From Spirometra erinaceieuropaei (Eukaryota; Platyhelminthes; Cestoda; Diphyllobothriidea; Diphyllobothriidae): a DNA stretch of 64,000 nucleotides. The first letter of the stretch is position 1. Each line of letters starts with the position of its first letter. The translations under genes were made by a program, and so were the position numbers. Positions 1 to 64,000 of this stretch are shown one piece after another. The DNA lies in contig CACRXP010000554.1 of assembly GCA_902702965.1 (NCBI GenBank), forward strand, positions 298,365 to 362,364. The letters run 5' to 3'. The notes beneath the pieces were generated by a model that did no database searches, was not told where the DNA came from, and worked only from the letters and a program-made list of their open reading frames with translations.

Positions 1-142
1 AAATGGTCATCCCGGACTCCCCTTGTTTTTATCGGCACCACTCTACCTACATATACTACTAGTCGCCATGCGACTGTGTGCAAGGACTCTAGATTTACCC
101 CGAAGCGCATCGGAACGAGCACTCAAGTTGTCTGGCTGCTGA
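1..142 (+). mobile_element. SINE-related fragment, 3' half
   Basis: The stretch resembles 45977-46085: both run from a cccttgt-tttatcggc block through ctactactagtcgc and gcgactg to cggaacgagca. This is the 3' body of a tRNA-derived SINE subfamily, cut by the left edge of the window. No tRNA-like promoter box remains in this piece. Assignment rests on similarity within the window only. Confidence 0.55.
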
Positions 143-179
143 ACGCTCCTCTACCATTATCCATATATGTATATATGCA

Positions 180-506
180 GAATGTTATTACCGACAAAGG
201 CAAGGGAGATTGGAGTGACCATTTCTGACTTATTAGCCGCCGTCAGCCAGTCATACCCAACTCCGAAGTGTGGAACACCCGAGACTCGAATAAGCCATCT
301 GGTAGTTAGAAGTCCACGCCTCTAACCACTGGGCCACGAGCCCGTCGCCCTGTCGGTTTCGATCGGGAATATACAATGATAGGGGAGCGCTCACCGATCT
401 TTCCTACGGAACTCACTTGTTCAGTTGTGCCTTACGGGCTCTCTCTCCCGAGCCCAACCAGCAACCGCACAGCGGCACATGATATAGGCAGACTGTTATT
501 TAAAAA
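180..506 (-). mobile_element. tRNA-derived SINE, two units head to tail
   Basis: Read on the minus strand, the unit has a tRNA-like head (ggctcgtggcccagtggtta, an A-box-like sequence, then a B-box-like gattcgag stretch). A body follows, containing agaaatggtcactcc and tgtcggtaataacatt. At about 350 the head joins directly to the tail of a second unit (cgatcgaaaccgacagg on the minus strand). The second unit is broken at about 506 by foldback-element sequence. The same junction recurs at 15150 and 16700, so tandem SINE arrays are common here. RNA polymerase III would drive an intact copy; this one is mutated. Confidence 0.75.
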
Positions 507-740
507 TGTTTGAATCTATAAGGGCGTCGAAAATAGATTTGAAAAATAATATTACTGAAGTACTCACTTTAATGAGTATGATTACGTGCAGATGACCGCA
601 AAGACACGTATTCGGAGGCCAGAATCATGGAGTGAGTGAGATGTCTTGGGATTATGCCGTATGATAATAAATCTAGAGTCCCGCCTGTGCATTATTTTCT
701 AATCTATGGCACATTTCAGATTTTCAGTTGATATTTAGTT
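507..740 (+). mobile_element. Foldback element, solitary right arm
   Basis: This is the right-hand arm of the foldback family seen in full at 9328-10319. It has the internal marker tataagggcgtcgaaaat, a diverged cgtgcagatgaccg block and a terminal cacatttcagattttcag stretch. The left arm and centre are absent. It is the most diverged copy seen and abuts a second partial copy. Confidence 0.6.
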
Positions 741-1258
741 AGGTACATTAGAGGTGCCGAAATCACAAGCTGTATATTTTCCGTGTACGCGAACTCATAA
801 ACTTCCAAAGGTTATTAAGAGGAGACCATGTAGGGCTCATACTGAAAAATTTACGAGCAACATCTGTAAAAACAGAGACACGATGTTGTATAAATGGGTT
901 TGTAACGGTCATAAAAAATCTCATAACTGGAATTTTTTGAAAGCGAATTATGCACTTCCCTCAAGCGTAAAATTTGATAAAGACGTACTTCTTCACCAAA
1001 TGAAGAAATAACGAAAATTTGTATGTCTGTTTCCTGTATAATACATTCGAGTTTATAAGGGCATCGAAAATCAACGAGAAAAATTCATGCTACTAAAGTA
1101 GTCATTTTTATGAAGTGTAGTTTTTGCAGGCGACCGGAGAGAAGTTCGTTCAAAAGCATGGTGCCTAATATTACAGCCCTGTTTAAGTAATCTTCTCGAG
1201 TCCAAAACACATTTCAAAATTTGGTTAACATTTTAAGACTTAGCACATTTACCGTACC
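741..1258 (+). mobile_element. Foldback element, left-truncated copy
   Basis: The copy starts in the central segment (acaagctgtatattttccgt at about 766, as at 9757 and 21600) and runs through a complete right arm. That arm has the markers aagggcatcgaaaatcaa, tgcaggcgaccgg and cacatttcaaaatttggtt and ends near atttaccgtacc. A short open frame of 85 codons lies in it, but the frame is not kept in other copies, so I treat the element as noncoding. Confidence 0.7.
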
Positions 1259-1771
1259 TCGGCTACCGTGTATAGAGACTTTCCATACCTATTTTAGTCT
1301 GTAAGTTTTAAAAACTTCTGACTACTCATACCGTAGTTAGAGCAATTAGGGAGTACCCCGCAAAACCCAATGTGTTTCCTAACACTTCAAGAATCCGTTC
1401 ACATTCAACGAACGGAAGAAAGCAGTAGTTCTACGGTATTAAAGATTCCCACCAAAGCAGAAAGCGGTGTGTTTGCGACTGCATCTGTTAATAATATTCC
1501 TACTGTTTATTCATTAACTAACTCCTTGAAATGAGACCTTGAGATGACTCACTTGTCTCGTGAAGTCGTCGTCCAGAAAATCGAGTAGAATCGCCTTCGA
1601 TCGTCTTTTAGTCGTGTCCTCTAGCAATAAAAAGTGAATAAGTCCTACGTCTCCATTTGTAAGTTTGTACACTTATCGGAACAGCCATTCCTTTAACAAA
1701 AAAGAACGGTCAAAAGTCCTGCCTATGGATCCGATTCTCGGCCACTAGTCAGTCTGCGAAAAAGCGACCTT
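1259..1771. other. No recognisable feature
   Basis: There is no convincing coding potential, repeat match or RNA gene here. The stretch lies between two foldback copies. Confidence 0.4.
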
Positions 1772-2705
1772 CAGTAGATGTTCAGGCTCCTGAAATTTTA
1801 AATGATTGCGAAATATTACTTAGGTATAACATGATCCCAAGATGATCCAGTCGTTCCAGGATTCCGGCTTTTGAGTGCACTTCTTTCCGGCCGCCGGAAA
1901 ATACGGCGCTCAGTTAAGAGTGGCTATTTAAGTAGCATTAATTTTCCACTGATTTCCGATGCCTTTATCAATTTAAATATATTTCATAGAAAGCATGGTA
2001 TGAATATTCTTTTTTATACTCATTTGGTGGAACATTGCGTCTCGTTGGCATGTTATACCCGAAGAAAGGATATCCCAGGTTTTAAAACTTTTTGATCTCC
2101 GAATCATTTTGAATACGACCTGTAGTCGCATTTTCGTTTAGGGTTTAGAGTTTAAAATCTGTGTACTTTCCATGTATAGAAAATCCCATATTTATTTATG
2201 CCATGTAGAAGATAACCTCATTGGCTCATCAAATCTTACAATGAATATGGATTCCGTCGCCCACCTCATAAACACCATTAATAAGCGGACAAATACAGTG
2301 CTCCGTGAGTGGACATCCCAGTCCCGAAAAATTTCATAACTATACACTTTAAAGGCCAAATATGTTTTTTTCTTGTGTAAAATGTAAGGAAGGCTTTATT
2401 TTCTACTAAATGAGTACTTGAAGGCATGTTTTTATGTTTTTAATACAATATACTTTAATTTATGATGACATAAAGTCAGTGGGAAAATGCTTGCTGCTTA
2501 AGTGGCTCTTTTTACAGAGTTGAGTTTTTGAGGACGACCGAAAAAGCTCATTCAAAAGTCGGCATCCTGGCGTGACTGAAATATATCGGGATTATTCTGC
2601 ACACTAATGAGTACTACAATTCCACCTAAGTAATACTTTCTAATCGAAAACACACTACAGAATTTCGGTTAACATTTAATGAGATAGGCCAGCTACCTTA
2701 TCTCA
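1772..2705 (+). mobile_element. Foldback element, diverged full-length copy
   Basis: The left arm starts at cagtagatgttcaggctcctg and holds the family blocks ccggcttttgagtgcacttc, tatttaagtagcattaat and ttccgatgcc. The centre is in the forward orientation (gtgtactttccatgtata). The right arm ends with acactacagaatttcggtt followed by agataggccagctacctta. The arms are inverted copies of each other but well diverged, which points to an old insertion. No conserved reading frame was found. Confidence 0.75.
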
Positions 2706-2824
2706 TTGTCATTCGTGTAAAAGATCTCACAGCTCCACCCCTGTAATCCATTTGCGCGCGTCTTTTGCCATTTAACTCAAATTCTAGCTCGTACCCCCTC
2801 CATGCGGTCGTGGTTTCACTTCCC

Positions 2825-2826
<2 letters not shown>

Positions 2827-2858
<32 letters not shown>
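2827..2858. repeat. (AG)16 microsatellite
   Basis: An uninterrupted AG dinucleotide run of about 32 bp. Confidence 0.98.
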
Positions 2859-2861
<3 letters not shown>

Positions 2862-3397
2862 GATACAACTGGTTATTCTTATTTGCGTCGTCAGAAGATT
2901 GGTGCAAAGATCAAAAGCTGGCGTTTTTTTACGTCGGGGGTCTTTAGAATGGCCGATTTTATAACTCACAGGCTTTCCTCAATGAATCTGTCCACTTGGG
3001 CCTCAAAGCCGCTTTGCAAAGACCATTCTGCACGTAACCTGCCGGTCGGGAGGACAGCCTCGGTTCCTTGACAGGCACATACTCCATAAATTATGCCTAC
3101 GCCTTCTGCGTCCCGGCAGAAAAACCTACGGTACCTGCGCGGCAGAGCTATCCATCTGTACTTATTGAAATTTTAAGGAGCACCCCCAGGCTTCATACGC
3201 ATGCAGCCTCCTCCAAAACTGTCAGATCAAGAATTCTTTGCAAATGATTGCCAAGAAGGTGACCCAAGGATGAATCACAAGTGTTGTCTATACAGGTAAC
3301 CCTGATTACTGGACATAGCATACGCAGTCGAAACGAGACAACTAAATAAATGCCCATTCACATCCAACTTAACAAGCCACTCCCGTGAATTCATCTA
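2859..3397. other. No recognisable feature
   Basis: Short open frames are present, but none has a protein signature I recognise. The stretch ends where a retrotransposon remnant begins. Confidence 0.35.
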
Positions 3398-4440
3398 TCC
3401 TGGACGCTAGGAATGTTCGTGCCCTCCTAGGTAGCACAGTAGGAAAGCAGATCCAGCAGATCATATATATGGTCACCTGCGAGGAGACTCTGTAAAGGGT
3501 GAACCATACTGTCCTAGATGAGACACAGGGGGTGCAATGTACCTTGATTTGGAGTGGACGTCCTAAGACAGGGTCTGAACGCGTCGAATTCGTCTATGTC
3601 GTCAAAAAGGGCATCGTGAGACACGTGGAATCCACCACCGTCCACCGACAGCAAAATTTAACTTCGCGAGAGAAAGTCGCCAGTGCGGCCAGCATCATAA
3701 GACAGGCCATAAGGGCGTGAAGGACAGGTTGTGTGAAGAGTTACGCGCCCACCTAGCGTCTGTGATGAAGACGGATAAAATAAAAGTTCTCGATGACTTC
3801 TATGCGCTTGTTAGATACCGGTCAAGCCGCCTGGGAAGAAGTACCTGGTCGCCAAAAAGTGGGTAACTGTAACGCAAACGGGTTGTGGCTAACAACACTA
3901 TCAGAACGTGTCCTTCTTCATCGCCGATACCGTCTTCTGTTTTTTCATTTGTAAGAAAACAACGTGCATGCTTTCTCGCTCACGTCACTGCAACTGGTGG
4001 GCCATGCTCTCGTTGGGGAGTGCGCTCAGTGAGATGTGCCGGCATCAGAAGCGACTCTGGACTGACTATTCCAAAGTTATCTAAATGATCAGACCGTGAT
4101 CCTAACTACACAGACAGCCTCAAGAAAAGAAAACACCAATGAAAGGGGGGGCAAAGCAATCTTGGACCTGATAGAACCCAGACCAAAACTGCACTACGAA
4201 ATAAGCATCTGTCTGGGCCAGAGACAGGTTCTTGCGAGCTTAGGATGCCATCCATTTTACCGCAACGCTAACACCCAGATCAGCACTCCACGAACACCTG
4301 AACTGGTTCGATGAGAATGACGAAAAATCGACCGTCTCTTCTCCGACAAGAACTAGCTGTACAGGATGCGCTCAAATAACGAGACCACCGCAAATAAAGG
4401 GACCAGTGGAAAACTCTGATCACTGACTCGATTCTAATAG
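3398..4440 (+). pseudogene. Decayed non-LTR retrotransposon, EEP endonuclease domain
   Basis: Translated fragments in shifting frames follow the order of an exonuclease-endonuclease-phosphatase (EEP) domain. In order they are LDARNVRALL (from 3398), LDETQGV, WSGRPKTGSERVEFVYVVKK (about 3550-3609), a KDRLCEELRAHLASVMKTDK block (3721 on), then the decayed counterpart of the DFNAR/NGLLLL region. Near 4290 the string NWFDENDEK matches the linker between endonuclease and reverse transcriptase. In flatworm genomes such copies are often labelled craniofacial-development-protein-2-like. The domain would nick target DNA in an intact element. Stops and frameshifts are numerous, so this is a dead copy. 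The family comparison is from general knowledge, not a search. Confidence 0.75.
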
Positions 4441-4825
4441 AAGTCGGTGTATGTGTTCTGTTAGTCTCAGCTGTTTTCGGAAACTGGCCTCGCTGTTCCA
4501 AGGAGTGTGCGGACACGATAAAGTTCACAGAACTTCAAGGGCACCACTCCTGGAAACGAAGGCCGCATATGTGGCCCCTCCCTCCTTGCAGTGCTGCCAG
4601 CAAAATCCTTCCACATTATCCTCTCACTTGCCTAACCTCACGCCTGGAACAGGAGGACTTCCTTCGGACATACAGCGCAGATCCCAAAGAAGCCACGCAG
4701 CAATCGGCGTGAAGTTCGCAGCGCTATAGCTGCAGGAGGGGACGTTAGAGATGAGGACCAGTCATCGCACGACCCTTATCGATTTCGAGCGCCGTCGACA
4801 TCCCGAAATGAGACGAACGTTTAAA
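4441..4825. other. Probable downstream remnant of the retrotransposon, unassigned
   Basis: The stretch follows the endonuclease remnant directly and may be decayed linker or reverse-transcriptase DNA. I could not align it to any conserved RT motif. It ends at a foldback element. Confidence 0.25.
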
Positions 4826-5811
4826 GTGACCGGCCTCATGAAACGTTAACCGACATTCTGAAATGCGCTCTCGACTGGGAAGGATTACTTAGGTGGAGTT
4901 GTAAAGTTTATTATCGTGCAGCACAACCCCAAGATACTTCAGACGCGCCAAGATCTTGGCTTTTGAATGCACGTCTTTTTGGCCACCTGTAAACAACGAA
5001 CTCGGCGAAACTGACGGCTTAGACACTATGCATTTTCTCCATCGATTTTGGCTGATCTTACAAGCTCAAACCCATTTCACGGAAATCGTATCAAAAATAT
5101 TCTTTCTCGCACATATTTTGTGGAAAATCACGCCTTCTTCAAATTTTATGCTTAAAGGAGGGGTATATGTTAATTCTAAAAAAGTTTCTAATTGTGGGAT
5201 TTTTAAGATACTGCAATGACCATTCCAGGAGCATTATGTCTATCTGTTTAATAATATTCCTCATTAAGTATATGAAATACTCCACATCCGTTGCAAAATT
5301 TTATGAGCTTTATATGGTATCTTTTTAATGGCGCAAAGAAGTGTGCATTTTTCCTTACACAGAAAGTATACAGCTTAAAGGTTGAAAGTCCCAAACGAAA
5401 ATGCAACGGCTGCTCGAGTTCAAAATTGTTCGGGAACTGACAGACCTTTTTGAAAACAGAAAAGACACCCTTTCTTCGAGCATAAAATAAAAAAACATGA
5501 ATTGCTATCAAATGAGTACGATAAAGAATATTTTTATGGAAGTTTTTTATAAAATACATTTGAATTTACAAAGGCATCGAAAGTCGATAGAGAAAATCGA
5601 TAAGAAAAGAGTAGTAATTTTTACCTAGTGCGATGGTCGAAAAAAGTGCATTCAAAAGACAACACTCTGACGTGTCTGAAATATCAATTGACTTCGTCTT
5701 AAGGTAGTCAGGCTTACAGCTCCACTTAATTAATACTTCCCAATAGAAAACGCATTTCAGGATTTCGGCTAGCACTTTATGAGATCGGTCACTGACTGTA
5801 GGTACTATATT
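4826..5811 (-). mobile_element. Foldback element, full-length copy, reverse orientation
   Basis: The left arm runs from ctcatgaaacgttaaccgac through aatgcgctctcgac, atcttggcttttgaatgcac and agacgcgccaagatc. The right arm carries the inverse blocks, aaggcatcgaaagtcgatag and acgcatttcaggatttcggc. The centre is inverted relative to 9328-10319 (acagaaagtatacagctta), which sets the orientation. The longest open frames, about 100 codons on the minus strand, are not shared by other copies. Confidence 0.8.
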
Positions 5812-7690
5812 TGGATATCCCGGAGGATCCGCACAGCTGACTAGGCAACTACTTGACGCTGTGAGGTCGCCTGCAATGAACAGCGCGGAAACCTCGGAAG
5901 CCTCCACAATGACCTGCGTGGCAAGCTGGGACTGTCTGCCCTCTCCAATCCTCTTCAGCCTCATGTTCGCAGCGGCAGTGACGAACGTCTTCCATGACAG
6001 ACGGCTCGAAATCGACATAAAGTGCCGAACCAATGAGAAACAACTGAAATATCTGCCTATTTGACCGGAATGAAATATACCCCATCAGGCTACACTGACG
6101 TTTATTTTCGGGCGTCTGCGTAGTAATCACCACCTTCGAATCGAGCACGCACCGGAATATGATCCTCTGTGCCTTTGTATGCACCTACTTCGCATTCACC
6201 AGCAACGCAAGGAGGACTGTGGTCACGTGTCGTTTGGAGCCGACTGTGGAGTACATCAAACTCACTGTAAGTGTCCAGGAACATCGCCTTATGACTGTAA
6301 ACAATTTCTTCTATAGGGAAACCATCATATGAGAGATTCGGGTCCCCACTCCTTCTGAAAGTTTGACTCATGGGCGCGTAGGGACCATCAAGTACATGGC
6401 AATCGTAGACGTAGCCTCATCAGCTATGGAGTCCAATACTATTTTCAGCTGTGAAAACTTCCTCTTGTGTTAAGAGGGTGAGGTGGGTTCAGGGAAAATC
6501 TTCCCTTCTGGAAACCAGCCTACGCGTAAGTTTTCATTCCATCGCATGCGGCGGATGAACTAACAAGCTTCCTGGGCACTGCTTATGAGATACCGTCGGC
6601 ATCGAGAACCGTGAAACAAGGATGGACGTTTTTTCACTTTTGTTTCGGGTGGTGAAGGTGTAAAAGTGAATGACATTAGGAAGAATTTCGGATCACTTTA
6701 AACAGGATAGTGTGCTACCATTTCACTACGCATATTCCAAACAAACTGGGTGAGTGCTACCCCGAGATCAGGTCATTACTTATGTTCGGATTATTGCGCA
6801 CACTGCAATTAGTTAAAATAGAAGAAACCTCGGGTAGGAGCAAGAAGAAAGTCGTCTCAATCAGTCTGAGCACCAACCGCAACACTTGAAATTGCTCCGA
6901 TTGTACTAGCCTGATTACGAGACGGAAAACAGGTCTAAAGTCCTCGCAGACTGTTACATTAAGATAAGCACCCAAGAACTGATAAGTGCTTTTGACACAG
7001 GCAAGGAAGATGGGGTGGATTGTTTCTGGACTATTTTCCTTTGTCAGTCAGTCACAAATGTGCTCTGAGACGGAGAAACCTGAGATCTGAGCCGGGTTTC
7101 ATTTGACAATTTAGACAGACGTCGAGCCAGTTGAGCAACACCAGTTGACGAGGACAAATAAATCAGGAGTAGTCATTACTGCCGCCTTTATGCATGTCAC
7201 CAGTGCTTCGCGCGTGACAGCCGACTCGTTCTTTAACGATTACCAGGCCGTTCCGAGATTTTCAATAATCGAAGGTGGAAACTCAATATATCACCTGTCT
7301 TTATGCCCAATATTTTGGTAATCAACGCTTCTCTTCACCCAATTGTGTGAAGTCACATTTCTCAGATCAGGCATCAAGCAGAAGTTGGAGGCCTAATCTG
7401 GACAGGCGATGTATGGTTCCGTTACAAAAAGCGGCTGCGCCCCTGCCCCCGGAAGCAGGTCACAGAAAGGCTCCTCAGCTACACACACGCGCACGCACGC
7501 ACGAGTCCTTTCACCATTCCTACCCGCAGAATAAAACATGCTTCCGGTAGTACATTTTAGTCTCGGTCACAGAGCTGCTTATCATCTATCATGCCACCAC
7601 CACTGTCACAATCCGACGAGTGTGTGCTCGCCTATGTAGGCGGGTGGGTAAAGTCACCGGTTACCACGCGAGTTCCGGATGACGGATAGA
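5812..7690. other. No recognisable gene
   Basis: Open frames of 70-155 codons occur on both strands between 5812 and 6371, but I found no domain motif. Minus-strand frames at 5849-6184 and 6102-6371 are the most protein-like and could be another worn retroelement. The rest (6372-7690) shows nothing beyond a short acgcacgcacg run at about 7490. Confidence 0.35.
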
Positions 7691-8560
7691 ACTGTACCGT
7701 TTGTGGTCTCAGGCTAGTAATGATGGTGGCGGTGGCGGTGGTGGTGATAAGGACGACGAACAGTCCAATGCCCCTCTATACTACTCCACTACGCCTCCGG
7801 TTTCCTCTCTGCCTTGTCAGGTGGGGGTTTGTAACGATTCGGGGAAACGCGCGCGCGCGCGCACCCGTGGACACATAAAACTCAAGCAGCCAGAAAAAGA
7901 GGGTGGGCAAGTTCATATGTGTGTGTGTGTGTATATACGCGCCCGTAGCGGAAATTCTGTCCGAATAAGTGAGGGGGACGGATGNNNNNNNNNNNNNNNN
8001 NNNNNNNNNNNNNNNNNNNNNNNNNNNNNNNNNNNNNNNNNNNNNNNNNNNNNNNNNNNNNNNNNNNNNNNNNNNNNNNNNNNNNNNNNNNNNNNNNNNN
8101 NNNNNNNNNNNNNNNNNNNNNNNNNNNNNNNNNNNNNNNNNNNNNNNNNNNNNNNNNNNNNNNNNNNNNNNACCGTGACAGGCAACAGGCTGGAAGCTCG
8201 GTGCAGGCGGCGCGTCTTCCTCTGAGTTGACCGGGTGGAGGGGGTGGGCAACACGTCCACCACCGGATGAGTGTGTTGCAGCCAGTGGGATGGAGCGTTG
8301 AAATTTTGTGGGCGTGGCCGAGCAGCACCAGAAGACGACGACGACGACGACGATGACGCGAGGACAGCTGGGGGAGGAGGGGTGGACAACAGGAACGAGA
8401 GCGGTGCGGCTCTCCCGTGAGCATATACGGGTATGCACACGCGACTTCCGTATAATGAATCGACGACGATGGGGAGAATGCAATGCAGGAGGAGGGGAAT
8501 AATGCAGCGGCGCAACCTCACTGGCTAAAGTGCCTCCATTTGCTGTTGCCGCGGTCTCTA
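7690..8560. repeat. GC-rich low-complexity region around an N gap
   Basis: The stretch stacks several simple repeats: ggtggcggtggc (7724-7745), alternating cg (about 7848-7862), tg (7917-7932), and gacgacgacg with its derivatives (8333-8352). Long frames that cross the N run are artefacts of untranslated Ns. No protein signature is visible. Confidence 0.7.
7985..8171. other. Assembly gap, 187 N
   Basis: Run of N. Simple repeats flank both sides, so the gap is probably a repeat-induced assembly break. Confidence 0.98.
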
Positions 8561-9327
8561 CTAGGTGAAGAATGCTCAAAAAACAACAGCTGGGTTATTA
8601 GCTTCTGTGTATGCCACAGGTGTGTGTATCACCTTTTCAGTAGGCGCTTCGTTACAAATCCTACAGCGCGTTTTCACGTCGGTTGTTATGGTGTAGACCG
8701 CTAAGTAGCATTGGTCACCTGCTATGTGATCCGTTGAATGCATTCAGCTTCGAGTAATAATTGAAGCAAAATTTAAGCCTGACACGCGATGGCGCCTTAT
8801 ACGCGGATATACGTGCGCTGAAAGGAATAACCCTTCAAGACCCACTGAACTTGGGCGGTCGATGCTGTTCTAGTCGCCATCACCCATTAATCATGGCTTT
8901 GTGGCTGTTTTCAGTTACAAATGAGGACAACAAAGTGTACCATTAACCGGTTCTCAGCGCGTCTGCCACACTCCAGTAAACGTCCTGGAAAGGGTATGCT
9001 TTATGGCTGGGCTTACTTACTCTGGGGAACAAGTGTGCTACAAGAAAATAACTGGCGATATTCATTTGTACGCGCCAGAGAAAAAGTAACAAGACTTCGC
9101 GATGGCTGTTGCGTGAGCGTGGTCAAAATGCTTTAACGCAGTCGTCGACAATGCAATACATTTTTGACAATGCCTGCAAAGTAGCATTAAATGCATTTAT
9201 CATTATCATGAAATGGTAAAAATAGTGTCCCCTGTTAATTGGTGACAATGTGGAGGATCAAAGTTTGTGATACCACAAAGGTTTTAGATGTTCATCTCTT
9301 TTGCTCGACACAAATGTTCCCCGAAGT
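8561..9327. other. No recognisable feature
   Basis: Only short unassigned frames are seen. The stretch ends with cgaagt immediately before a foldback element. Confidence 0.35.
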
Positions 9328-10319
9328 ACAGTAGATAGACTAACTCATGAAATGTCAGCCGAAATTCCGAAATGCGTTTTCGTTTCGAAAAGATTAATTA
9401 AGTAGGGTTTTAAAACTAATTATCGAACAACATGATTCCATAATGATTCAGTTACCTCAGGATATCGGCTTTTGAAGGAACTTCCTTTTGTCTGCATGCA
9501 AGAACTATACTCTGTAACAAATGACTACTTAAATAGCATGCATCTTCTCACTGATTTTCGGTGCCCTTAAAGATTCAATTACATTTCATGCAAAACATGC
9601 ATAGAAATATACATTCTTTCGTTCATCCGGTAGGAATTGACGGCTTCTTCCAATTTTATGCATAAAGGAAGGGTATAATTCGGTTTCAAAAACTTTTCCG
9701 ATTCCCGAATAATTTTGAACCTGACCTGCCGTTACACTTGCATACAGGGTTTCCAAACTACAAGTCGTATATTTTCCGCGTATGGAAAACCGCACATTTA
9801 TCTACGGTATTCAGAGGAGACCATATGGGGTTCGTAAAATTTAGCAGTGGATTTGAGTTCTATTGTAAAATTTACATGCCGCATTGGTAAATGCAGAGAC
9901 ATGACGATTTATGAACAGCCATTTGACGGTATTCAAAAATCTCATAATTAAACCTTTTTGTAATCGCATTATGCCCTTCTTTCGCGTATAAAATTGAAAG
10001 AAGAAGTAATTTTCTACTGAATGAGCAAAAGAATGAATATTTTCATGCATGTTTTCCATGAAATGTAATTGAATCTTTAAGGGCACCGAAAATCAGTGAG
10101 AAGATGCATGCTATTTAAGTAGTCATTTGTTACAGAGTATAGTTCTTGCATGCAGACAAAAGGAAGTTCCTTCAAAAGCCGATATCCTGAGGTAACTGAA
10201 TCATTATGGAATCATGTTGTTCGATAATTAGTTTTAAAACCCTACTTAATTAATCTTTTCGAAACGAAAACGCATTTCGGAATTTCGGTCGACATTTCGT
10301 GAGTTAGCCCACATACCGT
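9328..10319 (+). mobile_element. Foldback element, best-preserved reference copy (992 bp)
   Basis: The element starts acagtagatagactaac and ends with the inverse gttagcccacataccgt. Each arm spans roughly 370 bp and the two are inverted copies. Shared blocks include cgttttcgtttcgaaaagat, attaattaagtagggtttta, ggatatcggcttttgaagg, gcatgcatc and ataattcggttt. About 250 bp of centre remains unpaired, with markers caaactacaagtcgtatatt and gagaccatatgggg. The tetranucleotide aagt abuts both ends (9324-9327 and 10320-10323) and could be a target-site duplication. No transposase frame is present, so the element is non-autonomous. A single strand could fold into a very long hairpin. Confidence 0.9.
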
Positions 10320-10744
10320 AAGTGACCTCGGCCATAAACCATGACACTGCCAACGTCCTTGACCGGTGAGCTAAATCAGACGCAGGTGTACGGCTTGTGA
10401 CTGTCTCCGCATCCGGTAGTTCCTCCCCGTAGGCGGCCCAGGCCAACTTGGTTCGTATTCCCACTGAAACAAATGTCGTGATTTATAGTGGACTTCGACA
10501 GTCGTCTGGGATGACTAGAAAATCATATGTACGACAACACTGCTTATTTGCTCGTGGTTGGAGGAGCCAGAAAATATTCCTAAACGAAGAATGGATAATT
10601 ACGCAGTCGGCAAGGCGATCATGGTCTGCGGACGACAAATGTGCTGTTGAACATTTATCCCTAGCCACCACCCCTGTCCCCATCCCGTGCTTCTCCGCAC
10701 TCTTACCGTGTAACATCGTTCACTCGGGAAGTCTGGAATGTTAG
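10320..10744. other. No recognisable feature
   Basis: Overlapping frames of 72-98 codons on both strands show no family motif. This could be retroelement debris. Confidence 0.3.
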
Positions 10745-11112
10745 TTAGCTTGGCAACGATAGGGAGAAGGACCAAAACTAACTTGAGCCAGCTTGTGGAC
10801 CGCGTCGTACGTTGAGTGGTGGTAGAGGGGGTTCTACGGATGAGGCAACACAGAGGACGGAGAGTAAGAAGACACAGAAAATAGACAAATTTCTGCCGAA
10901 AGTCCTATCGTACGTTTTCATTTGGCAAAGTCAGCGCGATAATAAAAAATAAACAAAAAGCAATTCTTAAAAACAACGCACTTTGAATAAAGCGCCGCTG
11001 GCAAGTCTACATTTGGTCAGGAATGGAAGGCAATTTCAAACAATGGGAACGGTGAATAAAAAGTGATGTTTACAGTCGCACTGAATTGTGGGATATACTT
11101 TTGTAGCAGTCA
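10745..11112 (+). repeat. 360-bp interspersed repeat, tandem copy 1
   Basis: The unit runs from ggcaacgataggg through taacttgagccagcttgtgg, tgagtggtggtagaggggg, aataaagcgccgctggcaag and caatgggaacggtgaata to actgaattgtgggatatac. A second copy in the same orientation follows at 11238. It is AT-rich with poly-A-like interior tracts and has no conserved frame. Family unknown. Confidence 0.85.
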
Positions 11113-11237
11113 TTTTGAAATCTGTGCCAGTAGTCCCTTGCTCTACAGCTGGTGACATCTCTGCCAACGGACCCTGCAGGAGTTCGAAAACTCAGCCGCC
11201 TTCTTCCTTACTCGCTCAAATATTCGCCCTCACTACA

Positions 11238-11605
11238 GATCTAGGCAACGATAGGATGTAGGACCCCCAACTAACTTGAGCTAACCTGTGGACCGTGTCA
11301 TACGTTGAATGGTGGTAGACGGGGTTTTACGGGTGGGACAACACGTAGGACGAGGAGTAAGAAAATACAGGAAATATATAAATTTCTGCCAAAAGTCTTA
11401 TTGTACGCTGTCATTTAGCAAAGGAACTGAGCGCGACAATAAAAAGTGAACAAAAAGTAATTTTCAAATGACGGGCTTTGAATGAAGCGCCGCTGGAAAG
11501 TTTACATTTAGTCAGGAAGGGGAGGAAATTTTAAACAATGGGAACGGTGAATAATAAGTGATGCTTACAGTCGCACTGAATTTTGGGATATATTTTTGTA
11601 GCTGC
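11238..11605 (+). repeat. 360-bp interspersed repeat, tandem copy 2
   Basis: This is a direct repeat of 10745-11112 with scattered substitutions and small indels; for example gaatgaagcgccgctgg replaces gaataaagcgccgctgg. The period is about 490 bp, so about 125 bp of unrelated DNA separates the two units. A third, more diverged relative lies at 35655-35900. Confidence 0.85.
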
Positions 11606-11639
11606 CTTCTACTTGTGCGTCCTAACCCGTATCGTTGCC

Positions 11640-11954
11640 GTTCGCTTTTAGATAATCGACTGGTCACACAGTGGGACAACTCTGAGCTCTTGAGAACTGT
11701 TGTGCTATGAAGTAACAATTGCGGCTCTGAGTGAGACCGATTTCTCAAATCAGGCATTACTCGGGGAGTTGAGTGCGCGAATCACCCTCCTCTGTAGCGG
11801 ACACTTAAAGACAGAACGATGTGAAGCCGGAATCGTTTTCGCCATCGTGAATGGCTTTGTGAGACGACTGACCTGCCTGTCGCAGTGAATCAGTAATAGC
11901 CTCATGATCTTGAGGCTGTCAGTCTGCGGGGACAAATTCATCACCTCTAACAGC
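11640..11954 (+). pseudogene. Decayed EEP endonuclease fragment, part 1
   Basis: One frame reads IAALSETDFSNQALLGEL and then LKTERCEAGIVFAIVNGFVR. After an in-frame stop it reads SLMILRLSVCGDKFIT. This is the SETRF-to-GDKFATI section of the EEP domain found in flatworm non-LTR elements. The stop at about 11886 and missing residues show it is dead. It is cut exactly at 11954, where a foldback element begins, and resumes at 12952. Confidence 0.75.
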
Positions 11955-12951
11955 ACAGTAGGTGGGCTAACTCATGAAATGTCAACCGAAATTCCGAAGT
12001 GCGCTTTCGTTTCGAAAAGATTAATTAAGTAGGCTTGTAAAACTAATCAGCCTAAAGTATAATTCTATAATAATTCAGTTACCTCAGGATGCCGGCTTTT
12101 GAATGAACTTCCGTTCGGCTGCATGCAGAAACTACACTCTGTAAAAGTGACTACTTAAGTAGCACGAATTTTTCTCAGTGATTTCCGAGGCCCCTAAAAG
12201 TCCAATTATATTTCAGGAAAAACATGCATAAAAATATTCATTCTTTTGCTCATTCGGTAGACAATTACGTATTCGTCTAATTTTACACTCGAAGGAAGGA
12301 CATAATTCGGTTTTAAAAAAAGTTTCTAATTGTGGGACATTTAAACACCGTGAAATGGCAGCTCATAAAACGTCATGTCTCTGCATTTACCAATGTGGCT
12401 TGTAAATTTAACAATATGGATCAAATCCACTGCTAAATTTTATGAACCCTATATGGTCCCCCTTTATTACCGTAGAGAGATGTCTGCTCTTCTGTACGAG
12501 GAAAATATACGGCTTGTAGTTTGGAAACCCTGAATCCAAGTGTAACGATAGGTCGGAGTTCAAAATTATTAAGGAATTGGAAAAGTTCTTCAAAACCGAA
12601 TTATACCCTTTCTTCGAGTATAAGATTTGAAGAAGACGTAATTATCTACCGAATGAGCTAAACAATGAATATTTCATGCATGTTTTTCCTGAAATATAAT
12701 TGGATATTCAGGGGCATCTAAAATCAATGAGAAGGATCCATGCTACATAAGTAGTCATTTTTACAGAGTACGCTTTTTTGCGTGTCGCCGGAAGGAAGTT
12801 CATCCAAAAGCCCGCATCCTGGGGTAACTGAAATATTATAGAATTATGTTGCAGGCGGACTATTTTTACAACCCTACTTAATTAATCTTTTCGAAACGAA
12901 AACACATTTCGGAATTTCGGTTGACATTTCATGATTTAGCCTACCTACTGT
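11955..12951 (-). mobile_element. Foldback element inserted in an EEP pseudogene
   Basis: The ends are acagtaggtgggctaac at left and its inverse ending cctactgt at right, giving 997 bp. The arms match those of 9328-10319 closely, for example gtttcgaaaagattaattaa and its inverse at about 12880. The centre is inverted (aaaatatacggcttgtag), setting the minus orientation. The host retroelement frame is split by the insertion. Left flank aacagc and right flank acctag show no duplicated bases. Confidence 0.9.
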
Positions 12952-13015
12952 ACCTAGCACACCCGATGACGCGAAGGATACGACGACCTGCACGCCCCCC
13001 CCCCTTGTGGCCGTG
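12952..13015 (+). pseudogene. Decayed EEP endonuclease fragment, part 2
   Basis: Past the foldback element, ccgatgac, then gcgaagga and acgacgacctgcacgcc, match the nucleotide order that encodes PMT...AKD...YEDLHA in the EEP domain. The frame is shifted. An 11-base C run follows and homology fades beyond about 13015. Together with 11640-11954 this is one copy split by insertion. Confidence 0.55.
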
Positions 13016-13339
13016 CAAAAGGCGGTTGGAGCATAATTGAGTGAGGACGACACGTGGGTCATAACTGGCCGTTTCAGCTTCCGGCAAATTTCTCCAAATG
13101 ACTTCTGCCTCCGTTTAACTGACATCTGATCTTGCAAAAATTGCACCATAAAAATGCCGCATGCCGTCCGCGTGCGTTAAATCTCCCCTAAAAGTACCCT
13201 TTATTCGCTTATAACTCTGATGATACTGGTTACTGTGAAAGAGAAAACCCTTGCCGATACAAACGAAAATGCGAGTCCCAAAAAGCAGTTGGAGAGCAGG
13301 CACAGTCGCTGGGACGGCGCGAACACTGCTAACTTTTCA

Positions 13340-13500
13340 TGACTTACTATACTGATAGCACATGTACTAGCTATCAGCCCAGACGCGTGTTTCGCCAATG
13401 AGATAGGTTCGGCTCGTCAGTGGGTCGCCCAGCGTTCTCGTGCGCTTTTTAGTAGACACTCCGGTTTCTAACTCCCAACCTTCTAATCTCCTCAGAAATT
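13340..13500 (+). repeat. Unnamed interspersed repeat, copy 1
   Basis: This stretch and 17665-17822 share in order gatagcacatgtactagcta / gacagcacaggtactggcta, agcccag, gtgtttc, ggctcgtcagtgggtc / ggcttaccagtaggtc, cccagc, ttctc and a tagtagaca-like block. Similarity is moderate and no frame is kept. The family is unknown to me. Confidence 0.55.
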
Positions 13501-14783
13501 AGTGCGCTAACTTGGAGTAAGTCCTTCGGAATGTTACTTCACAGGCTCAGTCCGAAAGTTTATACGAATATTTGAGCCGAAATCCATCAGCTTCAGCGGG
13601 ATAGCGACGTAGTATTCATAAACTACCAACCGGCAGCCAGTGGTATACACATATTGCATGAGTTACTATAGCGACAGCACAGGCTCTGGCCGATTTCTGT
13701 GCTTGGCCGAATTTTCGAACATACGCACGCACACGAAAAAGCCAAGATCGACCGACCTCCCTATGGCACTTCTTGCTACCTATGGACTGGCTTCCATTCT
13801 CGCGTAACAGTTGCGCCTCTCACTCTCCCTTATCATTTTGTCAGACAAAGCCTTGATGCAATTTCGGCGATAAGAATGTCTGGAACAGCACTAATTGAGT
13901 CAAATGATTCTGCCCCAACTCCGACATCAACCACTGCCGAGGTAGTCCAGCATGAGCGTGGTGGGAGGAGGGGTGGGGGAGGACTGGTGATCGGAGTAGG
14001 GAGAGGGGGCTGGACGGGGGGGGCGGAGCAGCCAGAGCCTTTAAATGCAACTTACTACTGACCGAAGATTGTCATCTCTGACGCCAGTGCACTCACACCA
14101 AATTGACGACAGCCCTCCCTCCGCCTCCGAGACAAGTACATTGTGCGCACACCATGTGCTGAGGAAGCAGACGAGGGGGGTCTGGCGCCGCTTCTTGAGG
14201 CGTACAGTTAAGACGGTACTCTGAGAAGAGCCCTTTTCTAAATACATGCCTCCCTCCCCCTACTTGGGTGGATCACCTGTGGAAAGAGAAGGTAGTCGGA
14301 GGTGGGGTTCAGTCTACTGTTATCTTCGCTCAAGAAGGAGGAAATCGATCAGAGCGTAGTTTTGATCAAAAGCCGCCACCACCGTCCCAGAACACGCATG
14401 TAAAGTGGGAAAACGACGTACAGCGACAGACGAGTCGCTCACGAAAAACGTCCTCTGTTCTGTATCGTACGATGAAAATCTACCCCCGTAAGGGAACCTC
14501 GTCTACTCTCGAGACGGAAAGGCGGTAAATCGTGAGTGTCACTATCGCCTCTGCTTCTCCTATGTGTGAAAACGTGCATCTTCGACTCAGACCGCGAACA
14601 TAGTTTGGTCTTGATCTTGGTAAACACCAAAAGTTCAGTTCTCGGATCAACTGGTTTGGTGCTAAACCTGAGTTAAAACCCCACCCGCTGAGATACAGGC
14701 CCAAGTCTTGCCTTCGTAATAAGAGCAATGACGGCTATCGTGAGCATATCGATAGGCCTCGAAAAGGCAATTAACTTTTCAAA
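13501..14783. other. No recognisable gene
   Basis: GC-rich patches (ggaggggtgggggagg near 13967) and several short frames occur without domain motifs. Confidence 0.35.
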
Positions 14784-14784
14784 C

Positions 14785-14813
14785 ATATATATGCATATAT
14801 ATATATATATATA
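14785..14813. repeat. (TA)n microsatellite
   Basis: A TA-rich run interrupted by one GC. In this genome such runs often mark SINE 3' ends, but no SINE body adjoins this one. Confidence 0.85.
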
Positions 14814-15134
14814 CTATTATAGCGTTCATCATCTTCCGAGGAAAACGAAGAGAGGGCGAATTCATGGACCAAATTGTATTTAAACTGACGATTCGGAAAC
14901 TTCCTCGTTTCCATCATCGGAGTAATGCGCTTGTTGCTTCTGCCGGTCTTGAGTTGTTCAGCCTTGCCACTTGTCTCGTATTATAGTCGTGCTCGATGCG
15001 TGAACTTTGACCTGCCCATTTGCCGCTGACTGGCTTAGACCTCCGCGGGCTGACCGCTGACGGGCCTGCCTGTTGGCCTCTTCCACGTCAACTGGTGGAT
15101 TGATCATTCGTTACTGTTCATGTGGGTAGCATTC

Positions 15135-15375
15135 AGCTTCGTGGGTCATGGGCCCGTTGTCCTGTCGGTTTCGATCGGGAATATACAATGGTAGAGGGGG
15201 CGCTCGCCGATCGGAACTCACTCGTCCCGTTGTGGCTTACGGGCTATCTCTCGATCCCAACAAGCAATCGCACAGCGGCGCGTGATATAGGCAGATTAGC
15301 ATTCCCGACAAGAACAAGGGAGACTGGAATGGCAATTTTTGACTTATTAGTCGTCGTCGGTCATTATGGACTCTA
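15135..15375 (-). mobile_element. tRNA-derived SINE, partial
   Basis: On the minus strand the unit body (agtctcccttgttcttgtcgg, then ctgcctatatca and caacgggacgagtga) leads to the tail cgatcgaaaccgacagg. That tail is joined to the first bases of another head (caacgggccc). It matches the tandem junctions at 350 and 16700. The tRNA-like promoter part of this unit is missing. Confidence 0.7.
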
Positions 15376-15794
15376 AATTCGATTCCACTTGCCGTGCAAA
15401 ATTCGTCGAGATCGTTGGGAGTGGTTTCGATGAAATAATCACTCTGTTCTCTCCAATGGTTACAAATGGACCCTATCCAGCCAAATGAGCAGGAGGGGTG
15501 TCTAGTAAGCGTACCTGGAGTGAGAGGGCACCATTACCAACCCACTTGCCTACAGAAAACGTTTTTCCAGTTTCCTTGGGTACCTCCTCGTATAGAACCC
15601 TTATTCGCATTTTTGAAGGCAGCTGCACAGTGTATAAGGGCATTGCAACAAAAGAATTGGAGCCTGTCAAGACGACTGGCCGGACCATGTCCACTTTTAG
15701 CAACCAACCTCTGACCCCACTGTGCGGCCGTCGCAAGCGACAGCCTTCACCGCGTGCTCCACGGATTAAACGCAGGATGATGACTAGAATGTGA

Positions 15795-16090
15795 AGTAGT
15801 TTGCAGTGAGACAGGCGTGTACAGCATCTGCCGAGCTCTCACCTCCCCAGCCACCATGTCCCGGCGGCATGCCAGTGTTAGGACGACCGAAGGTGGGCAA
15901 GGGCGCTGTGATTGAAAAGTCAAACAGTCCGTCTATGCGTGCCACACACACTACCCGGTACAGGCCATAGCTAGGGCGACTCGGATCTCGAAGGCCATGA
16001 TGAAAAGGAGGCATTGCTGTCTGGTTCTCAGTCATACGATCCGCTACAGACATAACACCAAATTGTCTCTTGTGGCACAGGCGCATTAGG
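15795..16090 (-). repeat. Unnamed 300-bp family B repeat
   Basis: The reverse complement resembles 42885-43215: cgagatccgagtcgccct, gtgtgtgtggcacgca, gtttgactttt, cggtcgtcc and a gcagatgctgtac block appear in the same order. Members elsewhere begin with a gacgtccacagtgtgctcc block and continue through aattagttta and a pyrimidine-rich ccgcgctctc segment. No coding frame is conserved. Confidence 0.5.
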
Positions 16091-16264
16091 AGAGCCGAGA
16101 TACAAACAGCAGTTGAACTGCGGGATAGAATGGGCTACATTCCCTAGTTATCTGTTCGATGCTTAATTGCGTCTTAGGTCAATATTACATTGTCTTGTAT
16201 GTTAGTATCATAGATCATTCTATAAATATTTACCTCGACAGATGGTGGACTGTGTTGTCAGAGT

Positions 16265-16560
16265 TGGAAATAAAGTGGTAGGGGGCGTTTACCGATCGTT
16301 CTTACGGAACTCACTCGTCCCGTTGTGCCTTACGGGCTCTCTCTCTCTCGAGCCCAAACAGCAGCCGCACAGCGGCGAATGATATAGGCAGTATGTTATT
16401 GCGACAACAACAAGGGAGACTGGAATGGCCATTTCTGGCTTATGAGCCGTCATCAGGCAGTAATACCCAATCCCGAAGTGTGGAACACCTGCGGCTCGAA
16501 CTCGCGACCTATTAGTTAGAAGTTCACGCCTCTAACCACTGGGCCACGAGCCCGTTGCCC
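16265..16560 (-). mobile_element. tRNA-derived SINE, near complete
   Basis: On the minus strand the head ggctcgtggcccagtggtta is followed by tctaactaataggtcgcgag and the B-box-like gcgagttcgagcc. The body (cagaaatggccattccagtc, tgttgtcgcaataacat) and tail (gttccgtaagaacgatcgg) follow. The A and B boxes of an RNA polymerase III promoter are both recognisable. It abuts another unit in the opposite orientation at 16561. Confidence 0.85.
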
Positions 16561-16895
16561 TAGCCTTTGTCGGTACTAACATACTGCCTATATCATGCGC
16601 CGCTGTGCGGCTGCTGGTTAGGCTCGAGAAAGAGCCCGTAAGGCACAACGGAACGAGTGAGTTCCGTATGAACGATCGGTGAGCGACCCCCATCATTGTA
16701 TATTCCCGATCGAAACCGACAGGGCAACAGGCTCGTGGCACAGTGGTTAGAGGCGTCTGACTTCTAACTAACAGGTCGCGAGTTCGAGCCCCAGGTTTCT
16801 CACACTGGTATGACTGGCTGACGACGACTAATAAACCAGAAATGGCCATTCCAGTCTCCTTTGTCTCTGTCAGTAATAACATACTGCCTATAAAA
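16561..16895 (+). mobile_element. SINE tail joined to a second SINE, plus strand
   Basis: 16561-16720 is the 3' body and tail of one unit (tttgtcggtactaacatact through cgatcgaaaccgacaggg). 16721-16895 is the head and body of the next (caggctcgtggcacagtggt, cgcgagttcgagcc, agaaatggccattccag, ctgcctata). With 16265-16560 it makes an inverted head-to-tail arrangement. Confidence 0.8.
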
Positions 16896-17044
16896 TAAAG
16901 TTTAGATAAATGTAGCAGGATTCTGGTATCGCCTCTTACTACAACTGAAGGGGAAGTCCACTTCCTGTGAAGCAAAAGTCTTGACGAAGGCCTTCTAACC
17001 TATCAAGGAATAGCAAAAGAACCCGAAAACAAAAATTCGAGGAG

Positions 17045-17200
17045 GGATGCCGACAAGGACAAGCGGAGACTGTTGTTGGTCTGTTGGCCATCGTTAGCCG
17101 GCCATACCGAGGCCCAGGATTCGGACCCGAGTTTATAGTCACTGAGCATTAAGTAGTCCGAAGCCCTACCATTGAGCCACGGTCCGTTGTTCTGTTGGCT
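17045..17200 (-). mobile_element. SINE subfamily 2, minus strand
   Basis: On the minus strand the head (tggctcaatggtagggctt), a B-box-like tccgaatcctgggcct and a short body (ggccggctaacgatggcc, ttgtccttgtcggca) are visible. It differs from the common SINE in head sequence but keeps the ccttgtcggca block. Confidence 0.65.
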
Positions 17201-17430
17201 GAGATTGGCTTATGACCAAGGAACCCCGGTTCGAATCCCAGGTCCTGCAAGCCTCGGGTTGGGTAGGGCCGGCTGATGACGGCCGGTAAGCCAGAAATGG
17301 CCATTACAGCCTCCTTTGCCTCTTGCCTCCTCCGGTATCATTATTCGTCGCAATGCCTCTGCTTGCGAGAACCCCAGGCTGAGCCCCGAGGCGCAAGGGG
17401 AGGAACTGATTGGTGAACGCACTACCAGCA
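17160..17430 (+). mobile_element. SINE subfamily 2, plus strand
   Basis: A B box matching the consensus, ggttcgaatccc, lies at about 17229. An A-box-like ttggctgagattggctta lies 5' of it. The body holds gctgatgacggccggtaag, agaaatggccatta and cctcctttgcctct, then ccccgaggcgcaaggggag. It lies head to head with the minus-strand unit to its left. Confidence 0.75.
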
Positions 17431-17664
17431 GAGTTAAATTCCTCTGGACGTGCGTCGCTAGCGGGAAGGCCGAAACGTCGACAGTGTCCCACTTTCTTGT
17501 CAAGCAGCTCCTTCTGTTTCATCGAGTGCGGTTACGCATTGTTACTTTGGAAATTTAATGGAGGAGTTAGTCATGACCCTTGCAAGACATAGACAGCTGA
17601 TTCATCGACATCTCTCAAATTTAGTAACCGTGAAATGACCAACTCTATCCCTGCGCATAGGTAG

Positions 17665-17818
17665 CACGATACGGCATGCCTGACAGCACAGGTACTGGCT
17701 AAAAGCCCAGAAAGGTGTTTCACCGATATTCTGCCGCTGTAGGACACACAGCTACGAGGGGCTCGGCTTACCAGTAGGTCCCCAGCATTCTCAAATACTT
17801 TTTGGTAGATAATTCAGC
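17665..17818 (+). repeat. Unnamed interspersed repeat, copy 2
   Basis: Second copy of the repeat at 13340-13500, with the blocks gacagcacaggtactggcta, ggtgtttcaccg and ccagtaggtccccagc. Its right end touches a terminal-inverted-repeat element, so the two may have inserted side by side. Confidence 0.5.
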
Positions 17819-18259
17819 GGCTAGATCGCAGTTGGTAGCCAGGTCCCGTATTACAGGTGGCTGGGGGGTTTGTTCACTGGGGCTATTTTGCGGGGTTTCA
17901 TAATCACATCTGACTTATTTGGCTTCCGTTTTACGTTTAAGGTTAGGATTAGGGTTCCGATTAATGATTTCCGATTAATGGTTTCCGATGTTCGGGTTAG
18001 GGTTATGCCTTTAGGTTTAGGTTTTCGGGTTACGGTTAGGGTTTGAGCGTACCAATAGGTTTAAGTATTACGGTTAGGTTTCACAGTTACGGCTATGTCT
18101 AAGGGCTGCGGTTACGTTTACGATTTCGGTTAGGGTTAGAGTTAGGGTTGCCGTTAGGGTTAACGGTTAACGTTGAGTTTAGGGTAAATGTTAAGGTTAG
18201 GATTAGGGTTGAGGCCGCCGTCCGCTTCCCCATTCCTGGCTACCAACTGCGATCTAACC
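17819..18259 (+). repeat. Inverted-repeat element enclosing telomere-like TTAGGG DNA
   Basis: A perfect 21-bp inverted repeat bounds the segment (17823-17843 against 18235-18255; core gcagttggtagcc). It extends to 25 bp with one mismatch. Between the arms, 17940-18215 is a degenerate array of ttaggg, ttagggtt and gttacggttagg units in one orientation. TTAGGG is the known telomere repeat of flatworms. No transposase frame is present. It looks like a small nonautonomous inverted-repeat element that carries interstitial telomeric sequence. Confidence 0.75.
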
Positions 18260-19105
18260 AATTCATCTTTGGAATTGCAGATTTTAAATTTCCTCAGAAA
18301 GTAATTTGGATTGAATTGGCCGGCAAGATCAGTCTCTCTCTCGATCTTGGTTCAGCACAGAAAGCAAGATATCCTCTCTGAGGTTTATCGTCTTTTCTTC
18401 GGAAATTAGGTTTACTTTTAAGTCATCATACGAATATGGCCCAAATCAGCGTCTGCTGGAAAAAATCAACCTCTGAGGAGACCCTTCGTAGGATAAAAAA
18501 CGGATAACCATGGAAAACAGGAAGCGTTTTTCATAACCATCGACTAAGGACACCGGTGACACCACAGTGTTTAATGACATTTCGAGGATCGTTTGGGACT
18601 CACCAAATTCCATCATCACCAAAAAGGACAAGGAAATTATTCAAAGATAAATCCTTCTCACAAGCAGAAAAAGCTGTGCTCATATTTGCATTTGTTAATT
18701 GTATCTCTTTATTCGGTAACCATAATTTTGACGTCTAGTCTACCAAACGCCTTTCTGCCGCCACCCCAATCAGGAAATCAGGCACAGACATTTTTGTCCC
18801 GGACAAATGCATTCCGAAAAATGTAAAAAAAAGGAACAATTGAATTCGGAAATCTCCGTATCACTTCTAAACGCTTCGTCCATGCTCAGGCATTTAACTG
18901 GCTACCATATTGCACATAACATTACTTATTAGAGGATACGCAATTCCAGGATTGACTAAAATGGTTTGTTCGGGCTCGGTTACGCTGCCCTGGTCCCAAG
19001 TGCAAGCGCAATGTGTGCATTGCAGGTAAAGTAAGCCGAAGGAGGCTGCTGAAATCTTTAGTGGGAAAGTAACCAAAGCTAACACGAAAAGGGCAATCTG
19101 GTATT
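18260..19105. other. No recognisable gene
   Basis: AT-rich DNA with short frames only. Confidence 0.4.
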
Positions 19106-19109
19106 TCGG

Positions 19110-19440
19110 TTTAGAGAAAGGGTTAGTTTTAGAGTTTGAGTTAGTGCCAGACTGAGAATAAAGTTTTGGGCAAGGGTTTTTGTTAAGTTAAAGGGTTCCG
19201 GTTAGGGTATTGATTGCGATTTATGTTTACATCTAGTGTTAAGCTGGGGTTTAGGGTTAGTGTTAGGGTTGGGGTTTGGGTTACTGTTAAGGGTTTAGAT
19301 TAGGTTTAGGGTTAGGGTCAGAGTTCAAGTGTTGAGTTTAGGGTTAGGCCTAGCGTTAGTTGTACGTTTAGGGTTAGGTTAAGTGCTAAGTTTAGGGTTG
19401 GCGTTAGGTTCATAATTACGCTAAGGATTATATTTACTTT
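19110..19440 (+). repeat. Degenerate TTAGGG-like tract
   Basis: Repeated gggttagtgttagggttggg-type units, all G-rich on the plus strand, with many substitutions. No matching inverted repeat was found at its edges, unlike the tracts at 17819 and 24439. Confidence 0.8.
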
Positions 19441-21162
19441 TGAGATTATAGTTAGGCTTGTCTTTCGGTTTGGAGTATTGCTACCCCCCTGTCCTGTCTG
19501 CGAGGTCTTTTGTGGGGATTCCAGCTTCCTTGAATCCAGCGGCAGATTTGTCATGCATCAGGTTGTCTTTTCCGTTTCAGTCTCGGCTACTTTCTCCACT
19601 AAGGATTTCAGCATCCCCCTCCGGCTTATTTTGCTTTTAATGCCCACATTGAGCTCGTACTTCAGTCCAGGACATCATAATCCAACCCTGCCAATGGTTT
19701 TTTACAAACTTTGTTATGCCTGTTCTCTGTTGCTTACTTTCCTGTCCACGCAGATATGCATCGTGTACTTGTAAACGAGAATTTCTTTCGTACGAAACGA
19801 AGTTTATCTTTTAACACTCCCATTTTACCCCAGGCATTATTATTTCAAGCAAAGTAATACTTCTCTTGATACTTTGCTCTGTCGGGTTTTATTATGTTGT
19901 TTACTCAAAGTTACCAGTTCTTAAGCGTCACTCGATTTAGCCCATGTGGGTCGGTTGATGCGTCATCAATTTTTTTTAGTGAATTTTACCTTTTTATGTC
20001 AGTTTCGCCGTCCATTATGTATAAACAATATAGTTTTTCAAAAATTACAATTAACATTTTGGGAATGAGTTATGGAGAAGATTAAGAAGAAAAGAAGGAA
20101 AACTTTTGATCTACGACAAGTAATAGTCTTTTCAAGTCTTGCCTGCGTAAACGATTAGAATGCAAATGAAATGTCGAAATGTGTTCATTTCACAGATGCT
20201 GTCGCATGAATCATTACATCTGACTTGGGCTCCTTTTACTTTAGCCGCGAAGAGCCTGGTACCCGCGCATGATGTCAGACAGACGAGTGACTGGATTGCC
20301 ATCAGAATATCAAGATTCGTTCAGTTTTCAAGTGTGATTTAATGTATTGGGGTACTTGTCGGTTTGCCTGCAGTGAAGTACAAATAATGGTTATGGTTTC
20401 GTCAGGTAGCAAGCAACCCGTGATGAGCGATGACCACAATTCACTGTAGACTTTTGTTCCTGTGGCAGCGTTGCAAACTCAAGTCCCCGCAGGTAACTGA
20501 GCTCCGCTCACGTTCGATACATTGGGGACGACTGCTTGCCCCAAGTTTGTTGATTTTTTTTGAGTAGGGCACGGGAATATGGACTCCCACGGATTACAAG
20601 TAGCCTTGCGCCAAATACCAGAGGGGTTATGACTAGGTTTAGGCTTATGAGGAGTAGTGGTAGGGTTCAAGTTACGACAGGGGAATTAATGTCTTGGAAT
20701 TTAACGTAAGGCCACCCCCCGCACGACTGGCCTTATCCCCTTGTCCAGCCGATTTTTAATCTACACGACTGTGAGGGCTCTCACGAATAACCATCTGCAC
20801 ATTTTGAAATTCTGCTGTCAAATGTTTTCCGGTACCAAAGATGTACCGTGCAGATATCACCGTTCATTTGCTCCCGGCCTAGTTTCTGGTACCTGCCAGA
20901 CCTGATAAGACCCTAGTGAGAAGAAAGTGATGATTATTCACACCGGTTACCTGCAACATCTCCATCTGCCCTTTATCATTTTTGCACGTGTCTTCTTGAC
21001 TTACTGTTCATATAATTCTTGACCAGTCCAGCGTCTTTGGTAAAATAATATTCTGCATTTCATAGTCTCTTCTGATGGAAAGGTTAAAGCCCTTTCGCTC
21101 TATAACCAACCGGCGCTGTCTTGACCGAACACCCGACGGCTTGCCCGGCTCACTGCACGTAC
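19441..21162. other. No recognisable gene
   Basis: Short unassigned frames. A weak telomere-like patch (gtttaggcttatgaggag) occurs near 20640. Confidence 0.4.
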
Positions 21163-22150
21163 ACTGCAGTAGATGTGCTAACTCATGAAATGTTAAACGA
21201 AAATGGAGAAATTCATTTTTGGCTCGAAAAGATTACCCAAGTGGGATTGCAATATTAATCAACTTGCAGCATAATCCGATAAAAACCCAGTTACTTCAGG
21301 ATGTCGGCTTTTGAATGAACTTCTTTCCAGCCGCCTGCGAAGCTCACTCCGTAAGAATTGACTACTTAAGTAGTATAAAATCCACTTATCGGTTTTAGAT
21401 GCAATTATGATTTCAAATATATTTCACAGAAAACATGCATAAAAATATGCATCCTGCTATTCATTTAATAGAAAATTCAGTCCTCTTCAACTTTTTTACT
21501 TGAAGGAACGGTATAATTTGGCTTTAAAAACCTTTCTGATTCCCGAATAAGTTTTTAACCCGACCCGCCGTTACATTTGCATTCAGGGTTTCGAAACTAA
21601 AAGCTGTATATTTGTAGTGTACGGAAAATTATACATTTCTATATGATATTAAGGGGAGATCATATGGGGTTCATGAAAGTTAGCAGTGGATTTGAGCCAT
21701 AATGTAGACTGCACAAGCAACATTAGTAAATGCAGGGATACGATGTATTATGAACGGACATTTCACGGTTTTAAAAAATCTCACAATTAGAAACTTTTTT
21801 AAAACCGAATTATACCCTTCCTTCAAGCATAGAATTTCAAGAAGACGTAGTTTTCTACCAAACGAGTAAAAAAATGGATATTTTATGCATGTTTCCTATG
21901 AAATATACTTGAATTTAGAAGGTCATCGAAAACATATTAAAAAGATTCATATTACTCAAGTAGTCAATTTTCACAGAACGCAGTTTTTGCAGGTGGCTGA
22001 AAAGAAGTTCATTCAAAAGCCGGCACCCTGAAGTAACCGAGTTTTCATGGAATTATGCTGCATGGAGATTAATTTTACAACCCTACTTAAATAATCTTTC
22101 CGAGTAGAAAACGCATTTTAAATTGTGGTAGGTGTTGCGGAAGTCTACCT
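21163..22150 (+). mobile_element. Foldback element, full-length copy
   Basis: It starts actgcagtagatgtgctaac and contains both arms (ggatgtcggcttttgaatga and its inverse tcattcaaaagccggcaccc). The forward centre holds ctgtatatttgtagtgtac. The right extremity (aattgtggtaggtgttgc) is diverged, so its exact end is uncertain. No conserved frame. Confidence 0.85.
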
Positions 22151-23778
22151 CGCTATAAAATAATCCAAGCGTAAGTCACCGTCCTGCGTCCTCCAACTCG
22201 TGGGGCGCGCGGTGGGTGTCATCGTTCGTGCCGATTGAAGTCGCCGCTCCCCCTAAAGGACCGAGTATAAGGAAATTGAAAAAGGACGAAGACCGACTCA
22301 CTGTTAGCGAGGAGAACAAAAGCGACGCAAGGAACGAGATGGTAGTTATGAGGAAGAAAACACGGTCGGGAGGGAATTCTTATTCCCCGAGACTGTTTTG
22401 CCATGTCCCAATTTAATTCACGTGGTGTTAGGGACCGTATGCGTTATCGTGAAGAAATTGAAAATATGCCATTCAGACGGGCGATTTTCCCTCAACGGGC
22501 CATCGTCCTGGCAGAATGTATGGAAGACCGTGGGCGTTCTCTTTGTGGTCGCATCGAGGCGAGCATCATTAGGGGGGACAGAAACATTCTTACCTCACGC
22601 CCATCGCCGGCTATCCCAATTTTGCCATCCGCATTGCCACAGAGTGACAGCGAGAGAGGGGAATCCACTTTTGTCGTTAAAACACGGCATACCTGTATGT
22701 ATGCACATGAGTGTGTAGGAGGGTTGGGGTGAGGTCGGGACAGATTGTCAATCATCATTCAGAACCCAGATAGGGACCACTTAGGTCTGTATGGCATCTG
22801 TCGGTTCCGAACCTCTTAGTGCCCTTTCCGTAAGCCATCCCAGTCCGGACAGTTCTACCCACAGGTCTGAGCACACATTCTTCCCCCACTCCCCATGCTG
22901 GCAGACTGCCCCCCCTCATTCTGCTATGGAACAAAAGCAGCCTGCAAGTGGTTTCTAGCATTCTTCTGACTTCGGCAGTTGGGAACTTCCTGCACGTGCC
23001 TGGGCTGGCCATGCAATAAGTAATCCTCATAGGTGACCTAGTATGGGCTGATGTAGTAGAAATAAAAACTGGTTAAAATTTGACCGGACTCCGTTCATAT
23101 GCCCCCAACTATAGCCCGAGCCATGCATAAAGTGGCGACTGGCATGCTGACTTGAACCCGACTGCAGAGACCGCTGTGCAGACTTCTTCTCAAGACTTCT
23201 ACGATTGCAAAGGACGTCTCTTCAAAAATGCTAGCAGAATATTCCAGACAGTTTTGATGAGCAGTCGTAACCATGCGCAAAGCATGGCGGAGAAGCAGTC
23301 AGTTAATGTGACTAAAACTTCACAGCTCTAGTAAAGAGTAGCCTATGTAAAGGCAAACTTCTGCCGGGAACCATGTAAATTCGGACATTGCAAGATCGTT
23401 TCGCCATTTATGCTCAATCCCCGTGAGAAGATCGAAAGACGCACAGCTGCAGCAAGTAGCATTCCGACCCGACAACGGTGGGCATACAGTAACTACGTCG
23501 GAGAAACCGAAAGACGGCTCAGAGCGCAGAGAGCGGAACGCGCACTAGCAGCGGGCGGAATGGCTGAACCTCTCAAGTCGCAGCCCACTCATCAGAACCT
23601 ATCACATCACCAAACCTAACGGGTCGGATGTAGTTATGTAGCCCCACCTGATGTAAACAAACCGCAGTCACCTCTAATACGGGACCGGTGGTAATAGGGT
23701 TTTTTACAGCTGGTGCCGGCGAATGCACAGACGGCGAGGTCAAGTAGTTGTATGCAAAAGAAAAGCTATTGGGAATGT
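22151..23778. other. No recognisable gene
   Basis: Frames of 60-109 codons on both strands carry no motif I recognise. The frames at 22398-22732 overlap each other and are probably spurious. Confidence 0.35.
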
Positions 23779-23967
23779 GCGGTTGTACTTTTAGTGGTTG
23801 GGAAATAGTTGCATTACCCCCTACCCCTACCCCTAACCATAACGCCTACCCAATCGCCTTACCCCTGACCATAATCCCCACCCGTATCCCCAAACACCTA
23901 ACCCTTAACCCCAACCCCAACAGTATCGTGTCCATCAAGTGTGGCTACCAAACCACATCTTACCGCC
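23779..23967 (-). repeat. CCCTAA-like telomeric tract, probable relative of the 17819 element
   Basis: Units of cccctacccctaacc are packed in 23815-23925. The right edge, gtggctaccaaaccacatctta, resembles the right inverted repeat of the 17819-18259 element (ctggctaccaactgcgatct). The left edge is too worn to confirm the partner. Orientation is opposite to 17819. Confidence 0.55.
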
Positions 23968-24438
23968 TAACGGAACTGAAATTGTTGTGACTGGCGACAA
24001 CCGCATGAGTCGCGGGTTGCTTGTGTCCCGTAGATGTTCCCTTTTCTGCAAAACTGCTAAAATCGCCGACTCTTGAACTCATCCAGCCATTCGTTGCCTG
24101 TTTTGCTCAACCGATCCATGACCGTTTGCTTAAACCTCAGTGGCTACTTAATACGCATACTGCAGTAATGACGACTGCACGTACAACGGGAAAAGTGGAC
24201 GAAAATTGCGAACTCTCTTGAACGGAAAGTACCCGGGCGGACGGAGTTTAGACCCCCTGCCGAGCTCATAACACATACGATGCGAGTCTGATGACGTTTT
24301 CAGCTTCCGAGGGACGAACATTCTGGGCGGAGATATTTCGAAGACGAAGTCGGAGGTTAAAAATTCATCTTTAAAGTGTCCCTGAAATTATTGGATGGGA
24401 TTGCAGCAACGTTCAGGGTCAGATATATATATTTGGTC
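23968..24438. other. No recognisable feature
   Basis: Unassigned sequence between two telomere-like tracts. Confidence 0.35.
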
Positions 24439-24629
24439 GGATCTCATTTCGTAGCCGTGCCTGCAGTAGACAAGCCCCAGCCTAACCCCAGCTCCTAACT
24501 CTCAACCCTTAACCCTAACCACAATCCCTCACCCCTAACACTAACCCCTAACGACAACCCCTAACCCCATCCTATAACCCCTAACCTCTAATCCTAACCC
24601 CTTACAGATACGGTTACGAAGTAAGATCT
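24439..24629. repeat. Inverted-repeat element with CCCTAAC array, copy 1
   Basis: Near-perfect 19-bp ends are gatctcatttcgtagccgt at left and the inverse of acggttacgaagtaagatc at right, with three mismatches. Directly inside the left end lies cctgcagtagacaagcccc, then repeated ccctaaccc units. The same ends and the same inner leader occur at 60160-60297, so this is a dispersed family and not a chance array. No frame is present. Confidence 0.8.
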
Positions 24630-27507
24630 TTATAAAAATGTGAGATTGACAATCCCTACCCTAAGTAGAGTTAGTGGTTAATGTTTATCCTTGAGTTGGA
24701 TGTAAGATAAAATGACCTTCGGCAAAAAATCTGCACAGTCCTCCAACGAGCGGAGTTCTAAAAGCTACCTGCCAATAGCATTCACCGGCGTACTCCCGCT
24801 GTAACCTTGGGCGCTCCCGATGTCAATCGGCAGGGTGTGGACACCTAGTTCAACATGGCTCCACGACCGGCTGGCCTGGATTTAGACTCCAGGCACCCCA
24901 TGGTTTGTCGAAGAAGTCAGAAATTAGCACTTCTGTCTGCCTTGCCTTTGTTTGTAGCGTCTAACATCCAAAGTAACTTCAACCCAACAATTACGAGAGG
25001 CTCCATTTTAATGAATTTGCCCGAGGGAGTTTGTAGCGGCTCACGGCACACCCTTTTCATGCCGACGGTCTTGAAGGAGGCGACCGCCGTCATGCATTCA
25101 CTGGCCCATCGCTGAAACAAATCAGATTGTTGGTCTGTGCGCAGACATAAGCAATGAAACCGCCTTTTTTCCCACACGCACTGGAATGTTCCCCTTATCA
25201 CCTCTCAACAAGGCGCACGAATATGCGGCCACAAACTGCCAGTCTGCATGAATAATATAGAAGGGGTCAATTTGATGAAGTGGATAGCTGATGCAGCGGG
25301 CGAGCGGACGCACGCCGCACGCTCTCCCTCCGCCTCCTCTCGTTCTCCTACTCTCAAGTGCCGGAGGCTCAGACCCCTCCCAGGTGCCGTCTTCTTCTAT
25401 TATCAAACTGTATAACACACTAGTTCGTTACACCTACGCATGCAGGGACACGCTCAGACGAGGCCTGGGGAGGAATGTGAGGACGCGCCGGGCAGGGGGG
25501 GGGCTGTTGGATGGGAGGCGTGGAGGGCCCGAATATATACACACGCACAGTACAGAGGACGGAGATGAGGCCGACAATAGGGCGTGTCCCACCTCCGCTT
25601 TTACTTGCCATCACTCTTGCCATTCACTTCTCCCTGCAAGCACGAGGAGTGCACGTGAGCACTTCAAGAGCAGGGATGGTGGATTCAGAGACCTGCTACC
25701 CTATTGGAAGCAGCAGCAGCAGTAGCAACGACCTCGGATACTGTGGGGGAGGTCTTCCTTCCTGCTGGCCGAAAGGCGCTTCCTCTGCCGCCCACCCCGG
25801 TCAGGCGACGTCGCGCAGTAGGTGACGGTAACAGGACACGGTTGCAGCCTCTCGAGCGTGCCTCAGCTCCAGGTGCGCCTCCTATCTCCCCCACCGCGCT
25901 TCTCTGTGCAGTAGACCGTTCAAATCGGCCCGAACAACGGGCTGGCACCCCGACCTTTCAAGCCCAGAAGTATCTGTTGCAGACCCCGAGGTGAGTCTCG
26001 AAAACGGTTGGCCGCGTGTGACGTGCGCACGTGAGTGGTGGTGGTAAAAGTATGAAACAATGACAATAGCAAGCATGGCTAATTCGTCTATCCCCCCCCC
26101 CTCCCCCCCCCCAGCACACCCGTTGGTCTCTCGCGAAGGCTCTTGTACGTGTGAAAGTATGTACATTGGCGTCTGGGCAAAAACAAAGAGAACAATAGAG
26201 AACTCGCTGCTAGCGCCCTCGACAGCTCTCAGCCTCGGCTTTCAAGCGTGGATGGGCGGAGAGAGAGAGTAGCTGCGAGACTGGATGCAGCAATAGCATG
26301 TGGTCCCGGCCGACATTACGGGCCGCTCTCCTAACCGTTAGCTCCACCGGTAACTTAACTGGTTCTCAAAGCTTTTAACTGCCTCCTGCGGCATATCGTA
26401 TTACGTTATCCTAATGATCCGGAGAAAAACCGGAATAAAAATAAGGAAGAGGCAAACAATGACCATAAGACCGAAATTAGAGGTAGGAAATACGAAGATA
26501 TTTGAGGGCGAGAGGAGGAATTAGCTAGTGGGATAGAAAGGAAGGAGAGAGAGAGATAAGAAGAATGGGTGGAAAATAGTGGGAGGATGGTGTGGGAAGG
26601 TGCAACGTAGAAAACCTGGGGGAGGTGTCTGGTGGAAGAGAAGGATTAAGATCTGAAGGGAGCGGGATGGGCGGAGGACCAAGTGGTCGAGAGCTGCGGA
26701 TACCAATGCCAGTAAACGGGGAGAGAGGCGCACTTAGGAGAGCGCTGTTGCCAATCTGCCGAACTAGCCGTCCAGTTGTGTGATCTGAGCTAAGTACATC
26801 GATCGGCAGAGGAATTACTTTGGTAGGAAAACTGACCTCTAACGTCGCACACACCCAAATGTAGAACACTTATTTGAAGACCTTCATCTCTGAATTAATA
26901 ACAAGTTTCGTAAGATGAAAATTGCACGGTTTCGTTACCTTTCTCTGGTTGAACATCCAGACTGAACTTACAGATGTCGTATATCGAGATCCTCATCACT
27001 AATGAGTGGATGCAGTCCCTGAGCATATAGTACAGGATATACATATATAGGGAATCTGTCACCGTCTCGGAAACCTGAAAGCATGTCAAAATCAACTGCC
27101 AGAAAGTCGATTACGAGGGTTAAACGATGCACCGGCGAGTAGGAATTTAGCAGCTGCGTCATGCAACCAAACGTAATCGGTGAAACACGTGTCTGGACTT
27201 CCAGTTAGTACATGTGAGGGAAGCATGCGCCAAATTTATCTCGACTAAGAATCCCCGCCTGATGGGAAGCGCAAAAATTCCAACACGTTCTGACAGTTTC
27301 CTAGCGCAAAGTGGCCTACTTGCGATATTGTCATGCCGTACCGACTCTTGCCACTGCTTAGGCCAGGCCGGCCTAATTGCAGTAATTCCGTGTAATCTAG
27401 TGTTAATGTCAGTTTCTACTTTAAAATAGCAAGTAGATGTTATTTGGCTCATATAGCCAAACGCGAGGATGGCAGAAGTAGATCCAGAAGACATAACATC
27501 CAACATG
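24630..27507. other. No recognisable gene; low-complexity islands
   Basis: GC-rich pyrimidine and purine tracts lie at 25290-25560. A cag run (25709-25726) and C-runs (26089-26114) are also present. A minus-strand frame at 24917-25201 and one at 27159-27506 look moderately protein-like but match nothing I know. A tRNA-like ggttaggagagcgg sequence (minus strand, about 26320) lacks a B box. Confidence 0.35.
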
Positions 27508-27885
27508 CAATAGGTGGGCTAACTGATGAAATGTCAACCGAACTTCCGAAATACTTTTTCGTTTCGAAAAGATTGATTAGGTAAGGTTCTAAAATTAATC
27601 ACCACGCAGCATAATTCTATAATAATTCAGTTACCTGAGGCTGCCGGCTTTCGAAGGAACTTTTTTCCGACTGCATGCAAAAACAATATTCTGAAAAAAT
27701 GACAACTTAAGTAGCATGCATTTTTCTCTTTGGTTTTCGATGCCCTTAAAAACTCAATTATATTTCGTAGAAAACATACATAAAAATATTCATTCTTTTG
27801 CTCATTCGGTGGAAAACTACGTCTCCTTCCATTTTTATGCTTAAAGAACGGTGATATTCAGGTTTTCAAAAGGTTTTGGAGACAA
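27508..27885 (+). mobile_element. Foldback element, left arm only
   Basis: It starts caataggtgggctaactgat and keeps gtttcgaaaagattgattag, gctgccggctttcgaagg and gtagcatgcattttt. It stops near ggttttcaaaagg, so the centre and right arm are missing. Confidence 0.8.
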
Positions 27886-28954
27886 ATGATGCGCTCGGTA
27901 TCCATGCCATGCTGGGGCGAGTTTAACATCGACGGACCAGCCTCGTGGGGACAGCTAAAGAACACCCGACTAAGCAATTCTCCCGCAGTGATGTCACTAT
28001 ACATTCACGTGGGTAAGGTAGGCGGAGAAGGGCACATGGGCATACCTTGAAAGCCTCAATCAAATGCCTCGAAATCAAGCGAGGGGACTGATAAGCTTAC
28101 ATAGGACTGGCAAGCATAGTAGACTACCGTAAAAGCAGGGCCAGTCATCTTCAGTCAGCTAGATACAGTTCAAGGAGAAACGACAATCATGCAAGACTGA
28201 GGTACTTTAGACCGACGTCCAACTCCTCCTCACACCCCCACCGTAGACTGATGTTCAAGAGTCTGGCTGGCCTGATGAATACTTTTGCGGCCACTGCAAT
28301 ACGAACTCAAGTGTGCACACCACATAACCACCTCTGATAGAAATCCCACCAACCTGTCCTCGGTGTGGCCGTACGTTCCAGCCCCGGTTCCCTCTGGGTG
28401 GACGCACTGCAACGGGGATGCCGTTAGGACGCGTACAACTTTCGACCCTCTCTGATTTCGTTACTCAGACAACGGAACTCTCTCCAAGAGCAGACTGTAT
28501 CGGCTGATCTAGCAGGGCAGCGCCTGTGGCTTCAACGTGGGGTGCAATGGGTGAGGCATAGCGCACAAACAACGCAACCCGGACTCTCATTCGTCGCCCA
28601 CTCCCACCAATTAAATCGATATGCTGTCAACCAACCACTGCCGAACCTGTTCACCTGTTTGACTTCAACCTGGCTTATCGTCAAACAATTATTATCCTTA
28701 ACCCAGTTGGATATCAGCAAATCCATCACAGCATGACCGGAGAAGTGTTATGGGGCCCGCCTTACCTGCCCTCACAGTAATCAAGCATATAGGCCTGCCC
28801 GGCCACGCGTACCCATACTTATGAAGTTTTTAAACATCGGCAAAGACAGCCGATGCACCATACGTGTGAACGACTGCGCATTACACATTAGACGGGGGCT
28901 TCGCGTAACGTCTGCCATGGAAACAAACCCCAACTTCAAACCGCTGGCTTGGGA
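27886..28954. other. No recognisable gene
   Basis: Unassigned frames only; 28780-28954 runs into a family B repeat. Confidence 0.3.
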
Positions 28955-29345
28955 TGATAGTCCGGTCGTCGCAGCTGATGATGTCCACCGTGTGCTCCAC
29001 AGCAAGGATAAGCAGGCACGGCGACTTGCGTGAGTTAGTTTATAGTGAAAGTACGCTTGCGCAGGATCTACCGCACTCCTCCTCCCAACCTGGACCAAGA
29101 CCGGAGGGCGGGAGGCGCAGGTGGACGGCGCGGCCGAACCCGCACCTGGGCGCTACATTCCACACCCCCTGGACCACAACAAACACTTGACCAGGATTTT
29201 GACCAACAACAACAGTAGAAAAGATATGGATGACTGGGCACCCATGCACACGACCTGTATACCTAGCGGGAGCGCAAGTGCACCTATCTCCAGAGAACTG
29301 GTCGCGCAAACCCGGACCGCGAGGGCCATGGTTTGCCGATAATGG
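28955..29345 (+). repeat. Family B repeat, plus strand
   Basis: It carries gatgatgtccaccgtgtgct, gcacggcgacttgcgtgag, ttagtttatagtgaaagta, cttgcgcaggatctaccgc and a C-rich segment, in the order seen at 42885. The inner part holds an extra ggacggcgcggccg stretch. Confidence 0.65.
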
Positions 29346-29384
29346 CATAGCAGACGCTCACAAACGCTAGTGTTTGAGATAGTG

Positions 29385-29625
29385 ACATCGATTCAGCTTG
29401 CAGTTGGCACTCAGTTTCTTCACTGTAACCAACCAAACGATCTTTTAAACCACCATGACTCGTTAAAAGTCGCGGCTTCGAAGACTGATAACTGAAAGGA
29501 ATAACTCGCATGTCATTTGAGTATGTAGGGTGTGGAGGAATGACGCGAGGTAGATGAACTGCCCGTCTCGCTACAAGTAATGAGATACACCGGTCACCAC
29601 TGCACCCCCCCGTCGGCACAGTGGT
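29385..29625 (-). repeat. Family B repeat, minus strand, worn
   Basis: ttttaaaccaccatgactcg and gtcgcggcttcgaagac align with ctttaaactatcacagttct and gccgtggcttgagagg at 32690. Further right, cgcgaggtagatgaactgc is the inverse of the family's cttgcgcagcatctaccgcg block. It forms an inverted pair with 28955-29345. Confidence 0.45.
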
Positions 29626-30127
29626 GGGTGATTTTGGTCGTTCGCGACGGACGAACTCACTACTATGCAGAAGATTTTCGTCGAGATCGGCCCAAAACGG
29701 CACGAATGCAGTGAGCAGAGCTGGGGGACGACAGGCAGATGTTGCCCTAGTATTTTGTGATGGCCGAAGGAAGCAATCTATCCATGACAGCCGGCCGGTG
29801 AAAGTGGAATTAACGAGCTCCCCCATTTGACTTCACAATTAGCAACTCCCACGATGACGACGTTGAGGGCGGCCTGGATGGGGACGATCGTCCTGCAGAG
29901 ATCTTCACTGTCGCCGCAAAATCCTTGCTAGGATGAAAAACATCTTCCACATACACACACACACTCGAGGTAGCGATTACGTAGTCGCCAGTAACTGCAC
30001 AAATGTAGTATACTATTAAAATGAACTTGAAGGGAGAGACTAGCAGGCAGTGACTAGTACATGAAGGTGGTCACGAGGTGAGAGGAGAGGGGGTTATGTA
30101 CAAGTGTTCAGACGGAGGGTGAGGGAA

Positions 30128-30313
30128 TCAGCCCGGTGGTTGTGGCTTGGTAACTAGGAGAGCGCTGCCTGCAGACTGTCCGCCAGTCGAGGTGCGCACG
30201 ATGGCAGCCAGAAGGGAGTTTGCCAGTGCGCCGTAATCAGCCTTGTAGGCCTCGGCAGTAACGCTCAGGTCCTGGCGTGCTCTCCACTCACTGAGAAGAG
30301 GTCCCAAACGATT
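30128..30313 (-). CDS. TAF6: TAF6 exon 7: last HEAT helix and C-terminus
   Basis: 61 codons and a TGA stop. It reads [20 protein letters not shown] then [19 protein letters not shown], matching CAPVLAKLRP...DAYRAEFGSLGPLL of animal TAF6. The acceptor is tttttcttccgctttag, phase 0. The tail after this helix is about 20 residues, far shorter than the Ser/Pro-rich tail of vertebrate TAF6. No clear AATAAA was seen on the minus strand within 300 bp downstream. Confidence 0.9.
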   Translation of the reverse strand, partial: NRLGPLLSEWRARQDLSVTAEAYKADYGALANSLLAAIVRTSTGGQSAGSALLVTKPQPPG

Positions 30314-33300
30314 CTAAAGCGGAAGAAAAAGTGAGATAGGGAGTGGGGCAAAACAAGCGGGTATCTCCGCCTCCTACCTAGCAAGGCATCCCCGCTCTCA
30401 CAGGGAAATATCAGATTTCAAAATGCCAGCGGACACAAAAACTCCCGAGATCTCAAGGCTGCAGGACTTTCTAGCTGCATATACTAATGGAAGCACACAG
30501 TCACTTTTAGGACAACTTAAAAATTATTCCTAGGAACCCCTTCAGGAGCATGTAAGGCTTTACCTTGAAACGTAAACCCCATCAGAATCTTCGGATTTCC
30601 TCAAAAAATTGCGAGGCAACTTCTCAATACGTTAAACAAAGTTTTTCCTATATGACAGGACAGTTTATTTGTGCAATCTTGCGCACTGGGGAGGGGTTCT
30701 GAGCTATTAAGGGATTTTCATGAATTTCCGAATCTTTGACGGGTTTTGGCGCAAACCGTAACAACAGAGTGCGTACGACAAGGAGTAGCATGTGGTTTCG
30801 AAACTTTTGCTCTTATCCCTTTTTCATTCTGTTTAAAGCTCACTTAAGAGGAATGGGTCTGAATATTTGCTGTGACTGAATAAATCACCACTACGAACCC
30901 GAAGGGGTGTCTCACGCAAACACTGACCTTTGTGAGACAAAAACTGAATGGGTTCATTTAAAGGAAGCTCAGGCAACATTTCCGTTTTTTAATCATGTCT
31001 TGCAGCAAACTTTCCGATAAATAAATCTGTCTGCAGTAAGAGGCCAAAATTTCGAAATGAGTATTTGATTAGAACGGATAACTTAAGTGAGGTTATAATA
31101 TTGAGTATCATGTGACATAATTTCACGATATTTCACACACGACAGGATATCGGCTTTTGAGTACGCCTATTTTTGGCCGCCTGCAAAAACCGCACTCGGT
31201 AAAAGATGACTACTTAAGCAATATGATTTGTATAAGTGATTTTCTACGTCCTTAGAAATTAAAATGTATTTTATGGAAAGCATGCACAAGAACATTGTTT
31301 CTTGTACCCATTTGGTAGCAAACCATGTCTTCTTGAAATTTTGCACTCGAAAGGAAGGTATCATCTGGTTTGAAAAAAGTTGCCAATTATGAGATCTTTT
31401 AAAACTGTGCACATACCCCACATCCACTGTAAAATTTTATGAGCTTTATATGGTATCTCCTTAATGATATAGAAGAATATACGATTTTCCTTACACGGAG
31501 AGTTTACAGGTTGTAAACTGAAAACCCTAAATGTAAATGGAACAGCAAATCAGGCTCAAAATTACTCGGGAATTTAAAAACTCCTTAAAGCCTAAATAAA
31601 CCCTTCTTTTAAGTATAAAATCTGACGAAGACGTGATTTGCTACCAAATGACACAAGAAATAGTATTTTTGTAAATGCCTTCTATAAAGTATGTTTGAAC
31701 TCATGTGCGCATTGAAAATAAGTAGGAAAAATGTATATTAGTCAAGCAGTCATTTTTTCTGACTGCGGACTTTGCAGGCGGCCGAAAGGAAGTGCACTCA
31801 AAATCCAACATCCTGGCGTGTCATGGAGTTATGGCGCACAATAATCAATATTACAACCCTACTTAAGTAATCCTTCCAATTCGAATACGCACTCTAGAAT
31901 TTCGGCTAATGCTTGATGAAGCATCTTGACGACAAGATGAGTGAATGTGTTTGAGTGGGGCAAACATTCCAAGTCATTTCTTCCCAAATAAGCCAGTCCA
32001 GATCTAGCAGACTGCAAGCTCATAATTCCTTTCTTGCTGACAACTTTTCGGGTAAAAATCAGAGCACTACTGCAAGACTACTCACACCTATGTGGAAAAC
32101 AAATACAGCAGAGGTGGACCGACAAAGGCGGGGGGAGGTAGAGATGACAGCAGTGGTTTAGAGGTTGTCAAGACGCAGGGGAAAACCAATGGGCACACAC
32201 TCATGCACAGCGCACTTGGCTTACAGAGAGGTGCTTACTTGTATATGATAGAGCAATGAGGAAGTGCCTCAGCACAGAGGGAACAACCAATGATAGGTCG
32301 GACCGTTCGAGGTCGTTACTCACAGGGGTTTCGCTGTTTGAGATCGAAACGCAAGGCAGCAACGGGACGCGGGCATCGGTGTGGGTGGTTCACGTGTCCC
32401 CTGCAACGGTCCATGCGGGAGTTGCATCGGACCAACAGTAGGACCAGACCAGGGTACGGTACGCGTTAACCGGTCTAACGGATGCCGCACATAGGGAGGG
32501 GGGGTGGTGGCACGCCTAGGTGTAGTCTCATACCACGCCAGGCATTTGCGTCCAGTCCCCGCACCAGATAGCTGACCGGATCGGGCAGTGGACTGGTGCC
32601 TAGGAAGAGAGAGTGAGGTCGACTCCGGGGGCTCCGTCTACCCGGCACTCAGCGCATAATCCTCACTGAAAACAATCTGACGCGTCTTTAAACTATCACA
32701 GTTCTCTAAAAGCCGTGGCTTGAGAGGCTTCCAACTGAAGGGGCTAAGTCGGTCCGCCTCTCGGGAGGGAGGGTCAGGCAGGAGTGGTTCTTCCTAACAT
32801 GGTCACCGGACCCAGGGGGATGAAGGAGTAGGGTAGAAGCGACGTAGCATAAGCTAATTCTAGCGCAAGTCATCGTTCCTGCGCTGGCCGTGCTGTTTGA
32901 GACGGTGGACGTCATCGTTCGCGAGGGTCGAACTGTCAGAGTCAACAGGCCATAGTGTCGTCATCGAGTCCTGCAGCATTTGTGGGCCAGTCAACGCAAT
33001 AAATAAGCTACGAAACAGGCCACCTAACAAACGAGGCCAGGCCGATAGGCCCAAAGCAACATTCAACTGAGGTTCTACTAGTTTCTCTCCCAAAAATGAC
33101 TGTTGGGTAGGCATAATAATAAGAGATTTGTTGAGCATTGTGAGGACCCTGTTAATTAAGCCTCCTTCTGTGGTGGTGGTGGTGGTGGTGGTAGTAGTAG
33201 TAGTAGAGGTGGTGCTAGACTAAAATTTCGAGTGCACTTTCCAACTATACGTACTGGCTATCACCATGCGCACCGATGTATGCTCGGCTACAGGTCTTGG

Positions 33301-36300
33301 TCGTGAGTGCGGCCGACCGAAGACGCCGGAAAAAAAACTTGAAGTCGGTGCCGACTCTGGCTCCCACAGTCTACCCCCGACACTTGGAGACTGCGACCTG
33401 GCTGGTGGTCGCCCGTTCACGACCTCTAACACACCGGAGGACGGAGCTGGTTTAACCTGAGATTCCAAACTGATTGGCATGCAGGCACTCCAATGGAACA
33501 TGGCTACGCTGGTTTCGCAAGTGGGTAAAAAAGAACCGCGCAGCCAAAAAACAGCAGTAGCACTTACAGCCATGAGGGTCCGCAGGGAGTCCATAGAGCG
33601 CATATCCGCAGGCGACAGACTGCCCGGCATCACGGGCGTGACGGTGGATACCGACGCAGTGGTCGGGGTGGTGAAGGCATCTCTATCCTCAACGGTCCTG
33701 TGCAGTAGGAGGACAGAAGTTGGCTGATCGAAGCTGCCTTGCGAGGAGGACTGCGACGCAGCAGGTCGAGACGACTCGGCTGGCTGAGGACGTTGGTTTT
33801 CCAACATGGCGGTCAGACGCCTGCAGAGGCTGGGCAGCAGGGGGAAGACAAGGACACGCAGGCAGCTGGGACCGAACTCTGACAGGGCAATCAGGATGCC
33901 GTAGAGGGTGTTGAGGGAACTGGAGGCCGCACCCAGGCTCGCACCCCCTTTGCCGGCGTTGTCGGCCGGCTTGGGAGGTTGCTGGGTGTGACTCTTGCTA
34001 CCGGCAACTTGGTCAGTCTTTTCGGAGACCGCTAAACCGGACTCCTGATCCTGGGGTAACTCAGTGGTTCCGCAAGCGGAGGAAACAGCTTCTGGAGATG
34101 GGGGACCGCCAGCGGATGTTTCATTGGTGTTGGCGGAGGAATGAACGAGAACGTGTTCGCCGGTCTTGGAGTCACCAGAGCCGGCTCGGCCATCGATCCA
34201 CGTGCAAAGAGCACGGTAGAGTTCGCGGGTGATGCGGTTATAGAGGCCGTTGGATAGCGTGTTGTAGCTGGACAGAAAACAGAAAGGAGGGAAGTATCAG
34301 TATCAAAGAGCCAAGACCTTGGACGCGATGTTTTAGCTATCTTTCTTAAATTATCTCTGCGGGTGGACCTCTGCACAGATCTGAAAACACAAACACATAT
34401 GCTGGCAGTACCAACGATCACTACATCGTCTTTGGGATTACGGGGATTCCAAGATGACGAGGTCTGCCTATTGGTTTAGCTATCCGGCAAGCCCGCAGGT
34501 GGCAGGTGGTGGGAGGGGTTGCGAAAAAAAGCGGACTCTGGGACCCGAATCGGCACTCGCGGATGATGCGGTGCAAATATCTTCAGGGGTAGCTAAACAT
34601 CGGTCTGGCAAATAAGTTGCCTACAGAGAGGTCGGCTGGCACAGTGATATTATAACATGGCGAATGCTGACCACAAACCAATAAGGTTTGGTCTGCAGTC
34701 CGACACTGTTCTGGAACCGTGAATTGGCGGGTGGGACAGATAATGGCGCAGACAGCAATAATTTCCTACCTATCAAAACAACATACGTTTTCTAACGTCA
34801 CAAGAGGCATTGATACAGTCTTGGAGACTCCCCAGTCGTAACATTGAAAAAAAATTGGCAGAGACCGGAACCACATAAAAGTACGAGGAGCTAGTCAGAT
34901 ATCGACTGGGAGGTGAGTGAATGTGCATGCTGCGTAATCCCACTGTGACGAGCCCCCCGGAATAAATTTTTACGACCAATCGGCTCCCTGAGTCCCAACA
35001 CATTCAGATGTACGCGAAGACTCGACGGCAAATCCCCCACCCCCAGCCTCTAAGAGGCACAGTAGCCGTGCTGTTTCATGAAATGTTAGCCGAAATTCTG
35101 AGAAGCATTTTAGGCTCGGAAGGATAAATTAAGGTTGTAATATTAGTTACTATGCAGAATAGGCTCAAGATATTTCGGTCACGCCAGGATGCTACTTTTT
35201 GAACGGGCTTCTTTCCGATCGTCTGCATAAACCACACTACAAAAACGACAAATAAGTAGTATAAATTTTTACCATTGATTTCCGATGCCCTTATAAATCC
35301 AGACATGTTTTGTGCATGAATGAAAAGTACAATTCCATTAAAAAGGTTTTTTCAATTCCCCAATAATTTTAAACTCGACCCGTCGTCACACATGCATTTA
35401 GGGTTTCTAAACTACAAGCTGTATGGTTCCTGTGTAAGGAAAGTCGTGCAATTCTACATTTTACTATGAAGATGCCATATGGGGTTCATGAAATTTTATA
35501 ATTTATTTAAAACATATTGTATACCTTACAATTAACATAAAAAATGTAGAGTTATGATGTTTTCTGAATAGACATTTCACGATCTTAAAAAATCTCATAA
35601 CTGGAAACTTTTTTAAAACCGGAAGAGGCAAGGATTAAGTGCATGCACAGGACAAGGAGATGGTAACCTGTGGACCGTGTCTTACGTGAACGGTGGTAAC
35701 AGGAATTATATGAGTGGGGCTTTACAACGGGCAGCGGGGAGCGGGGGGAGTGAAGTTGAAAAAGTCAAAAACCGCGTGAAGTTTTGTCTGCGGTACTAAT
35801 AAACGGAAATCAGTCGTGTAATTCAAGAAAAAATCAGAACACTAGTCAGAAAAATCTAGAAAGCTGAATAAACTGCTTCTGGCGAATTTACGTGGTCCTA
35901 GCCTCAGGCAGTTCGTAGCTAATAGGGAAAAATGGCCGTGAGTGACATGTGGTGCCAATTAGCGCAGGTCGTGGAAAGTAACGACAAGCTTATCAGCGTA
36001 CAGGAAAATAAGTAAATGCAGGGCGTAGAACGAGGAGGAAGACAACAAATGTATGATTATTATCAAAATACAAGTGCTTTTGCTTAACAAATTCACCAGC
36101 GTTTTAACACTCCTGCTTTACTGGCAGACGCATACATTCTGTCCAGCAGGATTTCGAGTATTTTTTGCTACCTGACTGCTCTCCGTGCTGACTTTTTTTC
36201 AAGTTAAGTCTTTAAAGCTGTGTTCAACTTACTAGTAATGCATTGACTCTGTTTTGTTCGATATGAAGCAGAGTGAGGTATGTGCAGATAATAACGATTA

Positions 36301-38035
36301 AGAAGGGCAGGTATAGATCTGTTTATATGTGCACGTGGTAAATACTTTTATGAAAGCGAGGAAAAGTTGTGACGCGGTACAGGCCAACTCGAAAGCCAAT
36401 CAATCGCATTGTGATTTACCGACCGCAGCAGATGAAATTATGCAAGGAATCGACTCCAATAATGTGGTAAAGTATTTCCAAAGTAGGAGACTACAGAACA
36501 TTATCCTACAGTGCAAATGCGGATGGCCTGTGCGGCAATAAACCCCTAAGGGACACACGGACGGTTTCTACTTCAGATGCAACCTTTGTGGCTCGAGAAC
36601 AGCATAGATTCAGTGTTTGAAAGGCACTCATAAAGCAAACCGGACAATTAGGCGGCCCGAGTGTGGAAGTGCAAATGGCTGAAATGATGGTAAGCCGCCA
36701 CAAGTACAACGTTGGCCGGCTGATAAGGCAGTTCTGGCTGCTTGGAGTGTATGATACTAAGAAAGCTACGTGAGGGAGATCCCGTGTCCGGCTGATTGGT
36801 GTGGACGCACGTGGACGAAGAGCAGTACCGTCTGTGGTTTGGACTGTACTACACAGGCCTGACGAATGCATGGGAAACCCGTCTGTCCCATACTGCGAAA
36901 GTATATCCCGTGCAGTTAGAGCCGACGAAGGGTGTGACTGGAAACCGACCGAACGCACTTTAACTTCGCTCTCGATAAAAAAAACTAGGTGTGGGAAGTG
37001 CAAATCAATGAGCAGCACCGATCCTTCGGGGCGGTACAGGTCAGCAAATGCCACTCAAAAACTCTACCGAACAACACCTACTTTGAAAAATGTAGTAGAT
37101 GGTTTTCCATAGTTACAGAGTGTAGTTTTCGCAGACGGCCGGAAAGAAGCTCCATAGAAGGCCATGCAAATGTGATTGAAATATCTGGGGACCACGCTGC
37201 ACAGTAACTATTATTACAATCCTATTCAGGTAATCCTTTCGAGTTGAGGACACATTTCAGAATTTCGGCTAGCATTTCATGAGATAGTACATTTATTGTA
37301 TATACAAGTTTTGAAACGCTTCTAAAGACCCTGCATGCCACACATTCTCGTTCTACCTACTTTGATGGGAACTTTTGAGGGCCGTAATAACATGCTGGTT
37401 TCGCATTTCGGATGTATTGTAGGTTGAGTGGCCAACATGGTTGCGGCCTTGGCCGCGCACATGCGGAAAAGTAATAGACTGTAAACATTCCGAACGGAAC
37501 GCTCTGCCGACGACCCACCTCACCTGATCATTAGCAAACTGGCCCTTCTTAGCACCTTAGTCATTTACCAGGGAGAAATCACTAAGCATGTTTGCACGGT
37601 AACATTTGTTGACTGCTATTTTGTTCGTGAGGCGCATCGTCTTACCAAATAACCTCCAAATCCTACGCCCTTAAGTTTATCTTACAAAATATACTACTTT
37701 CAAAATAATGTTCTAATGGTAGTGGACCTGCTGCCCAGGTCATTAATCCCAGTAAACAGAACGCCGGCACCTACCGGTTGCACAGGGTGACCAGTTGTTT
37801 GGCAGCGTAGTCGCGCAGGGCCCAGTGATTGTCTGTGATGGGTTTGGCGCAGAGCTGACGACAGAGAATGCAGGTGATCACAGTGGGCACAATGAGATGG
37901 AGATAGGCCTCCAGAGAAATGTGCTGGTTGTCAATTAGCGCCTTCGTCAAGCGCATGAGGTAGATTAGAATGGCCAGGTTATTGTTACTCACGTTCACAC
38001 GTACCTGAGAAAAAGAGTGCGCATTGCTATCATTC

Positions 38036-38081
<46 letters not shown>

Positions 38082-38092
38082 TAGTAGTAGTA

Positions 38093-38158
<66 letters not shown>

Positions 38159-38159
38159 A

Positions 38160-38227
<68 letters not shown>

Positions 38228-41200
38228 AGAATTATTAACGTATGAGAGCAAAGGAACTCACGCCTTCGGCAATGAAGGTAACTAGGTAGGGTAGGAGAGG
38301 CTGTAGGCCTGTGTCCTGAGCCGCATTATCCAGCGCTTCGTGACGGCGGTTCTCGTTGGCTCCCACACAAGCCTCTGTGAGTTCGCGGAAGTATAGCATC
38401 AGTTCCTGACTGATCTCATGAGGGCGTTTCTACAGAGAAGACAAACAGGTGAGGCGTCAGTATCAGTGATTATCTTTGATGGAGTCGGGATGCAACCTAT
38501 AAGTAGACCGATGAAGACTTCGGCTTGATAAACCCGGTACCTGATAGAAAACCGAGATATTTTCTTTCTGAACAGATTATAACACAGTTTTCGTACTATT
38601 GATCTCAGCCTGGATAGACCGAAATTCGTAGGCAAATTTTGCATAGAGGGCTCAATCTCGTTAAATAATTTTGCCTGAATACGTAAAATGTGATGTGACC
38701 ATGATAAAGAGTATTAGCAAGTAGGCAAACGGCAGTGGAAAGCATGCGCTCCACACTGATTGAAAGGTGGAGAGGGAAATCCCAACCCTAAAGTTACAAT
38801 AAGTGTCCCGACCGTTAATCTCTTCAGGATGTGAAATTCCTGCCCTACAGTATATCAAGGGGAAAATGCAATTTACGGACAGCCGCGATCTCCATCCCCT
38901 TCTCCTGCAGATATGAACAACATTGTCGCTAACAACACGTTTTTATAGCTGGGAACTGATCCTGTTTTCATTATATTGGCACCATAAATGTGACACTTAA
39001 AATTAAATAATAAACTACGGGGGTGGAGTTAGGCAGTTGAAGCCTGACTTGTTAGGTCGCAGATACATCATGCGCCCGCATAATATCGGCGAAACACATG
39101 CGACTGCGCTTTTAGCTACTACATGTGTTGGCAGTAGGGCGAAACAAATTTCCGTCCATTAGAAATATGCGTCAGTCTATCACACGGTTGTACATGTCAA
39201 AAAAAGCAAAATCGACACAGGGCAGGCTAAGACGTGTATGAGCCTTCAACAGTGACTAAGGAATATGCAATAACTTCGCAACCTCAAAAAAAGGCTAGTA
39301 AGTCCACAGGAGAGGGTTTTGAACGGAACTTATCGCCATGAAATTAGTGTGAACGAACAGCCTCCGAAGGAAGAAATAACCCTTGAAAAAAACGTCTGCT
39401 GCATTAGGTCAATTGATATTGTAGAAGTCTGTGGCCTCGTTTTGTTGGAAAGTACTGACCAGGTCTGGTAAAACCCAAACTAGGAGGGTTTGGTGTGGGC
39501 TGCGTTTGGCTAAGTCAGACTTCCACGCCTTCACTACGACTCGTTAATACCAGGTCAGACGGCGTAGTAAGTACTGCCCTGGCAAAAGCCGAAACGGTTG
39601 AGATCAGTCCACATGGGGGAACCATCGACCTCGGCTATACAGCAAATACTGCTATGTTAATAAAATGACGTTTCGGTTTGCCTAATCCTACAACCGTGAC
39701 ATCCGTCCCATCTGGCTGCCAGCTAGAAGAAGTTCATGCAAAATGAGTTGACCCAGATGAAAACCCTTCAAGACCGAGCGCAGCGGAACTCAGGCTTTAC
39801 AATCTGTCAGTAAAAGGGTAGGGGCGCAAAAGAGCAAGGTGAGACAAGCCGTTGGGGATGAGTGGGACTGATATCAAGGTTTGGGAATGGAGTCAGCACA
39901 GGGAAAAGCGACTTCTCTTAATGCAGTGCTTTCGCGGACACAGCTTATAGACTTGAAGGCTCTGTTTTTTGGACTCCAATACTCTGTAAAGTGGGGAAAC
40001 GATGAAGTAAAATATATCTGCAAATTAGCTTACACAATAGGATCTTCGAGCTCTCCAAGGTCGAAATGAAATCAGTCCTTTCACTACTACAGTTCGGCCA
40101 TCACGAATGACGATTTCCACCGTGTGACCTACAGTAGGGTGGGCTCATGAACGGTGGCTTGAGCAGAAATTAGTTTATAGTGACGGCAAACTTGCGTAGC
40201 ATCCACAGCGCTATCTCTCTCTCTCTCTTCCCCCACCGTCCAGGGCCCCGGATCAAAACAGAGTTAGGAGGCCCGGAGGCCCGGAGGCAAGGTGGGGCGC
40301 AATTTCTGGCAAAGTTAAACAAAACATATGCGCGTTCCACACACGCTTGGTTCGCGCACAATGGACCAGGTTTCCATAGAGACAAGGTGGGGGCGACTCG
40401 GACACTGACTCAGTAGGAGTGCCATAGAGGCCACATTAAGAAGAAGCAATTACAACCTAACTCTGCATCTTTCGAGGAGGATCGAGTTATCCCGCCATTT
40501 GGTAGCCTTCCAAGCCACTGCTTACAGCGTACCATAATAGTTTGAAACCAATAAGGAATATGCGCTGATTGCCATGAGATGCGGTCGCAAGAGTAGACCT
40601 CCCTCCTTCCTGTCACAGACACCTCTGCACAGTCAACTGATGCGGATATTGGGGGGCAAGTGGCTAACGGTTGAATTGCCCGCATGCGGGCGCCGCACAC
40701 AACCTGATCTCCCCCCGCGCAGCGCACCGGGATTTCACACAAAGGGGGTGGGCGGCTAGGATCTCACATGAGTGAGTACAGGTAGATGTTTTTAGGAAAA
40801 ATATGCGGCGAGAGGGAGAATTACGGAAGCGGCCAGACAATGTCAACAATTGCCCAAACGACCGCCAGCACGGCTAAAGTCTCATTGGGATGTTTTAGAG
40901 ACCGCCAAAATGAGATGGAATGTCACTTGAGAGTAGTGCTCGTTGATCTATCCAGGTTTCAAGACAGACGCTTGCAGGTCCGGGTATCACACAGGCAGTC
41001 GCATAGCGACGGACAATCAACCCTCGATAAGTGTTTCTGAAAATGTTAGGAGCACTGAGATGGCCACTTTAGCCAGTAATGGATGGCGCACCCAGGGTTT
41101 TAAGCCGAGTCCTGTCGGTCCAACGTTCTTCTCACCTAAGCTATCGGGCTCGCCCTTTGGTTGCGATCAGGAACGTTTAATACCACATAGGAATGGTGTC

Positions 41201-44200
41201 CGCCAACGTAGCCGCATTATAGGACAAACACCAACGCTTCTCAAGCGGGTGATATCGTTGTCATGGGAAACAGATAAGGTGCACTAGCGATCAATAAAAA
41301 CCGCTAAACGCTCGCCTGCACTCACTGCTTTTGCACATTAAAATGCCACTGTAGCATGACCCTCAGTCTTGATCTGGGTCGAGTTGTCCCCATCGGATGA
41401 CAACCATTTAAGCCATAAGTGTTAACGCGTCGTGGGTGACAGTTTCGAAGGGCCATTTAGTTGTTTATAGTGAGAAATTGGGCGTTGTATCGACCCCACA
41501 CTCTCTCATACACCGGTGGCGTGTCTGAGTCAAGCCTATTGTGAATGGCACTGAACGCGCCGACTGATATGACTTGGAGTTGTCGTTCAACACCTGCCAG
41601 GCGTGGCCTCAGGCCTTATACCCATGAGGAGTACCACCGAAGTTACACTGAGGGGTCGTTAGAGTGTGGCCCTTCGTTTCAAAGCAGAATCAAGTTATGC
41701 CGTCGGCCGACAGCCTCCCAAGCCACGACTTTTGGTGCTCCGTCATAGTGAGAAGTGTGCTGATTTTCCAAGAGAGAAGAATGTTCTGGATTCACCCCAA
41801 GCCTTACTCGTCCATACATACCCGGCCTGTCAGGCGACTCATAATGATATTGGGCATGCTGGTTGAAGTGGCGTGAAATTCTCCGTCTAACGCCTTCCAA
41901 TAGTAAAGGGATTCATATGGGCTCAGTTTAGCCCGACAAACGTGTACCACAAAACATTGTGGTAGCCTTTTTGGTCCAGTACAATAGCAGTGCAGCCTCC
42001 CTTTGAGGGGGGAGGGGGGCGTTTTTTCCCTATACGTAAAGCAACTTCCTCTACGAATGAATTCTGACAGGTCCCATGATACTGCATCAAGTCGGTGAGC
42101 GGCTGGTGATGGGAAATCGAAATTTCGTTAGCCTCGATCTGTCCCACGCCAGAACAGTAAAAGTAACGAAAAGTTCATTCATATGTCCGTCACGCTATTC
42201 ATCTCTCTTAAAGATACAACCGAGATGGGATTGATTTGCTGGGAAGCTCTTACCTCTATGATAGCTGCCTGCATAACACGTGGATGTGAGAGAGAACCAG
42301 GGATGACATCCTTTGATTTCGATGCGGTCTCCGTCGAGGATGAAGCGGTTGTGGCGTCTTCCGGTTTTAACTGACTTGGTAGTGGTAGTTGTGGCGGGCC
42401 CTCAGCGGCATTGAGCAGGTTTTTTTGGGTTCCAGCTAGCTGTGCCATACGGCGCAGGAAGTCCGGTGGCGGGTTTTGCGGCGACGTGGGTTGGACGCCG
42501 TCAATGGCTAGCCAGTGAGCTATGGACGGATAAATCAGCACAAACGTAATTGTCGGCTGGATTCAGCGACGAATGTATGTTAGGAATAAATCGGGAAAAT
42601 GGGTAAGACGTGCTGAACCACTGCTGAAGACATATCTGTTGGGATTATGAACTAAAGGCCAGGAGCACTGTCTCAAAAACTGCTTAGTTCGTGGAATATC
42701 CGGCGAAAACATCTTTATCGCGACACACGAAGGAAAGTTCTAAAGACAAATATCCCGTCAAGCACGATCGCCGCCTTAGGAATTGGAATAAGTGTCGACA
42801 CAAGCCTCTGAGGAAATGTCCCCAGCAGCAAAAAGCGTCTTTCAGAATCCTCAGGTGAACTTATTCCTACTCTTTGATTACTTTGCTATGACCATCGCGA
42901 GTGACGACGTCCACAGTGTGCTCCGCAGAACGGGTGCAGCACCGGTGGCTTGTGCGTGAATTAGTTTACGGTAAGGCAAGCTTGCGCAGCATCTACCGCG
43001 CTCTCTGCCTCCCTCACCCACCAGGTTCCAATAGTAAGACGATGTCCGGGAGATCGGAGGTGGGCTCGGGCGCAGTGGCGAACAAGGTTAAACAGCCCGT
43101 TTACGCGTGCCACACACCAACTGGTCTCTGCCAGGGTTTCAAAGAGGGCGATCCGGATCTCACTTTAACGTTTGTCATAAAGGCCACCTTAAGGAGTCGC
43201 TGAGTCCGACTTAGTCCTTCAGTCAGTTATTCCATAAGCACATAGTACTGACTACGAGGACCAATTACCTCGTCAGTTAGACCAGGGTCAGGCATACAGT
43301 TACAGTAAGGGTTTATGGCTGGGTTGGGTTTGGTGCGCGAGTTAAAGGTTAGGTTTATGTAGTGAGCTCTAGTCAATGCAAACGAAGGGCAACAGTAGGA
43401 AGATCTGCCTTCAAAGAATGACCTCCGTCGAAGTCGTCCTAACCAAATGTGCCCGCACGCCTAGCATAACGTCGGAATGTCATAGATGCTTCAGATATTC
43501 CCACCATCTAGACTGCAACAACATATTCTACGACCAATCTGGCCGTAGCGATACAGGTACAGCGAATAGTTCCGCAATCATAGCCACAGTTCGTCCTTTC
43601 CCGCCTGCAGATAGCGCTTGTATGGTAATTTAACTTTTCCTGCAATATGATATTCAAACTACAGTCGTAGGCGACTCCTAAAAGTGCGGAAGTGGGGTTG
43701 AAAGGCAACACCCAGCCCTCATCGAGCCTCGAGTGTGTTTAAAGAATTCGGTTCCGAATTCTGATTCTAGGAGACTCCGTCCCGTTCTTTCCAATGATGT
43801 GCCTCTGTGAGGGACTCGGCTTGCGTCCAGATTGACACATCGTCAGTGGGAATACTGGCAGCGATGGGTCCCGTCTTGCATCCTGCTACATCGTCGATAC
43901 AGACCAGACAACGAAAAAGGGAGCGCGTCGGACCTTGCGTGGAGCCCTACCTGAAGATCGCTTTCTCACTCCCTATCCCGCTGAGTGACAAAGTAACTGC
44001 ACCCAGCAAACAAAACGAGAAGCATCTTTTTCAGTCATTTCCTATAACAAGCTGTCTCGTCAGACAGTATGACAGGTCTTGAAAAAGTTCCGTATCGCAT
44101 GAACTTCCCACTTCATCGACCCATTTCACAAAGCGTCAAAGATAGGCTATGACCATCTAAGTAGTCGGTCTCGGTGCTACTTTTGGGTTTAAACCCAGTT

Positions 44201-46122
44201 TAATTGGTAGAAGTGACTTTTCTCCAGATATAGGTGCAAACAGCCGACAAGGATTCTTTTCGCCTCCTAATTCACCACGTAGGTCAGACTGACGGACGAT
44301 AACTGGCCGCGTTTTTGGAGCGCTTCCCAAACTCAAACGAACACCGATCATTTTCCGGAGTTGCGGCGCAGTCATATCATTCCGGCCGAGGACGCAGGGG
44401 TACAGAATAATTGGTTCTTTCACTTCGTTGGGGCTTTTGTCTTGGATGGAAACCTGCTCTTCGTAAACAGAGACATTTATACAAATCTCCGGTCCCGGGC
44501 CCTACCTTGTGAGAACTACGCCAGTAATCTTGCCTGGCAATTATTAAAGCGATACTGGTGGTGTTTCTGTGAACGAATCCCTGTAGGCAGCTGAGTCTAT
44601 CTGGACGTCGAGCAGCTGCGACGGGTCCGGGAATAGATAGAGAGTAAAAGGATAAAAGGGATATTTTGGGCAGAGTGGATGGATCCAGGTTTCACAACCG
44701 TTACATTGAACGTCCTATCCGTTGTACGACAGAGGCTGCAGACGGGGTGTCTGGGTAGTCTGTCAGTTCAGTTGCGTTCGGTGGACTGAGGGCGCGTAGT
44801 TTTTCCGATGTCAGAATGTTGTTAGCAGCAGTGGTGGAGCTGATTTTGGGTAGGCATAAAGCTTACGTTTATAGTGCAAGAATATGCGAAGAAGGTGGCT
44901 GGATTTACGAAGCTTCGAGGCATGTTGTCGACGCTGGTGTTGGTACTGCTGTGGTAGATGCTAAGAGGCCCCACAAAGCTGACGAGAGTACAGCATGTGA
45001 GTTTACATTAAGGGCGTGATGAAGGGAGAAAGGCGTTGGCAGCGTTGCTCCCTTGTATTTCGGTCTTACGCCTTCTCTCTGACCCCCTGTATTCACCGGC
45101 TTCAAATATCGCTGCTCCATTTTGTATGACAATCTCGCACACCTGTCGATCTTGTGTGAGGGCTAATCAGGACACCTGGGAGGTTGTGAGACATTTCCCG
45201 AGGCTTTAAGGGTAGAATTCTAGCTCAGCCTCTTCTACCATTGACAGGGGCGCGTAGCAACATCACTTTATAGCAGTCGCTTCGACAGACGCTGGTCTGA
45301 CAACCCCACGCGGCCAAACTTCCGCAGGCCTCGAAAGTGTGCCAGTTGTTACGATAATCCATCGTTGGAAGGCTGTGCTAATGTAACAACATGAAAGCAA
45401 CTGCGAATATGGCTCCAGAAAGAAAGTAGCTGAGATTGTTTTGAGAATAGAAAAAAGGTAGAGACGCTGGTCTTGTTTCCGGGTGTGAGTAAATTATAGC
45501 ACCATTTCGGACTAAAATGTCTCACACTTTATACGACGTAATTTCCTGAAAATGACCACAGAGGACACATTTTCCGTGAAAGTTTCCTGTGAAATGAATT
45601 AAACCATGTGGGAGTATCGAACCACTAGGCAGTCTACACTAGCTAAGGAGTAATTTTATTGGGAGCGACATTTCACAAGAGGTCGAGACAACCTTTAACA
45701 GGAAGTCAGCATGTCATAGCACACGAAAAATCCGAAATTGTGCTTCATTACTAGCAGTATTAAAATTCCATCCACGTAACTTTTTCTAGTTCAAGGCACA
45801 CAGGTATCGAGGTGGGCGTTTTATCAGTTTCCGAGTAAATGTTGTGTGTGGCCTCTATTACTTACATTCAGTATATTTTAGGGCAGTAAGCGGTAAAGGA
45901 ACCGTATGTGTAACGGCAGATATATATATATATATAGATGAGAAGGCACCGACAAAGACAAGGGAGACCGGTTTCCCTTGTCTTTGTCGGCGCCATCTCA
46001 TCTATGTCTACTACTAGTCGCTGTGCGACTGCCTGCGAGGGTTCTAGTATGAGCCCCAGGGCACAACGGAACGAGCATGTTCCGTAACCTGATCGGCGAG
46101 CGCCCACTGTCATAATATATAA

Positions 46123-46159
<37 letters not shown>

Positions 46160-48073
46160 GAAATCAAAAACGTTCTTTGGGAAAGGGAGAAAACTTTATT
46201 GAGTGAATTTTCGACGTCGGTTCCCCGTGTCGTCGTCAGACTAGAGTAAATGTGCTGAAAACAATTAAAATTTCAAAAGTGCTACAAAATCAATACTGAT
46301 TTGGTGCCTCAGCTAGTAAGCTGCCGTCGTATGTGTCAGTCCGTATTGATCGGCTTTCGTCTCTTCCACTTTTCTCTGAGATTCTTGTATGTGGCATCTT
46401 ACTCGATGTGCCTGTTGATGCATGACTCATCGGAGTGCATGGCTTCAAGAAACTCTCGGCCTTTTTTAGATGGGCAAACTCCGACGATGCGAGTTTTGTC
46501 CCATGCGAACTTGTGCCCAGTATCAAGAGTGTGCATGGCCATTTGAGACAAGTGGTCTCGCCTCTTAACTGCAAGTTGATGCTCGTGGATGCGTGTAGAG
46601 GCAAATTTTCCCGTTTGGCCACAATATGCGGCATCACAGGCATCGCATGGGATCTTATAGACGACTTCTTTTCTATCGAGATAGCCAACCCTATCCTTAG
46701 GGTGTACAAGCTGGGTGCGTAAAGTAGTCGTCGGCTTGTGCGCCACTTTTATCTGGTGTTTCCTCAAGTGTCTTTCAACAAGTTCAGACACATTCCTGAT
46801 GTAAGGAAGGATTCGCCAAGTGTTTGCTTTGGGCGCTTGATTGGAACTATCTAGTTCCCTTGTTTTTATCTCTTGTTTCATGCATCGACGTACGAAATCT
46901 CTCGGGTATCCGTTCTGGGAAAATAATTCAAATAGGTAGTTTAGTTCAACTTTGTAGCTTTCTTCATCAGAGCAATGTGTTTTTGCTCGATGTATTAGAC
47001 TTTTGACAGTACTCCGCTTGTGAGAGATCGGCCGAGAGTTTCTTGAAGCCATGCACTCCGATGAGTCATGCATCAACAGGCACATCGAGTAAGATGCCAC
47101 ATACAAGAATCTCAGAGAAAAGTGGAAGAGACGAAAGCCGATCAATACGGACTGACACATACGACGGCAGCTTACTAGCTGAGGCACCAAATCAGTATTG
47201 ATTTTGTAGCACTTTTGAAATTTTAATTGTTTTCAGCACATTTACTCTAGTCTGACGACGACACGGGGAACCGAAGTCGAAAATTTACTCAATAAAGTTT
47301 TCTCCCTTTCCCAAAGAACGTTTTTGATTTCAATTTATATTTCTTGGGATGCCTGCGTTCCAATATATATATATATATATAGTGTTAGGGGGCGCTCACG
47401 GATCGTTCATACGGAACTCACTCGTTCCGTTGTGCCTTATGGACTCTCTCTCGAGCCCAACCAGCAGCCGCACAGCGGCGCATGATATATAGGCAGAATG
47501 ATATTACCGACAAAGACAAGGGAGACTGGAATGGCCATTTCTGGCTTATTAGCCGTCGTCAGCCAGCCATACCCAAGCCCGAAGTGTGGAACACCCGAGC
47601 CTCGAACTCGCGACCTGTTGGTTTAGAAGTCAACGCCTCTACTCACCGGGCCACGAGCCCGTTGCCNNNNNNNNNNNNNNNNNNNNNNNNNNNNNNNNNN
47701 NNNNNNNNNNNNNNNNNNNNNNNNNNNNNNNNNNNNNNNNNNNNNNNNNNNNNNNNNNNNNNNNNNNNNNNNNNNNNNNNNNNNNNNNNNNNNNNNNNNN
47801 NNNNNNNNNNNNNNNNNNNNNNNNNNNNNNNNNNNNNNNNNNNNNNNNNNNNNNNNNNNNNNNNNNNNNNNNNNNNNNNNNNNNNNNNNNNNNNNNNNNN
47901 GGCAACGGGCTCGTGGCCCGGTGAGTAGAGGCGTTGACTTCTAAACCAACAGGTCGCGAGTTCGAGGCTCGGGTGTTCCACACTTCGGGCTTGGGTATGG
48001 CTGGCTGACGACGGCTAATAAGCCAGAAATGGCCATTCCAGTCTCCCTTGTCTTTGTCGGTAATATCATTCTG

Positions 48074-48107
<34 letters not shown>

Positions 48108-48862
48108 AGAAAATACACTAAAATATAATAAGATTGATTCGACTTTTGGCAATATGAATCTGCCAATAGTGACAGAAAACCGCAAAAGGAACCTCGTGAG
48201 AATTATTACTGACACTTCTAACTGTTAGTAAAGAGAAACTTAGGGTTTAGCGGTTTCACGGGCAGAACATCAAAAGATCATACCTGCTAGGCAGACATCG
48301 TACACAACAGGGGCGGGTTCGCGTCGTATCAGACTTTTCACATCCACTTCCTTGTCCCGACGAATTGAAAACATCTTGCCACCAACACCCGGAGCTGCGT
48401 TCCGGCCTCCAGTGCGAACTGGCAGTAACTCTCCCGTGCCTGCGCCGTAGGGCACCTAGAGGTCAGGGTCAAAGTGCTTCACTAACGCTTTACCTCCAAA
48501 CCCATGTTCTGAGCCGCGAAATCTATGTCGGAGATCTGGGGCATGCCGCGCTTGTTCTGCTCCATGATTCGAATACTCTGGTGGATCAAGGATAGGGTCA
48601 AATGACGCAAATGTTTTTGCAGATAGGTATGCTCCTCGGGTGCAAATGACGTAATGGCATTTATCTCCGCACATGCCTTGAGCATTTCTGGGCTGAATTC
48701 CAGATTCTGCCCGGATGCTGCCAGGGGAGCGAGGTGCTTCTGAGCCTTGGTCACCGCTTTACTGGCCAGAAGGCGGCTTTTGAATATACGTTTCTTTACA
48801 TAGTTTGCACTAGATGATTTGCGGATAAGCTTTGCAGACTTTTTGCGTTCTTCAGAGTCCAT
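30128..48862 (-). CDS. TAF6: TAF6, transcription initiation factor TFIID subunit 6 (complete coding gene, 7 exons)
   Basis: Exons join as 48862-48494, 48455-48284, 42519-42254, 38429-38262, 38004-37775, 34267-33568 and 30313-30128, with GT donors and AG acceptors, into 696 codons plus stop. TAF6 is a nuclear subunit of TFIID, and in many animals of SAGA-type complexes or their relatives. It pairs with TAF9 through its histone fold and helps assemble RNA polymerase II promoters. Residues about 57-123 form the histone fold with the diagnostic SDID. Residues about 270-420 and 520-560, and the last exon, form the HEAT-repeat domain ([66 protein letters not shown]). Odd points are a basic 55-residue N-terminal extension, a Ser/Pro/Gly-rich insert of about 85 residues in the HEAT domain, and a short C-terminus. 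Family comparison is from memory of animal TAF6; the exon model is mine. Confidence 0.93.
31031..31925 (-). mobile_element. Foldback element in TAF6 intron 6
   Basis: The left arm (ctgcagtaag, ttcgaaatgagtatttgat, ggatatcggcttttgagtac) and right arm (gtgcactcaaaatccaacat, cctacttaagtaatcctt, ctctagaatttcggctaatg) are inverted copies. The centre is reversed (acacggagagtttacagg). It is among the older, more diverged copies. Confidence 0.75.
32680..32945 (-). repeat. Family B repeat in TAF6 intron 6
   Basis: The reverse complement shows gcgaacgatgacgtccaccg, acttgcgctagaattagctt and a pyrimidine-rich ctaccctactcctt stretch, in the family order seen at 42885. Continuation to 32680 matches 29400-29500. 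Confidence 0.5.
33170..33211. repeat. (TGG)n(TAG)n triplet repeat
   Basis: tggtggtgg units pass into tagtagtag. It lies in TAF6 intron 6 just beyond exon 6. Confidence 0.9.
33568..34267 (-). CDS. TAF6: TAF6 exon 6: HEAT domain with long low-complexity inserts
   Basis: 233 full codons. The conserved parts are [40 protein letters not shown] and [17 protein letters not shown]. About 85 Gly/Ser/Pro/Thr-rich residues (protein about 429-515) separate WIDGR from SSSLNTLYG, where vertebrate TAF6 has only a few residues. A second Ser/Thr/Pro-rich stretch (about 560-620) precedes DSLRTLMA. The exon ends at a perfect GTAAGT donor (33567-33562). The open frame continues past it to 33220, but homology does not. 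Confidence 0.9.
35059..35622 (+). mobile_element. Foldback element, right-truncated, in TAF6 intron 5
   Basis: It starts acagtagccgtgctgtttca and keeps the left arm (atgttagccgaaattctgag, tccgatgcccttataa) and centre (aaactacaagctgtatgg, gaagatgccatatgggg). It stops at ttttaaaaccgg, where an unrelated segment begins. Confidence 0.8.
35655..35900 (+). repeat. Diverged third copy of the 360-bp repeat
   Basis: gtaacctgtggaccgtgtct, gaacggtggta, ggggctttacaacggg and ctgaataaactgcttctggc parallel 11285-11500 in order. It abuts the broken end of the foldback copy at 35622. Confidence 0.5.
37085..37300 (+). mobile_element. Foldback element, right arm only
   Basis: ttacagagtgtagttttcgc, agacggccggaaagaagctc, cctattcaggtaatcctttc and acacatttcagaatttcggc form a right arm ending atgagatagtacatttattg. 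The rest of the element is missing. It lies in TAF6 intron 5. Confidence 0.75.
37775..38004 (-). CDS. TAF6: TAF6 exon 5: HEAT repeats
   Basis: It reads [20 protein letters not shown], then [20 protein letters not shown] and [18 protein letters not shown], the most conserved block of TAF6. The acceptor is ctctttttctcag; the donor GTAGGT splits an Arg codon completed in exon 6. The upstream intron (38005-38261) is mostly a TAG microsatellite. Confidence 0.94.
38036..38227. repeat. (TAG)n microsatellite filling TAF6 intron 4
   Basis: About 64 TAG units with four or five interruptions (tggtag, agaag, aatag). It makes up 192 of the 257 bp of the intron between exons 4 and 5. On the coding strand it reads (CTA)n. 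Frames of poly-Ser, poly-Val or poly-Tyr through it are not genes. Confidence 0.97.
38262..38429 (-). CDS. TAF6: TAF6 exon 4: start of HEAT domain
   Basis: 56 codons in phase 0: [40 protein letters not shown], then [16 protein letters not shown]. This matches the LSxEQQLYYKEITEACVG...LPRFSTFISEG section of animal TAF6. The acceptor cttctctgtag and donor GTGAGT are both good consensus sites. The sequence has no ATG at its start, so it is visible only through homology and splice sites. Confidence 0.92.
40095..40440 (+). repeat. Family B repeat in TAF6 intron 3
   Basis: acgatttccaccgtgtgacc, attagtttatagtgacggca, aacttgcgtagcatccacag, a ctctctc run, acaaggtgggggcgactcgg and atagaggccac follow the order of 42885-43215. 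Confidence 0.6.
41455..41515 (+). repeat. Family B fragment
   Basis: ttagttgtttatagtgagaa followed by gcgttgtatcgacc and cactctctc resembles the family core. It is short and worn. Confidence 0.35.
42254..42519 (-). CDS. TAF6: TAF6 exon 3: AHWLAIDG motif and Pro/Ser-rich linker
   Basis: It begins by completing the Ala codon from exon 2 and reads [19 protein letters not shown], the hallmark LxAHWLxIxGxQPxxPxNPPP of TAF6. A variable Ser/Thr/Pro linker follows, ending MQAAIIE at a GTAAGA donor (phase 0). The acceptor is tatccgtccatag. Confidence 0.93.
42885..43215 (+). repeat. Family B repeat, best copy, in TAF6 intron 2
   Basis: It runs from ctatgaccatcgcgagtgac through gacgtccacagtgtgctccg, gtgcgtgaattagtttacgg, cttgcgcagcatctaccgcg, acacaccaactggtctctgc and ccggatctcactttaacg to ggccaccttaaggagtcgct. 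Six or seven relatives of this order occur in the window in both orientations. No RNA polymerase III boxes or inverted ends were found. Confidence 0.65.
45940..46105 (+). mobile_element. SINE tail pair forming a small palindrome
   Basis: aaggcaccgacaaagacaag (45945 on) is followed, after the short spacer ggagaccggttt, by its near-inverse cccttgtctttgtcggcgcc. The plus-strand body continues through ctactactagtcgctgtgcg and cggaacgagcatgttccg to gatcggcgagcgcc and a TA tail. These are two truncated SINE units facing each other. Confidence 0.65.
46107..46160. repeat. (TA)n microsatellite, SINE 3' tail
   Basis: Alternating TA with a few interruptions at the 3' end of the SINE to its left. A Penelope-like element begins directly after it. 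Confidence 0.9.
46161..47330 (-). mobile_element. 5'-truncated Penelope-like element with inverted 300-bp ends
   Basis: The ends 46161-46461 and 47031-47330 are nearly identical inverted repeats. The unique middle encodes, on the minus strand, the C-terminal third of a Penelope-type reverse transcriptase: [36 protein letters not shown], then a GIY-YIG-like endonuclease. That domain starts at [19 protein letters not shown] (about 46665 downward) with RIHEH and ends [12 protein letters not shown] at a stop near 46399. The first 54 codons of the long open frame come from the inverted right arm read antisense, so they are not protein. Inverted and truncated ends are typical of Penelope-like elements. 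It lies between two TA tails of tail-to-tail SINEs. Confidence 0.85.
47364..47382. repeat. (TA)n microsatellite, SINE 3' tail
   Basis: TA run at the 3' end of the minus-strand SINE to the right. Confidence 0.9.
47383..47666 (-). mobile_element. Full-length tRNA-derived SINE, left palindrome arm
   Basis: On the minus strand it holds the head ggcaacgggctcgtggcccg, the B-box region cgcgagttcgaggctcggg, the body gccagaaatggccattccag and cttgtctttgtcggtaat, and the tail gttccgtatgaacgatcc ending gcgccccctaacac plus TA. This is the most complete SINE here, about 285 bp. Its head abuts an N gap; on the far side the same head appears inverted. Confidence 0.9.
47667..47900. other. Assembly gap, 234 N
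   Basis: Run of N centred in a SINE palindrome: about 187 bp on each side are mirror copies. Confidence 0.98.
47901..48105 (+). mobile_element. tRNA-derived SINE, right palindrome arm
   Basis: It reads ggcaacgggctcgtggcccg through gtcgcgagttcgaggctc to ctgcctatata and a TA tail (48078-48105). It appears identical, inverted, to 47480-47666. Only the head and first body part are present; the distal tail of the left arm is lacking. It lies 180 bp from TAF6 exon 2. Confidence 0.9.
48284..48455 (-). CDS. TAF6: TAF6 exon 2: conserved linker after histone fold
   Basis: 57 codons plus one base. It reads [14 protein letters not shown], then [19 protein letters not shown] and VVYDVCLA. This corresponds to the PLYGF...RELYFYEEKEVDL...DVCLKAHW region of animal TAF6. 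The acceptor is tgacctctag and the donor GTATGA. The intron to exon 1 is only 38 bp (48456-48493), while the next intron is 5.8 kb. Confidence 0.92.
48494..48862 (-). CDS. TAF6: TAF6 exon 1: N-terminal extension and histone fold
   Basis: 123 codons from ATG (48862-48860) to a GTAAAG donor, phase 0. Residues 1-55 are Lys/Arg/Ser-rich with no counterpart in vertebrate TAF6. The histone fold begins at [15 protein letters not shown] and reaches [17 protein letters not shown], matching the helix 2 to helix 3 end of TAF6, where TAF9 binds. The ATG was chosen because an acceptor-like tgttttag lies directly before it and no earlier in-frame start continues. Confidence 0.9.
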
Positions 48863-48892
48863 CTAAAACAAAACGGTAAGATTATTATTATA
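48863..48892 (-). promoter_or_regulatory. Splice-acceptor-like site directly before the TAF6 ATG
   Basis: The minus strand reads cttaccgttttgttttag immediately before ATGGAC. This is a pyrimidine-rich AG acceptor, fit either for a 5' UTR intron or for spliced-leader trans-splicing, which is known in tapeworms and flukes. No core promoter element could be identified. Confidence 0.5.
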
Positions 48893-50151
48893 CTACTGTG
48901 ATGAAAGTACATGAAGGCAAACGCCAGAATTGAAAGGAACAGTTGACCATGAAAAGTTTGTTGACCAAAATCTTTAAATTAGGTCTCCGTAAAACAAGTC
49001 GGCATTGAATTTAACCACTTTGGATCATACGCACAATGTTGTCCTGGCTCGCAAATGAAAGCTGCCTTCAGCAATTAGCGTAGATGTCATGCCTGCACTT
49101 CCGATCCCTGTCAAAACTGTCACCGATGAAGTCAAGACTACTTATTTCCTGACACTGTGAAAAAACAGCTTACGGTGCAAAAACTCAATTAGAAAAATCG
49201 AAATTCAGATTCCAAAGAGGTTCCTTGAACAGACTTTTAATTTAAAGGCTCGATGTCTGCTTGAATCTATTCCTGGATGTCAGAGAAGAACATGGGCATC
49301 ATGCGCTCTAGAATCCACAGGAACCTAATCAAAAGTATCACCTGCGGAGGCTTCTGAAAATCTAAACTTTTTAATTTTTGGAAAAGTAATGCGGGGACTG
49401 AACTAGCGCCAGGGACTTCGGAGAAAAATAATCCAAGACACGGACATTGGAAAAAACGTGAGAACAGATATGCTACGCAAGCAGTAATGCGTATCTAACC
49501 AACGCTGCTGGAGGCTGATATGTTTTCTACGATTATCTCCCATATCATGAGCATAATCTAACTTTAGAAGTCTTCATGAAAAGCATCGATTCGAACGTAT
49601 CGCTGTGGTTTGGTGGGTACGGAACCAAGCAAGGAGATTTGTGCACATTCATGTAAAAGAGGCAGAAGAATCATAACCAACTGTCAAGGAAAGACCCCTA
49701 GTCTTCCACACCAGCTCAGATTAAAAGCTAAAATCTCTACATTTGTAGGTTGTTGATCCATTTAGCGTCGACACTGTAACAAAAAGACCGTCAAGGTGAA
49801 CCCGATCTTTTTATGTGTGCTATTTAGCCTTATCCTGAGGGCGGTTATATTTAATTCGGACAGCCTCTAGGAGGCCCCATAACATGTGCCACAGCATGTG
49901 ACAACATGGCAACGCACCTCATGGGCTCCAGCCAATATCCTACAACGGTATACACTGAATATTAAACGTTCGATAAACGCTTTGACCTACTGACGGTCTG
50001 TGTGGAAGCAGTTTCTCGTGCGATCTTCCCCAAGTCTATCCTAATGACACAGCGGAATTCGACTTAAAGCGGTACAAATGAGGCCGTGACAATTCATCCA
50101 AACCACTTAAGTTGACTTTCTCGCACGGTCTTGAATATTCTTCTGATGTCC
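48893..50151. other. No recognisable gene upstream of TAF6
   Basis: AT-rich sequence without a supported exon; presumed intergenic or 5' intron. Confidence 0.4.
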
Positions 50152-51060
50152 TTATGAATTCAGACTGTCCCGTTGGAGATTAAACCTGCGAACTTCATCC
50201 GAATAGTCGATCTTAACCAACGGTGGGCGCTTTCTGCATATAATCCACAGCAAACTGACCCAGTGTTCTGTGAAACTTTCGAACTCTTCAAGCTGTAGAC
50301 TGTCAGTCGCGTTAAATGCATTTATAGCGTTCATGAGTAAACCCGTTGGTTTGGCCACCTCATTCGCTTGAAGTCCTGTGTTCTAGACGCCATCGTAGGC
50401 GAATACTTTTGAAGAAAACAAAGCCAGTCAGTCGGCATCCAGATATAAAGCTGACGATTTTTAGAACGATGCAATCTTTTTGGCAATCAAAGTAATTACT
50501 TGATTAAATAAGAAGAACGACAGGATGCACATATTGCGAGAGCAGGGTCGAGTATCGAAGGACCGTGAGGCGGTTATTAGCAGAAACAAGGATACGAACA
50601 TAGCAAGAGTAGGTCTTGGTCACGGGAATAATTTTGCCGACTCACCGCCGAGCTCCATTAAACACGACCTAAGATCATGATTAAAGGAATTAAATGTTGC
50701 ATAAGAGTTAACAAAAGATCGACTGCTTTTAGTGAAATTTCGAGATACACAGGAGCGTTTGTAACCGGCCAAATCATCCACCCCCGGCTTCAAGCACATC
50801 ATAACTGCACAATCTGAAGACATGGGAAGGATGACAGGAACAACCGCTGGAGCTGTGTCCAGGTGACTTATGCCACCGTATTCCCCAAGTCTCGACCAAC
50901 CAACCTTTCTAAACATAGATACAGTGATGGCCCAGCCGCAGTAATTCGGGACTAAAATCAACTCATGGTCGTTTAATACCCCAAAGGACCAGGGAATCCG
51001 TATCGACTCAACTTTATGAACAACGTAAATACTAGCCCCGCCTGACGAACTTTGTTGCAC
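50152..51060 (-). pseudogene. Decayed CR1/Jockey-like non-LTR element, endonuclease end
   Basis: On the minus strand one frame (51060-50620) reads SSSGGASIYVVHKVESI, like the RGGGVAIYV block. It ends with SDCAVMMCLKPGV and VSRNFTKSSRSFVNSYATF, like the SDHxxV...RNFxKxxWxxF boundary after the endonuclease of CR1-type elements. A second frame (50358-50152) reads DEVRRFNLQRDSL, like the WxxxEVRKLxRxRDxxW linker. The catalytic SDH is SDC here. I found no reverse-transcriptase core downstream. Assignment is by motif order only. Confidence 0.4.
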
Positions 51061-53160
51061 AAATTCAGCACTTACTAAAAACCTCTAGGAAGGATGGGTT
51101 AATGTCACTAAAGACGAGTCACCAAGGTTTAGAAGGGACTGGAAGTACTTGTATCAGAAATTAACGTTGGTCGAGCTATAAAGAACAACTTCAACATTCA
51201 CACTGCAAACAAACACTCCGCGCGGAAGATCTACCGCTGAAGTTGCAAACGTGCTGGTGGTTTTTAGGCCAGCCCACGACAGGTTCGGCATATTCTGTAA
51301 TCAAGTCTCACAACATTTTACTTAAGCGGCATCGTAGAATTTATCTTAGGCTGTCTGCGAGGGCAATTGTGACGTTTTACGGCTGATCTAATCACTGCAG
51401 GCCGGTAGGGAGAATACGAGGATCCGTTCAGATGCTTTGTGGACTGCAAAATACGGCAACGACTGTCTGTTACTCCCTTATCCGTACGACCTCTCGCCGG
51501 TCGCCAGACCCATGCGATGTCAAACTAGTATAGTTTTGAGTCGAAAAGCGAGATGGTTGGAAGGTGACACAATAGCCCCTGTATCGCGAAACAGTTTCAC
51601 CACGGTGGAACTCGACGACCAGCTGATAGGGAGACGCCTTTTTTTCTGGTCAACGTGTTTAGCGGGCAGAAACCCTACTACTCCAGGAAAATATGACAGG
51701 AATATGTAAACAGAAGGGTACGAAGCTAATGGCTCTTACTGAATGAACCAGCGGTCCGCAAGTTCTATTTCGCTTTGTCCGCCCAAATTTCACTCTGTTA
51801 AAACTATGTTAAAATTTTTAATCGTTAACTAGTGATTTTTGTGTATCACCCTAAATCTAGCAACCAACTACGAGAAAAACATGTTTTCTGAGCTGAGCCA
51901 AAAAGGCAAAATGCTGAACAATTTAGACGTCCAAAAACGACCGCATGTATTTTCGCCATAATATTCGACGAGTTACGTCACCAGATGTATGTTCATTTGC
52001 CATCTGTATATCTGTAAAGTGGTTTCTTCCTTTTTATATCCACTTCTCTTCAGTATACTGGACTAGATTCTTAAAAGAGGGCTCATGATTTCTTTTAGAC
52101 ACGATTAGTAGGTTTCTGTAGGCACTGAACGTCCCTTAGACTAGCAGTGTCTGATGGCAGACACACCGAGTATTTCGCTGGATTTCTTCGGCTGTTACGT
52201 ACGTATACTAACCACTTGCGACCCCCAACGTGGCAAACGTTGTATTTTATAGTCTGATTGAAGGTTAACGTTGCAGGACCCTACACAGACCCTAATTTTC
52301 TAATCAACATGTGACTTGCGAGACGCCGTCGAAAGCCCAGATCGATGCCTTTGGGAAAAAAACAAATGTCCACACAAACAATCACTTCTCCAGAAATATG
52401 ACAATCTGGATAGCAGGTCAACGAACTAAGTGAAAAACGTACCTCCTTCTCCCCAACCATGCGAGCTCGGTAAGGTCGTGAACACTGCAGTTTTCCACAG
52501 TTTTGTGGAGTCAAGCGCATATACAGTACGCAGGCAAGAGTGTACAGAACATAATCTGCGCCGAAAACTGCGCGGTAACAGGATAGCTCATTGGACACAT
52601 TTTGACTGCTCTACGCCCAGATATTAGCCAAAGCATTTTTAGTCTTGCACTAATATCAGAGCGGCCGGCTGTTCAGTTTAGGTACTCGTGTACACCACCA
52701 ACAAGATTCAGACAAGGTTGCAGTTCGTATAAAATCAGTGGGACAAATTCATCAAATTTGGGTTCGAAGGTAATTTTATGTAAGTATTCCAGGTTTTTAA
52801 TAGCGAAACACCTAATTTTAGAATAAATTGTTGATGGATTATGCCTTATAAAAGCCTTGGGAACGTAATTAGAAAATTAGATGCGGATGGAATTTACGAC
52901 TTTCGACGTCGCTGCTTATTACACATTTTATTGTGCCTCTATGCAATGTTCAGCAATCACAGTGGGCCCATATTACTTCGCGGCTCCGAATAAACCGGCT
53001 TCAACATATGTTCGTTTGCACAGTTCACGCCGGTGAGGTACTTAGCAGATTCACTCTCTGATGTGAAGAGCGAGATTGCGAAGGAGACTGAGTCCTTGTT
53101 TCTTAAAAAAAAATAATCTGCTGAATTTCATTCCACAAACCGTCCTCTTGCCGCTCCAGT
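51061..53160. other. No recognisable gene
   Basis: Short frames on both strands without motifs. Confidence 0.4.
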
Positions 53161-53163
53161 CAT

Positions 53164-54696
53164 CTATATTCGTAAATGTTTGTATCTTTGGTTTGTAAAT
53201 GAATTCGTTCTCGCAAATTTTCCAAAAGGATGGGTCGCATAAGAGCATGTGATACGTCTCTTCATGGGAACGATAGGGGAATACCAACGGTCGGCCCCGA
53301 AGCGAGGAGTCTTGCGCCAAAAGGAGAGTATAGAATAAGCTCGGCCGGTCAGCGCATTCTCGTTTCCAAACTCCTCATGTGTGGTCTGGCGAACGTTTTC
53401 CTGATATCTCGCAGACGTCATCTTGTTTAAGCACCCGGTACACTGTAAACCACTTTGTACGTTGTTGTAGTGTCGGAAGGTAGCCCTTCGTCCAACGTCA
53501 CCATAAGGCACCCGCAGATAGTGTGCTTGTTTATGCCCAATATAATACTGCGTAGTCCAATCGTCAGTGTTGGGGAGCTTCGTGAATTTTCGTATCAATA
53601 GGGAATTTTTCTGTGTAAAGAGCTCCAAATCGTGGAATCAGCCAGTGGAAAAAGAAATCTAATTTTTAGTGTGTGCTAAGCCTGTAAATATAGGTTACTG
53701 AGCTTCTCGTCAGGTATGCATGGCTGGGTTACACAGCGTACGCAGAATTATTCGTAAGTATTTTACCGCGGGCCTCCACAACACTCCACGCTCGAAGTCC
53801 TCACCGCCTCTTTGAAACAGGCTCCGAGAGAATCCGCGTTCGCCAAATGAGAATCTGCGATTATCAAAACGACGAGACAACATGTATTGTGATCTTGTTT
53901 CCGTCCTCCGTGCCCTAAGCGCTCGAACCACGTCTCTCACGTTCACCGTGAGCATGTTCTGACTCGGGGTCACCAGTGGCATTCTCAGCATCATTATGTT
54001 CTGGTTCGGGGGGTACAATACTTCTTTGAGGGCGACCCTGTGTCTATTCGGCAGAATCCTGACCACTTGCGCGAGCCTGCGACCGCATCTAAAAAAAAAC
54101 TGGCATGGAATCCCGGAAAGGGCTTCGGGCCCGGCTAAAGTGTCAATAAATAGCTCTGCGGTTACCACATTCGAAAAATCATTTCGATCGGTCGTTTGCT
54201 TCACGGCCACTAGTAGTCTTCAAGTCCACCTTTGGGTGGGAAGTATTCTGTAGTTTTTCGCACTCTTTCAATGTAAGCGTCTTCTACCTTTCTTCAACAG
54301 ACTCTATGGATTTTTTGCAGAATGTTCACTTTTTCCTTCTCTTGGAAAAGTGATTCCTCGGCGAAAGCACCTTTAGGTGTCGTTGTTACTAAAGTTCGTC
54401 CCCAACTTATACCCATTTTCCGCTGCTGTACTCGTTCTTCCAGAGGGTTTGACAACAGTTTTAAGAGGACCCGAGTGAGAGTCAAATCCCAGTTGACTTG
54501 GGGCACGAAAGCTTCTTTTCACAGAACAACCAAGATCACTCAATTCGTAACTCCTACCTTCTGGATGTTCAAATGCCGGCGCAGAGGACTCCGCAGTAAC
54601 GCTGAATTGCCAACTGGCCGCCTCCTGCTGTCGATCACATTTCTTTCCGGCGCGGCTGCCAGTGTGCTGACCTTTTTGCTCTTCATTCTCAGCAAC
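53164..54696 (-). other. Cluster of unassigned minus-strand open frames
   Basis: Three frames follow one another on the minus strand: 54696-54373 (107 residues, opening after an aaaatag acceptor-like site, Ser/Gly/Glu-rich), 54210-53710 (166 residues, Arg-rich C-terminal half), and 53628-53164 (154 residues). None carries a motif I know. Their shared strand and closeness could mean exons of one gene or a worn retroelement. Chance open frames of this size are also expected in 64 kb. Confidence 0.2.
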
Positions 54697-56115
54697 CTAT
54701 TTTATAATGCTTTCCGTTACACTTTTTTCTTGATTTATAATGCGGCGACACACAAACATATGTTTTAATTTGCAGCGTGACAGCCCCAGAAACATACAAC
54801 CGAGTGTGTTTTCGTGGCAAATGGTTGCCATTTTGCATCAAAACGTCGGTTTAACACTCAGTGAGCCTCCGCTGCATCATTTTCAACGAATATGCCAACT
54901 TCGCAGTCGGCGAGCTCGTCGAAAATGATACTGCCCACGCGCGATCAACTGAATGAGCTTGATTCTAATGCTTGTGACCTTGTGAAAACTCAATTTTTTA
55001 TTATTATCCGTTGTATAATCAGAATGACGTGGAAGTCGCCGTCAAAAAATGCGTATGTTTCGACGTTTCCAGCGGGGGTTGCTACCTTGACGGAAATAAT
55101 TTCCTGTCATGGCGACACATACTTAGTTCTAATCAGTATAAAAATCATTCACCTTATAATTTCCGCTGTTCGTTTTCCGACATCACCACTTACAAATCAT
55201 GCGATTACAATTTGTGCAGCCATGCTGACTAATACGTTCTCTGGACCTACAGGTTTTGGTGAGGTGCGTATTATCATAATGGAAAAAACACGTTTTGTGT
55301 CCCCTCATAAATTTCCACCTATCTGCGACGCTCAAGGAAAATAGATATGGGTAACTTGCACCCCATGCGCATGAAGGCATATAAAACAAGGCTAAGAACC
55401 TAACGCGGCACAAGAAACAGTTAAGAAGGCGGTAGGACCCTCACGCCTTCGAGGTTTGGTGTTAGCAATTGAAGGATTTTTGTGGCGACGTGCTCCCCCT
55501 TCCCGTGTAGCTGCTCAAACCGGCTTCTGGCTATCCTTGAACGCTTGCACACAGATTCCGTGAGATTTGGAAAGTCTGGGTCCCTGCTCCTGTATATATC
55601 TGGTCAGCCGTCTCAGCAAATTGGTTTTGAATAGTGTAGGGTAACGAACGACTACCCTTTACAAGATACGTGGGGCATGTACATATGACACATATTTCAT
55701 TCGATGAGTGCGATTTAGTAACTTTTATTTCCCATGCAGAGTTCAGAATGTGACGTAGCACTGTGTAGTCGGCCGTACCTGACTAAACGGCCCCTCTAGA
55801 AGAAACCCTACAACGATCTGCCGTTTGCCGAACAAGTCTAGGAGCATCACTTGTGCCTTCCCGTATGCCAGTGAAGAATGTAACATGACACACTCTTCAA
55901 TTGCGGCTCTCGTAATTGGGCATAAGGTATAAGAAACATAGTACAAAATATTCTACTTTGCTATCAAAGTACACCTCAAAGCAACGAATAAATTTCAAAT
56001 GATGCACCGGATTCTCGTCACAATAGCACAATTCTATTTTAGGCAGTTTCAAAATGATCACTACTGGAATCATTCTGTTGGATCTTGGTGCCTCACCACG
56101 CGTTTTATGCATCGA
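54697..56115. other. No supported gene
   Basis: Several 70-150 codon frames on the plus strand (54892-55344 and 55011-55232) overlap in different frames. None is convincing. Confidence 0.3.
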
Positions 56116-56400
56116 CTACTTCCTCCTGGTGATCGACCTCTCATCATACATTCTTTTAAGTGCGCGTACGGTCTGAAGTAAGGACTCCATGTCGCTATCG
56201 TCCGAGTCCATCTTAGTCCCAGCTTCAGCCCTAAAGAGCTCCGTTTTACTTCCGGCCTCGAGAACCGCATGTTCGAGCTCAACTTCACGCCTAACCCGTT
56301 TCTCATGGAGCTTAGTGGTTTTTGAAATCGCGATGTTTCGAGCTGGAACAACTGCTGGTATCCAACTTACAAGGGTAGGGATGAGCACCAGAGGCTTTGA
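56116..56400 (-). CDS. Possible C-terminal exon of an unrecognised coiled-coil protein
   Basis: The minus strand keeps an open frame of about 90-105 codons. It ends KLHEKRVRREVELEHAVLEA, then SDDSDMESLLQTVRALKR and SITRRK before a TAG. Composition is that of a real soluble protein (charged, heptad-like Leu/Val spacing), unlike the surrounding AT-rich noise. An acceptor-like accactaag precedes LHEK. No family is recognised and no partner exon was found, so chance or an old retroelement remains possible. Confidence 0.25.
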   Translation of the reverse strand, partial: SKPLVLIPTLVSWIPAVVPARNIAISKTTKLHEKRVRREVELEHAVLEAGSKTELFRAEAGTKMDSDDSDMESLLQTVRALKRMYDERSITRRK

Positions 56401-56699
56401 CTTCTGCCTGATACAGCTTGTGCGATTAGTCTTCTTTCCTCATTTTATTCGAAAGTATCCGCCCTTTGAGACGTGTGAACAGAAAATTTTTTCAACGCAG
56501 CCAGTACACGGTAATTGTCGAGTACTGTAGTCGTCAATTCGTCACTTTTTACAAATAACTAAGAATAAACGAATTACAAACTCCATAATGAATACTCCTA
56601 TGCAACAAGTGGTTCTACCGAATTCTAACTCCTCACTTCGGACAACCAAATGGACGTTCGCAAGTGTGGGAAGTGAGCGTCCACAAGGGCAATATCAAG

Positions 56700-58080
56700 T
56701 AAAAAGGAGTGGCCCTCAATCTAAAGGTCAAAGTAAAGATTTGACGAAGGAAAAGGATTGACATCAGGTGTACTAGTCAAAACAGACAACAGTAGGTCAG
56801 AGAAATTCGCAGAGGATAGACGCTGAGAATCTTCAAACTTGTCCTGCAGGAGGTAACACAGACCTTTCGACATAGACTCTAGTCCGCTAACTACCTCGCT
56901 CCAGGTTACCGAATACATGTAAGCTTGGGATTCAGTGGATTGGACACCGCTAAGTTGCCTGGTCCAGATGGGATTCCAGGCGTGCCTGAACTTGCGCAAG
57001 TAATGACTGATCCGCCTCTAACATATTCCGGTATTCTTTGAGTTACGGTGGACCCCATACTCCCTGAAAGTGGAAAATGTCGTACCGACTTAGGTTGCTC
57101 GCATTTTCAAGTCCCCAGTTATAGGCCGGTTTTCGTAATATGTATTTCCTGCAAGGTAACAAGTATTGTCAAACGATAAGTTGCATTATTAGATCGACAA
57201 ATGTGTTAACTCATCAAGACCCAGCATCTAAAGCCCTGTGTCCTACGCATCATAATCGCTAGAAATAGTCGAACGAAGTTTTTGACGCGGAATTTATTGT
57301 CTTTTGTTGTCTGAATTGACCTCAGAAATATATTTAACCGTCAAACACACGTACTCTATCACCACGTTAACCCAAATGAGGGTTAGAAGGCTTCCTCCAA
57401 GCTATTTAAACGGCTGCCTCTATAGGATATTTGTGTGAATGGATCCGTTTTTTGTATTCCGTGTTCATTATGTGGTGAACGAGGCAAGGTCGGGCGCGAA
57501 GTTGCTCGCAGATGACAGTAGAATATATAGGACTTTTGATTTAAAAAAATGACACCTCTCTCTCTCTCTTGCGAGGAAATACAGACAGTCCGTACAACTG
57601 GATTGGAATGCAAGGCATACAGTTTAACGCGTCTAAATGTGTGTCCGTTAATTACGATTGTCCCATTCGAAGGTGAAAAGGAACTTTCGAAATCTTACCC
57701 CACTAGACTATTTTTGAAATCTATCAAAATCTAAAATGACCCCTTTATTATGATAGATATCGCTTTTAGCCGGATGAAAGGACTCTCAATGGCGGCAGCA
57801 CGCGCGATAGCTTCAACGATGGGTATGCGACGTATTTTATTTAACCTGAACGTATATATCCGTGGCAGAATTGTTGGTGTCCTCGTTCGGCCCTATCTGA
57901 AGTATCCCGCGGAACTATGGGGCTCATGGTTAAAGAAAGGCCTATCAGATCCGGAAGAAGTTCAAGGAAGTTCATGAAAAATTTTTTCCAATGCTTACAG
58001 CTGTTGTCTTCGTTATGTGTATTCTGCCACCCAAGGGTATTACAGAGAGACGCACCTGCGGCCGAACATATCCTTAAAAA
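56700..58080 (+). pseudogene. Decayed CR1/Jockey-like reverse transcriptase
   Basis: Motifs appear in RT order across shifting frames: LPGPDGIPG (56955-56981; the GKSPGPDGI start of the fingers), SYRPVFVICISCKV (about 57117-57158; xNYRPVSLLSxxxKV), LADDSRIY (57505-57528; the FADD catalytic box with both Asp kept), and LVRPYLKYPAELWGSWLKKG (about 57882-57941; the VRPHLEYAxxxWxPxLKKD thumb motif). An intact version would copy RNA into DNA by target-primed reverse transcription. The QGSxxGP block between RPV and ADD is not recognisable and stops abound. The ATP-independent group assignment (CR1/Jockey superclade) follows from motif style. Confidence 0.8.
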
Positions 58081-60158
58081 CTAAACCTGCGACACGGACC
58101 ACAGGACGCTAGGAGCTGGCGTCAGGATCACTCGTCGTGGATACGGCTAGGTGTTAAGAAGGGAGCTCGGGGTAGCAAACCTGTGCCACGAGCTTCCGTT
58201 GATGAAGTAAAACTGAATGCTCCTTCCACGGCTGTGTTTGTGATCGACACGGTCGCGACTTCAAGCAGCGTTTTCTACGTAACCAACCCATAAAATGTGG
58301 CAAGACTGCATTTTATCCATTCTATCCCCTGAAAGTTCATGTTTACACGGTCGAAATCTAACTTCGCTAGGTGGACGTCTGCATTTGGTTATCGACCTCC
58401 GAAATGACATTTTCAACAGTATGCTCATCATAATCCTTTCCTTCCCTTATTTCGCCCACGTTCAGCCGTCATTTCCAAAAACGATGCATTTGTAAGTTTG
58501 CTCGTCTTAATTATTTGATTGTTAGCTACGTACACCTTAACGTTCTAGAAAAGAAAATGCAGCAACTGTAGTCAATTGATTGGTTTGATACAAAATGAAA
58601 TCACAATGACGTACTATCATTATTTTGCATGCAAAATTCAATGCTTAGATGCGATCTGGGCGATGCATTTCGGGAGGAGAGTGATTCTATTTCAATTTAA
58701 CCTCAAATATAATGTACATCAGGGACGAAAATATTTTAAAAACACGTTGTCTTGCAGAAGTTCCGATGTTCTATAGATTCCATGAGCTAATTTTTGTTTT
58801 TAAATTCGGCCACTTGAACGCTTAGATTTATTAATCCTCGTGACTATTTGCCCATCTGCCAATTCACATTTCTTGTTCCCGTTCGTCCTCAGTGCAGTTT
58901 CAGTGATATTAGTGAAGCATTGCCAATATACTGACTTTTAGAAAAATAAGCTTCCGCGCAAGATTTCTTCCAAATATCATTATCTACGGCGGTGGTCCCT
59001 TACCAACCGTAGCTTTCCCTCCGCATAATTTTTATCCTCGCGAAGCTTAGCGACCTCAAGTTCCATAGTCTAAGAGACACTTAGAAAATATCAAGCCAGA
59101 CCCTGTCTGAATAAATCACTGCACCCTCGACTGAGCCACAGTAGCTTCGCTCGGCCAAGTACCTTCGGCGGCAGTTGAGGTCCCGAAACCTACTGAAAAT
59201 AGCGACACTAAACATGATACTGCAAACTCCAAGAGGCCATGATGCTATACCCAATGTTACTGGCTGAAGTTATATTTTTGTTTGTTTTGTTCTACTTAAG
59301 CACCCACATTCCGGCTGTATGATTCAAAGATAAAAGTTACCCATGCCTGTTGTCCCTGTCCGTCTGACATCCCGTCTAGACCTCTTAAAATTTAAACAAA
59401 CCTGCTTTTCCCGACTTAGACAGTTCCCAGGGTTTTGCAGTGATAATAATGCGATATCTATCTGCTCGACCCTCCTGGCCATTAAACTTTCTACTTTCTC
59501 CTGTATTCTCTACTTACCAGGTCACAACTTTAGCCAAAAAATCATTGTTAAAATAACCACTCTCCAGTGACCGATTATACATTAGAGCGTACAGGAAGTG
59601 TGACATCATCGATGAGAATGGTAGGGGACGTCCGGAATACAGAATACGCCGAATATTCGTCGAGAACGTGAAGATTCGGTGTGGGCAGCAGAAAATAAAG
59701 GACACTTCAGAGGAACTTGTGGTGTAATCTACAAAACACCAATGTACGAACACCAGAAATAAAAGCTTGTAGTTTTTCAAGCCACGTGCTTAGTACCCTC
59801 CAAAACTGGTGAAGAAAAGTCAGCACGTTTAAATTCCGTCCACTAAAATAGTAGCTCGAGGTGATGCAAAAGTAACTACAGTAAGCTGACATTCAGCACA
59901 TCAAATAACCATTATGTTTACATGGTAGGTCATACATTCGATTTTTGGTTTGCTTTTTATTATCATAAAATTACCAAAGGCAAACTCGGGCTCGTTTAGT
60001 ACTCATAACCAATCTATCGTTAACCACACACTTAGGTATTTGTCATATTCAATCCTGCCTAAGCCAGTCAAAACAAGCTTGTTTATGAACAAAATAAACA
60101 TCTAGCTTTAAAAAACCGCTATTACGGAGTAATGCCAATCAAATACAAGAAAAAAGGT
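58081..60158. other. No recognisable gene
   Basis: AT-rich DNA with short frames only. Confidence 0.4.
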
Positions 60159-60159
60159 C

Positions 60160-60297
60160 AGATCTTATTTCGAAGCGTACCTGCAGTAGAAAAGCCCCAG
60201 CCCAACCCCCAACTGTAACCCCTAGCCCCGAACCCCTAACACCAAACCCCAACCCCTAACCTTAACCCCTAACAATTACGGCTACGAAATAAGATTT
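60160..60297. repeat. Inverted-repeat element with CCCTAAC array, copy 2
   Basis: Left end gatcttatttcgaagcgt and right end acggctacgaaataagat are inverted copies with two differences. They match the ends of the 24439-24629 element. The leader cctgcagtagaaaagcccc and the following aacccctaac units also correspond. Total length is 138 bp against 191 bp for the first copy, the difference being in array length. Confidence 0.8.
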
Positions 60298-62260
60298 TTG
60301 CCGAAAAAAGGACAAAAAGATGTATAAATGCGCTTGTAACGCCCGGCTGGAACACATGGAAGTGTTAACAATGCTTTCTTTGACTTAATTGGTTTTCCAG
60401 GTTTTACTCGCTCCGTTGTAGCGCTGAGACTTTCTGATTCGCATTACTCGGTAGTCTGGATATCCGACTTCAGTATTTACCACGATTTAGGAAATTCGAC
60501 TGTTAAAGCTTTTAGATGAGAGTTTTCATCGCCACTCTCCACTTTGATTTTTCGCCCTGTTTACCGCAGTTCAGTGTATCTGAGGAAAGACAACATGGGC
60601 CCTCTAGCACGCAAGCTGACGATGTTGGCAAACATGCAAGCAAACTCCACTGGCCAATGAGATCAAGCGCATTTTTTCACAAGAGTGCCCGTGCTGCAGT
60701 CAATAATAGTGTATGTTTGGTGCTGCAGCATGTGTCTGCCAAGTTTATGTTTGAAATTTACACAAATGGATACATTACAACCGCCGCAATCATCCCATTG
60801 AATGGTTTCCTCAGTAGGCTCAAGTAAACATACATCCGCGCACCCGGTCTCCGGATGACACGAAGTTGAAGGGGGTTTGTTGTATTGGCGAGTTATAGGA
60901 AGCTGTCACCTACGAGGGCGCACCCCTTCTCACCCACAATGTGAAAGATCTCTATCAATCCAGCACGCAGTTGCATATAACGCAAAAATAGGCCGCTCTG
61001 TCCACTCGTAAGGGAGTTTTCCTCGAACTCAGAAGAATTGTGTAATTCGCCTTTGAATCCTTTCGAGCAAGTTGCAGTCTTGTTGCGGTCAGGGCGTCCA
61101 GACCCGGGATGCATATTAAAGTTGAGATCTTAGACGTGATTTTAAGACGCTGGAGACGCAGTCTTTGCCTAGAATTATAGAGACTTGCCTGGTCGCGTAT
61201 AGAATGCGAGTCGCAGCTCTAACTGCCTTAGGGCCGTAAGTTGACGGATTTAGGTTTTCGCGCCCAAATTCCAAGGAGCTTTCTGGCTTTCCGCGTGTTG
61301 GAGACGCGCCTCGTTCAAGTACTTAGTGTTCCTACCGGCGCCTTGGTTTTCATCTCGAACATATAATACTGCACATCTGCTTTCATTGAGCAGCAAGTTC
61401 CTATGGAGGAATCGTATCCCCGGGAGAATAACATTCTACCGAAAATTCATTCCCCTAGCCACACTGTTGGGGACTTTACAAACCTTGGTAACATTTGCAG
61501 TCATACCAGTTTCTAGCACACAGCCACCAGCAAACAAGAAAAAAGAGGGTTAATGTCAGCACGGAGCCTATTAGAACGTCACTCTCTACGGCTGCCCGTC
61601 AGCATTGTTGTTGTCACATGCAAACAACTTGGGAACGACCCACAATGAGGTATCCTGACAGGAGTAGAACAGCAACATACGGTAGATTAATCCAGACGCA
61701 GCAACATACGGACGTCCAATATCGACCCTCTTTCTTCCTTGGACGGATATTAACTGTTCGCATGCACAATACGGACAATGGGAGTGTAGTCCATATTGAT
61801 GAAGGTAAAGGCTTAAATAGGAGGACAATGAGATCGTGCAGATATAAGAAGGGCCTTCTGTAGTAAACCCAGATAAATGCTGCTATGCAGGTTGTAATGA
61901 CTGGTCAGAGTCAGAGATGAATTATACGATTTTACGGAAACTAAAATACGCTTAGATATCTTGCCACTATTCCGCTAGAATTTATATGGGTGTGGAAACC
62001 AAGACTGAGCATTGAAGTGCTCAGCAGTAATTAAGAAAATGGGTGATTCGCAGGTGACCAGATCGCAACGACTACGAACGGGGCCATAGGAACGCTGACA
62101 CTTCAACTCTACGAAAGAAGAGAAAACTGAAAAGGATGAAACAGAATAGTAGACGGCCGAAAGGTAGAAAAAATGTTAATAATAGTGGCGAGGTTTGGTT
62201 CTGCAGCCCCACTGGATAGCGTGTGGTTAGCTTCCTGAAACAGTATCTGGTAACATACCT
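60298..62260. other. No recognisable gene
   Basis: Unassigned frames only. Confidence 0.35.
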
Positions 62261-62264
62261 AATT

Positions 62265-62420
62265 TAGCCACTCGCTGGATCAGAAAGACAAAGAGGGTGC
62301 AAGCAGAGCTCGAAGCACGCGCAGGGAAGCGCGTGAAGGTTGCGTATACACAGTCTCCCCGTGACACAGCCTCTCGCTGGATTAGTAGGATAAAGAGGGC
62401 GCAATCACAACTGGGAGGCC
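62265..62420 (+). repeat. Imperfect 100-bp tandem duplication
   Basis: cactcgctggatcagaaaga followed by caaagagggtgcaagcaga recurs 103 bp later as ctctcgctggattagtagg and taaagagggcgcaatcaca. In one plus-strand frame the two read TRWIRKTKRVQAEL and SRWISRIKRAQSQL. No family recognised. Confidence 0.6.
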
Positions 62421-62599
62421 ACGGAGGCGACCGCGTGGTAATTCGCTCGAAAGAGGGTTACAAAAGCGGGGAAGGGGAATGTCAACAGGGGCCAGATGCG
62501 GAAGCACTTGCGAGGAGGGCGTGGAGAATTCCAAGCGCTTACCAACTGGATACAACACTTATAGTTTTGAAGCAGACTGTAACATGCCGACATTTCTGT

Positions 62600-63168
62600 T
62601 CAGTTAGGTTGTGGAAGCCTTTCAAGCCTCATCCGCAGCTGCAATTCCTGAATCAGCCGCTGATTCAACTCATGGAACGACGTCTTTACCTGATGCTGTG
62701 CGTAGACAGTGGTTTACAGCTAACTGTGGGCTTCTCGGAAGAAATCAAAATTTCTGTGCGTTCACGGCAAGATCACATAGATCAGTTCATTTGTAGCCTT
62801 AAAAAGTCTTCCTGAGTCTGGCCGAAAATTTGGAGTTCGTCCACAAACATCAAGCAGCTACTGCAAACTGGCATTGGCAAGCCATCGTAAATAAGAAGGA
62901 ACAGGGTTCTTACAACAGATCGAGAAGAAATGCCGCCGGCCATCATCACCTCGGTTGATGAAGCGACTTGAGCGCGTATGTGAAAAGTCCCGTGATATTG
63001 GGAACTTTCAATGTAATTGACTTGCATTTTTAGCAAAACCACATTTAGTACGCGTGTCAATGTGTGACAGTAATTAGACCTGTCGGAGGCCTTGTGAAAT
63101 ACAGCCCTTAAGTCTTCCTCGTTTTGAACAAGGCTGTGGTTGCAAAACGCCGAATTTAATAACGTCAC
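62600..63168 (-). pseudogene. Decayed non-LTR reverse transcriptase, palm region
   Basis: On the minus strand one frame reads VFHKASDRSN (DFxKAFDxVxH), then GGISSRSVVRTLFLLIYDGL ([21 protein letters not shown]) and SSCLMFVDELQIFGQT (xxxxFADDxKIxR, at about 62850). The catalytic FADD is FVDE and the PQG is lost, so it is inactive. Past a stop, fragments GKDVVP and ESAADSGIAAADEA resemble the EKDLGVxVD box downstream. The long plus-strand frame over 62600-62815 is the antisense of this. Confidence 0.75.
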
Positions 63169-63544
63169 ACATGTTGCGACCGCCTGTATAACTGCAAACG
63201 GCCATTGGCTAACTAGCGCTTTAGTGAGAACACAGCCTAGGGGCTAGGTAGTTAAATGGGGGGCGGGAATGCTAATCAGACATGCGGGAGAGTCCTTTGT
63301 GGACGGGATGGATCGGTTTAGGAGAGCAGGTTTGGATTGCAGTGTTAACTCGTCAGGCCTGGTGGCGGCTACACAGAGCGGAAGGGTGAGGGGAGGGAGG
63401 GAGTTCACTTCACCGACTCCTGTCGGGGCCTCTGGATAGGGCGGGGTACGCCCAGTCGTCGCTCGAAGTAGGATTTCAAATGATGCCGTCTGATTCACCA
63501 AGTGACCCGTATTAGTCGGGATCTTCGTGCGTGAACTTCAGCAG
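63169..63544. other. No recognisable feature
   Basis: Lies between two retroelement remnants; a minus-strand frame at 63501-63244 is unassigned. Confidence 0.3.
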
Positions 63545-63811
63545 TCATTTCAGCATACGTTCGCCTGCCCAAGTTGCCAATCGCCTATGCGTGTGTCCAA
63601 CATTTTTGCCTCCGCAACTGCATGTAAACTCCTGGATGCAGTTTGACGTGACGTGCACTGACAAGGAATCTTTAATGGATTTAGTGGGAATAGTCGTTTT
63701 GACACGTAGAAACAACGAGTTATTGACGGCGTATGTCTGTTCAGTCGTGCATCGGGGTCGTATCTTGATCATACTTAACATATATCTCTTAAAATGGGAG
63801 AAGATACCCAC
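63545..63811 (-). pseudogene. GIY-YIG-like tail of a retroelement protein
   Basis: The minus strand reads SIKDSLSVHVTSNCIQEFTC, then SCGGKNVGHTHRRLATW. This follows the pattern of flatworm retroelement C-termini: ...SSxxIYxFTCxCGxxYIGRTxRRLxxRIxEH. The YIG tyrosine-isoleucine pair is NV here and the following Arg/Glu residues are worn. It sits 5' of the RT remnant at 62600-63168 on the same strand, so the two cannot come from one collinear element. Confidence 0.6.
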
Positions 63812-64000
63812 AGGCTGCTTAAGATGGATAGTTCCGTCGATTTTTCTTATCTGGGGCGGTGATATTCATCGATAAATTTCCCTGAGTACCGCATTGAAAA
63901 AGCGTTTTCAAGAAAGCTAATCTCCTTATCGGTCGTCTCTGGGACACAAATCCTGGTAAATTGGTTGCAGAAGTGGGAAACCAAGTTTCATGTTCTCCTA

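Follow-up and report, generated by a model that had tools for sequence, protein, structure and literature searches.

A worn-out family of hairpin-shaped mobile DNA of around 1,000 bases surrounds a TAF6 gene and includes one copy with a probable arm-to-arm conversion

The stretch of DNA that was analysed (64,000 nucleotides, here called the window) carries parts of a TAF6 gene, around which lies a family of worn-out, hairpin-shaped mobile DNA of around 1,000 bases. The clearest TAF6 exon is located on the minus strand near 37.8-38.0 kb and matches the Pfam family TAF6_C (E = 6.8e-23, profile positions 54-130) and, in 6mzc_I, a TFIID subunit 6 chain of 677 residues, the residues 266-342 (E = 1.7e-25). 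A second TAF6-like segment, at 42182-42562, shows similarity to chain 6hqa_D, named a 60-kDa subunit of TFIID and SAGA (E = 9e-5). The assignment of a third segment, at 33223-34296, to TAF6 is only suggestive: it matches TAF6_C at E = 0.15 (profile positions 154-182) and yielded no match among the solved structures. TAF6_C was matched twice in a set of 108 frames from the minus strand. The exon frame at 37774-38325 gave one match; the other was not among the 30 of these 108 frames that were scanned singly and is not 33223-34296, given the E of 0.15 found there. Ahead of the exon frame runs a long simple repeat coding for threonine, probably an intronic microsatellite that is read through. Searches for Rfam families (at gathering score) and for tRNAs returned no matches.

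The repeat family had been described in an earlier note as ten copies of a foldback element of around 1 kb, the two-armed ones being called complete. All 11 intervals concerned were joined into one family by an all-against-all comparison; with copy C (see the list below) as the sole blastn query nine of the 11 were matched, the exceptions being 1772-2705 and 507-740. A family profile, built from eight of the intervals (the six two-armed copies and two fragments, oriented and aligned), recovered all 11 in the window together with one weak fragment, and gave no match in the reversed window that served as a control. The family is indeed multicopy, but the actual count is six two-armed copies and five fragments (plus the weak one):

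502-745, plus strand (nominal, arm side ambiguous): fragment, part of one arm
741-1256, plus strand: fragment, centre and right arm
1772-2700, plus strand: copy A, two arms, left arm shortened
4818-5800, minus strand: copy B, two arms
9327-10320, plus strand: copy C, two arms (at 9327-9697 and 9950-10320), the best preserved of its kind
11954-12952, minus strand: copy D, with two arms that are 85% alike; closest to C among the two-armed copies
21165-22150, plus strand: copy E, two arms, without right tip
27506-27880, plus strand (nominal, arm side ambiguous): fragment, single arm, 78-80% identical to the arms of C and D
31022-31930, minus strand: copy F, two arms, both tips eroded, short centre
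35057-35622, plus strand: fragment, part of left arm and centre, in a probable TAF6 intron
37085-37300, minus strand (nominal, arm side ambiguous): fragment from the outer portion of an arm, probably within a TAF6 intron
45535-45829, plus strand: weak extra arm fragment (profile E = 2.5e-8)

The eleven family intervals take up 7,712 bases, or 12.05% of the window. Pairwise identity among the eight aligned copies ranged from 0.58 to 0.83, and their orientation is mixed, as had been claimed. The supposedly complete copies do have two arms, but E lacks its right tip, F both tips and A part of its left arm. The pieces at 502-745 and 741-1256 adjoin each other, are truncated and represent two separate fragments.

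Other repeats were observed in the window as well. A second inverted repeat (46151-46461 and 47030-47340; arms of 311 nt, 99% complementary and 568 nt apart) is unmatched by the family profile and overlaps a stop-to-stop frame of 277 codons on the minus strand that is without a Pfam match; we presume that its sequence resembles a Penelope-like element. Another dispersed short repeat, about 87-89% alike and present in both orientations, was found at about 441-500, 15244-15295, 16341-16400, 16577-16634 and 47444-47505. Five inverted-repeat pairs of 63-116 nt are clustered within about 2 kb, at 15212-17318.

Alignment of the copies and construction of a consensus, as the earlier note had proposed, yielded a sequence of ~996 bp, in which two inverted arms of ~366 bp enclose an unpaired centre of ~250 bp. 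The described architecture (~370-bp arms, ~250-bp centre) was thereby borne out. The consensus arms are 94% identical to each other over 362 bp; in copy C the arms measure 371 nt, are 91% complementary and lie 252 nt apart. Over the six two-armed copies the mean pairwise identity was 0.658 for the left arm, 0.677 for the centre and 0.676 for the right arm, and the centre is conserved between copies as well as the arms are. No coding capacity was found in the family: the longest open stretch of the consensus in six frames comprises 70 codons, in agreement with the claim that no reading frame is kept, and the longer frames in individual copies, up to 105 codons (inside B), are chance frames. The long inverted arms around a non-coding middle are those of the foldback structural class, although the internal tandem repeats present in the arms of Tetris and Galileo were not detected, a short-word blastn of the consensus arm giving no internal repeat beyond about 15 bp. 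The family likewise has the characteristics of a MITE, being short (~996 bp), multicopy (11 or more copies or fragments within the 64 kb), non-coding and bordered by inverted ends.

The ends of the element read TACAGTAGGTGGGCTAAC. From 21 boundary stretches examined, 13 were taken as true termini and eight truncated or eroded ones were dropped. TA is the outermost dinucleotide at just over half of these recognisable ends (7 of 13), the remainder being CA or TG (4), CG (1, copy B) and TT (1, copy A); both ends of copy C adjoin TA. We read the family as a long-TIR non-autonomous DNA transposon, a foldback-type MITE, which, because the ends are flanked by TA, was most likely moved in trans by a transposase of the Tc1/mariner type. 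As no transposase was found in the window, we infer the superfamily. The Pfam search covered 151 of the 160 window ORFs of at least 80 aa (the nine others overlap N gaps): 20 ORFs were scanned at E 0.01, with TAF6 as the one match, and 131 at E 0.05, which returned eight families, each with a single member; STING_TM scored best (0.00046), and none of the eight is a transposase. Empty sites were not found in the window either (300-bp flanks of ten copies or fragments; 100-bp flanks joined through TA), and the exact pattern of the end motif had 0 matches in viral contigs and 0 in prokaryote genome contigs. The reading as a foldback family is thus supported by structure, ends and copy number. For the hairpin-based mobility that had also been suggested there is no evidence in the window, and the TA-flanked ends fit ordinary cut-and-paste.

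As an alternative to Tc1/mariner, the foldback family could belong to a different superfamily (Mutator, P/Galileo-like or hAT) and have lost its longer target duplication to decay. The end CAGTAGGTGGGC may resemble hAT ends, and the flanks of copy C reach 6 of 8 matching bases when shifts are allowed. For B, C and D (the copies with both termini aligned), however, 10-84% of 2,000 random pairs scored at least as well as the best flanking direct repeat of 7-11 bp; the lowest share, 9.8%, belongs to the 8-bp repeat of C. A target-site duplication of 7-11 bp, the mark of Mutator or the P superfamily, is therefore not distinct from random flanks in any of the three. TA at the ends, both of C and 7 of 13 overall, combined with the lack of a significant longer duplication, fits a TA target and speaks against the duplications of Mutator, P or hAT, although a decayed one may be present and the TA could belong to the element and not to a duplicated target. 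On balance another superfamily is unlikely, and Tc1/mariner stays the more likely assignment.

The arms had been claimed to stay palindromic. If they were kept so, the two arms of a copy should resemble each other more than those of other copies. Left-right identity, followed by the best match to an arm of another two-armed copy, was 0.622 and 0.682 for A, 0.654 and 0.681 for B, 0.911 and 0.830 for C, 0.847 and 0.830 for D, 0.721 and 0.734 for E, and 0.686 and 0.681 for F. As a general statement the claim goes too far: the sign of palindrome maintenance is strong in C, slight in D and marginal in F (an excess of 0.005), and there is none in A, B and E, where the arms remain at the between-copy level. 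In a tree of the 17 arms the pairs C_L+C_R and D_L+D_R are starred, and F_L+F_R is supported at 85/80, unstarred. Between copies, same-side arms are no more alike than opposite-side arms. Comparison of the majority left arm with the majority right arm gives 28 differences over 371 positions (7.5%), which exceeds the left-right difference of 1.9-4.6% (5-95%) expected from simulation of a master with identical arms; the master was therefore near but probably not perfectly palindromic. The copies other than C look like the result of decay from such a near-palindromic master, and conversion is not needed to account for them.

Copy C differs from the others in that its arms share a long identical tract in the assembled sequence:

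9359-9590, plus strand: left half of the 232-bp identical tract, the proposed conversion tract
10057-10288, minus strand: right half of the tract, exact reverse complement of 9359-9590

In an ungapped comparison the arms of C show 33 differences over 371 positions, with 0 inside the 232-base tract and all 33 in the other 139, tips included, so that outside the tract the arms are ~76% alike. Among the other 135 of the 136 arm pairs the longest identical run is at most 34. When the differences in C were permuted, none of 20,000 shuffles gave a run as long (p = 5e-5, the floor of the test); the same test, uncorrected, gave p = 0.027 for E and p above 0.2 for A, B, D and F. The polarity of the changes tells the same. 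Relative to the consensus of the non-C arms, 45 changes in the tract are shared by both arms and 0 are private, against 7 shared and 31 private outside (Fisher p = 2e-16; 2 positions where both C arms changed differently are left out). Relative to D and the arm at 27506 alone, the counts are 29 and 0 inside and 5 and 29 outside (Fisher p = 7e-13, with 4 positions set aside). The identity of C and D varies from 0.72 to 0.96 by 40-column window, meaning that between copies the tract shows no special conservation, and constraint or selection therefore does not explain its identity. Such a pattern is the mark that a recent conversion between arms, or a template switch, leaves behind; the data do not favour gene conversion over hairpin template switching or the reverse. 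With respect to timing, a transposase acts on the tips of a transposon, and the outer 32 columns of C contain four private changes on each arm. As both tips had thus already decayed, the sequence suggests that C was already old when the tract became identical, and that conversion took place after insertion, in place.

Three other accounts of these arms can be weighed against conversion in C. The identity of the arms of C, the highest of the six two-armed copies, could be taken to reflect a young insertion with arm differences due to ordinary mutation, yet the strong clustering of the differences (0 in 232, 33 in 139), the outcome of the permutation test and the unexceptional conservation of the tract between C and D (about 0.72-0.96), which leaves selection as no explanation, make this hardly credible. 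A more serious concern is that the tract is an assembly or gap-filling artefact by which one arm was copied into the other. The draft assembly contains two runs of N, 7985-8171 and 47667-47900. Exact inverted sequence, 47485-47666 and 47901-48082, borders the second run and is probably a scaffolding artefact. A gap flanked by exact inverted sequence implies that such assemblies can create inverted identity, and thus that this might have happened in C. Copy C itself, however, is without N, diverged arm sequence borders its tract at either end, and arms that are only ~76% alike outside the tract would be unlikely to be mis-merged by read mapping; we consider an artefact quite improbable. Finally, a general and continuing homogenisation of the arms, or hairpin-based copying, might keep all copies palindromic, as could be argued from the starred grouping by copy of the arms of C and D (weaker for F) and from the fact that both exceed their best between-copy match. 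Against this, A, B and E have arms no more alike than those of different copies, the arms of F exceed that level marginally, and an unusual identical run is absent from A, B, D and F, that of E being 22 bp (p = 0.027, uncorrected, six tests). Such a general process is very doubtful. The proposal of gene conversion between arms is thus directly supported in C, one of the six two-armed copies, and unneeded for the rest.

Taken jointly, the observations are likely explained by a non-autonomous foldback transposon that derives from a near-palindromic master and of which one copy later underwent conversion. The master, of ~996 bp, would have had nearly identical arms of ~366 bp and a non-coding centre of ~250 bp. 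A transposase encoded at another place, most likely of the Tc1/mariner type, would have mobilised it in trans by cut-and-paste, and the copies would then have decayed neutrally, in the arms as well as in the centre. In copy C the arms may have drifted apart, after which a 232-bp tract of one arm would have been overwritten by the other, via intra-element gene conversion or hairpin template switching. Points that count against this explanation are that no autonomous parent or transposase was seen in the window, that 6 of the 13 ends are not TA, and that conversion appears in one of the six two-armed copies.

Foldbacks of the Tc4/Tc6 type of C. elegans and Tc1/mariner MITEs combine long, almost perfect inverted arms with small target duplications and are mobilised in trans. 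The window family would resemble them by that description, its link to a transposase of this kind being the putative one named above. Galileo, a foldback-like element of the P superfamily in Drosophila, likewise has long inverted arms and a short middle, but it makes 7-bp target duplications, whereas none were seen here (PMC2775673). Galileo arms are reported to be near-identical within copies and divergent between copies, and arm homogenisation therefore has a precedent; unlike in Galileo, the homogenised stretch in the window is a bounded tract in one copy, with none in most copies (PMC2775673). Tetris, a foldback of Drosophila virilis, shares with the window family the non-autonomous nature, the long inverted arms, the non-coding middle and the fact that no autonomous parent was found, but only Tetris has arms reaching 1,735 bp, internal tandem repeats of ~220 bp and target duplications of 8-10 bp (PMC4079207). 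Outside transposons, the identity of inverted arms is also maintained or extended by arm copying in the human Y palindrome P6 (PMC3723533), and copying between inverted arms is known from template switching at yeast quasi-palindromes (PMC3820800). Y palindromes are large structures, however (PMC3723533), and the yeast events stem from frameshift-reversion assays (PMC3820800), whereas the present case is a 232-bp tract in a decayed transposon. In relatives of C. elegans the inverted-repeat structure is reported to be more conserved than the sequence, which implies active maintenance; that result concerns gene pairs and intergenic sequence across species, and ours one copy in one species (PMC1803023). 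Repeat tables of Spirometra/Sparganum list Tc1-type DNA elements, and unclassified repeats make up over a fifth of the genome (PMC8166898, PMC12249497); the window family could sit among either. Among the literature matches listed for tapeworm or flatworm foldbacks and MITEs, no such family is named in the titles and abstract starts, which is no proof of its being unpublished, and the search returned nothing joining foldback with cestode, nor Spirometra with genome, transposable elements and mariner.

The copies in TAF6 introns had been expected to give long double-stranded RNA. If the segment at 33223-34296 is TAF6, the fragments 35057-35622 and 37085-37300 are intronic, and a TAF6 intron is their probable location, with the far exon weakly identified. 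Because both probable intronic copies are fragments with one arm each, the expectation is poorly supported. Aligned with each other in inverted orientation, the two fragments match at about 70% of 184 positions. As for the hairpins C and D, a distance of about 20 kb or more separates them from 33223-34296, on its far side. Copy C folded as RNA has a predicted energy of -597 kcal/mol versus a mean of -210 for 20 shuffles, and in view of this strong fold a transcript of C could, by prediction, be a long hairpin.

The element is of a real but ordinary kind, of which copy C provides one good example of probable arm-to-arm conversion, and the family, at 12% of the window, is possibly abundant in the genome. 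If the tract in C is real, each decayed foldback copy would be a natural recorder of arm-to-arm conversion in which the limits of a tract show up against the diverged tips and inner edges, and counts across the genome could yield rates, tract lengths and the dependence on arm length or spacer. A broader idea, to which we give a low likelihood, is that long after transposition has ended foldback copies in this genome are still being rewritten from one arm to the other, in bounded tracts some hundreds of bases long, by which dead elements are repeatedly restored towards hairpins. Were that the case, fragile sites would be sustained, as would possible sources of double-stranded RNA, and, the host being a tapeworm, this would take place in animals that are said to be without a canonical piRNA pathway (PMC6880638).
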